Source: Qipengyuania pelagi
GTDB taxonomy: Bacteria > Pseudomonadota > Alphaproteobacteria > Sphingomonadales > Sphingomonadaceae
Reading direction: 5' to 3'
Assembly (NCBI RefSeq): GCF_009827295.1
Contig: NZ_WTYD01000001.1
Coordinates: forward strand, 1-64,000
Length of the DNA stretch: 64,000 nt
Part shown: piece by piece, positions 1 to 64,000 of the stretch
How the letters are laid out: each line of letters begins with the position of its first letter
Position numbering within the stretch: position 1 is the first letter of the stretch
Position numbers and translations under genes: made by a program
Notes under the pieces: generated by a model
What the model was told of the DNA's origin: nothing
The model's database searches: none
What the model saw: only the letters and a program-made list of their open reading frames with translations

Positions 1-224
1 TCAGCAACGAGAAATGACGTAGCAATCCAGGTGCCTTCGGCGCCTGTGGCACCGATCTCGCCCTGAATGACGGGGAGTGCGGAATTGACGATTGATATGT
101 CCAGCGTCGCGAGCATGGCGCCAAGCGCGCCCGCGGCCACAGCGACCCAGGCAGTCACGTCTGCGTTCTTTCGGCCCCCGGCCGGCCCGATCGAAGTGTC
201 CTGCGCTGCCAGTATCTCGGTCAT
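1..224 (-). CDS. emrB: EmrB-like DHA2-family MFS drug efflux permease (N-terminal part, runs off the window)
   Basis: Only the first 74 residues are in the window; the gene continues beyond base 1. The visible part has a short polar N-terminus and then a hydrophobic first helix with the segment LATLDISIVNSALP, which matches the helix-1 motif of DHA2 14-TM multidrug permeases (EmrB/QacA type). Its ATG overlaps the stop of the upstream adaptor gene (ATGA), so the two are translationally coupled. By family, EmrB sits in the inner membrane and exports hydrophobic toxicants through an EmrA adaptor and an outer-membrane channel. The identification rests on the N-terminus plus the EmrA neighbour; the exact substrate is unknown. 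Confidence 0.85.
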   Translation of the reverse strand, partial: MTEILAAQDTSIGPAGGRKNADVTAWVAVAAGALGAMLATLDISIVNSALPVIQGEIGATGAEGTWIATSFLVA

Positions 225-1348
225 TGAGTCCGACTCGAGATCTCTTCCAATTCGCCGGCAGCATTCCGGGTGTCGACCGTAGCCACTACCGACATGCCGG
301 GAACGAGCAGACGCCGCACTTCAGGGGGAGCATCGATACCGATGCGGACGGGTATCCGTTGAACGATCTTGGTAAAGTTGCCGGTGGCATTTTCGGGGGG
401 GAGGATGGAAAATTCCGCGCCCGTTCCCGGCGATATGCTGTCCACTCGTCCCGCGATCTCAAGGTCTGGCAGGGCGTCAACTTCGAGCCTGACGCTCTGG
501 CCGGCCCGGATGAGGCCGACCTGCGTTTCTTTGAAGTTCGCGGTCACGTAGATCGCGCTCACCGGAACCACCGTCATCAAACGTTGACCCGGTTGCACGA
601 ACTGGCCCACCCTGACCGAGAGATCGCCGACTCGGCCGGCCTTGCTGGCGCGCAGCAAGGTCGATTCAACCGTAAGGTCGGCTGTTTCCAGCTGAGCGCG
701 AGCAGCGTCCGCCTGCGCCTGGGTCTGGCTGATCTGCTCGAACAGGGTCCCCCGGCGAGCGGTCGCGGCAGCCACCGCCGCCTGCGCAGCGGCGAATTCG
801 GCCCGCGCCTGCCGCGCCTGCGCCTCATACTGGTCTAGCTTTTCCCGCGGTTCGGCTCCTGTCGCGGCAAGGGGCCGATATCGCGCCACCTGGTCGTTCG
901 CGAGGTCCAGTGCCGCGCTCGCGGCGGCGAGTTGGGCCCGCGCCTGGCGAATGGCTGCATCCTGTTCGGATACCTGAGAACGGATTGTGTCGGCACCGGC
1001 CAGGGTCGCAGCGATCTGTGCGCGCGCCTGCTGCGCTTGCGCCTGATAATCCCGCAGATCCAGTTGTACGAGGGCTCCGCCGCGAGCTACTTGCTCGTTC
1101 TCCCCTACGAAGACCTCTTCGACGTATCCCGCTACCTTGGAAGAGATAACGACGCTGTCGGCAGCGACATAGGCGTTATCGGTCGACTGCATGTACTGTC
1201 CGTAGGTTACGTGCCGGTAGTACCACCAGATCCCGCCAAGCAGCACGGCAAGACCAACGATGATTAGCACGATGCGCAAGCTACGCCGCGATTGCGGTTT
1301 CGTTGGGGTTGTGCCCTCCTGCTCCGGTTGGTTGGAGTTATCGGTCAT
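221..1348 (-). CDS. emrA: EmrA/HlyD-family membrane fusion protein
   Basis: 375 aa, normal for EmrA. A single N-terminal membrane helix lies at about residues 23-43 (LRIVLIIVGLAVLLGGIWWY). It is followed by the first half of a lipoyl/biotinyl-like hairpin (TDNAYVAADSVVISSKVAG), a long Ala/Gln/Arg-rich coiled coil (~95-220) and a beta-barrel domain (~240-345). TDNAYV is characteristic of the EmrA branch. The protein bridges the inner-membrane permease to the outer-membrane channel. It is the first gene of a two-gene unit with emrB (4-base overlap) and is divergent from a MarR regulator 125 bp away, the usual layout for MarR-controlled efflux. Confidence 0.93.
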   Translation of the reverse strand: MTDNSNQPEQEGTTPTKPQSRRSLRIVLIIVGLAVLLGGIWWYYRHVTYGQYMQSTDNAYVAADSVVISSKVAGYVEEVFVGENEQVARGGALVQLDLRDYQAQAQQARAQIAATLAGADTIRSQVSEQDAAIRQARAQLAAASAALDLANDQVARYRPLAATGAEPREKLDQYEAQARQARAEFAAAQAAVAAATARRGTLFEQISQTQAQADAARAQLETADLTVESTLLRASKAGRVGDLSVRVGQFVQPGQRLMTVVPVSAIYVTANFKETQVGLIRAGQSVRLEVDALPDLEIAGRVDSISPGTGAEFSILPPENATGNFTKIVQRIPVRIGIDAPPEVRRLLVPGMSVVATVDTRNAAGELEEISSRTQ

Positions 1349-1473
1349 CTGACTCTTTCGGCAGCCTCAGTAAAAGGTGAACGCGTCTCGCGCCCTATGA
1401 GCCGTGAGTCAGATAGTAAAGGCATTTAGCAGTTTGCATTTGGGCATCCGAGGCTATCCGACTACACAGCCCT

Positions 1474-1965
1474 ATGGATGAAAAACCAGATACCATGTCA
1501 CGGTCTCAGCGTCGGCAGAAGATCATCACCGATGATGACCGCATTCTCTATCTTATGGACGAGATCAGTCGCGGCGCGCGCAGAGTGTACGATGCGAGGG
1601 TCGCCAGGATCGGTCTCAATCAGACACAGTGGAGGATCATCGGACAACTTCTTCGCGATCCTGCCCTTACGCAGGCTGAAATCGCCAAGAAACTGGAACT
1701 GGAATCGGCGACCATCGGCCAGGCGGTTGCAGGTCTTTGCGCACGCGGGCTGATGAAAAGGCTTCGAGCTGAGACGGATCGGCGAGCGTGGCAGCTCATC
1801 CTCACGGAGCAGCTAGATGATATGCTGCCCGAACTGAGAGGCTCCGCGGATAGGCTTCATGATCTGCTTTGGCGCGACATTGCCGCCGACGAGAAGCAAA
1901 CGTTGCAGCAGATTCTTGCAAGGGTATCGGAAAATCTGGACCAACTCCGGGCCGAGGCTGAGTAA
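1474..1965 (+). CDS. MarR-family transcriptional regulator
   Basis: 163 aa with the winged-helix MarR fold. The DNA-recognition part is TQAEIAKKLELESATIGQAV (~70-90), followed by the wing LMKRLRAETDRRAW, which contains the conserved D-x-R of the family. It is transcribed away from emrAB and most likely represses that pair until a hydrophobic ligand binds; this is inferred from position. An ATG seven codons downstream (base 1495) is an alternative start. A UbiB-family gene begins 4 bp after its stop, so the two are probably co-transcribed. I saw no convincing palindrome in the 1349-1473 spacer. Confidence 0.9.
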   Translation: MDEKPDTMSRSQRRQKIITDDDRILYLMDEISRGARRVYDARVARIGLNQTQWRIIGQLLRDPALTQAEIAKKLELESATIGQAVAGLCARGLMKRLRAETDRRAWQLILTEQLDDMLPELRGSADRLHDLLWRDIAADEKQTLQQILARVSENLDQLRAEAE

Positions 1966-1969
1966 TATC

Positions 1970-3556
1970 ATGGCATCGCCCCCGGAAAAGCCTATCAGCA
2001 GCATCGCTCGCGCCGCGGAGATCGGCCGAATCTTAATGAGGCACGGTGCGAAGACTCTCGCCGGAGCCCTCGGATTTATTCCCTCTTCGAGCAATGTCAT
2101 CGATCCTCGCGAATTTCGTCCGGCCGCAGTTGTCGCGTTCCTCCGTGACATCGGGCCAGTCGGCATAAAGCTGGGGCAGCTCCTCGCCACCCGAAGCGAT
2201 CTGTTTACCGAACACTGGATCACTGCATTCTCAACCCTGCACGATCAGGTGTCGCCGGTGCGCTTCGCACATATCGAGCCCGTACTTGCTTCAAGCTGGG
2301 GTGAGGACTGGCGGAACGACTTTGCGCAGTTCGACGAACAGCCTCTGGCGTCCGCCTCGATTGCACAGACCTATTCCGCCAAGCTACGGGACGGTAGCGA
2401 GGTCATCGTGAAAGTTCGCCGCCCGGGCACCGCCGCGCGCATGGAAGCCGATGTGCGCCTGCTTGTGCGTCTTGCCGAGATCGCGGAAGCACGCTCGCCT
2501 GACATCGCGCGTTACCGGCCAGTCGAGTTTCTGCGGACCTTCGGCCGCAATCTTGCCTGGGAGATGGACCTCGCTGCGGAATCCCGAGCCTGCGAGCGGA
2601 TCGGCGCATATCTCGAAACCATCGGCGTCAGGACCCCGGCCATCCATTGGGAACTGACCGGGCTGCGGGTGAACGTTCAGGAACGCCTGTACGGCAGGCC
2701 CGCGTCTTCGCTGGGCGCCTCATCGGGCGATCCGGAGGTGGCGGCGTTCGCCAAGTGCTATGCCAACGCAGTCCTGCGCATGATCATTCTGAACGGCGAA
2801 TTCCACGGCGACCCTCATCCCGGCAATGTTTTCCTGATCGGCGAGCAGGATGTCGGCTTCATCGACTTCGGATCGGTCGGGACGCTCACCAAGGCCAGGC
2901 GCGACGAAATCGTCCGCCTCGTGCTTGCGATTGCTGGTGAGGAAACCAGCGATGTCGCGGATGTCCTGCTCGCATGGGCGGGGGAGCCGAAGGTGGATCG
3001 CGATGCGCTCGCGGTGGATCTGGATCAGTTGATTGGAGAGTTCAGGGGGACCGTGCTATCTGGCATCGAGTTCTCGCAGATTTTTTCCCGCGTTTTCGAT
3101 CTGTTGCGGGATTATCGACTGGTTCTGCCACCTGATCTGGCCATTCTTCTGCGTACCTTGTTGACTGCAGAGGGCTTCGTCCGATCGCTGGCACCGGACT
3201 ACAACATCGCCGAAGAGACCCGGCCGATCATGACGGAGCTTCTCGCCGAGCGGTTCTCGCTCGGCAGCGCTCGGTCGGGTTTGAAGAGACTTCGCGGTCA
3301 GCTGCTGGGGTTGTCGGCGTCCTTGCCCGACATACTTGCCACTGCGAACTCGATCGCAAAGTCAGGATATGTGCCGGTTCAGCTCGATCCGCTCAGTATC
3401 GAGCAGCTCGCTGGACTTCGCAATGAGCGTCAGTCCTTGAAAGGCCCTCTAGCTGCCGCATTGATCATAGCTAGCGCGTTGCTTGTCGATCAATCCTGGC
3501 TTCTGGCTGGCGGCGCGCTTGTGATTGCTGGGGTGGTGCTCATCCGAAAGTCATAA
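1970..3556 (+). CDS. ABC1/UbiB-family atypical kinase
   Basis: 528 aa from the ATG at 1970; the reading frame is open further upstream, but that part overlaps marR and reads as nonsense. UbiB-family marks are present: the KxGQ motif (KLGQLLATRSDLF), the Ala-rich loop (ASIAQTYSAKL), the catalytic-loop segment GEFHGDPHPGNVFL and the metal-binding DFG (VGFIDFGSVG). Two hydrophobic helices close the C-terminus (~495-528), as in UbiB. Members help ubiquinone biosynthesis or distribute quinone lipids at the inner membrane as ATPases. Here it lies in an accessory region beside an efflux operon, so it is probably an extra paralogue rather than the housekeeping ubiB. Confidence 0.88.
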   Translation: MASPPEKPISSIARAAEIGRILMRHGAKTLAGALGFIPSSSNVIDPREFRPAAVVAFLRDIGPVGIKLGQLLATRSDLFTEHWITAFSTLHDQVSPVRFAHIEPVLASSWGEDWRNDFAQFDEQPLASASIAQTYSAKLRDGSEVIVKVRRPGTAARMEADVRLLVRLAEIAEARSPDIARYRPVEFLRTFGRNLAWEMDLAAESRACERIGAYLETIGVRTPAIHWELTGLRVNVQERLYGRPASSLGASSGDPEVAAFAKCYANAVLRMIILNGEFHGDPHPGNVFLIGEQDVGFIDFGSVGTLTKARRDEIVRLVLAIAGEETSDVADVLLAWAGEPKVDRDALAVDLDQLIGEFRGTVLSGIEFSQIFSRVFDLLRDYRLVLPPDLAILLRTLLTAEGFVRSLAPDYNIAEETRPIMTELLAERFSLGSARSGLKRLRGQLLGLSASLPDILATANSIAKSGYVPVQLDPLSIEQLAGLRNERQSLKGPLAAALIIASALLVDQSWLLAGGALVIAGVVLIRKS

Positions 3557-3913
3557 TGAAGGAGCAACTTAATTCGTGCACGGTCACGATACGGCAAAGC
3601 CGAACTTAACGAGGATTTCATGCGCCTCACTTCAGCGACCAAGACGCATCGCGAAGAAAATTTTTCGACCTATTGCGATTGAAGGCTTATTTTCCTCAAT
3701 CAGACGAAACTTTGGAACGGCAGCTTTCAGGCGTGTCCTCGCCTGACTTTATGGCCGCTATGAGGGCGCATTGCGGACCGGCTGCAAGTGGGCCGGAAAC
3801 GGACGGTCCGGTTTGAGGCGACGGTGCGCGATAGCTGACATTGAGCGTACGACCTAAACTGTAGACGTTTTAGAACCCTCGGTTCATTCCTCTTTGCAGC
3901 CCTTCGAAAATAG
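3557..3913. other. Gene-free stretch with a degenerate dispersed repeat copy
   Basis: No convincing coding sequence lies between the UbiB-like gene and the converging antiporter gene. Bases ~3718-3845 begin with GGCAGCTTTCAGG and end with GATAGCTGACATTGAG. This resembles the two better-preserved copies at 20,066-20,140 and 41,275-41,349, but the middle is much longer and poorly matched. Confidence 0.4.
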
Positions 3914-5149
3914 TTATCCCTGACTTGCCGAGCCGAAAAGGCGTCCATTCGCGTTGATAAGAAATGCCGCGAAGATCATCGAAATGACGATTGCACCGAG
4001 CAGGGGCTGACCGATCTTTTCCGAGATGACGTTCTGCGAAAGTGCCAGTGTCAGGATCAGCAAACCAAACTCGCCACCATGCGCCAATATCGCGCCGGTT
4101 CGCGCGGCCACTTCGGTAGGCTCTCGCAGCAGGCGTGCGAGTGCAAAGACGATTAGACCTTTACCAACGATAAGCGCGGTAACGAAGCCGGCAACCAGAC
4201 CGGCATTGGGAACGATGACCGAAAGATCGACGCGCAGCCCCACCGAGACAAAGAACAGGCCGAGCAGCACTGCACGAAACGGCGCGATATCGGTCTCGGC
4301 GTCGTCCTTGAAACGGGTCTCACCAAGGATCATTCCTGCGAGAAAAGCGCCCAGGGGCGGCGATAAACCGATCTCATGCGCCGCCCAGGCAGCTCCGATG
4401 ACAATGGTGAGCATGGCAAGCATGAAGAGTTCGCGCGAACCGGTGCGATGGACCAGCGACACAATTCTCAACAGTAGGCGTCGGCCAATAACGAGTGCTG
4501 CGCCGAACGCGAGCACCGCGATGCCAAGCCTTGCACCCAGCTCGCTCCAGACCCCCGCATCGATATCGGTCATCGATTGCGCGGGTGTAGACAGTCCATA
4601 GGTCGCGATATCGGCCCCGGCGTCGTGGCTGCTCCCGACCACGCCCAGCGCCGCAACGAGGACAAGGAATGGTAAGGTCGCCAGGTCCTGAAACAGGAGG
4701 GTCCCGACCGATGCTCGCCCGTGGCGAGTATCGAGTTCGCCCTGGTCGGTGAGCTGGCGGATCGTGATCGCTGTCGATGACATCGCGACCGCGCCTCCAA
4801 GAAGAACGGCTGCCAGGAACGAAACCCCTGCGGCTAATGCCAATCCGGCAACGATCACACTGGTACAAAGCACCTGCAGGCCGCCGAGCCCCAGCACTGC
4901 GCGGCGCGAGGCCAGAAGAACCGGCAACGAGAATTCCAGGCCCACATTGAACATGAGAAAGACGATGCCGATCTCTGCAAGCAGCTCGAGCTGCGGGCTC
5001 GCTTCGAGCAGGCCAATCCCGGTTGGACCGATCAGGAGCCCAACCAATATGTATCCGATGAGCGTGGGCGCCCCGATCCGCTGCAGCACAAGTGTGACGA
5101 TGAGACTTGCCGCAAGAAGCACTGTGACGATGGTGAGCAGATCGGTCAT
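3914..5149 (-). CDS. KefB-type cation:proton antiporter (CPA2), membrane domain only
   Basis: 411 aa, almost entirely hydrophobic, with about 12 predicted helices. It starts with the typical LLTIVTVLLAASL and GAPTLIGYILVGLLIGP segments of the Na+/H+ exchanger domain, and has AHEIGLSPPLGAFLAGMILG in the second half. KefB and KefC carry a C-terminal RCK/TrkA-N domain that is absent here, so gating must differ or be supplied elsewhere. The preceding gene on the same strand is an SLC13 permease (10-bp gap) that does carry RCK_C domains. The predicted role is K+ or Na+/H+ exchange in pH and electrophile stress, by family. Confidence 0.88.
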   Translation of the reverse strand: MTDLLTIVTVLLAASLIVTLVLQRIGAPTLIGYILVGLLIGPTGIGLLEASPQLELLAEIGIVFLMFNVGLEFSLPVLLASRRAVLGLGGLQVLCTSVIVAGLALAAGVSFLAAVLLGGAVAMSSTAITIRQLTDQGELDTRHGRASVGTLLFQDLATLPFLVLVAALGVVGSSHDAGADIATYGLSTPAQSMTDIDAGVWSELGARLGIAVLAFGAALVIGRRLLLRIVSLVHRTGSRELFMLAMLTIVIGAAWAAHEIGLSPPLGAFLAGMILGETRFKDDAETDIAPFRAVLLGLFFVSVGLRVDLSVIVPNAGLVAGFVTALIVGKGLIVFALARLLREPTEVAARTGAILAHGGEFGLLILTLALSQNVISEKIGQPLLGAIVISMIFAAFLINANGRLFGSASQG

Positions 5150-5159
5150 CGACAGGCTC

Positions 5160-6995
5160 TCACACGTAAATCCACCAGATGGCGATGCATGTGGCGAGGC
5201 CCACGACGATATTCATGGGCAGGCCGATCTTGAGGAAGTCGACGAACCGGTATCCGCCCGTCGCATAAACGATCGTGTTAGTCTGGTACCCGATCGGAGT
5301 GGCGAAGCTCGCCGAGGCGCCGAACATGACCACAAGAAGCAGGGCGCGGGTATCCACCCCGACGCTGTTTGCGAGGTCGATGACGATGGGCGTCATGATA
5401 ACGGCAACCGCGTTGTTGGTGACCACCTCGGTCAGAAACGAGGTGAGCGCATAGACGAGGATCAGCACCAGGAAGATCGGGAGAATGGTGAGCGCGGGTT
5501 CGACGGCGTCGACGATCAGGTCGACGGTGCCGGCTCCTTGCAGTCCGAGACCGATCGCCAGCATTCCGAAGATGAGAACGATCACGTTACCTTCGATAGC
5601 GTGCCAGGCCTCTTCCGGATCGATGCAGCGCGTGAAAAGAACGAGTGTGACCCCGAGAATGGCGAGCAGGTCGATGGGCGCGACCTGTAGAGCGGCGAGA
5701 GCGATGATCGCGAACATGGTCGCGATCGCAATCGGCGCCTTGTACCGACGATAAGGGCGAATATCGGGTTCATCGATATCGATGAGATTGACGTTGTCGC
5801 GAATGTCTGCCGCGGCTTCCGGCGGGCAGCGGATCAGGAGTTGGTCAGCGGGGCGGACGCGCACGGTTTCGAGCGTGGGGCCGGGTAGATGCCGCGGACG
5901 TGAAACCCCAAGAACTCGCGCGCCGCTCCGATTGAGAAACGGAATGTCGGTCAGCTGCTGGCCGATCGCAGGGTGCGATGGCCCGATGGATGCTTCTACG
6001 ACCCGATCGTCGGGCGAATTGGCAATTTCGCGCTTGGCAAGACCGAGATCGGCACCGAGTTCCTCGCTCAACCCCAGCAGTTCGGCCTGGTCCGCAGCGA
6101 CAACCAGTTCATCGCCTGCGGCCAGTTCGAACGTCGGATCGGGATTGCGAGTGAGGTGGCCACTTCTTCTGACGGCGAGCAGCCGAACTCCGGAGCGCTG
6201 CAACCCACCAATACTCTTAAGGCTCCGTCCGACCCAAGGGCTAGCCGCGCCTATCTGAATGCGGGTCAGATACCGCTCCTCGATCGGCCGAGCGCCAGAG
6301 CGATCCATTGGCCCGTCGTTATCGGGAAGAAGCCAACGACCGAGGAGGAGCAAGGTGCCGATCCCAGCTCCCGCAGCGATGAGCCCGATACCGGTCAGTT
6401 CGAATATTCCGAACGGCGCCTCTCCCGCGCGTTGCGCAACCCCGTCCACGATAAGGTTGGTCGAGCTTCCCAAAAGGGTCAGAGACCCGCCCATGATCGA
6501 GAGATAGGAGAGCGGAATAAGCAGTCGCTGCGCGCTCGATCCGGCGACAGCGGCAATCCGCCGCACGATGGGAGCAAGGACGATGACTACCGGTGTGTTG
6601 TTCACGAGCGCCGAAGCGAAAAAGGTACCGCCAAGAAGCTCGGTGATCGAACGTTTGGGTGTGCGCTCGGCGCGCCGCGTGGCGATACTGGCAAGCGCTT
6701 CGATGACGCCGGTGCGGACGAGCGCGGCGGAGAGGACGAACATCGCGCCGATCGTCACCGGTGCGGGGTTGCCGAACACCGCTTGAAGCTCGCTGCGTGG
6801 CAGATAACCGAATGCGAGCATCACGCTCGCTCCGGTCAGAGCTATTGTCACCGGCGCCAGTCGCTCGGATAGGAATGCAGCAAAGACGAGCGCCAGTATC
6901 GCCAGCCCGATCCAGGCTGAGTTGCTTTCTACAAAGGCACTCACTGCTGTCATTCGATTTTGTTGCTTTACTATTGTCGATCCTGCACCGCTCAT
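5160..6995 (-). CDS. SLC13/DASS-family permease with central RCK_C (TrkA_C) domains
   Basis: 611 aa. Hydrophobic helices occupy residues ~28-225 and ~415-611. The middle (~240-400) holds two repeats of the RCK_C regulatory fold (WVGRSLKSIGGLQRSGVRLL and HPAIGQQLTDIPFLNRSGAR). This layout is that of bacterial SLC13 permeases for dicarboxylates or sulfate. An ATG at codon 15 (base 6953) is an alternative start, because the first 14 residues lie outside the membrane domain. It forms a two-gene unit with the KefB-like antiporter. The substrate cannot be told from sequence alone. Confidence 0.88.
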   Translation of the reverse strand: MSGAGSTIVKQQNRMTAVSAFVESNSAWIGLAILALVFAAFLSERLAPVTIALTGASVMLAFGYLPRSELQAVFGNPAPVTIGAMFVLSAALVRTGVIEALASIATRRAERTPKRSITELLGGTFFASALVNNTPVVIVLAPIVRRIAAVAGSSAQRLLIPLSYLSIMGGSLTLLGSSTNLIVDGVAQRAGEAPFGIFELTGIGLIAAGAGIGTLLLLGRWLLPDNDGPMDRSGARPIEERYLTRIQIGAASPWVGRSLKSIGGLQRSGVRLLAVRRSGHLTRNPDPTFELAAGDELVVAADQAELLGLSEELGADLGLAKREIANSPDDRVVEASIGPSHPAIGQQLTDIPFLNRSGARVLGVSRPRHLPGPTLETVRVRPADQLLIRCPPEAAADIRDNVNLIDIDEPDIRPYRRYKAPIAIATMFAIIALAALQVAPIDLLAILGVTLVLFTRCIDPEEAWHAIEGNVIVLIFGMLAIGLGLQGAGTVDLIVDAVEPALTILPIFLVLILVYALTSFLTEVVTNNAVAVIMTPIVIDLANSVGVDTRALLLVVMFGASASFATPIGYQTNTIVYATGGYRFVDFLKIGLPMNIVVGLATCIAIWWIYV

Positions 6996-7058
6996 GGGAA
7001 CAATTTCAGTGCCTAGCGCGTCAAATCATGGGACCTGAAACGCTCCAGAGACAAGAGG

Positions 7059-7373
7059 ATGATACGCACCGATAAGACAGGCTTGGGGCACAATCTTCCG
7101 CCCCGTCACCCGAAACAACCGGGCACCAATCTTACAGTCAGCGAGATCCCGGCGGCGCGCATCTATCGAGAGCCCAAATCCGTGATGCAAGGCGGTTCCC
7201 GCAAACGGCCATGGGTGCTCGAATTTCCTGCTTCGCGCCCCTTGAGTGCCGATCCGCTTACCGGTTGGACACGTAACGATGATCCTTTCCGGCATGTCCG
7301 CTTGAACTTCCCGAACCGCGAAAGCGCAGTTGCCTTTGCCGAAAGACAGGATTGGGATTACCAGGTGCGCTAG
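7059..7373 (+). CDS. NDUFS4-like (ETC complex I subunit conserved region) protein
   Basis: 104 aa. The stretch from residue ~30 shows the family pattern: ARIYREPKSVMQGG, then WVLEFPASRPLSADPLTGWT and VRLNFPNRESAVAFAERQDW. Alphaproteobacterial NDUFS4 homologues are accessory subunits of NADH dehydrogenase I and are about this size. It stands alone beside heat-shock genes rather than among nuo genes, which suggests an accessory paralogue that could modify complex I under stress (inference). It converges on an hsp20 gene, with a strong hairpin between them. Confidence 0.85.
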   Translation: MIRTDKTGLGHNLPPRHPKQPGTNLTVSEIPAARIYREPKSVMQGGSRKRPWVLEFPASRPLSADPLTGWTRNDDPFRHVRLNFPNRESAVAFAERQDWDYQVR

Positions 7374-7409
7374 ACCAAACCGGCAATTCGAAGCCCTTGA
7401 GTTGAGGAA

Positions 7410-7436
7410 GGAGCGACCGGATTTCCCGGTCGCTCC
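7410..7436. terminator. Hairpin between convergent genes (likely bidirectional terminator)
   Basis: Perfect 11-bp inverted repeat, GGAGCGACCGG / CCGGTCGCTCC with a 5-base loop, placed between the stops of the NDUFS4-like gene (7373) and the hsp20 gene (7449). T-tracts are weak on both sides. Confidence 0.6.
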
Positions 7437-7448
7437 ACTTCAGGCCTC

Positions 7449-7949
7449 TTAGTGGCGCGTTTCCTGATTGATCGGAATACGCCGCCCCGAGAGCGACATC
7501 TGCTCATCATGCGGCAGATGGATCCTGAGGACGCCGTCGCGGAACTCCGCGCTCACCTTGTCCTCCTGGATGCCCTGCGGCAGGCTCATCCGGCGTTCGA
7601 ATTGGCCGTAGAAGCGTTCGGAATACCCGCTTGCCTCATCGCCGTCCTCGGAGCGTCGCTCCCCGCGAATGACCAGCATACCGTCATCAAGCGAGAGCTC
7701 GATGTCGTCTTCCGACATGCCCGGGACTTCCGCTGTGACGAGCAGTTCGCCGTCCTTGCGGCGGACTTCGATGTTTGGCCAGCTTGGCGTCGATGCGAAA
7801 CTGGGCAGGCCGAACGAACCGAAGGCCTGATCGAACAGCCGGTCGATATCGCTTCGCAGCGTCGAGACCGGATCGCTGCGTTCGTCCCGCCGAGCGACCG
7901 GAAGACGCTCTTCGTTGCGAGACCATGGAATCAAGTCACGTACATTCAT
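7449..7949 (-). CDS. Small heat-shock protein, Hsp20 family
   Basis: 166 aa. A variable N-terminus (~1-50) precedes an alpha-crystallin domain (~58-150: PNIEVRRKDGELLVTAEVPG ... GVLRIHLPH) and a C-terminal I-x-I-type anchor (RRIPI). It holds unfolding proteins as an ATP-independent chaperone for GroEL or DnaK. It is one of two different Hsp20 genes within 2 kb. This one resembles the HSP17/Hsp20 branch with the GFFY-less EDGDEASGYSERFYG loop. A purine-rich ribosome site (AAGGAG) precedes the ATG. I did not find the TTGAA-N16-CTA promoter that serves its neighbours upstream of this gene. Confidence 0.95.
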   Translation of the reverse strand: MNVRDLIPWSRNEERLPVARRDERSDPVSTLRSDIDRLFDQAFGSFGLPSFASTPSWPNIEVRRKDGELLVTAEVPGMSEDDIELSLDDGMLVIRGERRSEDGDEASGYSERFYGQFERRMSLPQGIQEDKVSAEFRDGVLRIHLPHDEQMSLSGRRIPINQETRH

Positions 7950-8077
7950 CTTCTTCTCCTTTCACTTTGCGTTACAAACGAGGGTGAGGGATGCCGCCGG
8001 GGGTCGTGCGAACACCCCTCGTTAGATGCCGACACAATCAGTGCCGGCAAACTGAAGTCGAGCCATCGCACTTTCGT

Positions 8078-8459
8078 TCAGGCGGGCGAAGCAACATTGC
8101 TGTCGCCACTTGGTTCGTCCTTGTCGGTTTGATCCCGGCTGCGCTGATATTCGCGCAACCGGAAACCAAGCGCTCCCAAGACGATAGCAGCGCACAGCGC
8201 GTAGCCACCTATCAGATAACCTGCTGCGATGAGCCGTGATCGCTTTCTGCGTCTCGCTCAACGCTTCAGTCGCTTCCGCGAGAAGCTCGGCGCGGCGCTC
8301 GGAGAGTGTCTCATCGGTTTGCGCCTGGACATCGGCCTCCACTTCCTCGGTGGTTTTGACCGGTTCGATTTGGGTCTCAGCCTCCTGAGCGCACGCGGCA
8401 GTCGGGAAGGCCAGTGAAAGAGCGGCGGTCGCCGCCACGAGTTTCGATTTGCGCAGCAT
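8078..8459 (-). pseudogene. Small exported/membrane protein, interrupted by a frameshift
   Basis: The start at 8459 (MLRKSKLVAATAALSLAFP, a signal peptide ending near TAACAQ) is preceded by an AGGAGG site. The frame reads sensibly to ...SETQKAITA (~base 8235) and then turns to Arg/Ser/Trp-rich nonsense. In the next frame the sequence resumes as AAGYLIGGYALCAAIVLGAL, a clear membrane helix, followed by GFRLREYQRS and an acidic tail ending at 8078. One base is therefore extra relative to an intact gene of about 125 aa. It could be a real mutation or a sequencing error. The product would be a periplasmic acidic segment (EVEADVQAQTDETLSERR) anchored by a C-terminal helix. Function unknown; it sits inside the heat-shock cluster. 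Confidence 0.6.
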
Positions 8460-8488
8460 GATTATCCTCCTTTCGTTCGCTGCAAGGG

Positions 8489-8510
8489 AGCGTCGTTCGT
8501 GCGACGCTCT
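8489..8510 (-). promoter_or_regulatory. Stem-loop in the leader of the frameshifted membrane-protein gene
   Basis: Inverted repeat AGCGTCG / CGACGCT about 30 bp upstream of the start at 8459. A similar stem (AGCGTCAGC / GCTGACGCT) is present in the leader of the upstream hsp20. Between this stem and the start, CCUU can pair with the AAGG of the AAAGGAGG ribosome site. Confidence 0.4.
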
Positions 8511-8679
8511 TTCGAGCTGCATGGCGGACAGGGTCATCCAATGAGGGCGGAGGTCGCTGATTTATTGTCTATCGCACACCACTCGTCGCCCGACCGGTCG
8601 ACCCGGCCAGCCATGCCTCCCCGTCCGGCCCGAGTACTGGTGCACCCGACCCGGCGAGGATTTGCTCGAAGATCCAGGC

Positions 8680-9174
8680 TTAGGCCGCTTTCTTCTCGGC
8701 CTTGTCCTTCGACTTGCCGTCGGTGATCTGCGGCGCGTTGTCGTTGCCGCTTGCACCGATTTCGATCTTGCGCGGCTTCATCGCTTCGGGAACGACGCGC
8801 TCGAGCGAAAGCGTCAGCATACCGTTCTCGTAGCTCGCATCCTGGACTTCGACATAGTCGGCCAGCTGGAACCGGCGCTCGAACGCGCGCGTCGCAATCC
8901 CGCGATGGATCACCTCGACGCCGTCTTCATCCTTCTCGGCCTTTTCGCCGGAGATGATGAGCTGGTTCTGCTGAGCGGTGATGTCGATCTCGTCCGGACT
9001 GAAGCCGGCCACCGCGAGCGTGATGCGATAGCTTTCTTCGCCTGTTCGGGCGATATCGAAAGGTGGATAGCCGTCCTGCGTATCGACGCGAGAGCTTCGC
9101 TCGAGTGCGTCGAACAGACGGTCAAAACCGACGGTGGAGCGCCGGTAGGGGGTAAAATCGAATGCAGTTCTCAT
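8680..9174 (-). CDS. Small heat-shock protein, IbpA-type Hsp20
   Basis: 164 aa from the ATG at 9174, chosen because a perfect AGGAGG lies 9 bases upstream and because IbpA-class proteins start MRT-FDF-P-YRSTVGFDRLFD, as seen here; the longer frame adds 11 residues without a ribosome site. The alpha-crystallin domain runs ~36-135 (PPFDIARTGEESYRITLAVA ... NGMLTLSLERVVPE), with a RKIEI anchor and a Lys/Ala-rich tail. It is a holdase that co-aggregates with misfolded protein. It has its own heat-shock-type promoter and a structured leader of about 100 nt, described separately. Confidence 0.95.
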   Translation of the reverse strand: MRTAFDFTPYRRSTVGFDRLFDALERSSRVDTQDGYPPFDIARTGEESYRITLAVAGFSPDEIDITAQQNQLIISGEKAEKDEDGVEVIHRGIATRAFERRFQLADYVEVQDASYENGMLTLSLERVVPEAMKPRKIEIGASGNDNAPQITDGKSKDKAEKKAA

Positions 9175-9240
9175 TTCCAAATCCTCCTTGTTGAGCAATC
9201 TGGGCACGAGAAGCGTCAGCGAACGAAAGAGCTGACGCTC
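9175..9240 (-). promoter_or_regulatory. ROSE-like RNA thermometer candidate in the hsp20 leader
   Basis: On the minus strand, UUGCU (9198-9194) lies just upstream of AGGAGG (9188-9183), separated by 5-6 bases. UUGCU can pair with AGGAG through the mismatched (G-G, U-G) helix typical of ROSE elements, which hide the ribosome site at low temperature. A 9-bp stem (AGCGTCAGC / GCTGACGCT, 9212-9239) lies 5' of it. The leader is about 100 nt from the predicted promoter, within the usual ROSE size. Pairing was judged by eye. Confidence 0.5.
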
Positions 9241-9281
9241 TAATGTCCAACCAGACCTATTATGGCATCCGGCAATTTCTG

Positions 9282-9309
9282 ATTTAGTAAGGTCAAAAGC
9301 GGTTTCAAG
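9282..9309 (-). promoter_or_regulatory. Heat-shock (RpoH-type) promoter for hsp20
   Basis: CTTGAA (9309-9304), 16-base spacer, CTAAAT (9287-9282). The same spacing and near-identical boxes occur upstream of groES and htpX in this cluster. Confidence 0.55.
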
Positions 9310-9350
9310 AGTCGAAATGCAGATTTTTATGCCTTTAATTCAGATGCTTG

Positions 9351-9386
9351 AAAGAAAAGCAGGCGCGCCCTTTCGAGCGCGCCTGC
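9351..9386 (-). terminator. Rho-independent terminator of groES-groEL
   Basis: Perfect 10-bp stem GCAGGCGCGC / GCGCGCCTGC with an 8-base loop, 28 bp after the groEL stop. On the minus strand it is followed by TTTTCTTT. Confidence 0.85.
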
Positions 9387-9414
9387 CAGTCTGCCAAGAC
9401 TGAATTCTGGCGGT

Positions 9415-11401
<1,987 letters not shown>

Positions 11402-11469
11402 GCATAACCTCCATTACAAAGCAATATGAACACGGAAATCTCCCCCATTTTCGGCAGGAGATTTTCGCG

Positions 11470-11497
11470 ATCTAGTTCCGGCGGAAGCGGCTTCAAG
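11470..11497 (-). promoter_or_regulatory. Heat-shock (RpoH-type) promoter for groES-groEL
   Basis: CTTGAA (11497-11492), 16-base spacer, CTAGAT (11475-11470), giving a leader of about 60 nt. It matches the promoters proposed for hsp20 and htpX. Confidence 0.55.
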
Positions 11498-11591
11498 AAC
11501 CTCTCGGCGAGAAATTTGCACAGCTCGGCGACGCATGAATCGCCATGGATTGGCGCCGCATTCACATGATTCATTCGTATGCATCAGAGAT

Positions 11592-11619
11592 ATTGAAACG
11601 AAAGACCTGTTCACTAGTT
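11592..11619 (+). promoter_or_regulatory. Heat-shock (RpoH-type) promoter for htpX
   Basis: ATTGAA (11592-11597), 16-base spacer, CTAGTT (11614-11619), about 30 bp before the htpX start. It is divergent from the groES promoter and has the same architecture. Confidence 0.5.
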
Positions 11620-11652
11620 TTTGGGAAGTTTCTCTAGGTTGGAGGATAAACA

Positions 11653-12846
11653 GTGAACATTATGAGAACTTTCATTCTGCTCGCTGCCCTGACCGCGCTG
11701 TTCATGGGCACAGGCTACATGATTGGCGGGACCGGCGGCGCTCTCATTGCGCTCATTATCGCGGGCGCGATGAATTTCGTGACTTATTGGAAGGCAGACA
11801 AGATCGTTTTGTCGATGCACAAGGCGCGCGAGGTGAACGCGAGGACCTCGCCCGATTTCTACAGCATCGTCGCGATCCTGGCTCAGCGCGCCGGTCTTCC
11901 CATGCCGAAAGTCTATGTGATCGACAGCCCACATCCCAACGCGTTCGCAACAGGCCGCAATCCTGAAAACGCGGCGGTCGCGGCTACGACGGGCTTGCTG
12001 GACATGTTGTCGCGCGATGAAGTCGCAGCGGTAATGGCGCACGAACTCGGCCATATCCAGAACCGCGATACGCTCATCATGACGATGGTGGCGACCATCG
12101 CTGGTGCGATTTCCATGCTGGCGAACTTCGGCATGATCTTCTCGAGTGATAGCCGGAATAACCCGCTGGCGCTGATTGGAGCGATACTGCTCGCTCCGTT
12201 CGCGGCGATGATCGTGCAAATGGCAATCAGTCGGACGCGCGAGTTCGGTGCGGACCGAGCGGGAGCTGAGATTTGCGGAGATCCCGATGCACTAGCCTCG
12301 GCGCTGCGCAAGATTTCTCACGCGGCGCGCCAGGTGCCGAACCCGGTGACCGAGCGGAACCCAGCTGCCGCCCAACTCTACATCGTTCCGACGCATGTGG
12401 GCGAGCTGTTCTCGACCCATCCCGCGACCGAGCGCCGGATTTCGGCACTGCGTGAATTGAAGCGCAGCACGCTGAGGCGGAACAGCTTTCCAGCGAACGC
12501 CCCTCGCTGGGCGGCAGGTATGAGGTCGAGCACTTCTTCCGACGGGCGGCAAAGCTTCACCCCGAGCGTTGAAACCACCAGCGGGCGGTTGATAAGGATG
12601 GGATGCTCCATCATCGCGTCGATGAGCTGCATGTCCGACAAGGCCAGATCGTCGAGACCGAGTTCGGCAAAGGGCGTGCCCTTTTCACGCAGCAGCTCGC
12701 GAGGGGTGATGCCGGCCCGCGCAATCAGGCTTTCGAGCATTGCGCGCGACGGCGGCGTCTTGAGGTATTCGACAACGTGCGGCTCGATCTTGGCATTGCG
12801 GATCATGGCGAGCGCGTTGCGCGAGGTCCCGCATTCGGGATTGTGA
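11653..12846 (+). CDS. htpX: HtpX-family M48 membrane metalloprotease with an aberrant C-terminal extension
   Basis: The GTG start at 11653 is favoured over the ATG at 11662 because GGAGG ends 7 bases before it. Residues 1-~271 are a normal HtpX: two N-terminal helices, the zinc site HELGH ([16 protein letters not shown]), two more helices and the third-ligand region [14 protein letters not shown], then [17 protein letters not shown] near the native end. The remaining ~125 residues are Ser/Arg-rich and lie antisense to the arsC gene that converges from the right, so they are not native. The native stop was apparently lost in a deletion. HtpX degrades misfolded membrane proteins at the inner membrane. 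Confidence 0.88.
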
Positions 12847-12869
12847 TAGATGACGATGTCGAAGGTCAT
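12378..12869 (-). CDS. arsC: Arsenate reductase, glutaredoxin-dependent ArsC family, with aberrant C-terminus
   Basis: The start at 12869 overlaps the preceding arsC stop (ATGA). Residues 1-~125 are a normal ArsC ([20 protein letters not shown] with the catalytic Cys, [43 protein letters not shown]). After that it reads into sequence antisense to htpX, giving a foreign ~35-residue tail instead of the usual short end. The family reduces As(V) to As(III) using glutathione and glutaredoxin. Whether the altered tail is tolerated is unknown. It is last of an arsR-arsC-arsC unit. Confidence 0.85.
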
Positions 12870-13387
12870 TGGGCGCCCTTGGCCTTGGTGCTGGCACCTT
12901 CCTCGCGCCCGATCTCGGCGAGTTTGCTGCGCATTGCCATCTCGTCGATGGTCTTGATCGGCAGCATCAGGAACAGTTCGATCCGACGCTTGAGATAGCT
13001 CAGGGCATCGAGGAACGCCTTGCGTTGATCCTCGCCTTCGACGGCGGCGGGATCCTCCACGCCCCAATGGGCGGTGATAGGTTTGCCGGGAAATACGGGG
13101 CAGCTCTCGCCGGCGGCGTTGTCGCAAACCGTGAAGATGAAATCGAACTCGGGTGCACCTGGTTTCGTGAATTCATCCCAGCTTTTCGAATGCAGGCCGT
13201 CGGTCGGATAGCCGAAGTTGACCAGCACTTCGATCGCCATCGGATGCACATCACCCTTGGGCTGACTGCCAGCGCTGTAGGCAGCGAACTGGCCTTCGCC
13301 CATCCTGTTCATCAGCGCTTCGCCCAGAATCGAGCGCGCCGAATTCCCGGTGCAGAGAAACAATACGCTGTAAACCTTGTCAGACAT
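12866..13387 (-). CDS. arsC: Arsenate reductase, thioredoxin-type (LMW-phosphatase fold)
   Basis: 173 aa. The P-loop signature LFLCTGNSARS near the N-terminus carries the nucleophilic Cys (C12). FTVCDNAAGESCPVFPG supplies the other Cys residues of the redox relay, and HWGVEDPAAVEG follows. It reduces arsenate to arsenite in the cytoplasm. It lies 30 bp downstream of arsR and overlaps the glutaredoxin-type arsC, so two unrelated reductase types are encoded side by side. No arsenite pump (Acr3/ArsB) is present in the window. Confidence 0.93.
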   Translation of the reverse strand: MSDKVYSVLFLCTGNSARSILGEALMNRMGEGQFAAYSAGSQPKGDVHPMAIEVLVNFGYPTDGLHSKSWDEFTKPGAPEFDFIFTVCDNAAGESCPVFPGKPITAHWGVEDPAAVEGEDQRKAFLDALSYLKRRIELFLMLPIKTIDEMAMRSKLAEIGREEGASTKAKGAQ

Positions 13388-13417
13388 CGGAACCTCGAAA
13401 TGAGCGGTGGTTGGTGA

Positions 13418-13759
13418 TCAGGGCTTGCAGGCAGCAATCTCGGAGAAATCGGCGCAGAGCAGCGGATCCCCCTGGCAGCAATCTTCCATCAGAAAGGCGA
13501 GCAGCTGCCGCATGCCGGCGTAATCCGCGCGGTAGCGGATCACCCGGCTCTCGCGCTGCGATGTCGCGAGGCCTGCCCGCTCGAGGTTGGCAAGGTGATG
13601 CGACATCGTGGAGGCGGGAACGCCGCAACCCTGCGCAATCTCGCCCGCCATCAGCCCGTTCGACCCCGCCTTCACAAGCATGCGGAAGACCGACAATCGC
13701 GTTTCGTGCCCAAGGGCTTGGAGGGCATCGACGGCCCAGATCTGATTGCCCTGTGTCAT
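13418..13759 (-). CDS. arsR: ArsR-family metalloregulator
   Basis: 113 aa from the ATG at 13759, which has GGAG 6 bases upstream; two in-frame ATGs further up (13789, 13804) have weaker sites. The winged helix spans ~8-85 (LGHETRLSVFRMLVKAGSNG, CGVPASTMSHHLANLERAGL). A Cys pair in EDCCQGDPLLC near the C-terminus could bind arsenite, as in ArsR types with C-terminal thiols; this is inference. It is the first gene of the ars unit. A palindrome sits about 60 bp upstream. Confidence 0.92.
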   Translation of the reverse strand: MTQGNQIWAVDALQALGHETRLSVFRMLVKAGSNGLMAGEIAQGCGVPASTMSHHLANLERAGLATSQRESRVIRYRADYAGMRQLLAFLMEDCCQGDPLLCADFSEIAACKP

Positions 13760-13817
13760 GCGAATCTCCGTTTGCTTTGAATGCGTCATAAGGCACCTGT
13801 GCACCGGCGCAATCGAT

Positions 13818-13838
13818 AATTCGAGTATAATCGAAATT
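13818..13838. promoter_or_regulatory. Probable ArsR operator
   Basis: Imperfect palindrome AATTCGA-N6-TCGAAATT in an AT-rich stretch just upstream of arsR, in the spacer that also precedes the divergent hybrid kinase gene. Confidence 0.45.
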
Positions 13839-13938
13839 AAGTATTTCTCCCGAGTATTCTCCCCGACAGAAAAAAAGTTGCTCGCCAGAATTTGCGTGTA
13901 TTGAGGGCGGCACGCTCGTCCTTTGAGGTTGATAGATT

Positions 13939-16900
13939 TTGCAAGAACTGAAGACGAAACAGGGCATCCGTCTCTCCTCCACCCGGTGGTCGATCATCGG
14001 CCTGCTGGTGGGCGTCGGGTTCTTCCTCGTCACGGCATATGCCGCCTACTCCAACGTGATCGGGATGCGGGAGAACGAGGCGCGTATCCGCAACACCCAC
14101 GAGGTGCTCACGGCGCTCGACGAGCTGCTGATCGCGACCCTCAATGTGGAAAGTGGCCAGCGTGGCTTCGTCATTACGGGTGAGGAGGAATATCTCGAAC
14201 CCTATCGAGCGGGAGTGGAAGATGTTCGCCGAAGCCTCCCCTCACTTGAAGCGCTGACGCAGGCCAACGAGGCTCAGGGCCAGAGCTTCGGCATACTTCG
14301 ATCCGCGGTCGAAACCCGGCTCGGCCTCGCGGAACGTTCCGTCCAGGCGCGGCGTGACGAGGGCTTCGCGGCAGCCATAGAGATGATCGACAGCGATCGG
14401 GGCAAGATCGCCATGGACGCCATTCGACAGCAAATCGCGCAGATGAACGTCGAAGAAGGGCGGGAGCGCCAGCAGCGTGTCGAAGAACTCGCTGCGGCTT
14501 CGCGTGCCGCGATCCTCGGCGCCGTGATTACCAGCCTGATCGGCATCGGCCTGACGGTCGCCATCTTCATCATCATGGCAAGAAGTAACCGAACTCGCGA
14601 GCGGCAGGGCTGGCTACAGGCTGCACAGGTGGAATTGAGCGAGGCTATGCGCGGTGAGAAGACGGTGCCCCAGGTGGCTGCCGAAGTGCTTTCTTTTCTT
14701 GCCGAAAGAACCGGCGCGAATGCCGGCGCACTCTTCAAGGGCGAGAGCGGCACATTCGATCGCGTGGCCTCGCTTGGGGTTGCGGACAGCGCATCCGTGC
14801 CGGAGTCGTTCGGCCTGAACGAAGGCCTTCTCGGCAAGGTGGCAGCCGATGCGCGGGCCACCACGCTGTCGGACATACCTGCCGGCTATCTGAAAATCGG
14901 ATCGGCGCTGGGCAGCGAAGCACCGAGACATCTCGTCGTGGCGCCGATCTTCAACGAAGGTTCGGTGAACGCAGTCGTCGAGTTCGGATTCTTCGATGCG
15001 GTGGATGATCGCGTGCTCGAACTTTTGGACAACGTCTCCGGCTCGATTGGCGTCGCGCTCCGCTCGGCGCGCTTCCGCGAACTATTGCAGGAAGCACTGG
15101 AGGAAACCCAGCGGCAGGCAGCCGAATTGCAGGCCCAAAGCGAAGAACTGCGGGTTTCCAACGAGGAGCTGGAGGAGCAGGGCAACGCTCTGAAGGAATC
15201 CCAGGCGCGCCTTGAACTCCAGCAAGTGGAGCTGGAACAGACCAACAGCCAGCTCGAAGAGCAGGCGCAGGCCCTCGAAGGCCAGCGCGACGAACTGAAG
15301 CGCGCTACGGCCGCCCTGCAGCTCAAGGCGCGTGAGCTGGAACAGGCGAGCCAATACAAGTCGGATTTCCTCGCCAACATGAGCCACGAGTTGCGCACAC
15401 CGCTCAATTCGTTGCTGATCCTGTCCAAGCTGCTCGGAGACAACAGCGACGGCAATCTCACCGCCGACCAGGTCAAGTTCGCCCGCACGATAGAATCGTC
15501 CGGCAACGATCTGCTGAACCTCATCAACGACATCCTCGACCTGTCGAAGATCGAGGCTGGCCATGTCGAAATCGAGGCTGGCACGGTTTCGACCGACCGG
15601 CTGACCTCCGATCTGCGCAAGGTTTTCGAGCCGCTTGCACAGCAGCGCGGCCTGGAGCTCAGCATCGCACTGGAATCCGGTGCGCCGCGTTCGATCGAGA
15701 CCGACCGGATGCGGCTGGAGCAGGTGCTGAAAAACCTGCTGTCCAACGCGATCAAGTTTACCGAGGACGGAAGCGTCACCCTGACCATATCGCCAGGCGA
15801 GAACGATATGGTCGACTTCGCCGTGGCCGACACCGGCATCGGCATCGACGAAGCACAGCGCGAGGCGATCTTCGAAGCCTTCCGCCAGGCGGACGGCACG
15901 ATCAGCCGCAAGTTCGGCGGAACGGGACTGGGGCTGTCCATTTCGCGCGAGCTGGTCCGCCTGCTTGGCGGCAGCATCCGTCTCGAAAGCGAAAAGGGCA
16001 AGGGCAGCACCTTTATCGTCAGTGTGCCCGCCACATATGACCCCGCAATGGTTGCACCGAGGCAGCTTCCCTCTGCTGGCGAGGTAGCGACGGAGACGGC
16101 GCTCCCCCCCTCGTCCGCATCCGCCAGGCAAAAATCCGCAAAAGCGAGTGCGCCCGTGCTGGACGACGATCGCAAGGACCTTTCGGAAGACAAGCGGCTC
16201 CTGCTGGTGATCGAGGACGACACGACCTTTGCCGGTATCGTGTGCGACCTGTCGCGCGAGCTGGGCTTCCAGTGCATCATTGCCGGAACGGCGACCGAAG
16301 CCATCGAGCTTGCCCGCGAATATCGCCCGAGCGCGATCGTGCTCGATATCGGATTGCCCGATCAGTCCGGCCTGACCGTGCTCGACCGGCTCAAGCACGA
16401 GGAAGAAACGCGCCATATCCCGATCCACGTGATATCCGGGACGGACCAGAGCCAGACCGCGCTGGCGCTCGGCGCGATCGGCTTTCTCGAAAAGCCAGCC
16501 CCGCGCGAACGTTTGGCCGAAGTGCTCTCGGGCTTGCAGGAGAAACTGGCTTCGCGCGTGCGGCGCGTGCTGATCGTGGAGGATGACAAGGTCCAGCGCG
16601 AAGCGGTGGCCAGCCTGCTCGGTTCGCAGGATGTCGAGACCGTGGGTGTCGGCACCGCAGCCGAATGCCTCGAGGAATTGCGCGAGGGGCAATACGACTG
16701 CATGGTTCTCGACCTCGCTCTGCCCGATGCGTCGGGGTTCTCGCTGCTCGAAACCTTGAGTGAGGAACGGGACGGGCCCCTTCCGCCGGTCATCGTCTAT
16801 ACCGGCCGCGACCTGTCGGCCGACGAGGAGCAGCGCCTGCGCCGCTATTCCAGTTCGATCATCATCAAGGGTGCCAAGTCGCCCGAGCGGCTGCTGGACG

Positions 16901-17379
16901 AGGTATCGCTGTTCCTCCATCGGGTCGTATCGGACCTTCCACCCGAACAGCGCCAGATGATCGAGAAGGCGCGCCATCGCGACGCCGCGCTGGAAGGACG
17001 GCGCATACTGATTGTCGAGGACGACGTGCGCAATGTCTACTCTCTCACCAGCATCCTCGAGCCGCGCGGTGCGCTGACGCAGATCGCGCGCAACGGGCAG
17101 GAGGCGCTCGACGCGCTCGGCGAGGCTGCGGACGATCCCGATAAGGCCATCGACCTCGTGCTGATGGACGTGATGATGCCGGTGATGGACGGCCTTACCG
17201 CCGCCCGCGCGATCCGCGCCGATGCGCGCTGGAAGAAGCTGCCGATCGTTATGCTTACTGCCAAGGCGATGCCCGACGATCAGCAAAAATGCATCGATGC
17301 AGGCGCCAATGATTACATGGCCAAGCCGATCGATGTGGACAAGCTGCTGTCGCTGGTGCGCGTATGGATGCCCCGGTGA
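13939..17379 (+). CDS. Hybrid sensor kinase: CHASE3-GAF-coiled coil-HisKA-HATPase-three receivers
   Basis: 1146 aa, TTG start with GAGG 10 bases upstream. Helix ~20-40 and helix ~190-215 bracket a CHASE3-type periplasmic domain (ALDELLIATLNVESGQRGFV). A GAF domain (~235-375), a long Glu/Gln coiled coil (~380-470), the HisKA box (SHELRTPLNSLL, H483) and the HATPase motifs (NLLSNAIKFTEDG, DTGIGI, GTGLGLS) follow. Three receiver domains end the protein, with phospho-acceptors near D803, D925 and D1077. It is the first gene of a tightly overlapping four-gene operon with cheR, cheB and a receiver-kinase. Such kinases integrate an external and an internal signal into a phosphorelay. The signal is unknown. 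Confidence 0.9.
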   Translation: MQELKTKQGIRLSSTRWSIIGLLVGVGFFLVTAYAAYSNVIGMRENEARIRNTHEVLTALDELLIATLNVESGQRGFVITGEEEYLEPYRAGVEDVRRSLPSLEALTQANEAQGQSFGILRSAVETRLGLAERSVQARRDEGFAAAIEMIDSDRGKIAMDAIRQQIAQMNVEEGRERQQRVEELAAASRAAILGAVITSLIGIGLTVAIFIIMARSNRTRERQGWLQAAQVELSEAMRGEKTVPQVAAEVLSFLAERTGANAGALFKGESGTFDRVASLGVADSASVPESFGLNEGLLGKVAADARATTLSDIPAGYLKIGSALGSEAPRHLVVAPIFNEGSVNAVVEFGFFDAVDDRVLELLDNVSGSIGVALRSARFRELLQEALEETQRQAAELQAQSEELRVSNEELEEQGNALKESQARLELQQVELEQTNSQLEEQAQALEGQRDELKRATAALQLKARELEQASQYKSDFLANMSHELRTPLNSLLILSKLLGDNSDGNLTADQVKFARTIESSGNDLLNLINDILDLSKIEAGHVEIEAGTVSTDRLTSDLRKVFEPLAQQRGLELSIALESGAPRSIETDRMRLEQVLKNLLSNAIKFTEDGSVTLTISPGENDMVDFAVADTGIGIDEAQREAIFEAFRQADGTISRKFGGTGLGLSISRELVRLLGGSIRLESEKGKGSTFIVSVPATYDPAMVAPRQLPSAGEVATETALPPSSASARQKSAKASAPVLDDDRKDLSEDKRLLLVIEDDTTFAGIVCDLSRELGFQCIIAGTATEAIELAREYRPSAIVLDIGLPDQSGLTVLDRLKHEEETRHIPIHVISGTDQSQTALALGAIGFLEKPAPRERLAEVLSGLQEKLASRVRRVLIVEDDKVQREAVASLLGSQDVETVGVGTAAECLEELREGQYDCMVLDLALPDASGFSLLETLSEERDGPLPPVIVYTGRDLSADEEQRLRRYSSSIIIKGAKSPERLLDEVSLFLHRVVSDLPPEQRQMIEKARHRDAALEGRRILIVEDDVRNVYSLTSILEPRGALTQIARNGQEALDALGEAADDPDKAIDLVLMDVMMPVMDGLTAARAIRADARWKKLPIVMLTAKAMPDDQQKCIDAGANDYMAKPIDVDKLLSLVRVWMPR

Positions 17380-18203
17380 TGAGCGAAAGTATCGAGGATA
17401 TCGAGATCCAGCTGCTGCTGGATGCCGTCTATCGCCATTATCACTACGATTTCCGGCACTACGCCCGGGCGTCGATCAAGCGGCGGCTACTGCAGGCCCG
17501 CAGCCAGTGGGGATACGACAGCATCTCTGATATCCAGTCGGCCGTGCTCCACGATGAGAACATCCTCCCGCAACTGCTGAATTTCCTCACGGTGCAGGTC
17601 AGCGAGATGTTCCGCGATCCATCCTATTTCCGCGCGCTGCGCGAGAAGGTCGTGCCGCATTTGCGCACTTACCCCTCGCTCAAGGTATGGGTTGCAGGGT
17701 GCAGCCACGGTGAAGAGCTCTATTCCCTTGCCATTCTCTTTGCGGAAGAGGGGCTGTTCGAACGAACGATCTTCTATGCTACCGATATCAACCCCGCTGC
17801 CCTCCGCGCGGCGCAGGCGGGCATATATCCGCTCGACCGCATTCAACTGTTCACCGAGAACCACCGCCTTTCGGGCGGGCATAGCTCGCTGTCGGACCAT
17901 TACACCGCGGACTACGACCGGGCCGTTTTCAGCAAATCGCTGCGAGAGCGCACTGTATTTTCGGACCACAGCCTGGTGACCGATTCAGCCTTTGGCGAGA
18001 TGCACCTGATCTCCTGCCGCAACGTGCTGATCTACTTCGATCGCGAGTTGCAGGACCGGGTTGTGGGCTTGTTCGGGGAGTCGCTCGTGCGAGGCGGTTT
18101 CCTCGGCATTGGATCGAAGGAAAGCCTGCGCTTCTCGGAACACGCGGACTTGTTTGCGGAATTTGTCCGAGAGGAAAGAATCTACCGGAGGAGTGCGCAA
18201 TGA
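17379..18203 (+). CDS. cheR: CheR-type methyltransferase
   Basis: 274 aa from the ATG at 17379, which overlaps the kinase stop by one base (TGATG). A helical N-terminal domain (YRHYHYDFRHYARASIKRRL) is followed by an SAM-binding domain: KVWVAGCSHGEELYSLAILF is the Gly-rich SAM loop (usually GCSTGEE), and HLISCRNVLIYFD is the family motif. CheR methylates glutamates of chemoreceptors. No chemoreceptor gene is present, so the target may be the sensor kinase in the same operon or a receptor elsewhere (inference). Confidence 0.92.
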   Translation: MSESIEDIEIQLLLDAVYRHYHYDFRHYARASIKRRLLQARSQWGYDSISDIQSAVLHDENILPQLLNFLTVQVSEMFRDPSYFRALREKVVPHLRTYPSLKVWVAGCSHGEELYSLAILFAEEGLFERTIFYATDINPAALRAAQAGIYPLDRIQLFTENHRLSGGHSSLSDHYTADYDRAVFSKSLRERTVFSDHSLVTDSAFGEMHLISCRNVLIYFDRELQDRVVGLFGESLVRGGFLGIGSKESLRFSEHADLFAEFVREERIYRRSAQ

Positions 18204-18766
18204 CCCTCCAGGCCGTCGTGATCGGAACTTCGGCTGGCGGCGTCCAGGCGCTGTCGCAGGTGCTCCCCAGGCTGCCGGCGGATTTTCCCGCGCCGGTTCT
18301 CGTGGTCGTCCATGTCCCGCCGAGGCTAAGCAATTCGCTCGTCGACCTGTTCGCCGCAAAGTGTCGGCTTCCGGTCAAGGAGGCGGAGGACAAGGAACCG
18401 CTCGCGCCCGGCACGATCTATTTCGCTCCGCCGGATTACCATGTGCTCGTCGAAGCCAGCGGGACCATCGCTCTGTCGTCCGACGAGCATGTGAATCACT
18501 CTCGCCCCGCGATCGATGTGCTATTCGAAAGTGCAGCCGATGCCTTTGGTCCGGAATTGGTCGGCATCGTCATGACCGGGGCAAACAGCGATGGGGCACA
18601 AGGCCTGCGGGCAGTTTGTGCTGCCGGTGGACAGGGTCTCGTGCAAATCCCCGCGACGGCAGAAGTCGCGACCATGCCTGAGGCCGCCCTGTCCGCCTGT
18701 CCCGACGCGCGGACGATGGCATTGGAAAGAATTGTTCCCGCTCTGGAGGCGATGATCGCGCGATGA
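18200..18766 (+). CDS. cheB: CheB-type methylesterase, catalytic domain only
   Basis: 188 aa, overlapping cheR by 4 bases (ATGA). The catalytic triad is recognisable: S11 in VIGTSAGGVQ, H38 in VVVHVPPRL and the Asp in MTGANSDGAQG. The N-terminal receiver domain of chemotaxis CheB is missing, so its activity cannot be switched by its own phosphorylation and may depend on the receiver-rich partners in this operon. It removes methyl groups from, or deamidates, receptor glutamines. Confidence 0.92.
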   Translation: MTLQAVVIGTSAGGVQALSQVLPRLPADFPAPVLVVVHVPPRLSNSLVDLFAAKCRLPVKEAEDKEPLAPGTIYFAPPDYHVLVEASGTIALSSDEHVNHSRPAIDVLFESAADAFGPELVGIVMTGANSDGAQGLRAVCAAGGQGLVQIPATAEVATMPEAALSACPDARTMALERIVPALEAMIAR

Positions 18767-19899
18767 CCGATACTGTCAAATTCCTGCTGGTAGACGATCT
18801 GGAGGAGAACCTCCTTGCGCTGGAGGCGCTGCTGGCGCGTGAAGATCTTGAACTGCACAAGGCTCACAGCGGGGAGGAAGCTCTCGAACTGATGCTGGGC
18901 AACGAATATGCGCTTGCCCTGCTCGACGTGCAGATGCCTGGCATGGATGGCTTCGAATTGGCCGAAATCATGCGCGCAAACGAGCGTTCGCGGCATATTC
19001 CAATCATTTTCCTCACCGCAGGCAGCGGGGATGCGGCGCGCAAGTTCCGCGGATACGAGGCAGGCGCGGTCGACTTCATCCAGAAGCCAATGGAAGCCGA
19101 CATCCTGCGATCCAAGTCGAGCGTCTTCTTCGATATGTTCATCCAGCGTCAGCAGATTATTTTGCAGCGGGACGAGTTGGCAAACTTGACCAAAGCGCTG
19201 CAAGCCGCCGACCAGCAAAAGAACCGTTTCCTGGGAGTGCTCGCCCACGAACTGCGCAACCCGCTGGCGGTGCTGGCGGCCGGGCTCAATTTCCTAGAAC
19301 GTCCGAGAGAGGGTCTGGACCGCGAGACCGTCCACAAATCGATCAGGCAACACCTCGGTCACATGACCCGGCTTGTCGACGATCTGCTCGATATAAACCG
19401 TATCGAGCACGGCAAGATATCGCTGCGCAAGGAAAAGCTCTTCCTCGGCGACCTCATGCCGCAAGCACTGGAAATCGCAGGGCCGTCAATCGAGGCGGGA
19501 GGTCATGAACTTCTGGTGGATCTTCCCGAAGACCCGATCATGCTCGATGTAGATCCAGCTCGCTTTATCCAGATTGTTGGCAACATCGTCGGCAACGCGG
19601 CTCGGTATACACCCAATGGTGGCCGGATCGCTGTCACTGCTGCGAAGTTCAATGATCGCGCGACCCTGACAGTGTCGGATAACGGCGTAGGCATCCCGAC
19701 CGAACAGCAAACGCTGATTTTCGAAATGTTCGAACAATCGGATAATGGTCTCGGGATCGTCAGTGATGGACTGGGGATCGGTCTCGCACTGGTGAAACAA
19801 CTCGTCGAACTGCACGGCGGGGAAATACGCCTTGTCAAGAGCGCTCCGGGAGAAGGCAGCACGTTTGAGGTATGGCTGCCACTAGCTCAGCTAGAGTGA
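18763..19899 (+). CDS. Receiver-histidine kinase (REC-HisKA-HATPase), cytoplasmic
   Basis: 378 aa, overlapping cheB by 4 bases (ATGA). A receiver domain (~4-120, phospho-acceptor D55 in ALLDVQMPGMDGF, signalling Thr/Lys segment IIFLTAGSG / IQKPME) is followed by a short helix, the HisKA box (LAHELRNPLAVL, H162) and an HATPase domain (NIVGNAARYTPNGG, DNGVGIP, GLGIGLALVKQL). No membrane segments are present. It is probably activated by phosphotransfer from the hybrid kinase, so the operon forms a multi-step phosphorelay with methylation control. No DNA-binding output protein is encoded with it. Confidence 0.9.
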   Translation: MTDTVKFLLVDDLEENLLALEALLAREDLELHKAHSGEEALELMLGNEYALALLDVQMPGMDGFELAEIMRANERSRHIPIIFLTAGSGDAARKFRGYEAGAVDFIQKPMEADILRSKSSVFFDMFIQRQQIILQRDELANLTKALQAADQQKNRFLGVLAHELRNPLAVLAAGLNFLERPREGLDRETVHKSIRQHLGHMTRLVDDLLDINRIEHGKISLRKEKLFLGDLMPQALEIAGPSIEAGGHELLVDLPEDPIMLDVDPARFIQIVGNIVGNAARYTPNGGRIAVTAAKFNDRATLTVSDNGVGIPTEQQTLIFEMFEQSDNGLGIVSDGLGIGLALVKQLVELHGGEIRLVKSAPGEGSTFEVWLPLAQLE

Positions 19900-20065
19900 A
19901 CTCGAATGCAGCCGCTTGCGAGCGATTGAGCTCCTTTCTCCGATCATCCATGACGAGATGCTCCCGGAATAAGAGACGCCCGCGGCAGGTATTCTCATGC
20001 ATCCGGACGAAGCTCTTTGAGCGCTCGGCGCCAAGGGCGCGGACTGAAAGGATCCGCATTGAGGA

Positions 20066-20140
20066 CGGCAGCTTTCAGGACAAAAAACCAAACCCCCGAA
20101 TGACCGGAACCGGGGCGCAAAGCTGACATCACGGATTCTG
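20066..20140 (+). repeat. Dispersed degenerate repeat, copy 2
   Basis: Starts CGGCAGCTTTCAGG and ends GGGGCGCAAAGCTGACATCACGGATTCTG (29 bases at 20,112-20,140; differs from copy 3 at only two positions). It lies in a 317-base gene-free gap in which I see no other feature. Confidence 0.6.
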
Positions 20141-20216
20141 AACTCCGAGGTGCTTGGGCTGCATGTCGCGAGCGACCTATAACCGGTTCTAAGTTCTTGC
20201 CGGTAGAGGTGCTATT

Positions 20217-21239
20217 ATGTCCAACTCACACACGTCGATGCATTCGAACCGTGTCCAGAAGATCGTGTTTACGAACGATCAGATGGACCGGCGCGCAGTT
20301 TGGACAAACGCTCAAGGGTACGAGCATGCCTTCCGCAAGGTCTTGCGTCGGATGGGCTTCGAGCAATCCTTCCCCATGGAACTAGCGAGCGGTCACGGGT
20401 TCACAAATATTGCCTTAAGTGTGCTCGACTGCCAGCAGGCATCTGGATCGGGACCTCGGCTTCTCATTCCGATAGATCTTCAATCCCATCCGGACGAGCG
20501 TTTAATTGAAGCATCATTGGCCAGGTCGATCGGACTGATGCTAGCGGACGCGGAGATGTACGATCAGATATGGATCGATACCCACAGCGATCTCCAGTCA
20601 AGGTTTGCGAAAAGACCGGAGGCTTCCTTGGAAAAGCTGGATTTTACGGCGGGGCCTCATGACGGTCTGCTATTTCATGCCGAGTTTCTTCGGCTCAATC
20701 ACGATTTTTCGACCACTCGATCGAGGCGGATCGCTTCCGATATCGAAGAGCTGATCGAGGCGATTGATTTCGACCTTCGCGAACATGATCGCAACGTCGG
20801 TGCCCTGACAGTCGACGAGCTGGGATCTTATCGAAGGAAGATTACAGGCCTTGCCGCCCACGTTCTCGAGCTTACTGGCATCAGCCCGGACGACCTGCCG
20901 TTGCTCTTCGATGGCGATGGTGATCGACCCTTCACATCAGTCGATGGCTCTCTCCCGTTTTCCGCAGGGCGGTTCTATTGGTCGAGAGGAACGCTCGAGT
21001 GCTCGCTCGAGATGCGCAAAGGGCGGTGCTGGATCGATGGCAGAAGGGTCATACTTTCGCACCCTTCCAACCTACCTGCGACAACCCTCTCTTCCAGTGT
21101 CGGACGGCCACTACACACACTGCTTCAGATTGAGGGGTTCGAACTCGAAGCGACTATCAAAAAGATACACGCGGACAGAGGTTGCATCGTACTAGAGATC
21201 GAAATTCCCACGAATGATTTTCCAAGTCACGTCGATTGA
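20217..21239 (+). CDS. Hypothetical protein, function not recognised
   Basis: 340 aa, preceded by GAGGT 6 bases before the ATG. The protein is soluble, with no signal peptide and no membrane helix. The N-terminal half is mixed (VLDCQQASGSGPRLLIPIDL; SIGLMLADAEMYDQIWIDTH), the middle is helical and charged (RRIASDIEELIEAIDFDLRE), and the C-terminal ~80 residues look beta-rich (GTLECSLEMRKGRCWIDGRR). I do not recognise the family. It lies alone between the phosphorelay operon and a block of decayed genes. Its base composition is lower in GC than the neighbouring core-like genes, which fits acquired DNA. Confidence 0.7.
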   Translation: MSNSHTSMHSNRVQKIVFTNDQMDRRAVWTNAQGYEHAFRKVLRRMGFEQSFPMELASGHGFTNIALSVLDCQQASGSGPRLLIPIDLQSHPDERLIEASLARSIGLMLADAEMYDQIWIDTHSDLQSRFAKRPEASLEKLDFTAGPHDGLLFHAEFLRLNHDFSTTRSRRIASDIEELIEAIDFDLREHDRNVGALTVDELGSYRRKITGLAAHVLELTGISPDDLPLLFDGDGDRPFTSVDGSLPFSAGRFYWSRGTLECSLEMRKGRCWIDGRRVILSHPSNLPATTLSSSVGRPLHTLLQIEGFELEATIKKIHADRGCIVLEIEIPTNDFPSHVD

Positions 21240-21529
21240 AAGGCAAGAATAGCTTCCAGTGATAATTCTGCAATTTGCGGCCGCGCGACCATGAGCAGGT
21301 TGGATATGCCTACACTCGCTCAGGCATTAGCTGTGGAAGAGCGCCTGAATGGCAGGAAATGGGCCGATTCCAAACTGTCTGCTGATCGGGTCGAATTTCG
21401 GAAAAGCAGCCGTTCGGCTACCGCCCCCAGAGCGGACTGTCCGTTCTTATCGACTTTATTGACTATGTCGACATTCGGGGCGGGGGGCCTAAGTCCTTGT
21501 GACGCGTTACCTTTGCATGAGCATCCTTC

Positions 21530-22293
21530 ACACGCGACTAGGCCGCAGAAAACCCATCTGCTCGTCCACGGCTTGGGGGGAGCCGTCGGTCCTGGGATAC
21601 GATCTCGCCTGCCCTCCACCAAGCGAGGATGGTGATTATCCTGGAACTGCCTGGCCACGGGCAAGCTCCCACACAGGCCGACAGCGGTACGTTCGAAGGG
21701 CTGGCGCGGAGCTTGGACGATTGGCTCATCAAAGAGAACCTTACAGGCATCGACATGGTCGGTATCCCCTTGGGCGCCGGGCTTGTGCTCGAGATGGCGC
21801 GGCGCGGTCGCGCCGGCTCAGTCGTCGCCCTGGACCCGGGCGGCTTCTGGCAAGGGTGGGAGCAAACGTTCTTCTGGACCACCATAACGGCATCGATTGC
21901 ACTGGTACGGGCTTTGCGACCGGCGCTTCCCGCCCTCACGCGAAATGTCACCGGCCGGACTGGATCCATGCCACAGCTTTCCGCAAGACCTTGGGTGCTC
22001 GATCCCGGTTTCGTCTTGAATGAACTGCAGTCGTTTGCCGATACGCCTACGTTCGACTCGTTGGTGAAGGACCTTGCCCCTGGCCAGATGCAGGAAGGCC
22101 CTGCGACCCGGTCGACCCGGGTGGTCGTCGGCCAGGTCACAAGGATCGCCTGTGTCTGCCGCAGCAGGCCAGCCGCGCGAAAGCTGCCTACCCGGAAGCG
22201 ACAATGCACTGGTTCGAGCGCAGCGGACACTTCCCTATGTGGGATCGACCAGATTAAGCGATCCGCGTCATTCTCGATGCCACGGATCGCTAG
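21530..22293 (+). pseudogene. Alpha/beta-hydrolase pseudogene (two frameshifts and a nonsense codon)
   Basis: Reading in three frames rebuilds one protein. KTHLLVHGLGG is the oxyanion loop; then a shift in the G-run at ~21,576-21,581 gives SWDTISPALHQARMVIILEL and PGHGQAP. A segment with GIPLGAGLVLEMARRG is the nucleophile elbow, where Gly-x-Gly lacks the catalytic Ser (normally G-x-S-x-G). VALDPGGFWQGWE follows. A second shift at ~22,131 resumes with HKDRLCLPQQASRAKAAYPE and WFERSGHFPMWDRPD, which holds the catalytic His. A TAA then replaces what was probably Glu, before AIRVILDATDR. The gene is dead. The family may be esterases or epoxide hydrolases. Confidence 0.8.
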
Positions 22294-22757
22294 GACTCTG
22301 GATGATGCTCCGGTAAGCTGGTTAGTATTCGAAAAAGCGCACAGCAGAGCTCGCCTCCGCGCTCACGCCATCTTTTTGGGTCGGAAGAGGATCTTCGGTC
22401 CTGGCAGCAGTATCGTAGAGCATAGACATTCGCCGGATAATCTAGATTTCCGCCCTTCAGTCATCGCTTCCGATGCCGCGAGGTGTGTCAAGCACGCTAC
22501 CATTGAAGAAGCCTGGCACCGGCATAAGCACTTGCAAGCGATGACAAACTACTGGTGTCATTGCAGGTTGAGAGGACAGTCAATTGTGATGGTGCTGTCA
22601 GTCCCATTTCGGCAACTCGATCGATGGCATCAAGCAAAGCGTAAAAAACGCCTCGGTCGATCCCAACCCAATGGCCGTCTAACATCTGCCAGACTAGGAA
22701 CTCCTGGGGTTTGAAAGGGTAGAAGGAATAACCGAATTCATCGAAAAGGGCCCAAAT
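22294..22757. other. Gene-free stretch after the hydrolase pseudogene
   Basis: No frame gives a credible protein, and I see no RNA gene, repeat or strong hairpin. Open frames here are continuations of shadow frames. Confidence 0.5.
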
Positions 22758-23939
22758 ATGCGCGCATTAGTCTGGAACGGAACGAACGACATCCGCTGCG
22801 AAACGGTCGACGATCCTCGCATCGAGGATCCCCGGGACTGCATTCTCAAGGTCAGTTCGACCGCGATCTGCGGCTCCGACCTGCATCTGATGGATGGTGT
22901 CGTTCCCAAGATGAAACAGGGCGATATCTTGGGCCACGAATTCATGGGCGAAGTCGTCGAGGTCGGTGCGGATGTCAAAAGGTTGAAGGTCGGCGACCGG
23001 GTGGTGGTGCCCTTCACTATATCCTGCGGCGAATGCTGGTTCTGCCAGCGCGAAATGTATTCTCTGTGCGATACGACCAATCGCACCGCGGAAAACGCGC
23101 GCGCGGCCATGGGCCATGCTCCTGCCGGACTTTTCGGCTATTCGCATCTGACCGGTGGCTATTCCGGCGGTCAGGCAGAATATGTCAGGGTGCCCCACGC
23201 CGATGTCGGTCCGATCAAGCTGGAAAACGACCTGCCGGACGACAAGGTGCTGTTCTTGTCCGATATCTTTCCGACCGGCTGGATGGCGGCGGAAAACGCC
23301 ATCGGCGATGAAAAGGGCAAAACGGTTGCGGTCTGGGGAGCAGGACCGGTCGGCCAGTTCGCAGTGCGCAGTGCGTGGATGATGGGAGCGGAACGGGTCA
23401 TCGTGATCGACCGGGTGCCTGAACGGCTTGAACTCGCCGCGAGCTACGGCAAGGCCGAAACCATCGATTACAGCCAGACCGACGTCAAGGAGGCGCTAGA
23501 CGAGATGACTGGTGGCCGGGGACCGGATGCAGGCATCGACGCGGTCGGCGCGGAGGCCCACGGGCACGGCGTGCTGGGCGATATCAAGGACAAAGTCGAG
23601 CTGCACACCACCGGCATGTCAGACCAGCCGTTTGCGCTGCAGGAAATGGTCATGTCGGTGCGCAAGGGCGGGACGCTTTCCGTCCCCGGCGTCTATGCAG
23701 ATAAGGTGACGTTTCCGATCGGGCCTTTCATGAACAAAGGGCTCACCATGAAATCGGGACAGACACACATGCAGCGCTATCTCGCGCCACTGCTGAAGCG
23801 GGTGGAGGCGGGCGAGATCGACCTGTCGGAAATCATCACTCACCGCGGCGACCTGAAGGACGGGCCGGATTTCTACAAGACTTTCCGCGACAAGCACGAC
23901 GGCTGCATCAAGTGCGTCATGAAGCCGGAGGAGTTATGA
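22758..23939 (+). CDS. Zinc-dependent alcohol dehydrogenase, formaldehyde-dehydrogenase-like
   Basis: 393 aa medium-chain dehydrogenase. Catalytic zinc ligands are visible in [12 protein letters not shown] (Cys) and [10 protein letters not shown] (His-Glu). The structural-zinc loop is [15 protein letters not shown]. The NAD-binding Rossmann motif is [15 protein letters not shown], followed by [11 protein letters not shown]. The insert after the zinc loop ([20 protein letters not shown]) and the long C-terminal half are typical of the glutathione-independent formaldehyde dehydrogenase / threonine-dehydrogenase-like branch. It stands as a single gene with AAAGGG-like ribosome site. It is the first of several aldehyde-handling dehydrogenases in the next 12 kb. 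Confidence 0.9.
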
Positions 23940-23964
23940 TTCAGGTACCGGTTATCTGAAACTG

Positions 23965-24305
23965 AATGAGCTAACCCTCGCGCCAAGGATCGGACGTCTG
24001 ATCGATCGTGATTTCGTCTCAATAAGGTCGGCGGGCCCCCGCGGCGTCGGTGCGGTTGTGATCGAGGGAGCGATCGGTGGGCATGAGGATGACCGGCTTC
24101 TGGCTGTGGAAGCGCGAGGCCTCTTTCGAAGCGCCGGTGATGGTCATCGAATAGCTACGCCCCATTCGTCGCTGTCGCGCTAGATACCGGTGCATAGGGG
24201 CTTGTCGCCATCGGGGTGGTCGAACCAGATACGGCCTTTAGCGTCCTTTGGTCCTTCGGCATCGTAAAAGGATGAAAAGGGTAACAGGCAGCGGCGGCGA
24301 ATGGG
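23965..24305 (-). pseudogene. SRAP (YedK-like) peptidase fragment, inactivated
   Basis: On the minus strand RRRCLLPFSSFYDAEGPKDA and KGRIWFDHPDGDKPLCTGI match the middle of SOS-response-associated peptidases. A TAG follows (~24,181), then RDSDEWG, then a one-base shift and YSMTITGASKEASRFHSQKP VILMPTDRSLD. The catalytic N-terminal Cys-Gly part is absent; the fragment breaks off at ~24,305, directly against a leucine dehydrogenase fragment on the other strand. Intact proteins of the family bind abasic sites in single-stranded DNA. Confidence 0.7.
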
Positions 24306-25058
24306 CAGTACGTCACGGCAGAGGATGTCGGTACGACCCCCCAAGACATGGCGCTGGTGCGAACACATACGGCCCATGTCGCCGGGTTACCGCTGGAAGC
24401 TGATAGCGTCGGCGGCGATCCATCGCCATGGACCGCACGGGGGGTCTTTCCTTCGATGTAGCTTGCCGCCCACAGAAGGCTGCATCGGCCACTGTCCGAC
24501 TGCCCGATCCCCATTCGAGGCGTCGGTCACCTTGGCGCCGCACTCGCGCAGATGCTGCATCAGGCAGTGGCGCAATTGCTGGTGTCCGATGTCAACGCCG
24601 CCGCGGCAGCGCGCTTTGCCATCGCAACCGGCGGCACCGTCGTTGGTGCCGCCGACATTCTCTCGGCCAAGGCGGACATATTCGCTCCCTGTGCGCTGGG
24701 CGGCGTGATCGACGAAGTGGCGGCGGGCAAATTGCGGGCGAAGGTGGTCCGCGGGGCTGCCAACAATCAGCTGGCCACTACGGAGGACGGCGACCGTCTT
24801 GCCGAGCGCGATATTCTTTACGCGCCTGACTACGTCGTGAACGCAGGAGGAATCATCAACGTCGCCGCGAAATATCTGGGCTGGCCCCAAGCAGATTCGA
24901 ACGCACGGGTGGAAGCGACCGCAGATCGTCTGGCAGACGTGTTCACCCACGGAAAAACGCACGGAGTCGCGCCACAAACCGCTGCAGATCAATTGGCTCG
25001 GCAGCGGATCGCCAAAGCCTCGCTGGACGCGCCTGACGAACTCGCTGTCGCTGCGTGA
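24301..25058 (+). pseudogene. Leucine/Glu-family amino-acid dehydrogenase, 5' truncated with an amber codon
   Basis: The frame begins abruptly at NGQYVTAEDVGTTPQDM, the middle of leucine dehydrogenase. It runs through LPLEADSVGGDPSPWTARGV, hits TAG at 24,459-24,461, and continues in the same frame as RGVGHLGAALAQMLHQAV (NAD-binding loop), then FAPCALGGVIDE and VRGAANNQLATTEDGD, to the stop at 25,058. The whole N-terminal substrate domain with the catalytic Lys is missing. An ATG at 24,552 would restart only the NAD domain. Intact enzymes oxidatively deaminate branched-chain amino acids. Confidence 0.8.
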
Positions 25059-25279
25059 CCGTGGACCGATTTCTTATTCGCGGGGTCGGCTCGCTCGACA
25101 TGCCTTTGCGTGTGCTCGACCTCATGTCGCTACAGGGTGTAACTGTCTATCGTACCGTCATCGACAAAGAGGGGGACGATTATTGCGTCTTGGTCGAGGC
25201 TTGTGCGCAGCGCCCACAGCTGATGATCGAGAAAACCCGCGGCATGATCCTCGTCAGTTCGGTTGAACACGCCCTTTAG
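25055..25279 (+). CDS. Small ACT-like protein, putative
   Basis: 74 aa. The GTG start overlaps the stop of the leucine dehydrogenase remnant (GTGA), so it was translated together with it. The sequence (MPLRVLDLMSLQGVTVYRTV, then YCVLVEACAQRPQLMIEKTR) has the length and beta-alpha-beta feel of small ACT or IlvM-type regulatory subunits, which bind amino acids. This is a weak resemblance and inference. With its partner gene broken, it may no longer have a function. Confidence 0.5.
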   Translation: MTVDRFLIRGVGSLDMPLRVLDLMSLQGVTVYRTVIDKEGDDYCVLVEACAQRPQLMIEKTRGMILVSSVEHAL

Positions 25280-25428
25280 GAAGGCAAAATCATTAGGCGC
25301 GACTTCGCGAGCCGAGAGGGCAGAGCCAGGATTCCGACATGTTCCCGTGTTCAAGGATCAAGACGAACTCCGACGTTTCGCATCTTCCGTCCTGACTTCA
25401 TCATGCCTGTCCGCCGTGTGCCGAGGGA

Positions 25429-26280
25429 TCATGTATTCGTCTGGTCGGCCGGCACATCACTCGGCAAGTTGGCCGCGCCCGTTTTTTCGGAGCATGCCAA
25501 ACCTTCAGTGCCAAGACCGTAACAGGTCATGGACAGTGAACCCATCGAATAGCCGCGCACCAGCGGATCAAGGGTTTCGTTGCGGGCAACCGCCATTCCG
25601 GCAAGATAAAGCAGCGGAACGAAATGGTCGGGCGTGGGAACCGCCGCGGCATAATCGGGATGCTCCACAAGGCGCAGCAGATCGCCCGGGTTTTCTGCCA
25701 GTTGGCGAACCGCTGCTTCGTCGAAACGCTCTGCCCAGTCGAACGCAAAATCGGGCTGGTTCCAGCGCACGGCTCGAAGGTTGTGAACGACATTTCCGCT
25801 AGCGACCACCAGGACGCCGCGGTCCTGCAAGGCTGCCAGTCTTGCGCCAAGGTCGAGATGATAGCTCAGCGGCTGGAGCGCGTTGATCGAGAGCTGCACC
25901 ACCGGGATGTCGGCCTCAGGGTAGAGGTGCGCGAGCACCGACCACGTTCCGTGATCGAGACCCCACTGATCCTGGTCGAGACCCACCCACTCGGGCTTCA
26001 CCAGCTCAACGATCTCTTTCGCGAGGTCCGGATCGCCCTTGGCCGGATATTCAAAGTCGAACAGTTCCTGTGGGAAACCGTAGAAATCGTGGATTGTGCG
26101 AGGGCGTGCCATGGCCGTCACCGCCGTGGCACCGAAATACCAATGTGCAGAAACCACGATGATCGCCTTGGGGCGGGGCAACTCAGGCCCCAATGCCCGC
26201 CAGGCCGAGGTGTAGCCATTGCTCTCGAGCGTGTTCATCGGGCTTCCGTGGCCGATAAAGAGTGCGGGCATCCGATCCAT
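25429..26280 (-). CDS. ygiD: Class III extradiol dioxygenase (4,5-DOPA dioxygenase, YgiD-like)
   Basis: 283 aa. The N-terminal FIGHGSPMNTLE contains the first metal-ligand His, IIVVSAHWYFG the second, and ASGNVVHNLRAVRW a further conserved His near the C-terminal half. DHGTWSVLAHLYPEADIPVV is the family core. By family, it uses non-haem Fe(II) or Zn to open catechol rings such as DOPA at the 4,5 position. The C-terminal ~25 residues (TEGLACSEKTGAANLPSDVP) are an unusual polar tail. It is followed on the same strand by nothing within 150 bp, and preceded upstream by the aldo/keto reductase remnant. Confidence 0.9.
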   Translation of the reverse strand: MDRMPALFIGHGSPMNTLESNGYTSAWRALGPELPRPKAIIVVSAHWYFGATAVTAMARPRTIHDFYGFPQELFDFEYPAKGDPDLAKEIVELVKPEWVGLDQDQWGLDHGTWSVLAHLYPEADIPVVQLSINALQPLSYHLDLGARLAALQDRGVLVVASGNVVHNLRAVRWNQPDFAFDWAERFDEAAVRQLAENPGDLLRLVEHPDYAAAVPTPDHFVPLLYLAGMAVARNETLDPLVRGYSMGSLSMTCYGLGTEGLACSEKTGAANLPSDVPADQTNT

Positions 26281-26430
26281 AAAAAGACTCCTAGTGGTTC
26301 ACCTTGCTGCGCGAAGGCTTGCGAAGGATACTTCACGCGCCAGTGGCAGGCTCAACGAGTTTAAATTCTGCTTCTACCGCCGATCCGGTCTGCGTTCTGT
26401 TCCTTCAAGCGATAATATCGTCATCTGATG

Positions 26431-27261
26431 CTAAAGCATCTCGAGTGGACGGCGGTCGCGTGGCCTGGTAAATGCCGCGTCGAGTGTCGCAAGCTGAGCG
26501 TCGGAAAGAACGATATCGGCGGCCGCGCGGTTCTCCCGCACATGGGCGACTGAACTCGCTTTCGGGATTGCGATGAGACCATCTTGCCGCAACGTCCACG
26601 AAAGTGCGACCTGCACAGGGGTTGCGCCAACCTCGGCTGCAATTTTGTCGAGAGCGGGGTGAGTAGAAAGTCGTCCCTGCTCGACCGGACTATACGCCAT
26701 AACCGGTATGTTATGCTCGGCGAGCCACGGCATCAGGTCCAATTCGGGCCCTCGCCGGACCAGATTGTAGAGGATCTGATCGGTCACGCAGCCATCCCCG
26801 CCCGCAGCGACAAGCTCTTCCATATCGTCGGTATCGAGATTGCTGACACCCCAGTGCCGGATCTTTCCTGCCGATTTGAGCGCCTCCATTGCCTCCACAG
26901 TCTCAGCGAGCGGCACCGATCCCCGCCAATGGAGCAGGTAGAGGTCCAGCCGGTCGGTGCCGAGCCGCTTCAGGCTCGCCTCGCACGCACCGGCAAGGCG
27001 GGAGTGCGATGCGTTCTGCGGATATGTCTTGCTGACGAGGAACAACTGGTCGCGAACGCTACCCAGCGCCTTGCATATCAGCGTTTCCGCCGCACCATCG
27101 CCGTACATTTCGGCCGTATCGATGAGCGTCATGCCCAGTTCGACACCGGCGCGCAGCGCGGCGATCTCATCGGATCGCCGCTCGGTACGCTCACCCATCT
27201 TCTAGGTGCCTTGACCCATTGAAGGAATTACTTCCCCGCCGGGCAATGTCACGTGCTTCAT
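26431..27261 (-). pseudogene. Aldo/keto reductase with an in-frame amber codon at position 20
   Basis: The true start is the ATG at 27,261 (MKHVTLPGGEVIPSMGQGT), then TAG at 27,204-27,202 where the family has Trp (GTW-K-MGE), then KMGERTERRSDEIAALRAGV and the rest of a normal enzyme. Catalytic features are present: DTAEMYGDG (Asp, Tyr), LFLVSKTYP (Lys), DLYLLHWRG (His), and the NADPH site IPKASSVAHVRENRAA. A downstream ATG at 27,198 could restart a 255-aa protein lacking the first beta-strand. The family reduces aldehydes and ketones. It is probably inactivated by one base change. Confidence 0.85.
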
Positions 27262-27336
27262 GTGCTTTCGTCCTGTGAGATGAGTTCGGCTGTTCAGTCG
27301 CGGAAGGCGGATTGGCAGATGACCATGATGTAACGA

Positions 27337-27957
27337 TCATATCGCGGCCGGCCATCGATCGAGTGCCATTTTGGCAATGGAGAGCAGTTCGTCGATCGTA
27401 GCGCCGTCGCGCGCCTGAACGGACATGCCTTCCATGACCGTATTGATGAATTTGCCTAGCACGGCCGGATCGGTGTTGGCCGCAAGCTCGCCCTGTGCGG
27501 CGCCGCGTCGCAGACGCTCGATCAGGAGGGCCTCCGCCGCGATACGCTTGTCGCGCAGCAGGCATTCGATGGCGGCGGACGCCGGCGAAACGGCTGCCGC
27601 TGCCGAATACATGAAGCAGCCGGCCGGCGTTCCAGGTTCCGAGAATGATGACGCCGCTCGTTCCAGCAGGCCCTTGACGGCCTCGTAAGTGGACAACGCC
27701 GGATCGTTGATGGGTGCATAGAGGTGGACGCTGAACGTTGCGGCGTAGCGCTCGATCACCGCCGCAAACAGCCCCGCCTTGTTGTCAAACGCTGCATAGA
27801 GACTGGCAGCGGCGACGCCAGTCTCCGCCACCAGATCGGCCATCGATGTCGCCTCGTAGCCGCGCTGCCAGAACAGCCGCACCGCCTTGTCGAGCGCAGC
27901 GTCAGTGTCGAACACTCGAGGGCGACCTGCGCGGCGACGGGCTTTCGTCTCTGTCAT
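27337..27957 (-). CDS. TetR-family transcriptional regulator
   Basis: 206 aa. The N-terminal HTH is typical (AVRLFWQRGYEATSMADLVA, GVAAASLYAAFDNKAGLFAA), after a basic arm (RRRAGRPRVFD). The C-terminal ligand domain is of the TetR_C_6/AcrR-like type with PAGCFMYSAAAAV. It is divergent from a quinone-reductase-like gene, with a 96-bp spacer holding two copies of a GAACGATC site, so it most likely represses that gene and itself until an electrophile or ketone binds. The ligand is inferred, not known. Confidence 0.92.
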   Translation of the reverse strand: MTETKARRRAGRPRVFDTDAALDKAVRLFWQRGYEATSMADLVAETGVAAASLYAAFDNKAGLFAAVIERYAATFSVHLYAPINDPALSTYEAVKGLLERAASSFSEPGTPAGCFMYSAAAAVSPASAAIECLLRDKRIAAEALLIERLRRGAAQGELAANTDPAVLGKFINTVMEGMSVQARDGATIDELLSIAKMALDRWPAAI

Positions 27958-27974
27958 TTCTGGTGCACGATATG

Positions 27975-28038
27975 GAACGATCGATAAATAATATCTTGAA
28001 ACTGGTGGTCTACCCGCTTACAGAACGATCATTCAATA
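27975..28038. promoter_or_regulatory. Paired TetR operator candidates
   Basis: Two direct copies, GAACGATCGATAAATA (27,975-27,990) and GAACGATCATTCAATA (28,023-28,038), share GAACGATC and an AT-rich end. They sit 48 bp apart (start to start) in the divergent tetR / reductase spacer, the second just before the AAGGAG ribosome site. Confidence 0.5.
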
Positions 28039-28053
28039 ATCAAGGAGTCTCCA

Positions 28054-29043
28054 ATGAGCCGTATCGTCCGTATCCACGAATATGGCGACGCCAACGTCCT
28101 CAAAATTGAAGATGTGGCAGTACCCGCGCCCGCGGCCGACGAGGTGCAGATCGCGGTGAAGGCGATTGGCATAAACCGCGCCGAGGTAATGTTCCGCAAC
28201 CATGCCTACCTTCAGGAAGCCGAGTTCCCGAGCCGCCTTGGCTATGAGGCTGCCGGCACTGTCGTTACGGTCGGCGCGGACGTGACCGGGTTTGCGGAAG
28301 GCGAAGCCGTCAGCGTCATCCCCCCGCTCGATATCGCTCGCTGGGGGACTTATGGCGAGGTCGCCAACGTGCCCGCCCGCCTCGTCGTCAAGCATCCGGC
28401 GGCGCTATCGTTCGAGGAAGCGGCGGCCGTATGGATGCAGTATGTCACCGCCTGGGGTGCGCTGGTGGAGCAGGCGAAACTCGGCGAGGGCGATTTCGTC
28501 ATCGTCACAGCTGCTTCCAGCAGCGTCGGCCTTGCTGCCTTCCAGATTGCGCGGATGGTCGGCGCGACGGTAATCGCGACGACGCGTACCGGCGCCAAGC
28601 GCCAGGCCCTGATCGATGCCGGCGCACATCATGTCGTCGCGACCGAGGAAGAGGACCTGGTAGCGAGGGTGATGGAGATAACCGATGGTCAGGGTGCGCG
28701 CGTGGTGCTCGATCCGGTCGGAGGACCGTCGTTCGAGCCACTGACCGAGAGCATGGCACGCGGCGGCATCCTGCTCCAATATGGCGCGCTCAGCGACGAG
28801 CCGACGCCGTTCCCGTTGTTCTCCGTGCTGGGCAAGAGCCTCACGCTCAAGGGGTATCTCTACAGCGAGATCGTCTCGGACGATGCCGCCCTCGATCGCG
28901 CCAAGGCGTTCATCGTGGCGGGTCTGGAATCGGGCGCGCTCAAGCCGCGGATCGCGCGCACCTTCCCGCTCGACGCCATCCAGGACGCGCACCGCTTCCT
29001 TGAATCGAACGACCAGATCGGCAAGGTCGTCGTTACGGTCTGA
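28054..29043 (+). CDS. NADPH:quinone-reductase-like zinc-independent dehydrogenase
   Basis: 329 aa medium-chain dehydrogenase without the zinc ligands. It has the quinone-reductase pattern (INRAEVMFRNHAYLQEAEFP, SRLGYEAAGTVVTVG) and the nucleotide motif VTAASSSVGLAAFQIARMVG in place of AGxGGVG. The C-terminal segment ENDQIGKVVVTV-like (LESNDQIGKVVVTV) is typical. It reduces quinones or alpha,beta-unsaturated carbonyls with NAD(P)H. It is controlled by the divergent TetR (inference) and is followed 69 bp later by frmA, so both may be transcribed together. Confidence 0.9.
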   Translation: MSRIVRIHEYGDANVLKIEDVAVPAPAADEVQIAVKAIGINRAEVMFRNHAYLQEAEFPSRLGYEAAGTVVTVGADVTGFAEGEAVSVIPPLDIARWGTYGEVANVPARLVVKHPAALSFEEAAAVWMQYVTAWGALVEQAKLGEGDFVIVTAASSSVGLAAFQIARMVGATVIATTRTGAKRQALIDAGAHHVVATEEEDLVARVMEITDGQGARVVLDPVGGPSFEPLTESMARGGILLQYGALSDEPTPFPLFSVLGKSLTLKGYLYSEIVSDDAALDRAKAFIVAGLESGALKPRIARTFPLDAIQDAHRFLESNDQIGKVVVTV

Positions 29044-29061
29044 CCGGCATAGCGGCGCTGA

Positions 29062-30222
<1,161 letters not shown>

Positions 30223-30268
30223 CCCACCGATCCGAAGCGGCGCGAAGCGCTCGGATCGACAACTCAGC

Positions 30269-30301
30269 CGTCATCATGGCCCGACCCCGGCCATGATGAC
30301 G
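30269..30301 (+). terminator. Strong hairpin after frmA
   Basis: Perfect 13-bp stem CGTCATCATGGCC / GGCCATGATGACG with a 7-base loop, 47 bp after the frmA stop. It lacks a T-run, so termination would be atypical. Confidence 0.5.
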
Positions 30302-30399
30302 CGCCCTCTGGCAAATGGGCAACGCGTCGCGATGCATTCATCTGCTACCCGACTGTGATGAACCACGGGCCCACGGGCGAATAAGGCAGGAAGACTGAA

Positions 30400-33060
30400 G
30401 TGAAGAGCAAGGATATTCACGCGACGACGCCGGCCACCGATCATAGGCATGCAGGGCCGCCCGATTGCGTGCAGGTTCGCGGCGCGCGCCAGAATAATCT
30501 CAAAAATATTGACGTCGATGTACCGCGCGACGCCTTCGTGGTGTTCACCGGCATATCGGGCTCGGGCAAGTCATCGCTCGCATTCGGCACCCTTTATGCC
30601 GAAGCCCAGCGACGTTATCTGGAATCGGTTGCGCCCTATGCCCGTCGCCTGATCGACCAGGCCGGCGTGCCGGAGGTCGACGCGATCGACGGTTTGCCGC
30701 CTGCGGTCGCGTTGCAGCAGCAGCGCGGCTCGGCCAACGCGCGATCCTCGGTCGGCAGCGTGACGACGATCTCCAGCCTGGTGCGGATGCTTTATTCCCG
30801 CGTCGGCGAATATCCGCGCCATCAACCCATGCTCTATGCGGAGGATTTCTCCCCCAACACGGTCGCCGGCGCCTGCCCGACCTGTCACGGCATCGGGCGC
30901 GTCTATGACGCGACCGAAGAGACCATGGTTCCTGACGACAGCCTCACCATTCGCGACCGGGCGATCGCCGCCTGGCCGACCGCCTGGCATGGCCAGAACC
31001 TGCGCGATATCCTCGTTTCGCTCGGCTATGACGTCGATACGCCGTGGCGCGACCTGCCGAAAAAGGATCGCGACTGGATCCTCTTCACTGAAGAGGCACC
31101 GACGGTGCCGGTCTATGCGGGCCTGACGCCCGCACAGACCCGGACGGCGCTCAAGCGCGGCATGGAGCCGAGCTACCAGGGCACCTTCACCGGCGCGCGC
31201 CGTTATGTGCTGGAAACCTTCGCCAACACTAAAAGCGCGCTGATGAAGAAGCGCGTCTCGCAATATATCATCGGCCGCGATTGCCCGACCTGCGACGGCA
31301 AGCGCCTGAAGCGCGAAGCCCTGTCCGTGAAGTTCGCGGGCCTTGACATTGCCGAGTTCGGCGACCTGACGGTGTTGAAACTCCGGGATTTGCTCACGCC
31401 CGTCGCGCATGGCGAATACGGGGGCGCCGCGGCGGTCCCGAAGGGCCATGTCCTCGGCAAGGCGGCCCGCGATGCGGCGGTCGAACGGCGAGTCGCGGCA
31501 GGAGGTTCGGCGCACAAGGCTGCGCCCGACGTACGCCGCACGCCCAATCTCTCCGACGAGAAGCGGGTCGCCGCCCAACGCCTTGCCTGCGAATTGATCG
31601 AGCGGCTGGATCCGCTGATCGATCTTGGCCTTGGCTACATTTCGCTCGACCGCAGCACGCCGACGCTCTCCTCCGGAGAGCTGCAGCGCTTGCGGCTTGC
31701 CACGCAATTGTCGTCACAGCTTTTCGGCGTGGTCTATGTGCTTGACGAGCCTTCGGCAGGGTTGCACCCGGCAGATGGCGAAGCCTTGCTCACCATCCTC
31801 GAGCGTCTCAAGGCGGCGGGTAACTCCCTGTTCGTCGTCGAACATGATCTCGACGTGATCCGCCGCGCGGAATGGCTTGTCGATGTCGGGCCAGGAGCCG
31901 GGGAAAAGGGCGGTGAAGTCCTCTACAGCGGGCCGATAGAGGGGCTTGCCGACGTCGAGACTTCGATCACCCGCCGCTACCTGTTCGCAGAGCCGCTCCG
32001 CAGTGAGCGCACACCGCGCGATCCCAAGGCATGGCTACGCTTGGAAGGGATCAGGCGGAACAATCTCCATGGTCTCGACGTAAAGTTTCCCATCGGCTGC
32101 TTCACCGCTGTCACCGGCGTCTCGGGATCGGGCAAATCCAGTCTTGTCAGTCAGGCGCTGCCCGAGCTCGTCACGGAACACCTCGGCGGCTCCCCCGTGG
32201 CCGAGGAGGAGGCTATCGATCCGCTGCTCGATGTTGCGCAGAACGACACTGAAGGACGCATTGTCGCAGGCATGGAGCATGTTCGCAGGCTGGTGCGGGT
32301 CGATCAGAAACCGATCGGTCGCACGCCGCGCTCGAACCTGGCCACCTACAGCGGCATGTTCGACCATGTGCGACGGATCTTCGCTGATACGCCGCTCGCC
32401 CGCCGGCGGCACTACAGCCCGGGAAGGTTCTCGTTCAACGTTGCGCAAGGCCGCTGCCCTGTGTGCGAGGGCGAGGGATACGTCATGGTGGAGCTGCTGT
32501 TCCTGCCGAGCGTTTTTGCCCCGTGCTCGACCTGTCATGGCTCTCGCTACAACCCGCAAACGCTCGAAGTCGAATGGAACGGGCGCAATATCGCCCAGGT
32601 GCTCGAACTGACGGTCGACGATGCGTGCGATTTCTTCGCTGGCGAGGCATCTGTGATGCGCTCCCTCGATGTGTTGCGAGAGATCGGTCTTGGCTATCTG
32701 AGGCTCGGTCAGCCGGCGACCGAGCTGTCTGGGGGGGAGGCGCAGCGCATCAAGCTGGCGACTGAACTGCAACGCGCTCAACGCGGCAACACCATCTACA
32801 TCCTCGACGAGCCAACTTCGGGGCTTCATCCCTCCGACAGCGACCGGCTGATGCAACACCTGCAGGGCCTCGTAGACGCCGGCAATACCGTCGTGGTCGT
32901 CGAACATGACATGCGCGCCATCACACAGGTGGACTGGATCATCGACCTTGGACCGGGGGCCGGGGAAGATGGGGGCCGTATCGTTGCCAGCGGCGTCCCT
33001 GACGTCGTTGCGGAAGCGGAAGGCAGCCTCACCGCCCGCTATCTCAAGGCGGCGCTGTAG
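30400..33060 (+). CDS. UvrA-family excinuclease ATPase, UvrA2-like
   Basis: 886 aa, shorter than housekeeping UvrA (~950). The first ABC module has Walker [16 protein letters not shown] and the signature [15 protein letters not shown] (canonical UvrA has LSGGE). The second has [14 protein letters not shown] and [15 protein letters not shown]. Zinc-finger cysteines are at [18 protein letters not shown] and CPVCEGEG...CSTCHGS. The size and the replacement of the UvrB-binding part fit the UvrA2 class found in stress-tolerant bacteria and antibiotic producers, which tolerate DNA-binding or crosslinking agents. It stands as a single gene among detoxification genes, suggesting protection against DNA damage by electrophiles (inference). 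Confidence 0.9.
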
Positions 33061-33217
33061 GTCGTAAATCTGGTCGAAGGCACGTCGATCAGGTGCACCT
33101 CAAACCCACGCTGGAATGGGTCTTTTCTGGATGCGAGAGCCGGCGAGGTGTCACCGCGGATTGACGCGGCTCAGGGTTCGATTGCCCGTGAGGTGGGCCA
33201 TGTTCGTGTGATACGCG

Positions 33218-33254
33218 GCGTGGCGGACGGCCAATCGCTGGCCATCCGCCACGC
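33218..33254. terminator. Hairpin between converging uvrA2 and DJ-1 genes
   Basis: Stem GCGTGGCGGA / TCCGCCACGC with an inner GGCC / GGCC pairing and short loop, between two converging genes (stops at 33,060 and 33,317). No clear T-run. Confidence 0.5.
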
Positions 33255-33316
33255 TTGCTTTGTGCAGACCTTATCCATGGAGATGGCCCTCACGTGGTTC
33301 GTCGAAACGCCCCGTC

Positions 33317-33862
33317 TTAATTCCCTGCTGCGATTTCCTCGACGAGTTTGGCACAAAAGGCGGGCAAATCATCGGGATCGCGGCTGGTAACAAGCCCGTT
33401 GTCGACCACGACTTCCTCATCGGTCCATGTACCGCCGGCGTTCTCGATATCGACCTTCAGCGTCGGGTAGGACGTCAAGGTGCGACCCTTGAGCACGTCC
33501 GCCTCGATCAATGTCCAGGGTGCATGGCATATAGCCGCGACAGGTTTTTTCTGATCGAAGAAAGCCCGGATGAAACCGATTGCCTCGTCGCTGCCGCGCA
33601 GCTTGTCGGCACCGACGGTCCCTCCGGGCACGACAAGTCCGTCGAAATCGTCGGCTTTGACATCGGAAAACGTCTTGTCGATAGTATAGCTGCCGCCCTC
33701 GTCAAGATCGCCATTGACTGTGCGAGCCTTGCCCGGTTCAAAACTGACCACGGTCACTTTGCCACCAGCGTCCTCGACAGCTTGCTTGGGCTTCGAGAAT
33801 TCTGGTTCTTCCGTCCCGCGGGGTGCGATCAGAATGGCAACTGATTTGCCTTCCAAAGTCAT
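33317..33862 (-). CDS. DJ-1/PfpI-family protein, first copy
   Basis: 181 aa with the PfpI fold. The nucleophile elbow is AAICHAPWTLIEAD (Cys in the usual place, followed by His), and the conserved acid is the Glu in AILIAPRGTEEPEF. Family members act as glyoxalase III, protein deglycase or chaperone-like hydrolases against methylglyoxal and heat. It is about 30 bp downstream of fdhA on the same strand, so probably in one transcript with it. Preceded by GGAA-type ribosome site. Confidence 0.9.
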   Translation of the reverse strand: MTLEGKSVAILIAPRGTEEPEFSKPKQAVEDAGGKVTVVSFEPGKARTVNGDLDEGGSYTIDKTFSDVKADDFDGLVVPGGTVGADKLRGSDEAIGFIRAFFDQKKPVAAICHAPWTLIEADVLKGRTLTSYPTLKVDIENAGGTWTDEEVVVDNGLVTSRDPDDLPAFCAKLVEEIAAGN

Positions 33863-33893
33863 GGTTTATTTCCTGTTCCGTCGAGGATTTAGG

Positions 33894-35033
33894 TCAGGTG
33901 CCCGGCTTCAGCACGACCTTGGTCCAACCAGCATCGCGCTCGTCGAAGTGCTTGTAGGCGTCTGGCGCCTGATCAAGCGGCAATCGGTGCGAGATGATTT
34001 GGGCGGGGTTGGCCCGGTCTTGCTCGATAAGCTTCATCAGTCGCCGGTTGTAGTGCTTTACGTTGCACTGGCCGGTGCCGATCTTCTGGCCCTTGAACCA
34101 GAAGTCGCCGAAGTCGAAAGCGATCTTGCCTTCCTTCTGGAGATCGTCAGGCGCGTTCGGGTCTTCCGGAATGAATACGCCGACGACGCCGATCCCGCCG
34201 GTGGCCTTCGTGCTTTTGACGAGGCAGTTCATCGTGTAATTGCTGCGCTCCTTGCCGTGGCGATCGCAACACTGATACCCGACCGCCTCGACCCCCCGGT
34301 CGGTCCCGAGGCCGCCGGTCGCGTCAAGGATCTGCTGGGCGGGATCGCCCTTGCGCATGTCGATCGGAATAGCGCCCATCGCCTCGGCCAGTTTCAGGCG
34401 GTCATCGTGAGAATCCACCACGAAGATCTGAGAAGCACCACGAATTTCGGCTGAGTGCGCGGCCATCAAACCGACCGGACCGGCGCCGTAGATCGCGATG
34501 CTTTCGCCAGGCAGGAAACCTGACAGTTCGACGCCATGCCAACCCGTCGGGAAGATGTCGGAGAGCATGACATAGTCATCCTCCTTCTCCTCAGCGTCCT
34601 CAGGCAGCTTCAGACAATTGAAGTCCGCATAAGGAACGCGCATCAATTCGGCCTGACCACCTTGCCACGGACCCATCTCGGCAAAGCCATATGCTGCGCC
34701 GGCGGTGCCAGGGTTGGTCGTGAGGCAAAAACCCGTCAAACCGCGTTCGCAATTCTCGCAGAAACCGCAACCGACGTTGAACGGCATACACACGCGATCG
34801 CCCTTCTTGATACGATCTACGGCAGAGCCGACCTCGATGACCTCGCCAAGGTTTTCGTGACCGAAGACCCTGCCCTTCTCGAAGCTGGTACGGCCCTCAT
34901 ACATGTGCAGGTCCGACCCGCAGATATTGGTCGTGGTCAGCCGGATGATAACATCGGTCTGCTTTTCGATCTTGGGATCATCGATGGTATTGACGGAAAC
35001 ATCTTTGGGCCCGTTGTATACGACAGCTTTCAC
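33894..35033 (-). CDS. fdhA: Glutathione-independent formaldehyde dehydrogenase
   Basis: 379 aa. Zinc ligands are visible in TNICGSDLHMYEG (Cys) and FGHENLGEVIEVG (His-Glu), and structural-zinc cysteines in CGFCENCERGLTGFC. The segment YGFAEMGPWQGGQAELMRVPYAD and the NAD motif IYGAGPVGLMAAHSA are typical of FdhA, which keeps NAD bound and disproportionates formaldehyde. Residues VEAVGYQCCDRHGKER also match. It is the fourth aldehyde- or quinone-linked dehydrogenase in the island. It likely forms an operon with the downstream DJ-1 gene. Confidence 0.94.
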   Translation of the reverse strand: MKAVVYNGPKDVSVNTIDDPKIEKQTDVIIRLTTTNICGSDLHMYEGRTSFEKGRVFGHENLGEVIEVGSAVDRIKKGDRVCMPFNVGCGFCENCERGLTGFCLTTNPGTAGAAYGFAEMGPWQGGQAELMRVPYADFNCLKLPEDAEEKEDDYVMLSDIFPTGWHGVELSGFLPGESIAIYGAGPVGLMAAHSAEIRGASQIFVVDSHDDRLKLAEAMGAIPIDMRKGDPAQQILDATGGLGTDRGVEAVGYQCCDRHGKERSNYTMNCLVKSTKATGGIGVVGVFIPEDPNAPDDLQKEGKIAFDFGDFWFKGQKIGTGQCNVKHYNRRLMKLIEQDRANPAQIISHRLPLDQAPDAYKHFDERDAGWTKVVLKPGT

Positions 35034-35486
35034 GGATCTTTTCCTTTCGCAGCTCTTCTCAACGCGTCATCAAAGCGAGAGCGTGGTCATGATCCGGTCC
35101 ATCGGAACTGCGGAGGACATGGCACCCTTCGAATTGATCTCAGTTCTTGAACCTTCTGCCGCCTGAGAGGTTCCTTCGCGTTAGGGTCATCCTGGGTCGA
35201 TAAACGGCGGCATTTTGAATAACTTGGTCAGAACGCCCGAATAACGCGCCGAATTGATGTGCGCAAGAATCAGCCGCAGACCAATGGTGCCGTCCGTCGC
35301 GACACATTAACGGCGCCTTATCATTTAATGCAGAGGTGTGATGAGCTCAAAAGACAAGGCCATCCGCTATCGCGGATGGCCTGTCGTATTGATTTATTCA
35401 ATTCCCGGTTTGGTCGGGCCGTCCATTCAGGATGGAAACACGAGCCTTAATCTGCGGTCAGCCGGCAGCTTGGGCCGCCCGCTCCG
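35034..35486. other. Gene-free stretch containing a terminator hairpin
   Basis: No credible protein in either strand. The only structured element is the hairpin at 35,358-35,381. Confidence 0.5.
35358..35381 (-). terminator. Terminator for the ABM monooxygenase gene
   Basis: Perfect 10-bp stem GGCCATCCGC / GCGGATGGCC with a TATC loop. On the minus strand it is followed by TTGTCTTTTG. It lies 105 bp after the stop of the gene ending at 35,487. Confidence 0.65.
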
Positions 35487-35780
35487 CTATTTCGCGGCCA
35501 GCAGGGTGAACTTGTGAATCTGCGGCGGTTCAGAGAACAGTTCCTCTGCCTTCTCCATCAGTGCGGCGGCAACCTTGCCGTCAAGATGAGCCTGCCGATC
35601 CTCCTCGGTGTCGAACGTATCGAAAATCGCGTACGCACCGGGACCTTCCTCGATCGCGTACCAGGTCAGAGTGCCCGGCTCAGCTTGAACGAGCGGCAAT
35701 GCCGAGGTCAGGAAATCGGCGACATCGCGCTCTTTTCCGGGCTTGGCCTTCAGCGGTACATACAGGGCTAGTTTGGGCAT
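35487..35780 (-). CDS. Antibiotic-biosynthesis-monooxygenase (ABM) domain protein, quinol-monooxygenase-like
   Basis: 97 aa, a single ABM domain: LYVPLKAKPGKERDVADFLT, then GTLTWYAIEEGPGAYAIFDT and DRQAHLDGKVAAAL. Related proteins (YgiN type) oxidise quinols without a cofactor, or degrade polyketide rings. It lies at the 3' end of the minus-strand detoxification cluster, 111 bp after an SDR gene, and is followed by a terminator. The substrate is unknown. Confidence 0.85.
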   Translation of the reverse strand: MPKLALYVPLKAKPGKERDVADFLTSALPLVQAEPGTLTWYAIEEGPGAYAIFDTFDTEEDRQAHLDGKVAAALMEKAEELFSEPPQIHKFTLLAAK

Positions 35781-35891
35781 AATTGACTCCTCAAGTGAAA
35801 CGGACAGATATTATTCGGCAACTTAACGGACGAGCGGGCCGGTACGTTCCCCATGAGGCGGAGCGCACGCGGCCCCGCCTCCCGGTCGAAA

Positions 35892-36632
35892 TCAGAACTC
35901 CTGTGCGGTCGGCCGGATGACGATCGCGTTGACGTCGACGTCATCAGGTTGTTCGACAGCGAACGCGATAGCACGCGCCACCGATGCCGCCGGAATGGCC
36001 TGCTTGTAGAAGTCCAGCACCGTCTCGGCAGCCGTGCCGGATGTCGTGAACTTCAGATCGCTTTCGACAGCTCCAGGCTCGATTGACGTGACCCGGACTT
36101 TTTCCCCCACCTCGTGGCGCAAGCCTTCGCTGATCGCGCTGACGGCAAACTTGGTGCCGGAGTAGACCGTGCCGCCCGGTGCGAAGACCTTGATACCCGC
36201 AACCGAGCTCAGGTTGATGATGTGACCGCTGCCCTGCTCGAGAAAACCGGGAAGGGCCGCCGCGATGCCGTAGAGCGTACCCTTCAGATTGACGTCGATC
36301 ATCTGGTCCCACTCGTCGGTGTTGACCTCGGCCATCGGACGGATCGGCATCAGCCCGGCGTTGTTGATCAGCACGTCGAGGCGGCCGAAGTCGGCAATGA
36401 TTGCGGCGACGACAGACTGGACCGCCGATTTGTCGGTCACGTCCAGCGCGTAGCTACGTGCCGTGCCACCGTTTGCGGCGATGTCCGCGACGACCTCGTC
36501 GAGCCTGTCCTTGCGCCGCGCGGCGATGGCCACCTTCGCGCCGCGTTCCGCGAGAAGACGCGCTGTTTCCGCGCCGATGCCGCTGCTGCCGCCGGTAATG
36601 AGAACGACCTTGCCTTCGATACCCTTTGTCAT
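35892..36632 (-). CDS. Short-chain dehydrogenase/reductase
   Basis: 246 aa classical SDR. The cofactor motif is VLITGGSSGIGAETARLLAE, followed by Arg in AAIAARRKDRL, which favours NADPH. NNAGLMP is the structural motif. The catalytic Ser and Tyr-x-x-x-Lys are in NLSSVAGIKVFAPGGTVYSG TKFAVSA. It reduces a ketone or aldehyde of unknown identity, and is close to the YdfG/clavulanate-dehydrogenase-like branch. It sits between the MRJP-type gene and the ABM gene on the same strand. Confidence 0.92.
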   Translation of the reverse strand: MTKGIEGKVVLITGGSSGIGAETARLLAERGAKVAIAARRKDRLDEVVADIAANGGTARSYALDVTDKSAVQSVVAAIIADFGRLDVLINNAGLMPIRPMAEVNTDEWDQMIDVNLKGTLYGIAAALPGFLEQGSGHIINLSSVAGIKVFAPGGTVYSGTKFAVSAISEGLRHEVGEKVRVTSIEPGAVESDLKFTTSGTAAETVLDFYKQAIPAASVARAIAFAVEQPDDVDVNAIVIRPTAQEF

Positions 36633-36708
36633 GTCTGTATTCCTTCAAGTCAGTTGTTGATTTTTCGCCGGATCGCGGCTCCGCGCGAGCCTGCCCGGCC
36701 TGATGGGA

Positions 36709-37860
36709 TCACTGTGATCGCAAGAGAACGGGCCCGGCGCCCACCCGGATGCGGAGCAGCTCGTAAGGCTTACGGCGTAAATCCCGTCCGCCGTGAAAGC
36801 CGGGCTGGCGGTGGAGCTGGTTGGCAGTGAAGTAGAGATAGCCGTCGGTGCCGATCGACAGCGTGTCGGGCCAGCTGATGCGGGGGTCGCTGACCACCGT
36901 CGTCCAGCGGCCCTGGTTGAGTACGCGGATTGCGTTGTTCTCGTAATCGCCGGCGAACACGCGGCCCTTGTCGTCCTCGGCAATCCCGTCCGAAGCGCCT
37001 TTGCGCCCCAGGCTGCGTACCGCGCGGGCCAGTTCCTCCTCGGTCACCGCAGGATCGCGCAGCAACGCCGTGGGCACCGCGTGAAGCGTGCGGCCCGATA
37101 GCGGACCGTAATACAGCATGCTGCCGTCGGCGCTGAGCGCAATCGCGTCGCTCGCGATTGCTAGGGGCGTCGCGCGGCCGTCGACCGGACGGTTCATCAG
37201 CACCGCGCCGTCGACAACCGGGGTGAAGCCGGGCTCCGGATTGGTCGTCACATGGTTCGACAGGCGCCGGATCGCACGCCCGCTGGCAATATCGACGACG
37301 ATGATGCCGCCGATCCCCGCGTTGCTGCTGTCGGTGATGTAGGCGACGCCCTCGGCGCCCTGACGCAGATCGAAGCGCACGTCGTTGAGGTAGGTCGTGG
37401 GCAGCACCACGCTGGGCGGCAGGACGATCGTCTTCACCACCCGGTCGGTCGCAAGATCGATCGCCACCAGCTTTGCCCCGCCGGCCTGCGGCTGAAAAAA
37501 TTTAGGCGCGGCCGTGTCGAGCACCCAGAGGCGGTTGGCGCCATCGGCCACCACGCTCTGCACCGAGATGAAGTGCCCCGCCGGGTCGGCCGGATCGGGC
37601 CGGTTGGTCGCGGCGTCGGGATAGGGCACCGCCTTGCCGTCGACCAGCTCGGCAACCGTGAACGGCGCGTTGTCGCCCCATTGCGGGAAGTTGACGAAGA
37701 TGCGCCCGTTGGGGGCGACGGTCACGCCCGTCGGCATCGCGCCATCGAAAGTCGCGACCTGTTCGATTTGCGGCGCGGATGCACCCTCGCGGGTCGTCGC
37801 GCAGGCAGCGAGCGAGAGGGCAGCGCCAGCGGCCAGAAGCAGTTTGACGGAGATTTTCAT
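36709..37860 (-). CDS. Major-royal-jelly/L-dopachrome-tautomerase-related lipoprotein
   Basis: 383 aa from the ATG at 37,860, which overlaps the preceding stop (ATGA); the longer open frame upstream is antisense noise. Signal sequence with lipobox LSLAAC (residues ~17-22), so it is likely membrane-anchored in the periplasm. The body is a beta-propeller: GVTVAPNGRIFVNFPQWGDN, WVLDTAAPKFF, TYLNDVRFDLRQG, YITDSSNAGIGGIIVVDIA and GASDGIAEDDKGRVFAGDYE are typical of the MRJP/yellow family. Bacterial members are annotated as L-dopachrome tautomerase-related; true activity is unproven. It is third of an overlapping operon with old yellow enzyme and glyoxalase genes. Confidence 0.88.
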   Translation of the reverse strand: MKISVKLLLAAGAALSLAACATTREGASAPQIEQVATFDGAMPTGVTVAPNGRIFVNFPQWGDNAPFTVAELVDGKAVPYPDAATNRPDPADPAGHFISVQSVVADGANRLWVLDTAAPKFFQPQAGGAKLVAIDLATDRVVKTIVLPPSVVLPTTYLNDVRFDLRQGAEGVAYITDSSNAGIGGIIVVDIASGRAIRRLSNHVTTNPEPGFTPVVDGAVLMNRPVDGRATPLAIASDAIALSADGSMLYYGPLSGRTLHAVPTALLRDPAVTEEELARAVRSLGRKGASDGIAEDDKGRVFAGDYENNAIRVLNQGRWTTVVSDPRISWPDTLSIGTDGYLYFTANQLHRQPGFHGGRDLRRKPYELLRIRVGAGPVLLRSQ

Positions 37861-38963
37861 GGTGTCATTTCCTTGAGGACGCGGCCCGCCTCGGGGGGCT
37901 CGGACCGGAGGTATTGCGGCGGCGCCTTTACCGATGCGCCAAGCGCGGCGGCGGCGTGCCAGGGCCAGCGCGGATCCCACAGCGCTGCGCGGGCTATCGC
38001 TATGGCGTCGGCATGCCCGTCTTCGAGGATGCGCTCCGCCTGGTGCGGATCGGTGATCATTCCGACCGCCACGACAGGCATGGCGACCGCGTCCTTGACC
38101 GACCGCGCCAGCGGCACCTGATAGCCGGGGCCGACAGGGATCTGCTGACGCGGGTCGAGGCCGCCGCCGGAGACGTGGATTGCCGAACAACCGCGCCGCT
38201 CCAGCTCCTGCGCGAACCTTGCGGTTTCCTCCGCCGTCCAGCCGCCTTCAACCCAGTCGGTACCGGAAACGCGGACGGTCACTGGGCGGTCGGCCGGAAA
38301 CGCTTCGCGCACGGCATCGAACACTTCGAGCGGGAACCGCATCCGGTTGTCGAGGCTGCCGCCGTAGTCGTCGCCGCGCCGGTTGGAGATCGGCGAAAGA
38401 AACTCGTGGAGCAGATAGCCATGCGCGGCGTGGATCTGGATGGCTTCGATGCCCAACCTGCCGGCGCGCCGGGCGGCATCCGCGAACGCCTCCCGGATGC
38501 GGGCAAGCCCTGACTCGTCCAGTTCGACAGGGGGATTGTCGTCCGGAGCGAAGGGAATGGCGCTGGGTGCCACGGTCTGCCAGCCATTCTCCGCATCGGG
38601 GGCGATCTGCGTTCCGCCGTGCCACGGCTTGGCGCAGCTCGCCTTGCGGCCGGCATGCGCCAGCTGGATAATCAGCGGCATGTCCGACCATCGGCGAACG
38701 CTTTCGAGCACGCCTCGCATCGCCGCTTCGGTCGGCTCGTCGTACAGGCCGACGTCGCCGTAGGTGATGCGCCCTTCCGGACTCACGGCAGTCGCCTCGA
38801 TCGTCAGCGCGCCCGCGCCCGACAGCGCCAACTGGCCGAGATGCATCCGGTGCCAGTCTGTCATCGCGCCGTCTTCGGCCGAATACTGGCACATCGGCGC
38901 GATGACGATGCGATTGGCGAGCCGGAGCCCAGCGACCTCGAGCGGTTCGAACAGGCGCGCCAT
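37857..38963 (-). CDS. Old yellow enzyme, NADH:flavin oxidoreductase (YqjM/NamA class)
   Basis: 368 aa from the ATG at 38,963, overlapping the glyoxalase stop (TGATG). FMN-binding and catalytic blocks are visible: NRIVIAPMCQYSAEDGAMTD (Cys26-type residue typical of YqjM), IIQLAHAGRKAS, and the His pair in IQIHAAHGYLLHEFLSPISN, followed by RRGDDYGGSLDNR. It reduces alpha,beta-unsaturated carbonyls and nitro compounds with NADPH. Members of this class typically respond to electrophile stress, which suits the operon (DJ-1, glyoxalase, MRJP). Confidence 0.94.
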   Translation of the reverse strand: MARLFEPLEVAGLRLANRIVIAPMCQYSAEDGAMTDWHRMHLGQLALSGAGALTIEATAVSPEGRITYGDVGLYDEPTEAAMRGVLESVRRWSDMPLIIQLAHAGRKASCAKPWHGGTQIAPDAENGWQTVAPSAIPFAPDDNPPVELDESGLARIREAFADAARRAGRLGIEAIQIHAAHGYLLHEFLSPISNRRGDDYGGSLDNRMRFPLEVFDAVREAFPADRPVTVRVSGTDWVEGGWTAEETARFAQELERRGCSAIHVSGGGLDPRQQIPVGPGYQVPLARSVKDAVAMPVVAVGMITDPHQAERILEDGHADAIAIARAALWDPRWPWHAAAALGASVKAPPQYLRSEPPEAGRVLKEMTP

Positions 38964-39418
38964 CACCAAGCGCCCGTGTTGGGCATGGAGGCCCAGGGTT
39001 CGGCCGGGGCCTTGTGTTCGCCCTTCTGGAGCAGTTCGATCGAAATCCCGTCCGGCGAGCGGACGAACGCCATGTGTCCGTCGCGCGGGGGGCGATTGAT
39101 CGTCACGCCGCCCGCCTGCAGCCGCGCGCACGTCTCGTAGATGTCGTCGACCCCGAAGGCGAGGTGGCCGAAGATTCGGCCCCCGGTATAAGTCGCCGCA
39201 GCGCTGCCGTCCTCGGGCGGCCAGTTGTACGTCAGCTCGACCTCGGCATCGCCCTGCTCGCTGTCGCCGCGGAAATCCTCGTCGGCGGCAAGGTAGATCA
39301 GCGTGTAACGCCCGGCCTGGTTCTCCATGCGCCGGGTCTCCTTGAGACCCAGCAGCGTGAAGAACCGGATCGCCGCCTCGGGATCGGCGACGCGGATCAA
39401 GGTGTGAAGATAGCGCAT
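38963..39418 (-). CDS. VOC/glyoxalase-I-like protein
   Basis: 151 aa. Two beta-alpha-beta-beta-beta modules with metal-ligand positions: [20 protein letters not shown] (His), [38 protein letters not shown] (His) and [14 protein letters not shown] (Glu). This is the ligand set H-E-H-E of lactoylglutathione lyase. It is predicted to isomerise the glutathione hemithioacetal of methylglyoxal. It starts 2 bp after the DJ-1 gene and overlaps the old yellow enzyme gene. Confidence 0.9.
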
Positions 39419-39420
39419 GG

Positions 39421-40230
39421 TCAGGCCACCTTGTCCTTGAGGGCTTCCATCACGAGCTCCGCCGTGCGGGTAGCGCTGGCGGGGTTCTGCCCGGTCACCA
39501 GATTGCCGTCGCGTAGGGCGAAGGGGGCAAAATCGGGGCCGCCCTCGTGTTTGCCCCCGAGTTCCTTGAGGCGCGTTTCGAGCAGGAACGGCACCGCCTG
39601 ATCGAGGCCGACCGCGCGTTCCTCGCTGTCGGTGAAGCCCGCGACACGGCGGTCGGCGACGAAGGGCGTGCCATCGGCCTTCTTCGCCGAGACCAGCCCT
39701 GCCGGTCCATGGCAGACGGCGGCAACGATCTTGCCTTCGCGGTCGAAGCGTTCGACCAGGCGGGCCAGTTCGTCGCTGCCGGGGTAATCGAACATGGTGC
39801 CGTGGCCGCCGGGCAGGAACAGCGCGTCGTAGCCGGCGGGATCGATGCTTGTGAATACAGGGGTGCTGGCAACCTCGGTCTTCAGGGCGTCGTCCTTCAG
39901 ATAGCGCTCGACCGAAGTGTCGTTCTCACCGTCGGCGTTGACGCTGCGCTGGTCGACGGGGATGGCGCCACCCTTGATGGAGGCCAGCGTCACCTCGGCG
40001 CCCGCATCGCGGAAGGCATAGTACGGGGTGGTAAGTTCCTCGAGCCAGACACCCGTCGGTTCGGTGCCGGGAGTCATGCGGTCGGCGGATGTGGCCACCA
40101 TGAGAATGCGGGTCATCGTCAATTGTCCTTTTCCATTGATGTCGGGGGCACGAGCAAACGCAACCGGCGCAGCCGCACCCGCCACAAGGGCAGCGGTGAA
40201 AGCTTTCAGCAGTTGGAGGCGATTTTGCAT
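39421..40230 (-). CDS. DJ-1/PfpI-family protein (glyoxalase III-like), second copy, possibly secreted
   Basis: 269 aa from the ATG at 40,230. The first ~28 residues form a signal-like peptide ([20 protein letters not shown]). A second ATG at codon 39 (base 40,116) also has a good ribosome site (AAAAGGAC) and begins [16 protein letters not shown], where relatives usually start. Two protein forms, exported and cytoplasmic, are possible. The nucleophile elbow is [11 protein letters not shown], and the conserved acid lies in [14 protein letters not shown] (Glu). The segment [13 protein letters not shown] is typical of Hsp31/ElbB-like glyoxalase III. It is the first gene of the four-gene operon and divergent from a LysR gene. 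Confidence 0.9.
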
Positions 40231-40301
40231 TCGCTCGTTCCTTTCGGCGGCCTAGATAGGCAGGGAACGGCATCATGAAATCCAGCGGGAATGGTGGACG
40301 G

Positions 40302-40319
40302 CCATAAATTCGCTTATGG
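40302..40319. promoter_or_regulatory. LysR-type operator
   Basis: Perfect palindrome CCATAA-ATTCGC-TTATGG, which fits the T-N11-A rule of LysR boxes, 7 bases before the preferred lysR start and ~75 bases upstream of the divergent DJ-1 operon. Confidence 0.65.
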
Positions 40320-40326
40320 AACCGGA

Positions 40327-41205
40327 ATGTCACTTCTGCAGTTGCGCACCTTCGTCGAAGTCTACCGCCGTCGTTCACTGAGCGAGGCGGCCCGGGCAAT
40401 CGGCATCACCCAACCGGCGGCGTCGCAGCACATCGCATCGCTCGAGGCGCAACTGGGCCGTCCCTTGTTTGATCGCCATTCGCGGGGTGTTCGACCAACA
40501 GTAATTGCCGACGATCTCGCGGCTTCGATCGGAAGCAGCCTCGACACGGCGGAATCGGCACTGGCCAGCGCGCGGGCCCGATCGTCGCGCATCTCGGGCA
40601 CGGTCCACATCGCCGCGCCGTCGGACCTGCTGGGAGAGATGATCACGCCCCGACTGGCTCCGCTGCTGGAAGCAGGGCTGGACCTGCGCCTGCATATCGG
40701 CGGGCGCGAGGCGCTTTATACCATGCTCCTCGAAGACAAGGTGCATCTGGCTGTCACCGCCTCGCAACCCGAAGATCCGCGCCTGGCCTTTCATGCGCTG
40801 GGCGAGGAACACCTGCGCGCCGTAGCTTCTCCCGCCGTGGCCATGCGGATTGCCGAATTGCCGCTTGCCGACGGGCTCAACCGGACGGCCCACCTCGCCT
40901 ACGATCTTGACCGGCCGCTGTTGCGGACCTGGCTCGAGGCAAACCAGATCGAGCTGACGAACCAGCCCGCCTTGACCGCACCCGATCTGAGGGTGCTACG
41001 GTCGGGATTGCGCGCGGACCTCGGCTGGACGGTACTGCCCGGCTATCTCATCCGCAGCGAACGCGCTGCCTGCACGCTGATCGAGATACCCGCGCCGATC
41101 ACGGTTCCCCGCAACGCCTTCTACCTCGTCTGGGCGCGCTCATCGCTGCGCCATCCGCGCGTCGCCATGGCTCGGGACGCCCTGATTGCTGCACTCCGAA
41201 CATAA
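40327..41205 (+). CDS. LysR-family transcriptional regulator
   Basis: 292 aa from the ATG at 40,327 (MSLLQLRTFVEVYRRRSLSE); the ATG at 40,291 would put a perfect operator inside the coding sequence. The HTH is AARAIGITQPAASQHIASLE. The rest is the periplasmic-binding-like effector domain (SGTVHIAAPSDLLGEMITPR onward). It is divergent from the DJ-1/glyoxalase/old yellow enzyme/MRJP operon and probably activates it upon sensing a reactive electrophile (inference from position and operator). Confidence 0.9.
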   Translation: MSLLQLRTFVEVYRRRSLSEAARAIGITQPAASQHIASLEAQLGRPLFDRHSRGVRPTVIADDLAASIGSSLDTAESALASARARSSRISGTVHIAAPSDLLGEMITPRLAPLLEAGLDLRLHIGGREALYTMLLEDKVHLAVTASQPEDPRLAFHALGEEHLRAVASPAVAMRIAELPLADGLNRTAHLAYDLDRPLLRTWLEANQIELTNQPALTAPDLRVLRSGLRADLGWTVLPGYLIRSERAACTLIEIPAPITVPRNAFYLVWARSSLRHPRVAMARDALIAALRT

Positions 41206-41274
41206 TGGTGGCCACGCCTGTTGGGCCGTGAGCGCAATGTCGGGTCTGAACCGGTTTAGCGCTGGCGGAAAGAA

Positions 41275-41349
41275 TGGCGGCTTTCGGGATCGTCGGCGAC
41301 AAGGCCGAACGGCCGGATGTGGGGCGCAAAGCGGACATCACGTATTCTG
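41275..41349 (+). repeat. Dispersed degenerate repeat, copy 3
   Basis: Starts TGGCGGCTTTCGGG and ends with a 29-base block (GGGGCGCAAAGCGGACATCA and 9 more) that differs from copy 2 at two positions. It lies in the 41,206-41,611 gap, where I see no gene. Confidence 0.6.
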
Positions 41350-41611
41350 GACCGTCAGTTGCGTTGGCGACTGCATTAAACAACCCATAACCAGTTGTGA
41401 ATGTCTGCTGGGAAAGAGCGGCCGCAGCCTTAGGCGATGGGCCGCCGGGGTTCTATCTTCGCGAGGATTACAGCCGTCCAGCGGGAAGAATTTCGGGCGC
41501 GCCGATCGCGGCGGCGAGTACAGCTCCATACTGCTTGAAGGGCCTAGCTTTCGGGAAGTGCGTAGGGAGGAAAAGCCTACGGCTTCGCCGTTAAAGCGAA
41601 AGGATTAAGAC

Positions 41612-42220
41612 ATGGTTGATGGAGATGGGGAAAAGCGTTCGGTGATCGAGGCACTTCGAGAGCTCAGCGTGTCCGACCCCGCAGTGCAGGTGCACATCGC
41701 AAGTTACACGAAAGCCTTGGGCGAGATGCTCCGGGGCCGACCGATCGATCAGGTAGGTGCGAAGCACGTGACCGCGGCCGCCTGCTTCACCATGGACGAG
41801 AGCGACCGAAACTACCTCATGGCGGCGTCAGTGAGGCTGCTGATAGATCAGGCCGTCCTCACGTTCGATGTCGATGATCCCATGGGAGAGCCGACCGGAA
41901 TCGTAGCCGTCCGTCTGGAAGAGCCGGAGGTGGCCTTCTATGGACGTTGCAGGCTTTGGGCACCGGCCAATGACGGCAGGGTGCTCATAGTGCCTGAAGC
42001 GGACGCCGAGCGCCATTTCGAAGCCAGCGGGCATAGACTCGTCGAACGCTGGCGCCGCCTGCCAGGATCGCTGGACGCCGGAGAGAAGCGCGCTTGGCAT
42101 CGGATGAGAATGCTGGCGAAGACCTTCGACCGCGGTGACCTCGAAGGGGCGCGGCTCAACGTGCTGAGCAAGGGTGACGACGGTCGATTGACGGCCTTGG
42201 TGACCCGTCTGGCAGCTTGA
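41612..42220 (+). CDS. Hypothetical protein, function not recognised
   Basis: 202 aa with an AAGGA ribosome site 8 bases before the ATG. It is soluble and mixed acidic/basic. A helical N-terminal part (EALRELSVSDPAVQVHIASY) is followed by a beta-rich middle (LTFDVDDPMGEPTGIVAVRL) and a basic C-terminus (DAGEKRAWHRMRMLAKTFDR). No signal peptide, membrane helix or known motif is visible. It is followed by a G+C-rich hairpin and lies in the recombinase-bearing right end of the island, so it may be cargo of that element. Confidence 0.7.
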   Translation: MVDGDGEKRSVIEALRELSVSDPAVQVHIASYTKALGEMLRGRPIDQVGAKHVTAAACFTMDESDRNYLMAASVRLLIDQAVLTFDVDDPMGEPTGIVAVRLEEPEVAFYGRCRLWAPANDGRVLIVPEADAERHFEASGHRLVERWRRLPGSLDAGEKRAWHRMRMLAKTFDRGDLEGARLNVLSKGDDGRLTALVTRLAA

Positions 42221-42231
42221 GCAATGCGAGC

Positions 42232-42252
42232 GGAGCGGCGTCAAGCCGCTCC
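42232..42252 (+). terminator. Hairpin after the 202-aa hypothetical gene
   Basis: Stem GGAGCGGC / GCCGCTCC with a GTCAA loop, 11 bp after the stop. No T-run follows, so termination efficiency is doubtful. Confidence 0.45.
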
Positions 42253-42553
42253 GCCGTTGCAGGAGACGAGCGGACGCTGTCGCGCGAGCCTCGGTCCTCC
42301 CCCCACCTCGACATCGAGGTGCTCAACGAAAGACCATCCGGATTGCTTAACCGCGCGGCCATGTTCGATACCTTGGTGGGCAGAACGCCTTTCGCCGACC
42401 AGACCTGAAGCCAGGCTCTTGACCGTGTTCAGGTACACCTGAGTTCCATGTCCATTATCGTTCCGATATGTGGGGCGAGGCGATGACGAACATTCTGCAG
42501 TCGATCCCAAGAGGATATGCCGTGGGCGGGCTGGCGAGCCGAGGACGATTATC

Positions 42554-43150
42554 ATGCGTGCAGGATCCCTTACCGAACTGATGAGCTTCGCGGCAGTGGC
42601 GGAGGAGTTGAGCTTCCGCCGTGCCGCGGTCCGCATGAACGTTTCCCCGTCTGCGCTCAGCCATACGATCCGTCGCCTCGAAGAACGTCTCGAGGTGAGC
42701 GAACTGCAGGCGATGCTACAGGCAATGGGGCGCGGCCGTGCGGAACTTCCCGAGATCGAGCTTCTCTCGTCGCATCTCAGCTTGCCCTTGCGCGGAAATC
42801 TCGCCTACGCCGCGCTAGCTGTCACGTTCGAGCTCGTCACCAACGCCCTCAAGTACCGGGTCGTCGACTTTCCAATCCGTGTTACCATCAGGGCCATGGG
42901 AGGGCGCGTGGAGCTGTGCGTAATCAGCCGACCTTCATTCGAGATGCAGCCGCTCGTCGGGGGAGGAACAGGAACGCCCCTGATCGAGCGGATCGTCCGC
43001 GATGTTGGCGGAGAGTTCGCGACGAGACTCCAGAGTGGCGACCACATCGCGCGCGTTCTCCTGCCGCGGGTTCCCAGACCCGACCATGGCGGGAGAAGAC
43101 GCGTCAGACCGGGAAACGGAAAGGGCCCTTCTTCAATCCCTATCGTATGA
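42554..43150 (+). CDS. LysR-type HTH fused to a histidine-kinase-like ATPase domain
   Basis: 198 aa from the ATG at 42,554 (GAGGA ribosome site 8 bases upstream). Residues ~5-52 are a LysR DNA-binding domain (ELMSFAAVAEELSFRRAAVR, NVSPSALSHTIRRLEERLEV). Instead of an effector domain, the chain continues with a HWE/HisKA_2-type ATPase fold: LAVTFELVTNALKYRVVD is the N-box (E and N), GTPLIERIVRDVGGEF the G-box region. The middle W-E motif of HWE kinases is degraded (ELCVISRPSF) and no phospho-acceptor His region is present. It could be a functional one-component regulator or a chance gene fusion. Confidence 0.7.
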   Translation: MRAGSLTELMSFAAVAEELSFRRAAVRMNVSPSALSHTIRRLEERLEVSELQAMLQAMGRGRAELPEIELLSSHLSLPLRGNLAYAALAVTFELVTNALKYRVVDFPIRVTIRAMGGRVELCVISRPSFEMQPLVGGGTGTPLIERIVRDVGGEFATRLQSGDHIARVLLPRVPRPDHGGRRRVRPGNGKGPSSIPIV

Positions 43151-43435
43151 TCGCGGGCGCAGTTCGACGTCCTCGTATTCCACGTTCTCGAGGAGGTGAG
43201 TGAGCGGAACCTGCAGTCCGACCGCCAGTCGAGCGAGATTTCGTAAGCTGGGCAACGTCCGACCCGCTTCCAGCCGCCAGATATAGGCCTGCCGCATCCC
43301 GCACCGTTCGGCCAGCTGCGTGCCGTCGATACCGGCATCCTGGCGCAACAGGCGCAGGCGCTCGCCCAGGCTTCGCGCAAGGCGGTCGTCAGCACTTCCA
43401 GTATCGTCTCGCGGCTTCGTCATCGTCGCCAGCAT
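43133..43435 (-). CDS. XRE-family helix-turn-helix regulator
   Basis: 100 aa from the ATG at 43,435 (AAGG 9 bases upstream; a second ATG follows at 43,423). The HTH_3 domain covers ~20-80: ERLRLLRQDAGIDGTQLAER, then GMRQAYIWRLEAGRTLPSLR and LARLAVGLQVPLTHLLE. It is the small phage/plasmid-type repressor. It converges with, and overlaps by 18 bp, the LysR-ATPase fusion gene. It may govern the nearby recombinase genes (inference). Confidence 0.85.
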   Translation of the reverse strand: MLATMTKPRDDTGSADDRLARSLGERLRLLRQDAGIDGTQLAERCGMRQAYIWRLEAGRTLPSLRNLARLAVGLQVPLTHLLENVEYEDVELRPRSYDRD

Positions 43436-43836
43436 ACACCCGACCCTTCCTTCGGGCCATCGGCGCGACGCTTGTTCTCCCCGAAAGTCATCGTCACGAC
43501 TGCAACACGAGTGCCTTCTTGACGACGAAATCAGGGACCTCATCGCAAACAGGGCCAAGACGGATTCTGCCCGTTCGATCGCACTTACCGATGCTTAAGT
43601 TGCAGCGACTAAAGGCGACCAGATGGCTACCCCGTTATCAGCCCGTCTCCTTCAGACGCTACAGCGACACCGGTTGCGATCCAGGGGCGCATCACGCGTC
43701 TTCGCCCCAGCACGGCGCCGGGAAGTCTTGTGCTAGCGGCGGGAAAGCATCCCCGAGCGACGCTCCACGCCGTCCTTCGTGCATATCCACCGCCGGAGGA
43801 CTTGGCAGCGGCGACCCGGCGTCTTAGCCTGCGGCG
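43436..43836. other. Gene-free stretch between XRE regulator and 183-aa gene
   Basis: No frame gives a credible protein, and I see no strong hairpin or repeat. Confidence 0.45.
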
Positions 43837-44388
43837 ATGAACTCCAGCGGTCCGCAGATAGGGTATTCACAGCTCGTAAAACTTCTCGTTACCGTCTTTG
43901 GGGTCCCCGAGCAGGGAGAGAAGGCGCTCCGGGCCAGGCTGAAGAACCTGCAAGCCAAGAATTTTCCACCCGGCGTCAACCTGGGTCGACTGGGCCGTGT
44001 CGCGTACGGCCCCCGTGAGGTGGCCATGCTCGGGCTTGTGCTCAGTCTCACCTCATCTTTCGTGTCCCCCGATGTGGCGGTGAATACCGTTCTGAAGGAA
44101 TGGAAGCTGCTGGCCGAGGCGCTGCGCGAAGGTGCCCGCGGCAAGGGCCGGGTTGGCGCTCTGGCCACATTCCGGGCGAACGCTCTCGGGTCGCTCGGTA
44201 AGGGTTCCAAGAAGCAGGCGCCAGTGATGGACGTCGTGATCCGCTGGCCCGACGAAAGGAAAAAGGGTCAGCCGGGACCGCTCATCCTTGTCGATCTCGA
44301 TGACTTGGCGGAGCGACTGGTCAAGGGAATGTCCGGCGTCGTCGACGGGCTAGCCGAGAATACTCCATTGTTCGCGGAACTCGAGTGA
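43837..44388 (+). CDS. Hypothetical protein with a possible MerR-like winged helix
   Basis: 183 aa. The N-terminal ~95 residues (YSQLVKLLVTVFGVPEQGEK, RARLKNLQAKNFPPGVNLG, RVAYGPREVAMLGLVLSLTS, SPDVAVNTVLKEWK) read like the short winged helix that precedes MerR-type coiled coils: an L-x-x-L-Q-x-x-x-F-P-P-G turn and a helix near Y-G-P. The C-terminus (VMDVVIRWPDERKKGQPGPL, ILVDLDDLAERLVKG) is unknown. It converges with the tyrosine-recombinase-like gene, with 121 bp between the stops. A role as regulator or directionality factor of the element is a guess. Confidence 0.65.
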   Translation: MNSSGPQIGYSQLVKLLVTVFGVPEQGEKALRARLKNLQAKNFPPGVNLGRLGRVAYGPREVAMLGLVLSLTSSFVSPDVAVNTVLKEWKLLAEALREGARGKGRVGALATFRANALGSLGKGSKKQAPVMDVVIRWPDERKKGQPGPLILVDLDDLAERLVKGMSGVVDGLAENTPLFAELE

Positions 44389-44509
44389 GCGGCAGGTAGT
44401 CGCGGAACAACCCAGCGCGGACGGCCCCCTCCTGAGGTAGGACCGTTCGGAGCACCGACTATCCGACCTGCAGTCATGCAGTTCCCACCGGAACAGACAT
44501 GTTGGTTTC

Positions 44510-46099
44510 TCATCGGGCTAGCCCGAGCACCAGCCTGCGATCGAAGCCTGCCTGCTGCTGATCGAAGATCGGGTCGGACTTAGCCGCGCGCTCGAGGGTC
44601 TTCTCGAACGCGTATCGCGCCTTCACCATCGCGACGGAGGTCTGGAGCAGATTGGCCGCTCGTTCCCATCTTCCCTCGTCGGTCGCAGTACGTACGATGT
44701 GCGTGGCTAGAATGTCCCTTATTGCATGTGGTCCGAAGGCCATGCGGCCCTCGACCGGTAGTCCGGTCAGCGGATCGATGACCCAATTTAACCGTGTAAA
44801 GTCCCTGATGATCTGACCGAGTGCGTCGTAGGTCATCGCTGTACCATTGGAGTCGGGGAACAGCACCGAATACACCCGCTTGCCCTTGCGGATCGCGCGG
44901 TCGGACAGGAGAGGAAGGCAGTTTTCGACGTAGTGATCGAAGAGATGGGCCAAGCCCCACCAGTCGTGGCAGTAGCGCTCGTAGTCACGCTTGGTATCGG
45001 GGGTTCCGAAGAAATCGACCTGCGAGAAGTTCTTGAAGGATTCCCAAGGGATATGGAGTCTCAGCCCGATGGGGGTATCGCCATCGCGATCAAGGACGAT
45101 CTGACCGCCATCGCCCGATCTGTAGAGGAGCTCCCGGATGTTCTGCGATCGGAGGCATGTGACACAGAGCAGAAGGAAAACGAGCAGGTTGCGGACCGCG
45201 ATCGCATGAAGCATCGGTTGCGCTTCCTGCTTCGGCAGGGCACCATAGGCGTGTTCGATCATCGCGGTAACGTGGTCCAAAGGTCTTTCGGCTTCCAGTA
45301 TCTCCTGGACAGGTTCGAACGGATCACGCGATTTCTCGACAAGCCGCTTCATGTACGAATACATGTTCCCGAGGCGCGCATTCGTATCAATCACGAGACG
45401 CAGCCAGTCGTCTTCCGCCCTCGCGCGAAGGTCGTCCGGAACGAGCGGGCCGAGCGAACCGAATTCCTCGGGCGTCTTCGAATACCTGGTCGCGTCCTCC
45501 TCACGGTCGAAATCCTCGAACGTGAATTTGCGCGCCCTGATGCTGTCGAGGCCCTCGCATGATCCCAAGGGGCGCTCGTCGGCCTGTATCATGGGCAAGA
45601 AGATGTCGCTTCGCTGCGTGATGAACCCGTAGCGCGGATGCATCAGCATCCTGATGAAATGCACGAAGTTTAGATCATAGGCCGTCAACAGCGGCTGAAG
45701 CGGCACGTCCTCGTCGGGATCGACGCGGAGCCGCGAGCAGAAGTCGATATAGGCTAATACCACCTTCCTGTTGAGGAGGAGGGCCAACGAAACCCGGTCC
45801 GGTTCCAGACCGAGCCCACCCAGTTCCGCAGACGCGCATGCATACCGGGCGAAGCGTTCGATGTGCCTTCGAAATATCTTCGCCGAGTCCTTCTCCCAGG
45901 CGCCGTTGGGGCTCCTCTCGAGTTCGGGATCGATCGCGCTCTTGTGTGCGACTATCTGTTCGACCTCGTTGAAGATCGGGCAAGACCTCGCCGGTGGGGG
46001 CACCTTCTTCCAGTACTTGCTTCTGGCATCCTGCGAACGCGTGAAATCCCGGTCCTGACGCTCGACCTTCGCCTCGTACAATTGGACGCGTCGCCTCAA
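44510..46099 (-). CDS. Large tyrosine-recombinase-like protein
   Basis: 529 aa. The C-terminal third shows the tyrosine-recombinase pattern: TCLRSQNIRELLYR (box-I Arg), GPHAIRDILATHIVRTATDE (H-x-x-R) and LLQTSVAMVKARYAFEKTLE (catalytic Tyr in RYAF). The N-terminal half is helical and may bind DNA. The start is uncertain: the frame stays open upstream for ~100 bases (AKGRDLSLDDDELRRR) without ATG or GTG, and the TTG at 46,099 looks internal, so the N-terminus may be truncated or use a rare start. Such enzymes integrate or excise mobile elements. It is near the comM junction. Confidence 0.75.
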   Translation of the reverse strand: MRRRVQLYEAKVERQDRDFTRSQDARSKYWKKVPPPARSCPIFNEVEQIVAHKSAIDPELERSPNGAWEKDSAKIFRRHIERFARYACASAELGGLGLEPDRVSLALLLNRKVVLAYIDFCSRLRVDPDEDVPLQPLLTAYDLNFVHFIRMLMHPRYGFITQRSDIFLPMIQADERPLGSCEGLDSIRARKFTFEDFDREEDATRYSKTPEEFGSLGPLVPDDLRARAEDDWLRLVIDTNARLGNMYSYMKRLVEKSRDPFEPVQEILEAERPLDHVTAMIEHAYGALPKQEAQPMLHAIAVRNLLVFLLLCVTCLRSQNIRELLYRSGDGGQIVLDRDGDTPIGLRLHIPWESFKNFSQVDFFGTPDTKRDYERYCHDWWGLAHLFDHYVENCLPLLSDRAIRKGKRVYSVLFPDSNGTAMTYDALGQIIRDFTRLNWVIDPLTGLPVEGRMAFGPHAIRDILATHIVRTATDEGRWERAANLLQTSVAMVKARYAFEKTLERAAKSDPIFDQQQAGFDRRLVLGLAR

Positions 46100-46218
46100 T
46101 TCGTCGTCGTCCAGCGACAGATCGCGCCCCTTCGCTCTGCGTCTGGATCGGGGAACTCTCCAGTTACTCGCAGACGAGCCTGCCTCCCGGTCTGGTCGAT
46201 CGCGGCGCTCTCGACAGG

Positions 46219-46443
46219 GTGATGGAAGACCGCGACCGGTTCGCCGGATTCAGGTCCGCGGTGAACATCCGAATGGCGCATGCCGATCCGGAAAACGCGC
46301 TCGACGCGGCGAAGGTCTCCGACGAGTGTTTCGCCCTCGTGACACGCGCCTACCTGAAGCATTCCGGCCTGGACCTGCTGCCGGATCGGATCGTCGGGGA
46401 GACAGCGATACTGTGGTACCGACTTCAGCAGGGGTTCCTATAG
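46219..46443 (+). CDS. Hypothetical protein, possibly a 5'-truncated remnant
   Basis: 74 aa from ATG at 46,219, but the frame reads convincingly further back (ELSSYSQTSLPPGLVDRGAL DRV) to ~46,140, opposite the N-terminus of the recombinase gene. Sequence FAGFRSAVNIRMAHADPENA and DLLPDRIVGETAILWYRLQQ looks like real protein of unknown family. The stop overlaps the 3' end of the truncated serine recombinase. It may be the C-terminus of a gene cut by the same rearrangement. Confidence 0.45.
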   Translation: MMEDRDRFAGFRSAVNIRMAHADPENALDAAKVSDECFALVTRAYLKHSGLDLLPDRIVGETAILWYRLQQGFL

Positions 46444-46790
46444 AGACGCGAGCCATCGACGGTAGCTACAGCAACTCCGGCCTCGGTGAGGTTCATCATC
46501 CACATGAACACACGGCCCGGTTCCTGACGCGAAAGACGGTCGAGTTTCTCGCAGAGAAGAATGACCCCGTCCGGGTAGCGCCCTGCTTCGACATCCCTCA
46601 CAAAGTGACCAAGCGACCCTGTCGATGCGTGTTCGCCCTTGAAAGCGCTGATGCCATCATCGACCAGTTCGTCGATCACCGCCCAACCGTTCTCGGCAGC
46701 ATGACGACGGCAGTCGTCTCTCTGTCGCTGGAGACTCGATCCCTTCCCCTGTTCAGCGCTCGACCAACGAATATAGATCACGCAGTCCAT
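46425..46790 (-). pseudogene. Serine recombinase (resolvase N-terminal domain), 3' truncated
   Basis: 121 aa. The resolvase domain is clear: VIYIRWSSAEQGKGSSLQRQ contains the catalytic Ser (in the YIRWSS segment), followed by VIDELVDDGISAFKGEH, YPDGVILLCEKLDRLSR (conserved D-R-L-S-R) and MNLTEAGVAVATVDG. Large serine integrases continue for ~350 more residues (recombinase and zinc-ribbon domains); here the frame ends at 46,425 in RLYRNPC. The start lies only 46 bp from the comM break, the usual place of an integrase gene beside its attachment site. Confidence 0.85.
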
Positions 46791-46831
46791 CGGAAGCTCA
46801 CTTATCGGAAATATCGATTTAGGTGTAGCCG

Positions 46832-46846
46832 TATCTTACCTGAAAA
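46832..46846. other. Insertion junction / candidate attachment site in comM
   Basis: On the minus strand CATAATCTT of comM runs directly into TTCAGGTAAGATACGG, foreign sequence that leads into the serine recombinase gene. The coding match to comM ends within 9 bases here, which places the crossover at about 46,840. Confidence 0.65.
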
Positions 46847-47477
46847 GATTATGCCCGCCCGCCGCGGCGATCTCCAGCGCGCGCTTGGCGGTCTCCTGCC
46901 CCTTCACGCGCTTGAGATCGGGGCCGGGCGGGGCGGCTTCGACTACGCCCGGTTGCGGTTCGGGAAGGCGTTGAGTGCCCTTCAGATGATTGAGCAGGCT
47001 GGCGAGATCGGGCGCTGCCACCACCGGAACCTCGCTCGCCCATTTCGCTTCCGAGCCCTGCGCGCGCGGACAGATCAGACCGCATTCCTGCTCGCTCGCA
47101 TGGATCGCCGCGAGCAACACGCCGGGCGAGGGGACGATGCGGGCATCGAGTGCGAGTTCGCCGACCGCGATATATTCGGTCAGCTGTTCGGCATCGGTGA
47201 CGCCCATCGCCGCGAGCAGGGCCAGCGCGATCGGCAGGTCGTAATGCGACCCTTCCTTGGGGAGATCGGCGGGGGACAGGTTCACCGTGATCCGCTTGGG
47301 CGGCAGGGCCAGGCCCATGGCGGACAGGGCCGCCTGCACGCGTTCGCGGCTCTCGCCCACCGCCTTGTCGGGCAGGCCGACGACCATGAAACGCGGCAGG
47401 CCGGGCGCGACCTGGCACTGCACCTCCACGGCGCGCGCCTCCAGGCCGAGATAGGCCACCGTGCGAACCAGTGCGAC
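46836..47477 (-). pseudogene. comM: comM (Mg-chelatase/YifB family), 5' part, cut at the P-loop
   Basis: The native start is probably the GTG or TTG near 47,477 (VALVRTVAYLGLEARAVEVQ); the frame to 47,648 is open but reads poorly. The N-terminal Lon-like domain is intact (PRFMVVGLPDKAVGESRERV, ITVNLSPADLPKEGSHYDLP). The AAA domain begins KRVKGQETAKRALEIAAAGG HN and breaks off as LFR-stop, exactly where the family has LLM-G-P-P-G-x-GKS. ComM is a helicase for branch migration in natural transformation. The ATPase half is not in the window. The stop is supplied by inserted DNA. Confidence 0.9.
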
Positions 47478-47646
47478 CAAACCAAACCCCCGAAATGTCC
47501 CCGCCGTTAACCGTTCTTTGCGGGGAGAAGCGCCGCCTGTCGAGTGCGAAGGCGGCTGAAAAGCGCGGATCGCGTAAACGGACATGAAGGGCCTGTTAGG
47601 GAAAGCCGTTGGGAGCTCTGCAAGTTCGCGCGGCGATACCGGTCTC

Positions 47647-48564
47647 ATGACCCGACTCGCTCCCTTCGCGTTCGCCGCTCTCGCAACCTGCGCCGCTTCC
47701 CTGGTCGGCGCCGCGCCCGCTGCGGCGCAGTCGCTCGGCGTGATCCATCTTCCCAGCCAGCCGCTGGTTCTGGAAGCGCATCATCCGAAACTGCCCTACG
47801 TCATGCCGAGCGCGGTGATCCCCGGGCAGGCGTTGGTTTATGCCGTGGCCCCGACGGACCTTCCGGCATGGAGCCCATCGCATTCGGTCCAGACCTCCGT
47901 TGGGCGCGCGCAGACGCAGCGCTTCGTCGAATCGCATCGCGTTCGCCCCACCTACGGGGCGGTCGAATACGGACCGTTCCGGGTCATCGACGGGCAGACC
48001 GTCGCTCTCTTGGGCGAGACCGATTCGCGTAGTCCGGCGCATTTCGCGCGACTCCTGCGCGACCATCCCGGTCTGGCGCGGCTCGAAATGGTGGAATGCC
48101 CCGGCACGCTGGACGATCGGGCCAATCTCGAACTCGGCCGCATGATCCGCCGCGCCAGGCTGTCGACAGTGGTGCCGGCCAACGGCTCGGTGCGATCCGG
48201 CGCGGTCGAACTCTTTCTTGCGGGCGTGGAGCGCCGAATCGACAATGGCGCCGAGTTCGCGGTCCATAGCTGGCGCGACGAATACGGGCGCGAAGCTAGC
48301 GATTTCTCCATGGAGGCGCCGCAGAACCGCACCTATCTCGACTATTACCGCGAGATGGGCATGGATGAGGGGCAGGCCCGCGCTTTCTACGCCATGACCA
48401 ATTCGGTCCCGCATCATCGCGCCCGCTGGATGCGCGCGGGCGAGATGCGCGAATGGGTGGGCTATCGCGCGCCTGTCGAACGGCCTATGGTCGAGCGCAG
48501 CCCGATGCCGGTCCAGCGGGCGCAGAACCCGCGGATCGCCTATCTCTCGCTCGAGGTGTCGTGA
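47647..48564 (+). CDS. Secreted hypothetical protein, ClpP/COG3904-like
   Basis: 305 aa from the ATG at 47,647, which starts a clean signal peptide (MTRLAPFAFAALATCAASLV, then AAPAAAQS). The mature part includes YGPFRVIDGQTVALLGETDS, MVECPGTLDDRANLELGRMI, RRARLSTVVPANGSVRSGAV and ELFLAGVERRIDNGAEFAVH SW. The alternating strand / G-S-x-x-SG-A-x-x-F pattern resembles the periplasmic ClpP/crotonase-fold proteins of COG3904, where the Ser and His would be catalytic. Function unknown. It ends in a terminator before rpmH. Confidence 0.7.
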   Translation: MTRLAPFAFAALATCAASLVGAAPAAAQSLGVIHLPSQPLVLEAHHPKLPYVMPSAVIPGQALVYAVAPTDLPAWSPSHSVQTSVGRAQTQRFVESHRVRPTYGAVEYGPFRVIDGQTVALLGETDSRSPAHFARLLRDHPGLARLEMVECPGTLDDRANLELGRMIRRARLSTVVPANGSVRSGAVELFLAGVERRIDNGAEFAVHSWRDEYGREASDFSMEAPQNRTYLDYYREMGMDEGQARAFYAMTNSVPHHRARWMRAGEMREWVGYRAPVERPMVERSPMPVQRAQNPRIAYLSLEVS

Positions 48565-48619
48565 TCCCAAATCCGCTTGACGGAGGCGCAGGGCTACTCT
48601 AAGCGCGCCTCCTGTCAGC

Positions 48620-48648
48620 GGTCGCCTGAACGGGCGGCCCTTTTTATT
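48620..48648 (+). terminator. Rho-independent terminator after the secreted protein gene
   Basis: Stem GGTCGCC / GGGCGGCC with a TGAAC loop, followed by C and TTTTTATT, 56 bp after the stop codon. Confidence 0.75.
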
Positions 48649-48695
48649 GGTGCGGCCTGTCCGCACCTCCGATCTATATTCTTGAGGACGATCCG

Positions 48696-48830
48696 ATGAA
48701 GCGGACTTTCCAGCCTTCGAACCTCGTACGCGCCCGTCGCCACGGTTTCTTCGCCCGCAAGGCGACTCCCGGTGGCCGCAAGGTCCTGCGCGCCCGCCGC
48801 AAGCGCGGCCGCAAGAACCTCTGCGCGTAA
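48696..48830 (+). CDS. rpmH: Ribosomal protein bL34
   Basis: 44 aa: starts [19 protein letters not shown] and ends [11 protein letters not shown], the canonical L34 pattern (KRT-QPS-L-R-R-HGF--R--T--G--VL--RR-KGR--L). It is a component of the large ribosomal subunit. It precedes rnpA in the conserved rpmH-rnpA-yidD-yidC order. GAGG lies 8 bases before the ATG. Two hairpins separate it from rnpA, so transcription may be attenuated between the two. Confidence 0.97.
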
Positions 48831-48837
48831 ATTGAGC

Positions 48838-48859
48838 GCACCCGTTTAGGCGGGTGCCT
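48838..48859 (+). terminator. Hairpin after rpmH
   Basis: Stem GCACCCG / CGGGTGC with a TTTAGG-like loop, followed by CTTCTCC, 7 bp after the rpmH stop. Confidence 0.6.
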
Positions 48860-48903
48860 TCTCCTCGCGCCTGACGGCGTTGAGGGCGGCCAATCGGCCT
48901 TGC

Positions 48904-48927
48904 GGGCTCCTTACGGAGCCCGTTTTC
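48904..48927 (+). terminator. Second hairpin in the rpmH-rnpA spacer
   Basis: Stem GGGCTCC / GGAGCCC with a TTAC loop, followed by GTTTTCG. It lies 74 bp after rpmH in a 288-bp spacer that otherwise shows no gene. Confidence 0.6.
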
Positions 48928-49118
48928 GTGCGCGTGTCAGATTTTTTGTGGCAGAGCGATATCGGCAGGCAATTGCCTGGTTGTAGCCCGATCCGCGACC
49001 AGCGGATCGCAAGGGCGACCGCCCGCCCGCAGCGCCGCCAGGCGCGAGGACATCGCGAGCGCGGACGCGCTTGTGCAAAACCAAAGACTCTCTCTCCCCT
49101 CCAAGCTATCCTCCCGGC

Positions 49119-49535
49119 ATGACCGCTCCCCTTTCAACCATCCGCAAGCGCGCGGACTTTCTCGCGGCGAATCGCGGGCTGCGCGTGGCGCGACCGGGCT
49201 TCGTGCTGCTGGCGCACCCGAATGACGGACGGGGCAAGCGCTTCGGCATCACCGTGACGAAAAAGGTCGGCAATGCCGTCATCCGCAACCGGATGAAGCG
49301 GCGCTTTCGCGAATTGCTGCGCGCGGCTTTGCCGGAGCGGGGGCTGGCCGATCACGATCACATTCTTATCGGGCGCGATGGCGGGATCGAGCGCGATTTC
49401 GCTGCGCTGGCCGCCGAGCTGGACGAAGCCCTCGCCCGCGCCGCTGCGGGCAAGGGCGACAGGCGGAGGCCGCCCCATCGCTCGCGGGCCTCTCGTTCTC
49501 TGGGGCGCGGCAAGGCCGGGGGAGCGAAGGCCTGA
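49119..49535 (+). CDS. rnpA: Ribonuclease P protein component
   Basis: 138 aa from the ATG at 49,119 ([20 protein letters not shown]), the usual N-terminus of alphaproteobacterial RnpA; the 16 residues upstream are not conserved. The RNA-binding core is [20 protein letters not shown], then [10 protein letters not shown]. It assists the catalytic RNA in maturing tRNA 5' ends. The tail is unusually long and Arg/Ala-rich ([20 protein letters not shown]). yidD begins 3 bp downstream. Confidence 0.95.
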
Positions 49536-49537
49536 AG

Positions 49538-49747
49538 ATGAAGTACCCGCTTATCTGGATCGCGAGGGCCTGGCAGTGGGGGCCGAGCCGCATTCTGCCG
49601 CCGACTTGCCGCTTTGCCCCCTCATGCAGCGAATATGCGGTGCAGGCGCTCGACAAGCATGGTGCAATCAGGGGTGGATGGCTCGCGCTGAAGCGTATAG
49701 TGCGCTGCCACCCATGGGGTGGCCATGGCCACGATCCGGTGCCTTGA
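49538..49747 (+). CDS. yidD: Membrane protein insertion efficiency factor YidD
   Basis: 69 aa, normal size. The family core is [20 protein letters not shown], then [28 protein letters not shown]. It is peripheral to the inner membrane and aids YidC-mediated insertion. Starts 3 bp after rnpA and 98 bp before yidC. Confidence 0.95.
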
Positions 49748-49844
49748 GGGGCGTGCACTTGTTTCGAACCATGCTGCCATATCTTGATAATACACCTGGC
49801 GGATCCCATTCTCTCCGGCAGGCAATCGACGAACGGGACCGACC

Positions 49845-51617
49845 TTGAACAATTCGCGCAACCTGATCCTTGCGGTGGTGCTCTCGGCATTGCTGTTATT
49901 CGGCTGGGACGCTGCCATGGGCTGGCTGTATCCCCAACCGGTGGAGGTCCAGCAGGCCGAGAAGGTGGACACGCCCGCCGAAAACGCGGCCCTTACCAAT
50001 AGCGGGACCAATAACGGCGGCACTGTCGGTGCCGGGCCGGTGGCCCCCACGGTCGATCTCGCCACCGCACTGCGGGGCGGCAACCGGGTGCGGATCGATG
50101 CGCCGCGCGTGCAGGGATCGATCAATCTCGAAGGTGCGCGGATCGACGATCTGGTGCTCAAGGATTACCGCGAATCGACCGAGCCGGGGGCGGATTACGT
50201 TCGCCTGTTCGCGCCCGAGGGGACCGAGACCCAGCAATGGGCCGAATTCGGCTTCCTCGCCAACGGGCAGCGCGCTGGCATGGGCGCGACCTGGACGGCC
50301 GATGGCGACGTGCTGTCGCCCGACAGCCCGGTCGTCCTAACGCGCACGGGCGAGGATGGCCTGCGCTATCGGATCGCACTGTCGATCGACGATGAATACA
50401 TGATCACGGCGCAGCAGACGGTCGGCAATCCGGGCCAGAGTGGCGCGGTCATCCAGCCGTTCTCCTACATCGCGCGCACCAGCGACACCGCGACGAAGGA
50501 TATGTGGATCGCCCATTCGGGGCCGATCGGCGTGTTCGACGGATCGGCGGATTACGACTTTGATTACGACGATGTCGCCGAAGCGGGCAGCGTGGCCGCG
50601 CCCGGCCGCGCGGCGTGGCTGGGCTTTACGGACATCTACTGGCTTTCCGCGCTGGTCCCGGTTCAGACCGCCGAGTTCCGCGCCGATTTCCGCAGCCTCG
50701 GCAACGATCTCTTCCGCGCCGACCTGATCCACGATCCGGTGACTCTTGCGGGAGGCCAGCAGACTTCCAGCAGCACCCGCCTGTTCGCGGGCGCGAAGGA
50801 AAGCGCCGTGCTCGACGCCTATCAGGATTCGGGCATCACGCAGTTCGGGCTTGCGATCGACTGGGGCTGGTTCCGCTGGTTCGAAAAGCCGCTCCTGTGG
50901 CTGCTGCGTTTCTTCAACGGGGTGGTCGGCAATTTCGGCGTCGCGATCATCCTGCTGACGGTGGTGGTCCGCGGGCTGATGTTCCCGGTCGCGCAGAAGC
51001 AGTTTTCCTCGATGGCCGCGATGAAGGCGATCCAGCCGAAGATGAAGGCGGTGCAGGAAAAATATAAGGACGACCGGACTAAGCAGCAGCAGGAAATCCA
51101 GAAGCTGTTCAAGGACGAAGGCGTCAATCCGCTTGCCGGGTGCCTGCCGCTGATCCTCCAAATTCCGATCTTCTTCGCGCTCTACAAGGTGCTGATCCTG
51201 GCGATCGAGATGCGGCACGAGAAGTTCCTGTGGGTCCACGACCTGTCCGCGCCCGATCCGTGGAACCTCGCCAATGGATTGGCGGCCTTGGGTATCGAAG
51301 TGCCGAGCTACCTGATGATCGTGTTCGGGATCGGCGTGCTCGCTCTGCTGCTCGGCTTCACCATGTGGCTGACGTTCAAGATGAACCCCAGCGCGATGGA
51401 CCCGGTCCAGCAGCAGATCTTCTCGATCATGCCCTGGATCCTGATGTTCGTGATGGCGCCCTTCGCCGCCGGCCTGCTGCTCTACTGGAACACCAGCAAC
51501 ATCCTGACGCTGGCGCAGCAGAAATATCTCTATTCCAAGAACCCGCAGCTGCGCGCAGCGGCGGAGAAGGAACGCGCGGAAAAGGCCGCTGCGGCGGCAG
51601 CGAAGGCGAACGGGTGA
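49845..51617 (+). CDS. yidC: Membrane protein insertase YidC
   Basis: 590 aa with a TTG start (MNNSRNLILAVVLSALLLFG), the expected N-terminus for this group. Helix 1 at ~5-25 is followed by a large periplasmic domain (~60-345) and the insertase core with FNGVVGNFGVAIILLTVVVR, the hairpin MKAVQEKYKDDRTKQQQEIQ, LPLILQIPIFFALYKVLILA and the last helices near 480-550. The C-terminus is Ala/Glu/Lys-rich. It inserts and folds inner-membrane proteins, alone or with SecYEG. Confidence 0.97.
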   Translation: MNNSRNLILAVVLSALLLFGWDAAMGWLYPQPVEVQQAEKVDTPAENAALTNSGTNNGGTVGAGPVAPTVDLATALRGGNRVRIDAPRVQGSINLEGARIDDLVLKDYRESTEPGADYVRLFAPEGTETQQWAEFGFLANGQRAGMGATWTADGDVLSPDSPVVLTRTGEDGLRYRIALSIDDEYMITAQQTVGNPGQSGAVIQPFSYIARTSDTATKDMWIAHSGPIGVFDGSADYDFDYDDVAEAGSVAAPGRAAWLGFTDIYWLSALVPVQTAEFRADFRSLGNDLFRADLIHDPVTLAGGQQTSSSTRLFAGAKESAVLDAYQDSGITQFGLAIDWGWFRWFEKPLLWLLRFFNGVVGNFGVAIILLTVVVRGLMFPVAQKQFSSMAAMKAIQPKMKAVQEKYKDDRTKQQQEIQKLFKDEGVNPLAGCLPLILQIPIFFALYKVLILAIEMRHEKFLWVHDLSAPDPWNLANGLAALGIEVPSYLMIVFGIGVLALLLGFTMWLTFKMNPSAMDPVQQQIFSIMPWILMFVMAPFAAGLLLYWNTSNILTLAQQKYLYSKNPQLRAAAEKERAEKAAAAAAKANG

Positions 51618-51627
51618 GTATCCTCCT

Positions 51628-51714
51628 CGTCATTGCGAGCGCAGCGAAGCAATGCATCGCGGTCGCGCGTCACGACGTGGATTGCCGCGCGTCCTTCGGT
51701 CGCTCGCAATGACG
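51628..51714. repeat. Palindromic intergenic repeat (TCATTGCGAGCG family)
   Basis: Outer arms CGTCATTGCGAGCG and CGCTCGCAATGACG are an inverted repeat; inner segments AGCGAAGCAAT and GATTGCCGCG..CTTCGGTCG extend it, giving ~87 bp that could fold into one long hairpin. The right arm contains the ATG of engB. This sequence type is widespread between genes in sphingomonads (knowledge from memory). Confidence 0.8.
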
Positions 51715-52365
51715 AACGATCGGGAAGAAGCCGAACAGGCGGACTTGATCCGGCGCGCAGGCAAATTGTTCTCGGGCCGGGTGGATTTCCTCCTGTCCGC
51801 GCCCCAGCTCAAATTCCTGCCCGATCCTGACGTGCCGGAAATCGCGTTCTGCGGTCGCTCAAACGTCGGCAAGAGCTCGCTGCTGAACGCGCTGACAGGC
51901 CGCCGCGCGATCGCGCGTACCTCGGTGACGCCGGGGCGCACGCAGGAGCTGAACTTCTTCGAGGTGGGCGAGCCGACGCTGTTCCGCCTCGTCGACATGC
52001 CTGGCTACGGGTTCGCCAAGGCGCCGGTCGCGGTGGTCGAGAAATGGCGCAAGTTGGTCCGCACCTATCTGCGCGGGCGGCAGGTGCTGGCGCGCAATCT
52101 GGTCCTCGTCGACAGCCGCCACGGGCTGAAGGATGTCGACCGCGAGATGATGAAAATGCTCGACGAGGCGGCGGTCGGCTATCGCGTGGTCCTGACCAAG
52201 GCCGACAAGATCAAGGCAAGCGACCTCGCCAAGGTCGTCGCCGCCACCGAAGCCGAAGCCAAGAAGCACGTCGCCGCCTATCCGCACATCCACGTGACGA
52301 GCAGCGAGAAGGGCATGGGGATCGACGAACTAAGGGCGGCAGTGCTGAGCGACGCGGGGGTCTAG
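51709..52365 (+). CDS. engB: GTPase EngB/YihA, ribosome assembly
   Basis: 218 aa from the ATG at 51,709. G1 is FCGRSNVGKSSLLNALTGRR, followed by G2 TSVTPGRTQELNFFEVG, G3 LVDMPGYGFAKAPVAVVEKW, G4 VLTKADKI and G5 VTSSEKGMGI. It is needed for assembly of the large ribosomal subunit. The start lies inside the right arm of a palindromic repeat inserted between yidC and engB, so that repeat provides both start codon and leader. No typical ribosome site precedes it. Confidence 0.94.
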   Translation: MTNDREEAEQADLIRRAGKLFSGRVDFLLSAPQLKFLPDPDVPEIAFCGRSNVGKSSLLNALTGRRAIARTSVTPGRTQELNFFEVGEPTLFRLVDMPGYGFAKAPVAVVEKWRKLVRTYLRGRQVLARNLVLVDSRHGLKDVDREMMKMLDEAAVGYRVVLTKADKIKASDLAKVVAATEAEAKKHVAAYPHIHVTSSEKGMGIDELRAAVLSDAGV

Positions 52366-52526
52366 GCGGCTTTCGGCGGTTTGCTGCTGCGAATTGAATG
52401 TCCGATTTTAAGGTGCGTTGCCGACTGTCGGTTTTCAGAAAGCCAATGTAGAAACCTGCCATTCGCGCCTACAGGGGCTCCGACATTACTCTTGCTTTGC
52501 CGGCCCCGTCCCGGAAGCGTTTGTCC

Positions 52527-52886
52527 TCATCGCTCGCGGTACGCGTCGATGATCTCGACCTGTTCTCCGACCAGAATCAACGTGTTGTCATGGTCGAGAA
52601 AGGTCTTTTCGTCGGGGAAGACGGTGTTCTTGTACGTGTCCGAGGTCAATACCTTTTCCATGCCGTCCTCGCTGTCGAACCATAATTCGGCGGTCCCGTC
52701 GAAATCGGCGTTCTGCGCGGCGTCGGTCTTCAGTTCGATGGGGTGGGTTTGGATGTAGCGCAGGCAATGGGTTGCCGCCTCCGGAATGGAGCGGAATTTT
52801 GGTCCATGCACTTCGATATGGTGCTTCACGAATTCCTCATGGCTGAGGTCATCCTTGCGTTTCAGGAACATGGTCATCTTGATCAT
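52527..52886 (-). CDS. EthD-domain protein
   Basis: 119 aa. The pattern IKMTMFLKRKDDLSHEEFVK HHIEVHGPKFRSIPEA and ELWFDSEDGMEKVLTSDTY is that of the dimeric alpha/beta-barrel EthD family, found near degradative enzymes for ethers, polyketides or aromatic compounds. Biochemical role unknown. It lies just downstream of an ABM-VOC fusion gene on the same strand (24 bp gap), both divergent from an IclR regulator. Confidence 0.88.
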   Translation of the reverse strand: MIKMTMFLKRKDDLSHEEFVKHHIEVHGPKFRSIPEAATHCLRYIQTHPIELKTDAAQNADFDGTAELWFDSEDGMEKVLTSDTYKNTVFPDEKTFLDHDNTLILVGEQVEIIDAYRER

Positions 52887-52910
52887 AGAACGGTCTTTCC
52901 TTGATAAGGG

Positions 52911-53744
52911 TCAGAGACTGGGCTGCGGCTTCCATCGCGGCATCGGGCAATCCTCCGGGTAATCGATACCATCGGGTGTCGAGATCAGCTCGATCAACAT
53001 GCCCCATGGTGCGCGGGCGTAGACGCCCGAATTTCCATTCCCATCCTCGACCCCTGCAAGCGGGTGGGGATCGGAGAGCAGCGCGCCGCCCGCATCCTTC
53101 AGGCGTGTGACGGCATCGTCCATATCGTCCACGTAAAGCGCGATATGCTGGAGACCGTAATCGGCCAGGCCCGCAGCGTCGGCCTGTTCGGCGTTCTCTA
53201 TACGGAACATCTCGATATTGGCGGAATGGCCGATCCGCATCAGACGCATGTGCTCCACTCGCGCACCTTCGGGAAGGCCGAGCTGGTGCTCCACCTCTTG
53301 GCCTTCCATTGGATCGGCATCGGCGGGCAGTACGTCATAAAGCGTGCGGGCTCCGAAGGTCAGTTTGAGGAAGTGCGAGGCGGCATCGATATCGGGCACG
53401 GTCACACCGACATGATCGATCCCGCGAACGCCCGGAGCGGCATCGTCAGGCTCGGCGGTTGGAGAAAGCTCGGTCACATCCGAGGCGCCGCCTTCGACAA
53501 GCTCCTCCAGCGCCGCGTTAAAAGCCTTGGTGTGGCTCATGTCGAGGTGCCGCTCGAACGCCGCCTTGTCGCGATAGCGCTCGATCATCAGCCAGCCTCG
53601 TTCGCTATTCGGTTTGGCGAACACCTCGAAGGCTTCGTTGCCCGCTTCCCTGCGAACGGCGGAGGCGAGTTCGGCGATGTGGGATGCCAGTTCGTCCTCG
53701 CGCCCCGGCAGGCCGGTGCATTGGGCCATCATGATATGCGGCAT
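52911..53744 (-). CDS. ABM-VOC fusion protein
   Basis: 277 aa from ATG at 53,744 (AAGGAG with a suitable gap). Residues 1-~95 form an ABM domain (MMAQCTGLPGREDELASHIA, GWLMIERYRDKAAFERHLDM S). Residues ~115-270 form a VOC domain with likely metal ligands: GIDHVGVTVPDIDAASHFLK (His), HQLGLPEGARVEHMRLMRIG, LQHIALYVDDMDDAVTRLKD (His) and GMLIELISTPDGI (Glu). The joining of a cofactor-free monooxygenase fold to a dioxygenase/glyoxalase fold suggests an aromatic or lactone catabolic step. Paired with the EthD gene. Confidence 0.88.
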   Translation of the reverse strand: MPHIMMAQCTGLPGREDELASHIAELASAVRREAGNEAFEVFAKPNSERGWLMIERYRDKAAFERHLDMSHTKAFNAALEELVEGGASDVTELSPTAEPDDAAPGVRGIDHVGVTVPDIDAASHFLKLTFGARTLYDVLPADADPMEGQEVEHQLGLPEGARVEHMRLMRIGHSANIEMFRIENAEQADAAGLADYGLQHIALYVDDMDDAVTRLKDAGGALLSDPHPLAGVEDGNGNSGVYARAPWGMLIELISTPDGIDYPEDCPMPRWKPQPSL

Positions 53745-53839
53745 AAGTTGGTCTCCTTGTGTCGGACTCACCTTTCCAATTGCCGCGCGGTAAGTCGCGT
53801 TCCGCGAAGCTGGCCAGAAAGCGAGGTGAAGTGCATAAG

Positions 53840-53854
53840 TTCAACATGGTTGAA
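53840..53854. promoter_or_regulatory. IclR operator candidate
   Basis: Perfect palindrome TTCAAC-ATG-GTTGAA, 12 bases upstream of the iclR start and in the spacer shared with the divergent ABM-VOC/EthD genes. Confidence 0.6.
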
Positions 53855-53865
53855 AGTTTGCGCGG

Positions 53866-54570
53866 ATGAACAAGCCGATCCAATCCGTGGAGCGCGCGAT
53901 GCGTATGCTCGAAATCATTGCCCGCGCCGATGGCGCTGCAAAACTGAGCAAGATTGCAGCCGAGGCGGGGATCAGAGCATCCACCGCACATAACATCCTC
54001 GCCACGCTTTCTGCGCTCGGCTATATTCAGCGACCCGCTGCGGGATCGGACTATCGTTTGGGGAGCCGCATTCTGAACCTCGCTCGGATCGCAGCCGATG
54101 ACGACGATTTGCGGCGGCAATTCAGACCCTTGGTCCATGATGCGGCGGAGCGGTTCGGCGAGTCGACCTACCTGATCGTACCCAGCGGAGACGAACTCTA
54201 CTATCTCGACGGTATCGAGAAAGCGAACAATCCGACCGCGCACAGCCGATTGGGGCAGCGCGAATCCCTGTCCGGCTCGGCCATCGGCCTGGTGCTTGCC
54301 GCCTTTATGCCGGGCGTGGCCCGTTCGCTGGAAGCGACGCAGGGCGACGAAGCGCTCTTAGCGCTCGATATGGTTCGCCGGCGCGGTTTCGCCATCGAGC
54401 AGGGCGATTACCAGTCCGGCCTGCACTGCGTTGCGGTTCCACTGCGTCGGGATGGAGAAACCGTCGCCGGCTTGTGCTTGAACGGCGCGGCCAGTCGATT
54501 GCCGCAAACGAAGCTCGAGGGGATAGCGGTGGCGATCGCGGACATGGCGCGGAAGAGTTCAAGCGGCTGA
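53866..54570 (+). CDS. IclR-family transcriptional regulator
   Basis: 234 aa. The N-terminal winged helix is AMRMLEIIARADGAAKLSKI with GIRASTAHNILATLSALGYI, and the C-terminal GAF-like effector domain includes YRLGSRILNLARIA, DGIEKANNPTAHSRLGQRES and GLHCVAVPLRRDGETVAGLC. By family, it responds to aromatic or carboxylic acid effectors. It is divergent from the ABM-VOC/EthD pair, its likely target. Confidence 0.92.
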   Translation: MNKPIQSVERAMRMLEIIARADGAAKLSKIAAEAGIRASTAHNILATLSALGYIQRPAAGSDYRLGSRILNLARIAADDDDLRRQFRPLVHDAAERFGESTYLIVPSGDELYYLDGIEKANNPTAHSRLGQRESLSGSAIGLVLAAFMPGVARSLEATQGDEALLALDMVRRRGFAIEQGDYQSGLHCVAVPLRRDGETVAGLCLNGAASRLPQTKLEGIAVAIADMARKSSSG

Positions 54571-54706
54571 GTAGCGTTTCGCGAAAGCAATCATGTGGCG
54601 GCTTGTAAGAAAGACGCGAAGGTGTCCCAACGACCGAAATCGAGGCCGTTTACTGACAACCCGCTAGTCATAGATTCAATGGCCCGCGAACACTCACTGA
54701 GTCGTT

Positions 54707-55123
54707 CTATCTCGCAAAGATCATCGCGTCGTCCGCAAATGCCTTGAATTCCAGCGCATTGCCGCTGGGGTCGCGAAAGAACATGGTGGCCTGTTCGCCC
54801 GGCTGGCCCTTGAAGCGGATGGTCGGCTCCATGGCGAAATCCGTGCCTGCCGCGATCAGCCTGTCCGCCAGTTTCTGCCAGTCCCCCATCTCCAGCAGTA
54901 CGCCGAAATGCGGGACGGGCACGTCATGGCCATCGACCTCGTTGCTGGCGCGATCTCCTGCATTTCCGCCCAGATGGGCGACCAATTGGTGGCCGAAGAA
55001 TTCGAAATCGACCCATTCCGCCGAACTGCGCCCCTCCGAACAGCCGAGCAGGTCGCCGTAGAAGGCGCGCGCCTCCGAAAGATCGCGGACGGGGAAGGCG
55101 AGGTGGAAGGGGCGCAATGTCAT
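54707..55123 (-). CDS. VOC-family glyoxalase/dioxygenase-like protein
   Basis: 138 aa from the ATG at 55,123; 15 upstream residues in the open frame are not conserved. [20 protein letters not shown] and [17 protein letters not shown] are the ends of a double VOC fold. [14 protein letters not shown] gives a His ligand, [10 protein letters not shown] another and the final LEFK the Glu. Relatives are annotated as glyoxalase or bleomycin-resistance-like. Substrate unknown. Confidence 0.88.
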
Positions 55124-55226
55124 GATGCTTTCATATCGCTGGCCGAGCGACGCGCCTAGAGCCCGCATCCGCCTCGACAGCCCTCGGCAGAGCCTCTACC
55201 GCGCATCCAACCAAGCGGGGCATCCC

Positions 55227-55895
55227 ATGAAACTGATCATCGGCAACAAGAACTATTCCAGCTGGTCGCTGCGCGCCTGGCTCGCGGTCAAGCAATCGGG
55301 CCTCTCCTTCGAGGAAATCACCGTGCCGATGTTCGGCGAACAATGGGAAAGCGCCAAACAGCAGGACGGCTTCCAGGCCTCGTCGGGCAAGGTGCCGATC
55401 CTGTGGGATGGGGAGACGGTGATCTGGGACAGCCTCGCCATTCTCGAATATTGCGCCGACAAGGTCGGGCGCGACCGCTTCTGGCCCAAGGACGATACCG
55501 CGCGAGGCATGGCCCGCGCGATGGTTGCAGAGATGCATTCGAGCTACGGAGCGTTGCGCAGCGAATGCCCGATGAACATCCGCAAGCGCTTCCAGGGCGT
55601 TCACCTCACCGATGCCTGCAAGCACGACATCGTCCGCATTCTCGGCCTGTGGGCGGAGGCGCGGGCGCGTTTCGGTGATGGGGGGCCGTTCCTGTTCGGC
55701 ACGTTCGGCGCGGCGGACGTGTTCTACGCCCCCGTGGTCAGCCGCTTCATCAGCTACGGAATCGGCGTGCCCGGTTTCGCCGCGACCTATATGGAAGCGG
55801 TGTGGGAGCATGACTGGATGCAGAGCTGGATCGCGGCCTCCGACAACGAGGAATGGGTGATCGAACAATACGAAACCGCGCCCGGAGAAGCCTGA
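55227..55895 (+). CDS. Glutathione S-transferase family protein
   Basis: 222 aa from ATG at 55,227. The thioredoxin-like N-domain starts MKLIIGNKNYSSWSLRAWLA, with Ser12-14 as likely catalytic residue, and continues KVPILWDGETVIWDSLAILE, the glutathione-binding motif. The helical C-domain follows with SYGALRSECPMNIR and ADVFYAPVVSRFISYGI. It conjugates glutathione to electrophiles. Its stop overlaps the S1/P1 nuclease start (TGATG), an unusual pairing. Confidence 0.92.
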   Translation: MKLIIGNKNYSSWSLRAWLAVKQSGLSFEEITVPMFGEQWESAKQQDGFQASSGKVPILWDGETVIWDSLAILEYCADKVGRDRFWPKDDTARGMARAMVAEMHSSYGALRSECPMNIRKRFQGVHLTDACKHDIVRILGLWAEARARFGDGGPFLFGTFGAADVFYAPVVSRFISYGIGVPGFAATYMEAVWEHDWMQSWIAASDNEEWVIEQYETAPGEA

Positions 55896-56761
55896 TGCGC
55901 CTTCTTACGATTTTCGTCGCCGCTCTGGCGATGGCCGTTCCGCAAGCGGCGTCGGCCTGGGGGTTCTACGCCCACACCATCACCGCCGACATCGCCGAAG
56001 CGAATGTGAAGCCCGAGACGCGTCGCGCGATCGAGCGGCTGATGCGGGCCGAGGATCAGATCGGCACGCCCGACTGTCCGCTGGCGACGATCCAGGATGC
56101 GTCGGTCTGGCCCGATTGCTTGCGTGGCGAAGGCTGGCGCTGGGCCTATACCTTCCCCTGGCATTACCAGACCGAACCGATCACCGAGGAATACAGCGAC
56201 CGCAAGAACTGCTCGGGCGGGTCCTGCGTCAGCGCACAGATTACGCGCAACCAGCGCGTCCTCGCCGATGAGAGCCTGCCCGCCAATGTCCGGCTGGAGG
56301 CGCTCGCCTTCCTCGTCCACTTCGCGGGCGACATCCACATGCCGCTCCATTCGGGCGATCACGACGATCGTGGGGGCAACGATCGGGTGGTCGATTACGG
56401 GATCGTGTCGGAATTGAACCTCCATTGGATCTGGGACGGCCCCTTGGCCGAGCGCGCGATCAGCGGCAATCCGCCGGTGGTACGCCGCTACACCGATGCC
56501 GAGCGCGCCGAACTGGCAGGTGGCGGCCCGGCGGATTGGGGCCGCGAGAGCTGGCAGCTGTCGCGCGATTTCGTCTATCCCAACGCCTATGGCTGCGATC
56601 CGTGCACCGGCGATTTGGCGGAACGCACCGTCCTCGACCAGCAGGCGATCGATCGCGCCATCCCGATCGCGCGGCGGCGCGTACTTCAGGCCGGGTTGAG
56701 GATCGCCGAAGCGCTCGACGCTGCCTTCGCACCGGGGCCGCTAGCGACGGACGAACGTTAG
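55895..56761 (+). CDS. S1/P1-type zinc nuclease, secreted
   Basis: 288 aa. Signal peptide MRLLTIFVAALAMAVPQAAS followed by AWGFYAHTI: the mature protein would begin with the Trp that is a zinc ligand in this family. Further ligands: LVHFAGDIHMPLHSGDHDD and the GGND segment, and ELNLHWIWDG (H-x-x-W-D). It is a periplasmic or secreted enzyme cutting single-stranded nucleic acids. Starts within the GST stop codon. Confidence 0.92.
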   Translation: MRLLTIFVAALAMAVPQAASAWGFYAHTITADIAEANVKPETRRAIERLMRAEDQIGTPDCPLATIQDASVWPDCLRGEGWRWAYTFPWHYQTEPITEEYSDRKNCSGGSCVSAQITRNQRVLADESLPANVRLEALAFLVHFAGDIHMPLHSGDHDDRGGNDRVVDYGIVSELNLHWIWDGPLAERAISGNPPVVRRYTDAERAELAGGGPADWGRESWQLSRDFVYPNAYGCDPCTGDLAERTVLDQQAIDRAIPIARRRVLQAGLRIAEALDAAFAPGPLATDER

Positions 56762-56769
56762 GCCTGGCG

Positions 56770-57237
56770 TTAGGCCGGGCGTTCCGCGTCGTAGCGGGTG
56801 CCGTCCTTGCGGGCATAGCCTGCCGCGTCGAATACCATGTCGATGTCGGGATATTCGCCCGAATCCTCGTTCCTGTCCCCACCGCTGATCGCCACGAACA
56901 CGCATGGTTCGCCGCTGCGATTGTGGAGCCGGTGCCCGTTCTCCACACCGGCCGGCCAGGCGAGCACGTCGCCGGGGCGTACGACCATCTCGCCCGCATC
57001 CTCGATCAGCACCGCTTCGCCTTCGAGCATCACTACCAGCTCGTCCTGCCCGCGATGCCAGTGGCGCTGAGAGGAGAACGCACCCGGTTCCAGCGTTACA
57101 TGACTCGCGCCCAGTCTGGTAAGCCCCGCAACCGGCGCGAGGCGGCGATACCAGCGGCCTTGTACGTCCGCATCGTACGGAGCCGGGTAGCCGGTGAGAT
57201 TGGTCTGCGGGATCGCATCGAGATCGAGCTTGGGCAT
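56770..57237 (-). CDS. Cupin-domain protein
   Basis: 155 aa single cupin. Motif 1 is HRWHRGQDELVVMLEGEAVL (here QRHWHRGQDELVVMLEG, metal His-His-Glu), and motif 2 is VRPGDVLAWPAGVENGHRLH NRS. It binds a metal and may isomerise or oxidise a small molecule, or bind a ligand. Substrate unknown. It converges with nothing and is divergent from dapE, 29 bp apart. Confidence 0.88.
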   Translation of the reverse strand: MPKLDLDAIPQTNLTGYPAPYDADVQGRWYRRLAPVAGLTRLGASHVTLEPGAFSSQRHWHRGQDELVVMLEGEAVLIEDAGEMVVRPGDVLAWPAGVENGHRLHNRSGEPCVFVAISGGDRNEDSGEYPDIDMVFDAAGYARKDGTRYDAERPA

Positions 57238-57266
57238 GGGCGCACACTCCTGCTAGCGGGCTGAGA

Positions 57267-58400
57267 ATGACCGATGTTCTCGACTTCGCCAAGCGCCTGA
57301 TCGCCGCGCCCAGCGTCACCCCCGCCACCGGCGCGGTGTTCGACGCGATGGAAGAGCTGCTCGTCCCGCTGGGCTTCACAGTCACGCGCTTCACGCGCGG
57401 CGATGGCGAGACGGGAACGCCCGAGGCTCCGGTCGAGAACCTCTTCGCCATACGCCGCGGCCCTCCGGGATCGAAGCATTTCGCTTTCGCCGGTCATCTC
57501 GACGTGGTCCCTCCGGGCGAGGGCTGGGCGAGCGGCGCGTTCGAGCCGGAGATCAGAGGCGACCTGCTCTACGGGCGCGGCGCGGTCGACATGAAGGGCG
57601 CGATCGCCTGCATGGCGGCGGCGGTGGCCGATGTGCCGGAGGATGCGGGGACGGTCAGTTTCATCATCACGGGCGACGAGGAAGGCCCCGCGCTCCATGG
57701 CACGCGCGCGCTGATCGACTGGATGCGCGATCATGGCGAACAGCCGGACCTCTGCCTCGTGGGAGAACCCACCAGCGTGAATCGGCTGGGCGACATGATG
57801 AAGATCGGCCGCCGGGGCTCGGTCAATATCTGGCTGGAGGTCGAGGGGACGCAGGGCCACGTCGCCTATCCCCACTTGGCCGACAATCCGATTCCCAAGC
57901 TGGTCGCCATGCTGGCGGAACTCGACGCGCTGGTGCTCGACGAAGGGACCGACTGGTTCCAGCCCTCCAATCTCGAGATCACCGATCTGGAGGTCGGCAA
58001 CACCGCACACAACGTCATCCCCGCCATGGCCAAGGCGCGCATCTCGATCCGCTTCAACGACACCCATTCGGGCGCGTCGCTTTCCGAAAAAGTGGTCGCC
58101 ATCGCGAAGAAGCATGGCGGCACCGCGTTGCCGATCGTGTCGGGCGAGCCCTTCCTGACCCCGCCGGGCGCGTTTTCCGCGATCATCGCCGAGGCGGTGA
58201 AAGCCGAGACGGGCGTCGATCCCGAGCCATCCACCACCGGAGGCACGTCCGATGCGCGCTTCCTGCGCGCCGTGTGTCCGGTGATCGAATTCGGGCTGGT
58301 CAACGCGACCATGCACAAGCGCGACGAGGCCGTGGCGGTGGAGGATCTGCGCGTCCTGGCCCGGATCTACGCCCGCATCGTGAAGGCGGCCCTGGCCTGA
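57267..58400 (+). CDS. dapE: Succinyl-diaminopimelate desuccinylase
   Basis: 377 aa M20 peptidase fold. Metal and catalytic residues are visible: FAGHLDVVPPG (His, Asp), YGRGAVDMKGAIACM (Asp), TGDEEGPALHGT (Glu-Glu) and GEPTSVNRLGD (Glu). It cleaves N-succinyl-L,L-diaminopimelate to L,L-diaminopimelate in lysine and peptidoglycan synthesis. dapB, an earlier step of the same pathway, lies 3 kb away on the other strand. Confidence 0.95.
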   Translation: MTDVLDFAKRLIAAPSVTPATGAVFDAMEELLVPLGFTVTRFTRGDGETGTPEAPVENLFAIRRGPPGSKHFAFAGHLDVVPPGEGWASGAFEPEIRGDLLYGRGAVDMKGAIACMAAAVADVPEDAGTVSFIITGDEEGPALHGTRALIDWMRDHGEQPDLCLVGEPTSVNRLGDMMKIGRRGSVNIWLEVEGTQGHVAYPHLADNPIPKLVAMLAELDALVLDEGTDWFQPSNLEITDLEVGNTAHNVIPAMAKARISIRFNDTHSGASLSEKVVAIAKKHGGTALPIVSGEPFLTPPGAFSAIIAEAVKAETGVDPEPSTTGGTSDARFLRAVCPVIEFGLVNATMHKRDEAVAVEDLRVLARIYARIVKAALA

Positions 58401-58495
58401 TCTTTCCCGTTTCGGGGAGGATACGTACGAGCACGCTTCCCTTCCGCCACCGCTTTGCGTAGCTTCGCGCGAAATTCGGGTAGGGAAGCCAAAAC

Positions 58496-59752
58496 ATGAG
58501 AACCTGGTTCGCCATTCCGCTCTGGGAGCGGGTCATCGCCGCGCTGATCCTCGGCGTGATCGTCGGCTTCATATGGGGGCCGGGCGCGGAGAGCATCAAG
58601 ATCATCGGCGATATCTTCATCGCCTTCATCAAGATGCTGGTCGTCCCGCTGATCTTCTTCAGCCTCGTCGCGGGCGTCGCCAGTATCGGCGACTTGCGGA
58701 AGCTCGGCAGCGTCGGCTGGCGGGCGCTGCTCCTGTTCGTCGTGACCGGGCAGATGGCGGTCTGGTTGGGGCTCGCCATCGGCAGCTTCTTCACACCCGG
58801 TTCGCGGATCGACGGCAGTACGATGGCGCTCGATCAGAGCGCGCTCGAAAACGCGCAGGCGCGCCAGGAACAGGCGGTGGGCTTCCGCGACATGATCCTG
58901 GAGGTCGTGCCCGACAGCCCGGTTCAGGTGATGGCGGACGTCAACGTCCTGCCGCTGATCGTCTTTTCGCTGCTGATCGGCATCGGCATCCTGATGGCGA
59001 AGGAAGAGGGCAAGCCCGTGCTGGCCATCTTCGAAAGCGGATCGGTGGTGATGCAGAAGGTCACCATGATCGTGATGGAACTCACCCCGTTCGGCGTGTT
59101 CGCGCTGATGGCGTGGGTGGCCGGCACTCTGGGGCTCGAGGCGTTGCAGGCGCTCGGCATCCTCGTCGCGCTGAACTATCTCGGCTGCCTGCTCATCATC
59201 GGGTTGATCTATGCCGGGATGATCAAGTTCGTGGCGAAGCTGCCGGTGATCGATTTCTTCCGCGGGATCACCGATGCGATGGCGGTGAGCTATTCCACCG
59301 CCAGCTCCAATGCGACCTTGCCTGTCACCTTGCGCTGTGCGGAGCGCAATCTGGGCGTGTCGAACTCGGTCGCCGCCTTCGTGATCTCACTGGGCGCGAC
59401 GATCAACATGAACGGCACGGCCATGTATCTCGGCCTCGCCACGATCTTCGGCGCGCAGGCCTTCGGTGTGGACCTGACCTGGAACGATTATTTCCTGATC
59501 TCCATCCTCGGCACGCTGGGTGCGATCGGCGCGGCGGGCATTCCGGGGGCGGGCCTGATCATGATGGTGCTGGTGTTCGGCGCGGTCGGCGTACCGCTCG
59601 AAACCATCGCGCTGGTCGCGGGGATCGACCGGATCATGGACATGATGCGCACCACGACGAACGTGTCGGGCGATGCGGCGGTGGCCGTGACGGTGGCGAG
59701 CATGACGGGAGAGCTCGACCGCGCGGAGATGATCTCGGCGGACGATGTGTAG
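58496..59752 (+). CDS. Dicarboxylate/amino acid:cation symporter (DAACS)
   Basis: 418 aa, eight helices plus two re-entrant loops. YSTASSNATLPVTLRCAERN is the serine-rich HP1 tip, NMNGTAMYLGLATIFGAQAF the NMDGT-like helix 7 motif (NMNGT), and AAGIPGAGLIMMVLVFGAVG the second loop; FDRIMDMMRTTTNVSGDAA is present as GIDRIMDMMRTTTNVSGDAA. It imports C4-dicarboxylates, glutamate or aspartate with Na+ or H+. Preceded 95 bp by dapE, followed by a convergent lipoprotein gene. Confidence 0.94.
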   Translation: MRTWFAIPLWERVIAALILGVIVGFIWGPGAESIKIIGDIFIAFIKMLVVPLIFFSLVAGVASIGDLRKLGSVGWRALLLFVVTGQMAVWLGLAIGSFFTPGSRIDGSTMALDQSALENAQARQEQAVGFRDMILEVVPDSPVQVMADVNVLPLIVFSLLIGIGILMAKEEGKPVLAIFESGSVVMQKVTMIVMELTPFGVFALMAWVAGTLGLEALQALGILVALNYLGCLLIIGLIYAGMIKFVAKLPVIDFFRGITDAMAVSYSTASSNATLPVTLRCAERNLGVSNSVAAFVISLGATINMNGTAMYLGLATIFGAQAFGVDLTWNDYFLISILGTLGAIGAAGIPGAGLIMMVLVFGAVGVPLETIALVAGIDRIMDMMRTTTNVSGDAAVAVTVASMTGELDRAEMISADDV

Positions 59753-59755
59753 GAA

Positions 59756-60166
59756 TCAGGAGCCCATCGTGTCTTTCGTCCGATCGACATATTCGACCGG
59801 CACGAATTCGCCCAACCCGCACACAGCGCCTTGCGACGCCCCGCCGCCGATCGGGTCGATCACGCGGACGGTCTGATTGGCGCATAATTGTCCGGCCAGC
59901 GGCTCGTAGGCGATCGATCGCAGCGATCCGAGGCGCGGGCAGGGCGAGGGCAGCGTGTTGCGATAGATCGTCGCGCCCAGTCGGAAATCGATCGTGCGGT
60001 CGTCCTGCACCGTCTGGCGCGATATCAGCGAGGTGTTGATGCAACGCTGAGCCTCCCCCACCGCAGCGGCGGGGCGCGCATCGCTCACGAAATCGCGGCC
60101 GGTGTCGAGCGGGGCGCAGGCTGCTACCAGCGTCAGCGGCATGGCAATCAGGATGGGGCGGAGCAT
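59756..60166 (-). CDS. Hypothetical lipoprotein
   Basis: 136 aa from ATG at 60,166 (MLRPILIAMPLTLVAAC). The lipobox LVAAC with Cys17 marks a lipoprotein signal. The mature part has four further Cys residues (QRCINTSLIS, LPSPCPRLGS, AGQLCANQTV, GAVCGLGEFV), which could form two disulfides. The SRQTVQDDRTIDFRLG segment is found in a family of small sphingomonad lipoproteins of unknown function (weak recollection). Converges with the symporter gene, 3 bp between stops. Confidence 0.8.
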   Translation of the reverse strand: MLRPILIAMPLTLVAACAPLDTGRDFVSDARPAAAVGEAQRCINTSLISRQTVQDDRTIDFRLGATIYRNTLPSPCPRLGSLRSIAYEPLAGQLCANQTVRVIDPIGGGASQGAVCGLGEFVPVEYVDRTKDTMGS

Positions 60167-60192
60167 CGGTCGTCTCCTCGAAAGCGCAGGGA

Positions 60193-60858
60193 CTATGCCT
60201 TTCGAACCGGTGCCTTGCGCTGCGGTTCCGGCACCTTCTTCCTGTAGCTGCACAGATCCGCCACCGAACAGCGCCAGCATTCGGGCGTGCGCGCCTTGCA
60301 GATATAGCGGCCGTGCAGGATCAGCCAGTGATGCGCGTGCAGGCGGAAGGGCTGGGGGACGCGGCGTTCCAGCTTGGCCTCGACCTGATCGGGCGTCTTG
60401 CCCTTGGCGAGGCCGGTGCGGTTGCCGACGCGAAAGATGTGTGTGTCGACCGCGAAGGTCTCCTGCCCGAACCAGCAATTGAGCACGACATTGGCGGTCT
60501 TGCGCCCCACGCCGGGGAGGCGGACGAGATCGTCGCGCGTGTCGGGTACTTCGCCCCTGTATTCGTCGACCAGCAGCTGCGAAAGCGCGATCACGTTCTT
60601 GGCCTTGGAATTGAACAGGCCGATCGTCTTGATGTGCTGCTTCAGCGCCTCCTCGCCGAGGTCGAGCATCTGCTGAGGCGTTTCGACCATGGCGAACAGC
60701 GCCCGCGTCGCCTTGTTGACGCCCACATCGGTCGCCTGCGCCGAGAGCGCCACCGCCACGACGAGCTGGTAGGCATTGCCGTATTCGAGTTCGGTTTCGG
60801 GCGCCGGATTGTCCTCGGCGAGGCGGCGGAAGAATTCGAAGATCTGGTCCCTGGTCAT
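60193..60858 (-). CDS. nth: Endonuclease III, DNA glycosylase/AP lyase
   Basis: 221 aa. The helix-hairpin-helix LPGVGRKTANVVLNCWFGQE carries the catalytic Lys, and the Asp follows in VDTHIFRVGNRTGL. The [4Fe-4S] cluster is C-x6-C-x2-C-x5-C (CKARTPECWRCSVADLC), intact. It excises oxidised pyrimidines. dapB starts upstream with a 3-bp gap on the same strand, so the two are co-transcribed. Confidence 0.96.
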   Translation of the reverse strand: MTRDQIFEFFRRLAEDNPAPETELEYGNAYQLVVAVALSAQATDVGVNKATRALFAMVETPQQMLDLGEEALKQHIKTIGLFNSKAKNVIALSQLLVDEYRGEVPDTRDDLVRLPGVGRKTANVVLNCWFGQETFAVDTHIFRVGNRTGLAKGKTPDQVEAKLERRVPQPFRLHAHHWLILHGRYICKARTPECWRCSVADLCSYRKKVPEPQRKAPVRKA

Positions 60859-60861
60859 GCG

Positions 60862-61590
60862 TCAGAGGCCGAGGACGTCGTCCATCCGATAGCGCCCTGC
60901 CTCGCGCCCGACCAGCCACTCCGCCGCGCGGATAGCGCCGCGGGCGAAGATCGAGCGGTTTTCCGCACTGTGGGACAGAGTGATGCGCTCTTCCTCGCCC
61001 GCCAGGATCACGCTGTGCTCGCCCGCCACCGTGCCGCCGCGAAGGCTGGCAAAGCCGATGGCGCCCTGCGCCCGCGCGCCGGTCTGGCCGTCGCGGCCCC
61101 GCTCCGTGTTGTCCGCAAACGCAATGCCGCGCCCTTCGGCGGCGGCCTCGCCGAGAAGAATCGCGGTGCCGCTGGGGGCATCGACCTTGCGTCGATGGTG
61201 CATTTCGAGGATCTCGATATCCCAGTCCGGGCCCAAACGCTGCGCCGCCTCGCGCACGAGATGGGCGAGGAGGGTTACGCCCAGCGACGTATTGCCCGTC
61301 TGAAGCACGGGCACCGCGCGCGCGGCGTTGTCGATCGCCAGATGGTGGCGCGCCTCCAGCCCGGTCGTGCCGATCACCAGCGGGATGCCCGCTCCGATGG
61401 CGGCATGGATATTGGCCTCGAGCGCCTGGGGCGCCGAGAAGTCGACCAGCACGTCCGACCGGTCGGCAAGGCCCGCCGGATCGCCCCCGCGATCGATCCC
61501 GCCCGACAGCTCGTGGTCCGATCGCTCCACGACGGAGATCAGGGCCGCGCCCATCGCTCCTCCGCTGCCGATGATGCCGATGCGCGCCAT
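60862..61590 (-). CDS. dapB: 4-hydroxy-tetrahydrodipicolinate reductase
   Basis: 242 aa from ATG at 61,590 (GGGGAG 5 bases before; the upstream GTG is less likely). Rossmann motif RIGIIGSGGAMGAALI, DFSAPQALEANIHAAI, GTTGLEARHHLAI, TGNTSLGVTLLAHLV and the substrate-binding HHRRKVDAPSGTAILLGEA (catalytic His and Lys) are typical. It makes tetrahydrodipicolinate for lysine and diaminopimelate. Divergent from cobB, 35 bp apart. Confidence 0.95.
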   Translation of the reverse strand: MARIGIIGSGGAMGAALISVVERSDHELSGGIDRGGDPAGLADRSDVLVDFSAPQALEANIHAAIGAGIPLVIGTTGLEARHHLAIDNAARAVPVLQTGNTSLGVTLLAHLVREAAQRLGPDWDIEILEMHHRRKVDAPSGTAILLGEAAAEGRGIAFADNTERGRDGQTGARAQGAIGFASLRGGTVAGEHSVILAGEEERITLSHSAENRSIFARGAIRAAEWLVGREAGRYRMDDVLGL

Positions 61591-61625
61591 TGCCACTCCC
61601 CGCTCGCCTGTGCTTCAACGCCCGC

Positions 61626-62333
61626 ATGGCCGACCGATCCGACATACGCAATATCGTCATTCTCACCGGTGCGGGCGTCAGCGCGGAAAGCGGCATCGAC
61701 ACCTTCCGCGCCGAAGGTGGCTTGTGGGAGCAGCATCGGGTCGAGGATGTCGCCACGCCCGGAGCGTTCGAACGCGATCCCGAGCTGGTGTTGCGCTTCT
61801 ACGACATGCGGCGCGAAGCCATCCAGACCAAGCATCCGAACCCCGCGCATCAGGCGCTGGCGAGGCTCGACCGCGAATGGAAGGGCGAGCTGCTGATCGT
61901 GACGCAGAATGTCGACGACCTGCACGAACGCGCCGGGGCGAAGCGCGTGCTCCATATGCACGGCACCCATCTCAACGCCTGGTGCACTGCCTGCGACGCG
62001 CGCAGCCCGTGGCGTGGCACGCTGATCGACCGGCCCGCCTGCCCCGAATGCGGCGAAAAGGCGCTGCGACCCGATGTCGTCTGGTTCGGCGAGATGCCTT
62101 ACGAGATGGACCGGATTTTCGGCGCATTGCGTGAGGCGGATCTGTTCGTATCGATCGGCACGTCGGGCGCGGTCTATCCCGCCGCCGGTTTCGTGCGGAA
62201 TGCGCGCGATCTGGGGGTGGCGACGCTGGAGCTCAATCTCGAAGCCAGCCAGGGTTCGCACTGGTTCGCCGAATCCCGCCACGGCCCTGCGAGCGTTCTG
62301 GTGCCCGAATGGGTGGAGGAGATGCTCGGCTGA
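61626..62333 (+). CDS. cobB: NAD-dependent protein deacylase (sirtuin, CobB class)
   Basis: 235 aa from ATG at 61,626. The NAD site is ILTGAGVSAESGIDTFRAEG, TQNVDDLHERAGAKRVLHMH with catalytic His follows, and zinc cysteines are in CTACDARSPWRG and CPECGEK. The substrate residues FYDMRREAIQ (Tyr, Arg) are those of class III sirtuins preferring succinyl/malonyl lysine. It removes acyl groups from proteins. Confidence 0.94.
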   Translation: MADRSDIRNIVILTGAGVSAESGIDTFRAEGGLWEQHRVEDVATPGAFERDPELVLRFYDMRREAIQTKHPNPAHQALARLDREWKGELLIVTQNVDDLHERAGAKRVLHMHGTHLNAWCTACDARSPWRGTLIDRPACPECGEKALRPDVVWFGEMPYEMDRIFGALREADLFVSIGTSGAVYPAAGFVRNARDLGVATLELNLEASQGSHWFAESRHGPASVLVPEWVEEMLG

Positions 62334-62355
62334 CGATCGCGCCGGGGCAATCGGT

Positions 62356-62922
62356 TCAGCGCGAGAGGCGCCAGCGGCGTCGCAGCCACCATCCCAGACC
62401 CGCGAAGAACAGGGCGAGGCCGGCGATGGCGAGGAGATAATGCGGCACCCGTTCCAGCCGCGCGCCGAGGCCCGCCAGCGTGGCTGCGAGGCTGTATCCG
62501 ACCATGCTGACCAGGCTCGCCCAGAGCAGCGCCGCCAGCGCGTTCAGCGCGGCAAAGCGCCGCCAGCTGATCCTGGTCGTGCCGATCGCGATCGGGCTGA
62601 CCGTGCGCAGGCCCCAGAGAAAGCGGAAGATCAGGATGAAGCCGGTCGGATGCCGCGCGATCGCGGCGAGCGCGCGGGCGAAGGCGGGCTTCGCGGTCCA
62701 GCGGGTGAGGCGCGGATGATGGCGATAGCGGCGCCCGATCAGGAAGAATATCTGATCGGCGAGAAACGACCCGGTCGCTGCGGCGGCGATGACCAGCGGG
62801 AGCGCGAGGAGGCCGCGATGCGCGAACAATCCTCCCGTGGCGACCGCCGTTTCGCCCTCGACCGCAGCACCCACGAACACCGCCAGAATGCCAAAGCGCG
62901 CGATCAGCGCCTCAATGGTCAT
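62356..62922 (-). CDS. DedA-family membrane protein
   Basis: 188 aa from ATG at 62,922, overlapping the stop of the ThiF-like gene (ATGA). Helices at about 8-30, 40-62, 130-150 and 160-180. FRFLWGLRTVSPIAIGTTRI SWRRFAALN is the DedA signature (F-R-x-x-G-x-R). Family members are needed for membrane homeostasis and act as lipid (undecaprenyl-phosphate or phospholipid) flippases. It is last in a DUF983-thiF-dedA unit. Confidence 0.9.
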   Translation of the reverse strand: MTIEALIARFGILAVFVGAAVEGETAVATGGLFAHRGLLALPLVIAAAATGSFLADQIFFLIGRRYRHHPRLTRWTAKPAFARALAAIARHPTGFILIFRFLWGLRTVSPIAIGTTRISWRRFAALNALAALLWASLVSMVGYSLAATLAGLGARLERVPHYLLAIAGLALFFAGLGWWLRRRWRLSR

Positions 62923-63704
62923 CCTCGCGATCCGCACCCCCGGCAGGCCGGGTCCTTCGAGATGCGGAAGCTGCGCATCGCGGGGGCCATCCCGTCCATG
63001 AGATGCACCGTTCCCCATTGGGCGCCGCCGTAATCGGTCACGCCGTCGAGCAGGGCGCGGATCGACTGCATGGCGGCGAAGCTGGCGGTCCAGCCCGCCA
63101 TCGCGCCCAGCATCCCATCTTCGGCACAGGTGTCGCAATCATCCGCATCGAAAGCATCGCCGACGAAACAACGATAGCAGGCTTGGTCGGCGCGGTGCCC
63201 GGCAAAGGCGCCGACCTGGCCCTGGAAACGCCCCACCGCGGCGGCCATCAGGGGGATGCCCGTCCGCACACAGGCATCCGACACGGCGAGGCGCGTGGCG
63301 AAGGTGTCCGTCCCGTCGAGGACGAGATCTGCGTCCCTCACCAGCGCTTCGGCATTGGCCGCATCGATCCGGCGATCGCTGATCGTCACGTCGAGCTCGG
63401 GGTCGAAACCGGTGATCCAGCGCTTCGCGATCACCGCCTTGCCATGGCCGATATCGCGCGTGGTGTAGAGCGTCTGGCGCTGGAGATTGGACAATTCGAC
63501 CCGGTCGTCGTCCACCAAAGTCAGTTTCCCGATACCCGCCGCCGCCAGATACTGGAGCGCCGGGCTGCCGATCCCGCCGAGCCCGATCAGGACCAGATGC
63601 CTGCGCGCCAGCGCGACCTGGCCTGCGCCCCCGATCTCGGGCAGGACGATATGGCGTGCGAACCGATCGAGGCGCGCTTCGGATAGGGTAGGGGCAGCCG
63701 TCAT
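62919..63704 (-). CDS. ThiF/MoeB/HesA-family adenylyltransferase
   Basis: 261 aa. ATP-binding VLIGLGGIGSPALQYLAAAG, the adenylation core LTLVDDDRVELSNLQRQTLY (R and Q), and ADLVLDGTDTFATRLAVSDA are intact. Cysteines CYRCF, CDTCAEDG and C-terminal CRGCG supply structural zinc. No rhodanese domain is fused (as in MoeB of some groups). It activates a ThiS/MoaD-like sulfur carrier. Overlaps the DUF983 gene upstream (ATGA). Confidence 0.92.
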   Translation of the reverse strand: MTAAPTLSEARLDRFARHIVLPEIGGAGQVALARRHLVLIGLGGIGSPALQYLAAAGIGKLTLVDDDRVELSNLQRQTLYTTRDIGHGKAVIAKRWITGFDPELDVTISDRRIDAANAEALVRDADLVLDGTDTFATRLAVSDACVRTGIPLMAAAVGRFQGQVGAFAGHRADQACYRCFVGDAFDADDCDTCAEDGMLGAMAGWTASFAAMQSIRALLDGVTDYGGAQWGTVHLMDGMAPAMRSFRISKDPACRGCGSRG

Positions 63705-64000
63705 GCCTCGCTGTCCTCGGCAACGCGCTCTTTCCTGAAGCCATGCATCCCGTTCCACCATTGCAGCGCGATCACCGCGCCCTTGGACGGCTGGATCAGC
63801 GCCAGCAACATCGCCACCGCCAGAGCGAAGACGATCGCGGTGAGGGCGAGGATCGACAGGTCGAAATCGAGCACCAGCATGATGAGGATCGGGGCGAGCA
63901 CGTGCCCGGTGATGAAGATCGCGACATAGGCGGGAAAATCGTCCGATCGCTGCTCGCGCAGGTCGAGCGCGCAGCACGGGCAGTGATCCTTCGGCTTGAG
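63701..64000 (-). CDS. DUF983-family membrane protein (5' end outside the window)
   Basis: The frame is open to base 64,000. CPCCALDLREQRSDDFPAYV A preceding ITGHVLAPILIMLVLDFDLS is the DUF983 pattern: a zinc-ribbon-like Cys cluster then two membrane helices (~VAIFITGHVL and LSILALTAIVFALAVAMLLA). Ends QWWNGMHGFRKERVAEDSEA. Function unknown; often near cytochrome oxidase or ctaG genes in alphaproteobacteria. First of the DUF983-thiF-dedA unit visible here. Confidence 0.88.
   Translation of the reverse strand, partial: LKPKDHCPCCALDLREQRSDDFPAYVAIFITGHVLAPILIMLVLDFDLSILALTAIVFALAVAMLLALIQPSKGAVIALQWWNGMHGFRKERVAEDSEA

Follow-up and report, generated by a model that had tools for sequence, protein, structure and literature searches.

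The comM gene as a likely attachment site for a large serine integrase heading segment arrays in Erythrobacteraceae

Integrons pair a tyrosine recombinase (IntI) with folded attC sites, and in them one integrase heads an array of segments that share an orientation and have recombination sites between them. Serine recombinases accompany the ssrA islands of Dehalococcoides, where islands with DsiB lie in tandem with the recombinase gene beside attL (PMC3146451, in part), and SCC elements carry ccr recombinases, large serine recombinases that use one housekeeping gene as target (PMC10581047, in part). In A. baumannii, AbaR and other elements interrupt comM within its Mg-chelatase domain, and fewer strains are transformable (PMC11472951, in part).

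Here we describe an array inserted in comM in a 3.03-Mb genome of nine contigs (G000), whose relatives, as found by name, are Erythrobacter, Qipengyuania and other Sphingomonadales; the window is the whole stretch analysed, the first 64 kb of contig C1. By analogy, the insert may be called integron-like in layout and SCC- or ssrA-island-like in logic. As in integrons, a single integrase stands at the head of a segment array with recombination sites; unlike in integrons, it is a serine recombinase and not the tyrosine integrase IntI, and the segments (those of the G003 array) measure 1.4 to 31 kb. Tandem islands at one chromosomal gene, a serine recombinase of ~540 residues beside attL, islands without an integration module and non-conjugative cargo are all shared with the Dehalococcoides islands; there, however, the islands occupy ssrA, their boundaries are marked by a 20-bp direct repeat, and 16/31 have their own module, whereas the target here is comM and the arrays have one family integrase per genome (PMC3146451, in part). 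Re-pairing of half-sites is not described for the ssrA islands in section 5 of that paper. SCC elements likewise include ones without recombinase genes and composite islands, but their target is rlmH or rimL, their hosts are Gram-positive and their direct repeats measure ~18 bp (PMC10581047, in part), whereas the joints in comM are candidate hybrid P/B-like sites. AbaR, which shares with the present insert its position inside the Mg-chelatase domain, as do other resistance islands and mobile elements, is Tn7-like with TniA/TniC (PMC11472951, in part), in contrast to the serine integrase and 2-base core found here. No description of this array system was found in the literature searched, a search that most subscription papers fall outside.

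The original prediction, made from the window alone, held that comM is split at its P-loop beside a truncated serine integrase, that the split is the border of a large island and that the 3' half of comM is missing from the 46.8 kb to the left; all of this was borne out. Read on the minus strand from 47648, the comM frame tracks uninterrupted relatives to AAAGGHNL (Walker A), with foreign sequence beyond and the core of the joint at 46843-46844. The ORF itself (46836-47648, minus strand, 270 aa) contains a ChlI domain (E 6.4e-38) and the first 26 positions of Mg_chelatase. The rest of the gene, which the prediction had proposed to seek elsewhere in the genome, was located by whole-genome Pfam and protein searches on contig C4 in two pieces, residues 245 to ~337 at C4:2620-2919 and the C-terminal part at C4:19095-19700, and is therefore absent from the DNA left of the split. 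Foreign DNA lies between the comM halves, and comparing the junctions with each other and with uninterrupted sites in relatives, as had also been proposed, defined attL and attR halves with the central dinucleotide TT. In this genome comM is in three pieces through two insertions, at Walker A and at Walker B, and is inactivated. The features at the Walker A border are as follows.

46845..47648, minus strand: 5' part of comM, to residue 244 of reference ComM (Walker A); domain search and alignment with relatives
46843..46844, minus strand: attL core dinucleotide, TT when read on the minus strand; joint comparison, same TT in the C4 right joint
46823..46842, minus strand: L1 arm of the element, putatively P-type by symmetry with the right arm; arm comparison
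46425..46790, minus strand: truncated large serine integrase, 121 aa, ~117 of them matching the family; domain search and alignment

The left joint (attL) reads CATAATCTT-TT-CAGGTAAGATACGGCTACAC and the right joint on C4 (attR) reads GTGTAGGTATATCGAACCTG-TT-GATGATCGG. Read outward, the element arms of G000 are imperfect inverted repeats (15/20 bases identical), and this combination of inverted arms with a short core common to attL and attR is that of large serine integrase elements. The TT core is supported because G024, in which comM is broken at residue 316 and uninterrupted at the Walker A site, reads CACAATCTTTTAATG at that site. A core at AA, or three bases upstream of TT/CT, was ruled out by arm symmetry and by the G024 sequence; G010 taken alone would not decide where the core lies. 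Among the eight arrays with both ends known, the first core base of attL and of the last attR is the same in five (G000, G003, G016, G018, G065) and differs in three (G010, G053, G080), and in G000 the core is TT at both ends and CT at the inner joints.

The sole domain of the 121-aa ORF is Resolvase, and the ORF corresponds to the N-terminal ~117 residues of a large serine integrase of ~535 aa; across 117 residues it aligns at 75-85% with the 531-538-aa integrases that four relatives carry in this position. Intact integrases have Resolvase, Recombinase and zinc-ribbon domains (the G003 copy, and precomputed Pfam domains of homologues); the ~420 residues missing from the window's own element are not in the 64 kb (best tblastn match 38%, E 0.95). 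With its integrase truncated, the array in this genome is therefore probably stuck unless helped in trans. The integrase family occurs in 11/60 genus genomes, one copy in each (10 full length, with only that of G000 truncated), and just upstream of every copy comM ends at residue 244-247. Beyond the genus it was found at E <= 1e-120 in 1/249 sampled genomes of the wider taxonomic family, the best five candidates or fewer being scored per genome. G017, G044 and G046 carry divergent integrases, just 33-41% identical, at the right joint of this comM site, and G067 has one (38% identical) at the left joint. The loci with such divergent integrases at Walker A are L164 (7312-8997), L171 (1823-3388), L133 and L266, three of them with the integrase at the right joint, joined at what appears to be the same CT. 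The use of comM by a serine integrase, also part of the original prediction, is thus backed by the 10 full-length copies at the same site in other genomes, by the attL and attR halves with their TT core and by uninterrupted relatives. The Walker A codons of comM appear to be the attB of a large serine integrase family in Erythrobacteraceae; the gene for the integrase lies immediately within attL.

The second insertion in comM is a transposon of ~16 kb (C4:2903-19100, L039) that cuts the gene at LFLDELPEF (Walker B). Its ends are 26-bp inverted repeats with one mismatch, bordered by an 8-bp target duplication (GAATTCCA), and it carries an IS1595-family transposase, type I restriction-modification genes, two RepB-like proteins and a 624-aa serine recombinase, which was treated as cargo; the inverted repeat, the 8-bp duplication and the internal IS1595 transposase rule out a serine-integrase element. 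The gene is cut at the same Walker B place, by ends similar in form, in G014, G015, G018 and G019; the ISXO2-like transposase characteristic of IS1595, along with the terminal inverted repeat and the 8-bp duplication, was found in G000, and the transposase also in G014 and G019, the two of these four relatives that were checked for it. IS1595-type transposons of differing sizes sit at the Walker B codons of several species, at the same GAATTCCA-type site (L039, L165, L166, L167 and L160), and this recurrent site suggests a target preference of such transposons.

Breakage of comM in the genus is neither chance nor a one-off. Half of the same-genus loci (11/22, a count without G009 and G022, which have no locus in it) are broken, with six of the breaks at residues 244-249, four at 337 and one at 316. 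The figure is 13/80 for named loci, a set that has at least three genomes (L044, L045, L048) in common with that of the genus, and in other families 6/7 loci are intact and one ends with its contig. Further breaks were seen in other Sphingomonadales at residues ~275 (L063, L079, L094, L104), ~316-323 (L010, L110) and ~369-377 (L085, L119), and another serine recombinase (L144) lies near the residue-275 break in the genome of L094.

The right-end arm of the element is found again within the island, at window 21294-21315, and a single further copy lies on contig C5. At the inner joint in the window, the sequence can be divided as follows.

21296..46842, minus strand: array head segment (25.5 kb), running from attL to the first of the inner joints; joint scan
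21296..21315, minus strand: inner right-end arm R (GTGTAG..AACCTG); recurrence of the right-end arm
21294..21295, minus strand: inner-joint core, CT when read on the minus strand; joint comparison
21240..21293, minus strand: left module of the next segment (L2, with a B-type-like arm); module comparison
20217..21239, plus strand: gene at the left end of segment two, encoding the 340-aa orphan protein P0003; protein search
1..21293, minus strand: second segment, cut by the contig end; joint scan

Judged from these arms, the insert is a chain of the form comM-left / L1-int ... R / L2 ... R / L2 ... R / comM-right, with one integrase of the family at its head. In G003 the insert spans 84 kb and has four inner right-end arms before the comM-joined one (segments of ~30.9, 1.36, 8.3, 22.4 and 21.3 kb), while by the same scan the last right-end arm is the sole one in the G010 and G016 inserts. 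The head segment of the window carries dehydrogenases, an old-yellow-enzyme-type oxidoreductase, a UvrA-like ABC protein and LysR regulators, and the second segment GroEL-type and Hsp20 chaperones, an M48 peptidase, CheB/CheR, histidine kinases and transporters; positions 1-19900 form a chaperone/stress cluster of these genes, in which the transporters are of antiporter type. No conjugation genes were noted among the scanned ORFs, a selection of those of the window. The 340-aa protein, without a Pfam match and with only 26 homologues in the protein collection, stands leftmost in six segments from four genomes, facing the joint. An identical 2,541-bp sequence containing an IS91-type transposase and a tyrosine recombinase lies at contig ends of G000 (C4:1-2541, C5:1-2541 and C5:51742-54282). 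A firm placing of C5 between C1 and C4 was dropped on account of this repeat at both C5 ends and the C4 start; it is also undercut by window 1-3785, which shares 97% identity with a stretch of the final G080 segment, whose right-end module is that of C4.

The right-end pattern, at one mismatch or fewer, has 49 matches in 16/60 genus genomes (reversed control, 1) and is tied to the integrase, being present in 11/11 integrase genomes vs 3/49 others (Fisher p 1e-9 after dropping the doubtful G062, whose match is without the TCCACAG box, and G064, whose match fails a stricter expression; 1.3e-8 without dropping). Joints at the comM locus face as comM does in G003 (5/5), G065 (6/6), G080 (2/2) and G053 (2/2), counts that leave out matches in G083 and on other contigs of G013, G018, G077 and G079. 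Four joints lie far from comM on comM-bearing contigs, at 1.58 Mb in G016, 3.13 and 3.14 Mb in G065 and 0.44 Mb in G080, the last without the usual TCCACAG box. In the wider family, matches at one mismatch are near chance (30 in 25/249 genomes vs ~23 control matches in 22 genomes). Nine of these 30, picked as nearest the consensus, were inspected: three are joined to comM (G188, G091, G126) and six to L2-like sequences. The C5 joint is matched over the 82 bases shown in G091 and G191, which belong to other genera.

Across 40 sources (the window and 39 loci, a selection, with joints too near a locus end or without a fetched locus missing), 42 distinct junctions comprise 25 R types and 16 L2 types plus comM in 34 pairings; six R types have 2-3 partners and seven L2 types 2-4. 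A 1,358-bp segment is common to G003, G077 and G065, and an 8.3-kb segment to G003 and G065. The last two genomes are 99.9% identical over 10.9 kb, starting 23 bases before a joint core, and their upstream halves differ; the sequence after the window joint is 86% identical to that after a G003 joint over 1.1 kb from 75 bases past the core, and the sequences preceding the two joints differ. In 16 chosen pairs with one common half, R modules agree over ~75 bases and L2 modules over ~50 or more. These comparisons show that R and L2 modules have been re-paired between genomes at the core. Partners also change at the outer edges of the modules (~75 and ~50 bases from the core), and recombination other than at the core is therefore involved as well. 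At a locus away from comM (L253, L239-L240), G065 has an extra 10.9-kb segment relative to G016, between near-identical flanks, with joint sequences exchanged on both sides.

L2 arms resemble the comM right arm, with a mean of 8.9/18 vs 5.0 at random array places (the largest of 5000 null means was 7.0), and CCG is present at +14..16 in 15/16 L2 types (background 0.03); they show some likeness to the P arm too (mean 7.2/18). From sequence we infer that the R and L1 arms are of P type and that the L2 arm is of B type, in which case the inner R.L2 joints would be attR-like and the head attL-like. The best explanation, to which we give a probability of about 0.68, is that comM is the attB of the serine integrase, that the chain has attR-like joints and that the head block leaves and re-enters. 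Recombination of attL with any inner attR would release the integrase-bearing head block and leave behind comM-left.L2, an attB-like joint; once released, the block could insert into an unoccupied comM or at another array's head, creating a new R.L2 pair. Joints of the comM-left.L2 type are seen in G008 and G048, and the Recombinase domain has no match in G008 and two in G048, neither at comM. No circle, excision or activity was seen, and movement is deduced throughout. Against this explanation stand the core disagreement in 3/8 arrays, the TT ends vs CT inner joints of G000, the shifting module edges, the four far joints and the likeness of L2 to the P arm.

Several of these points would suit an ordinary serine-integrase island in comM, whose inner R.L2 joints would be a dispersed repeat that homologous recombination and transposons, not the integrase, have spread and re-paired: module edges away from the core shift too, beside repeated palindromic motifs, core bases are not always in agreement and IS91-type and IS1595-type elements are present. 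We consider this unlikely: R modules that match one another fully for ~75 bases abut comM in some genomes but L2 in others, the sequences parting at the core, and the right-end motif is tied to the integrase as shown above. The L2 flank as a dispersed repeat was rejected, its repeat motif having 0 matches in the window. Still less probable is an integron-like traffic of single segments, in which integrase-less R.L2 circles would enter at the attL of the array head or be swapped from one R.L2 site to another. Such traffic would fit the single integrase heading a same-orientation array and the 1,358-bp segment common to three genomes, but insertion at attL would leave R.L1 inside the array, and in the scanned stretches, which include several incomplete arrays, L1 arms are found only beside comM. 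The alternative exchange, attR x attR, is not a usual serine-integrase reaction. That a local deletion or an assembly error made the split, as the contig end in the window and the 2,541-bp repeat at the C5 ends and C4 start might hint, is very improbable: comM halves with the same joint lie on one contig, 18.6 kb (G016), 41 kb (G010) and 84 kb (G003) apart, which contradicts the simple local deletion that the original prediction had set against itself.

A wider reading may be ventured, tentatively and as something we hold to be rather less than evenly probable. One comM-fixed integrase would build and re-sort the segment array through hybrid attR-like joints, as a serine-integrase counterpart of the integron, with new DNA captured through B-type half-sites and the system common across species and genera.

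The gene comM encodes a helicase for natural transformation, and by analogy with other bacteria its loss may reduce transformation in this organism. It appears to be a repeated target of mobile DNA well outside Acinetobacter, and in the present case two kinds of element cut the codons of its two ATPase motifs, Walker A and Walker B. The arrays supply naturally re-paired half-sites that may be used to read the att rules of a serine integrase, and a directly testable case of segment shuffling by a serine, not a tyrosine, recombinase.
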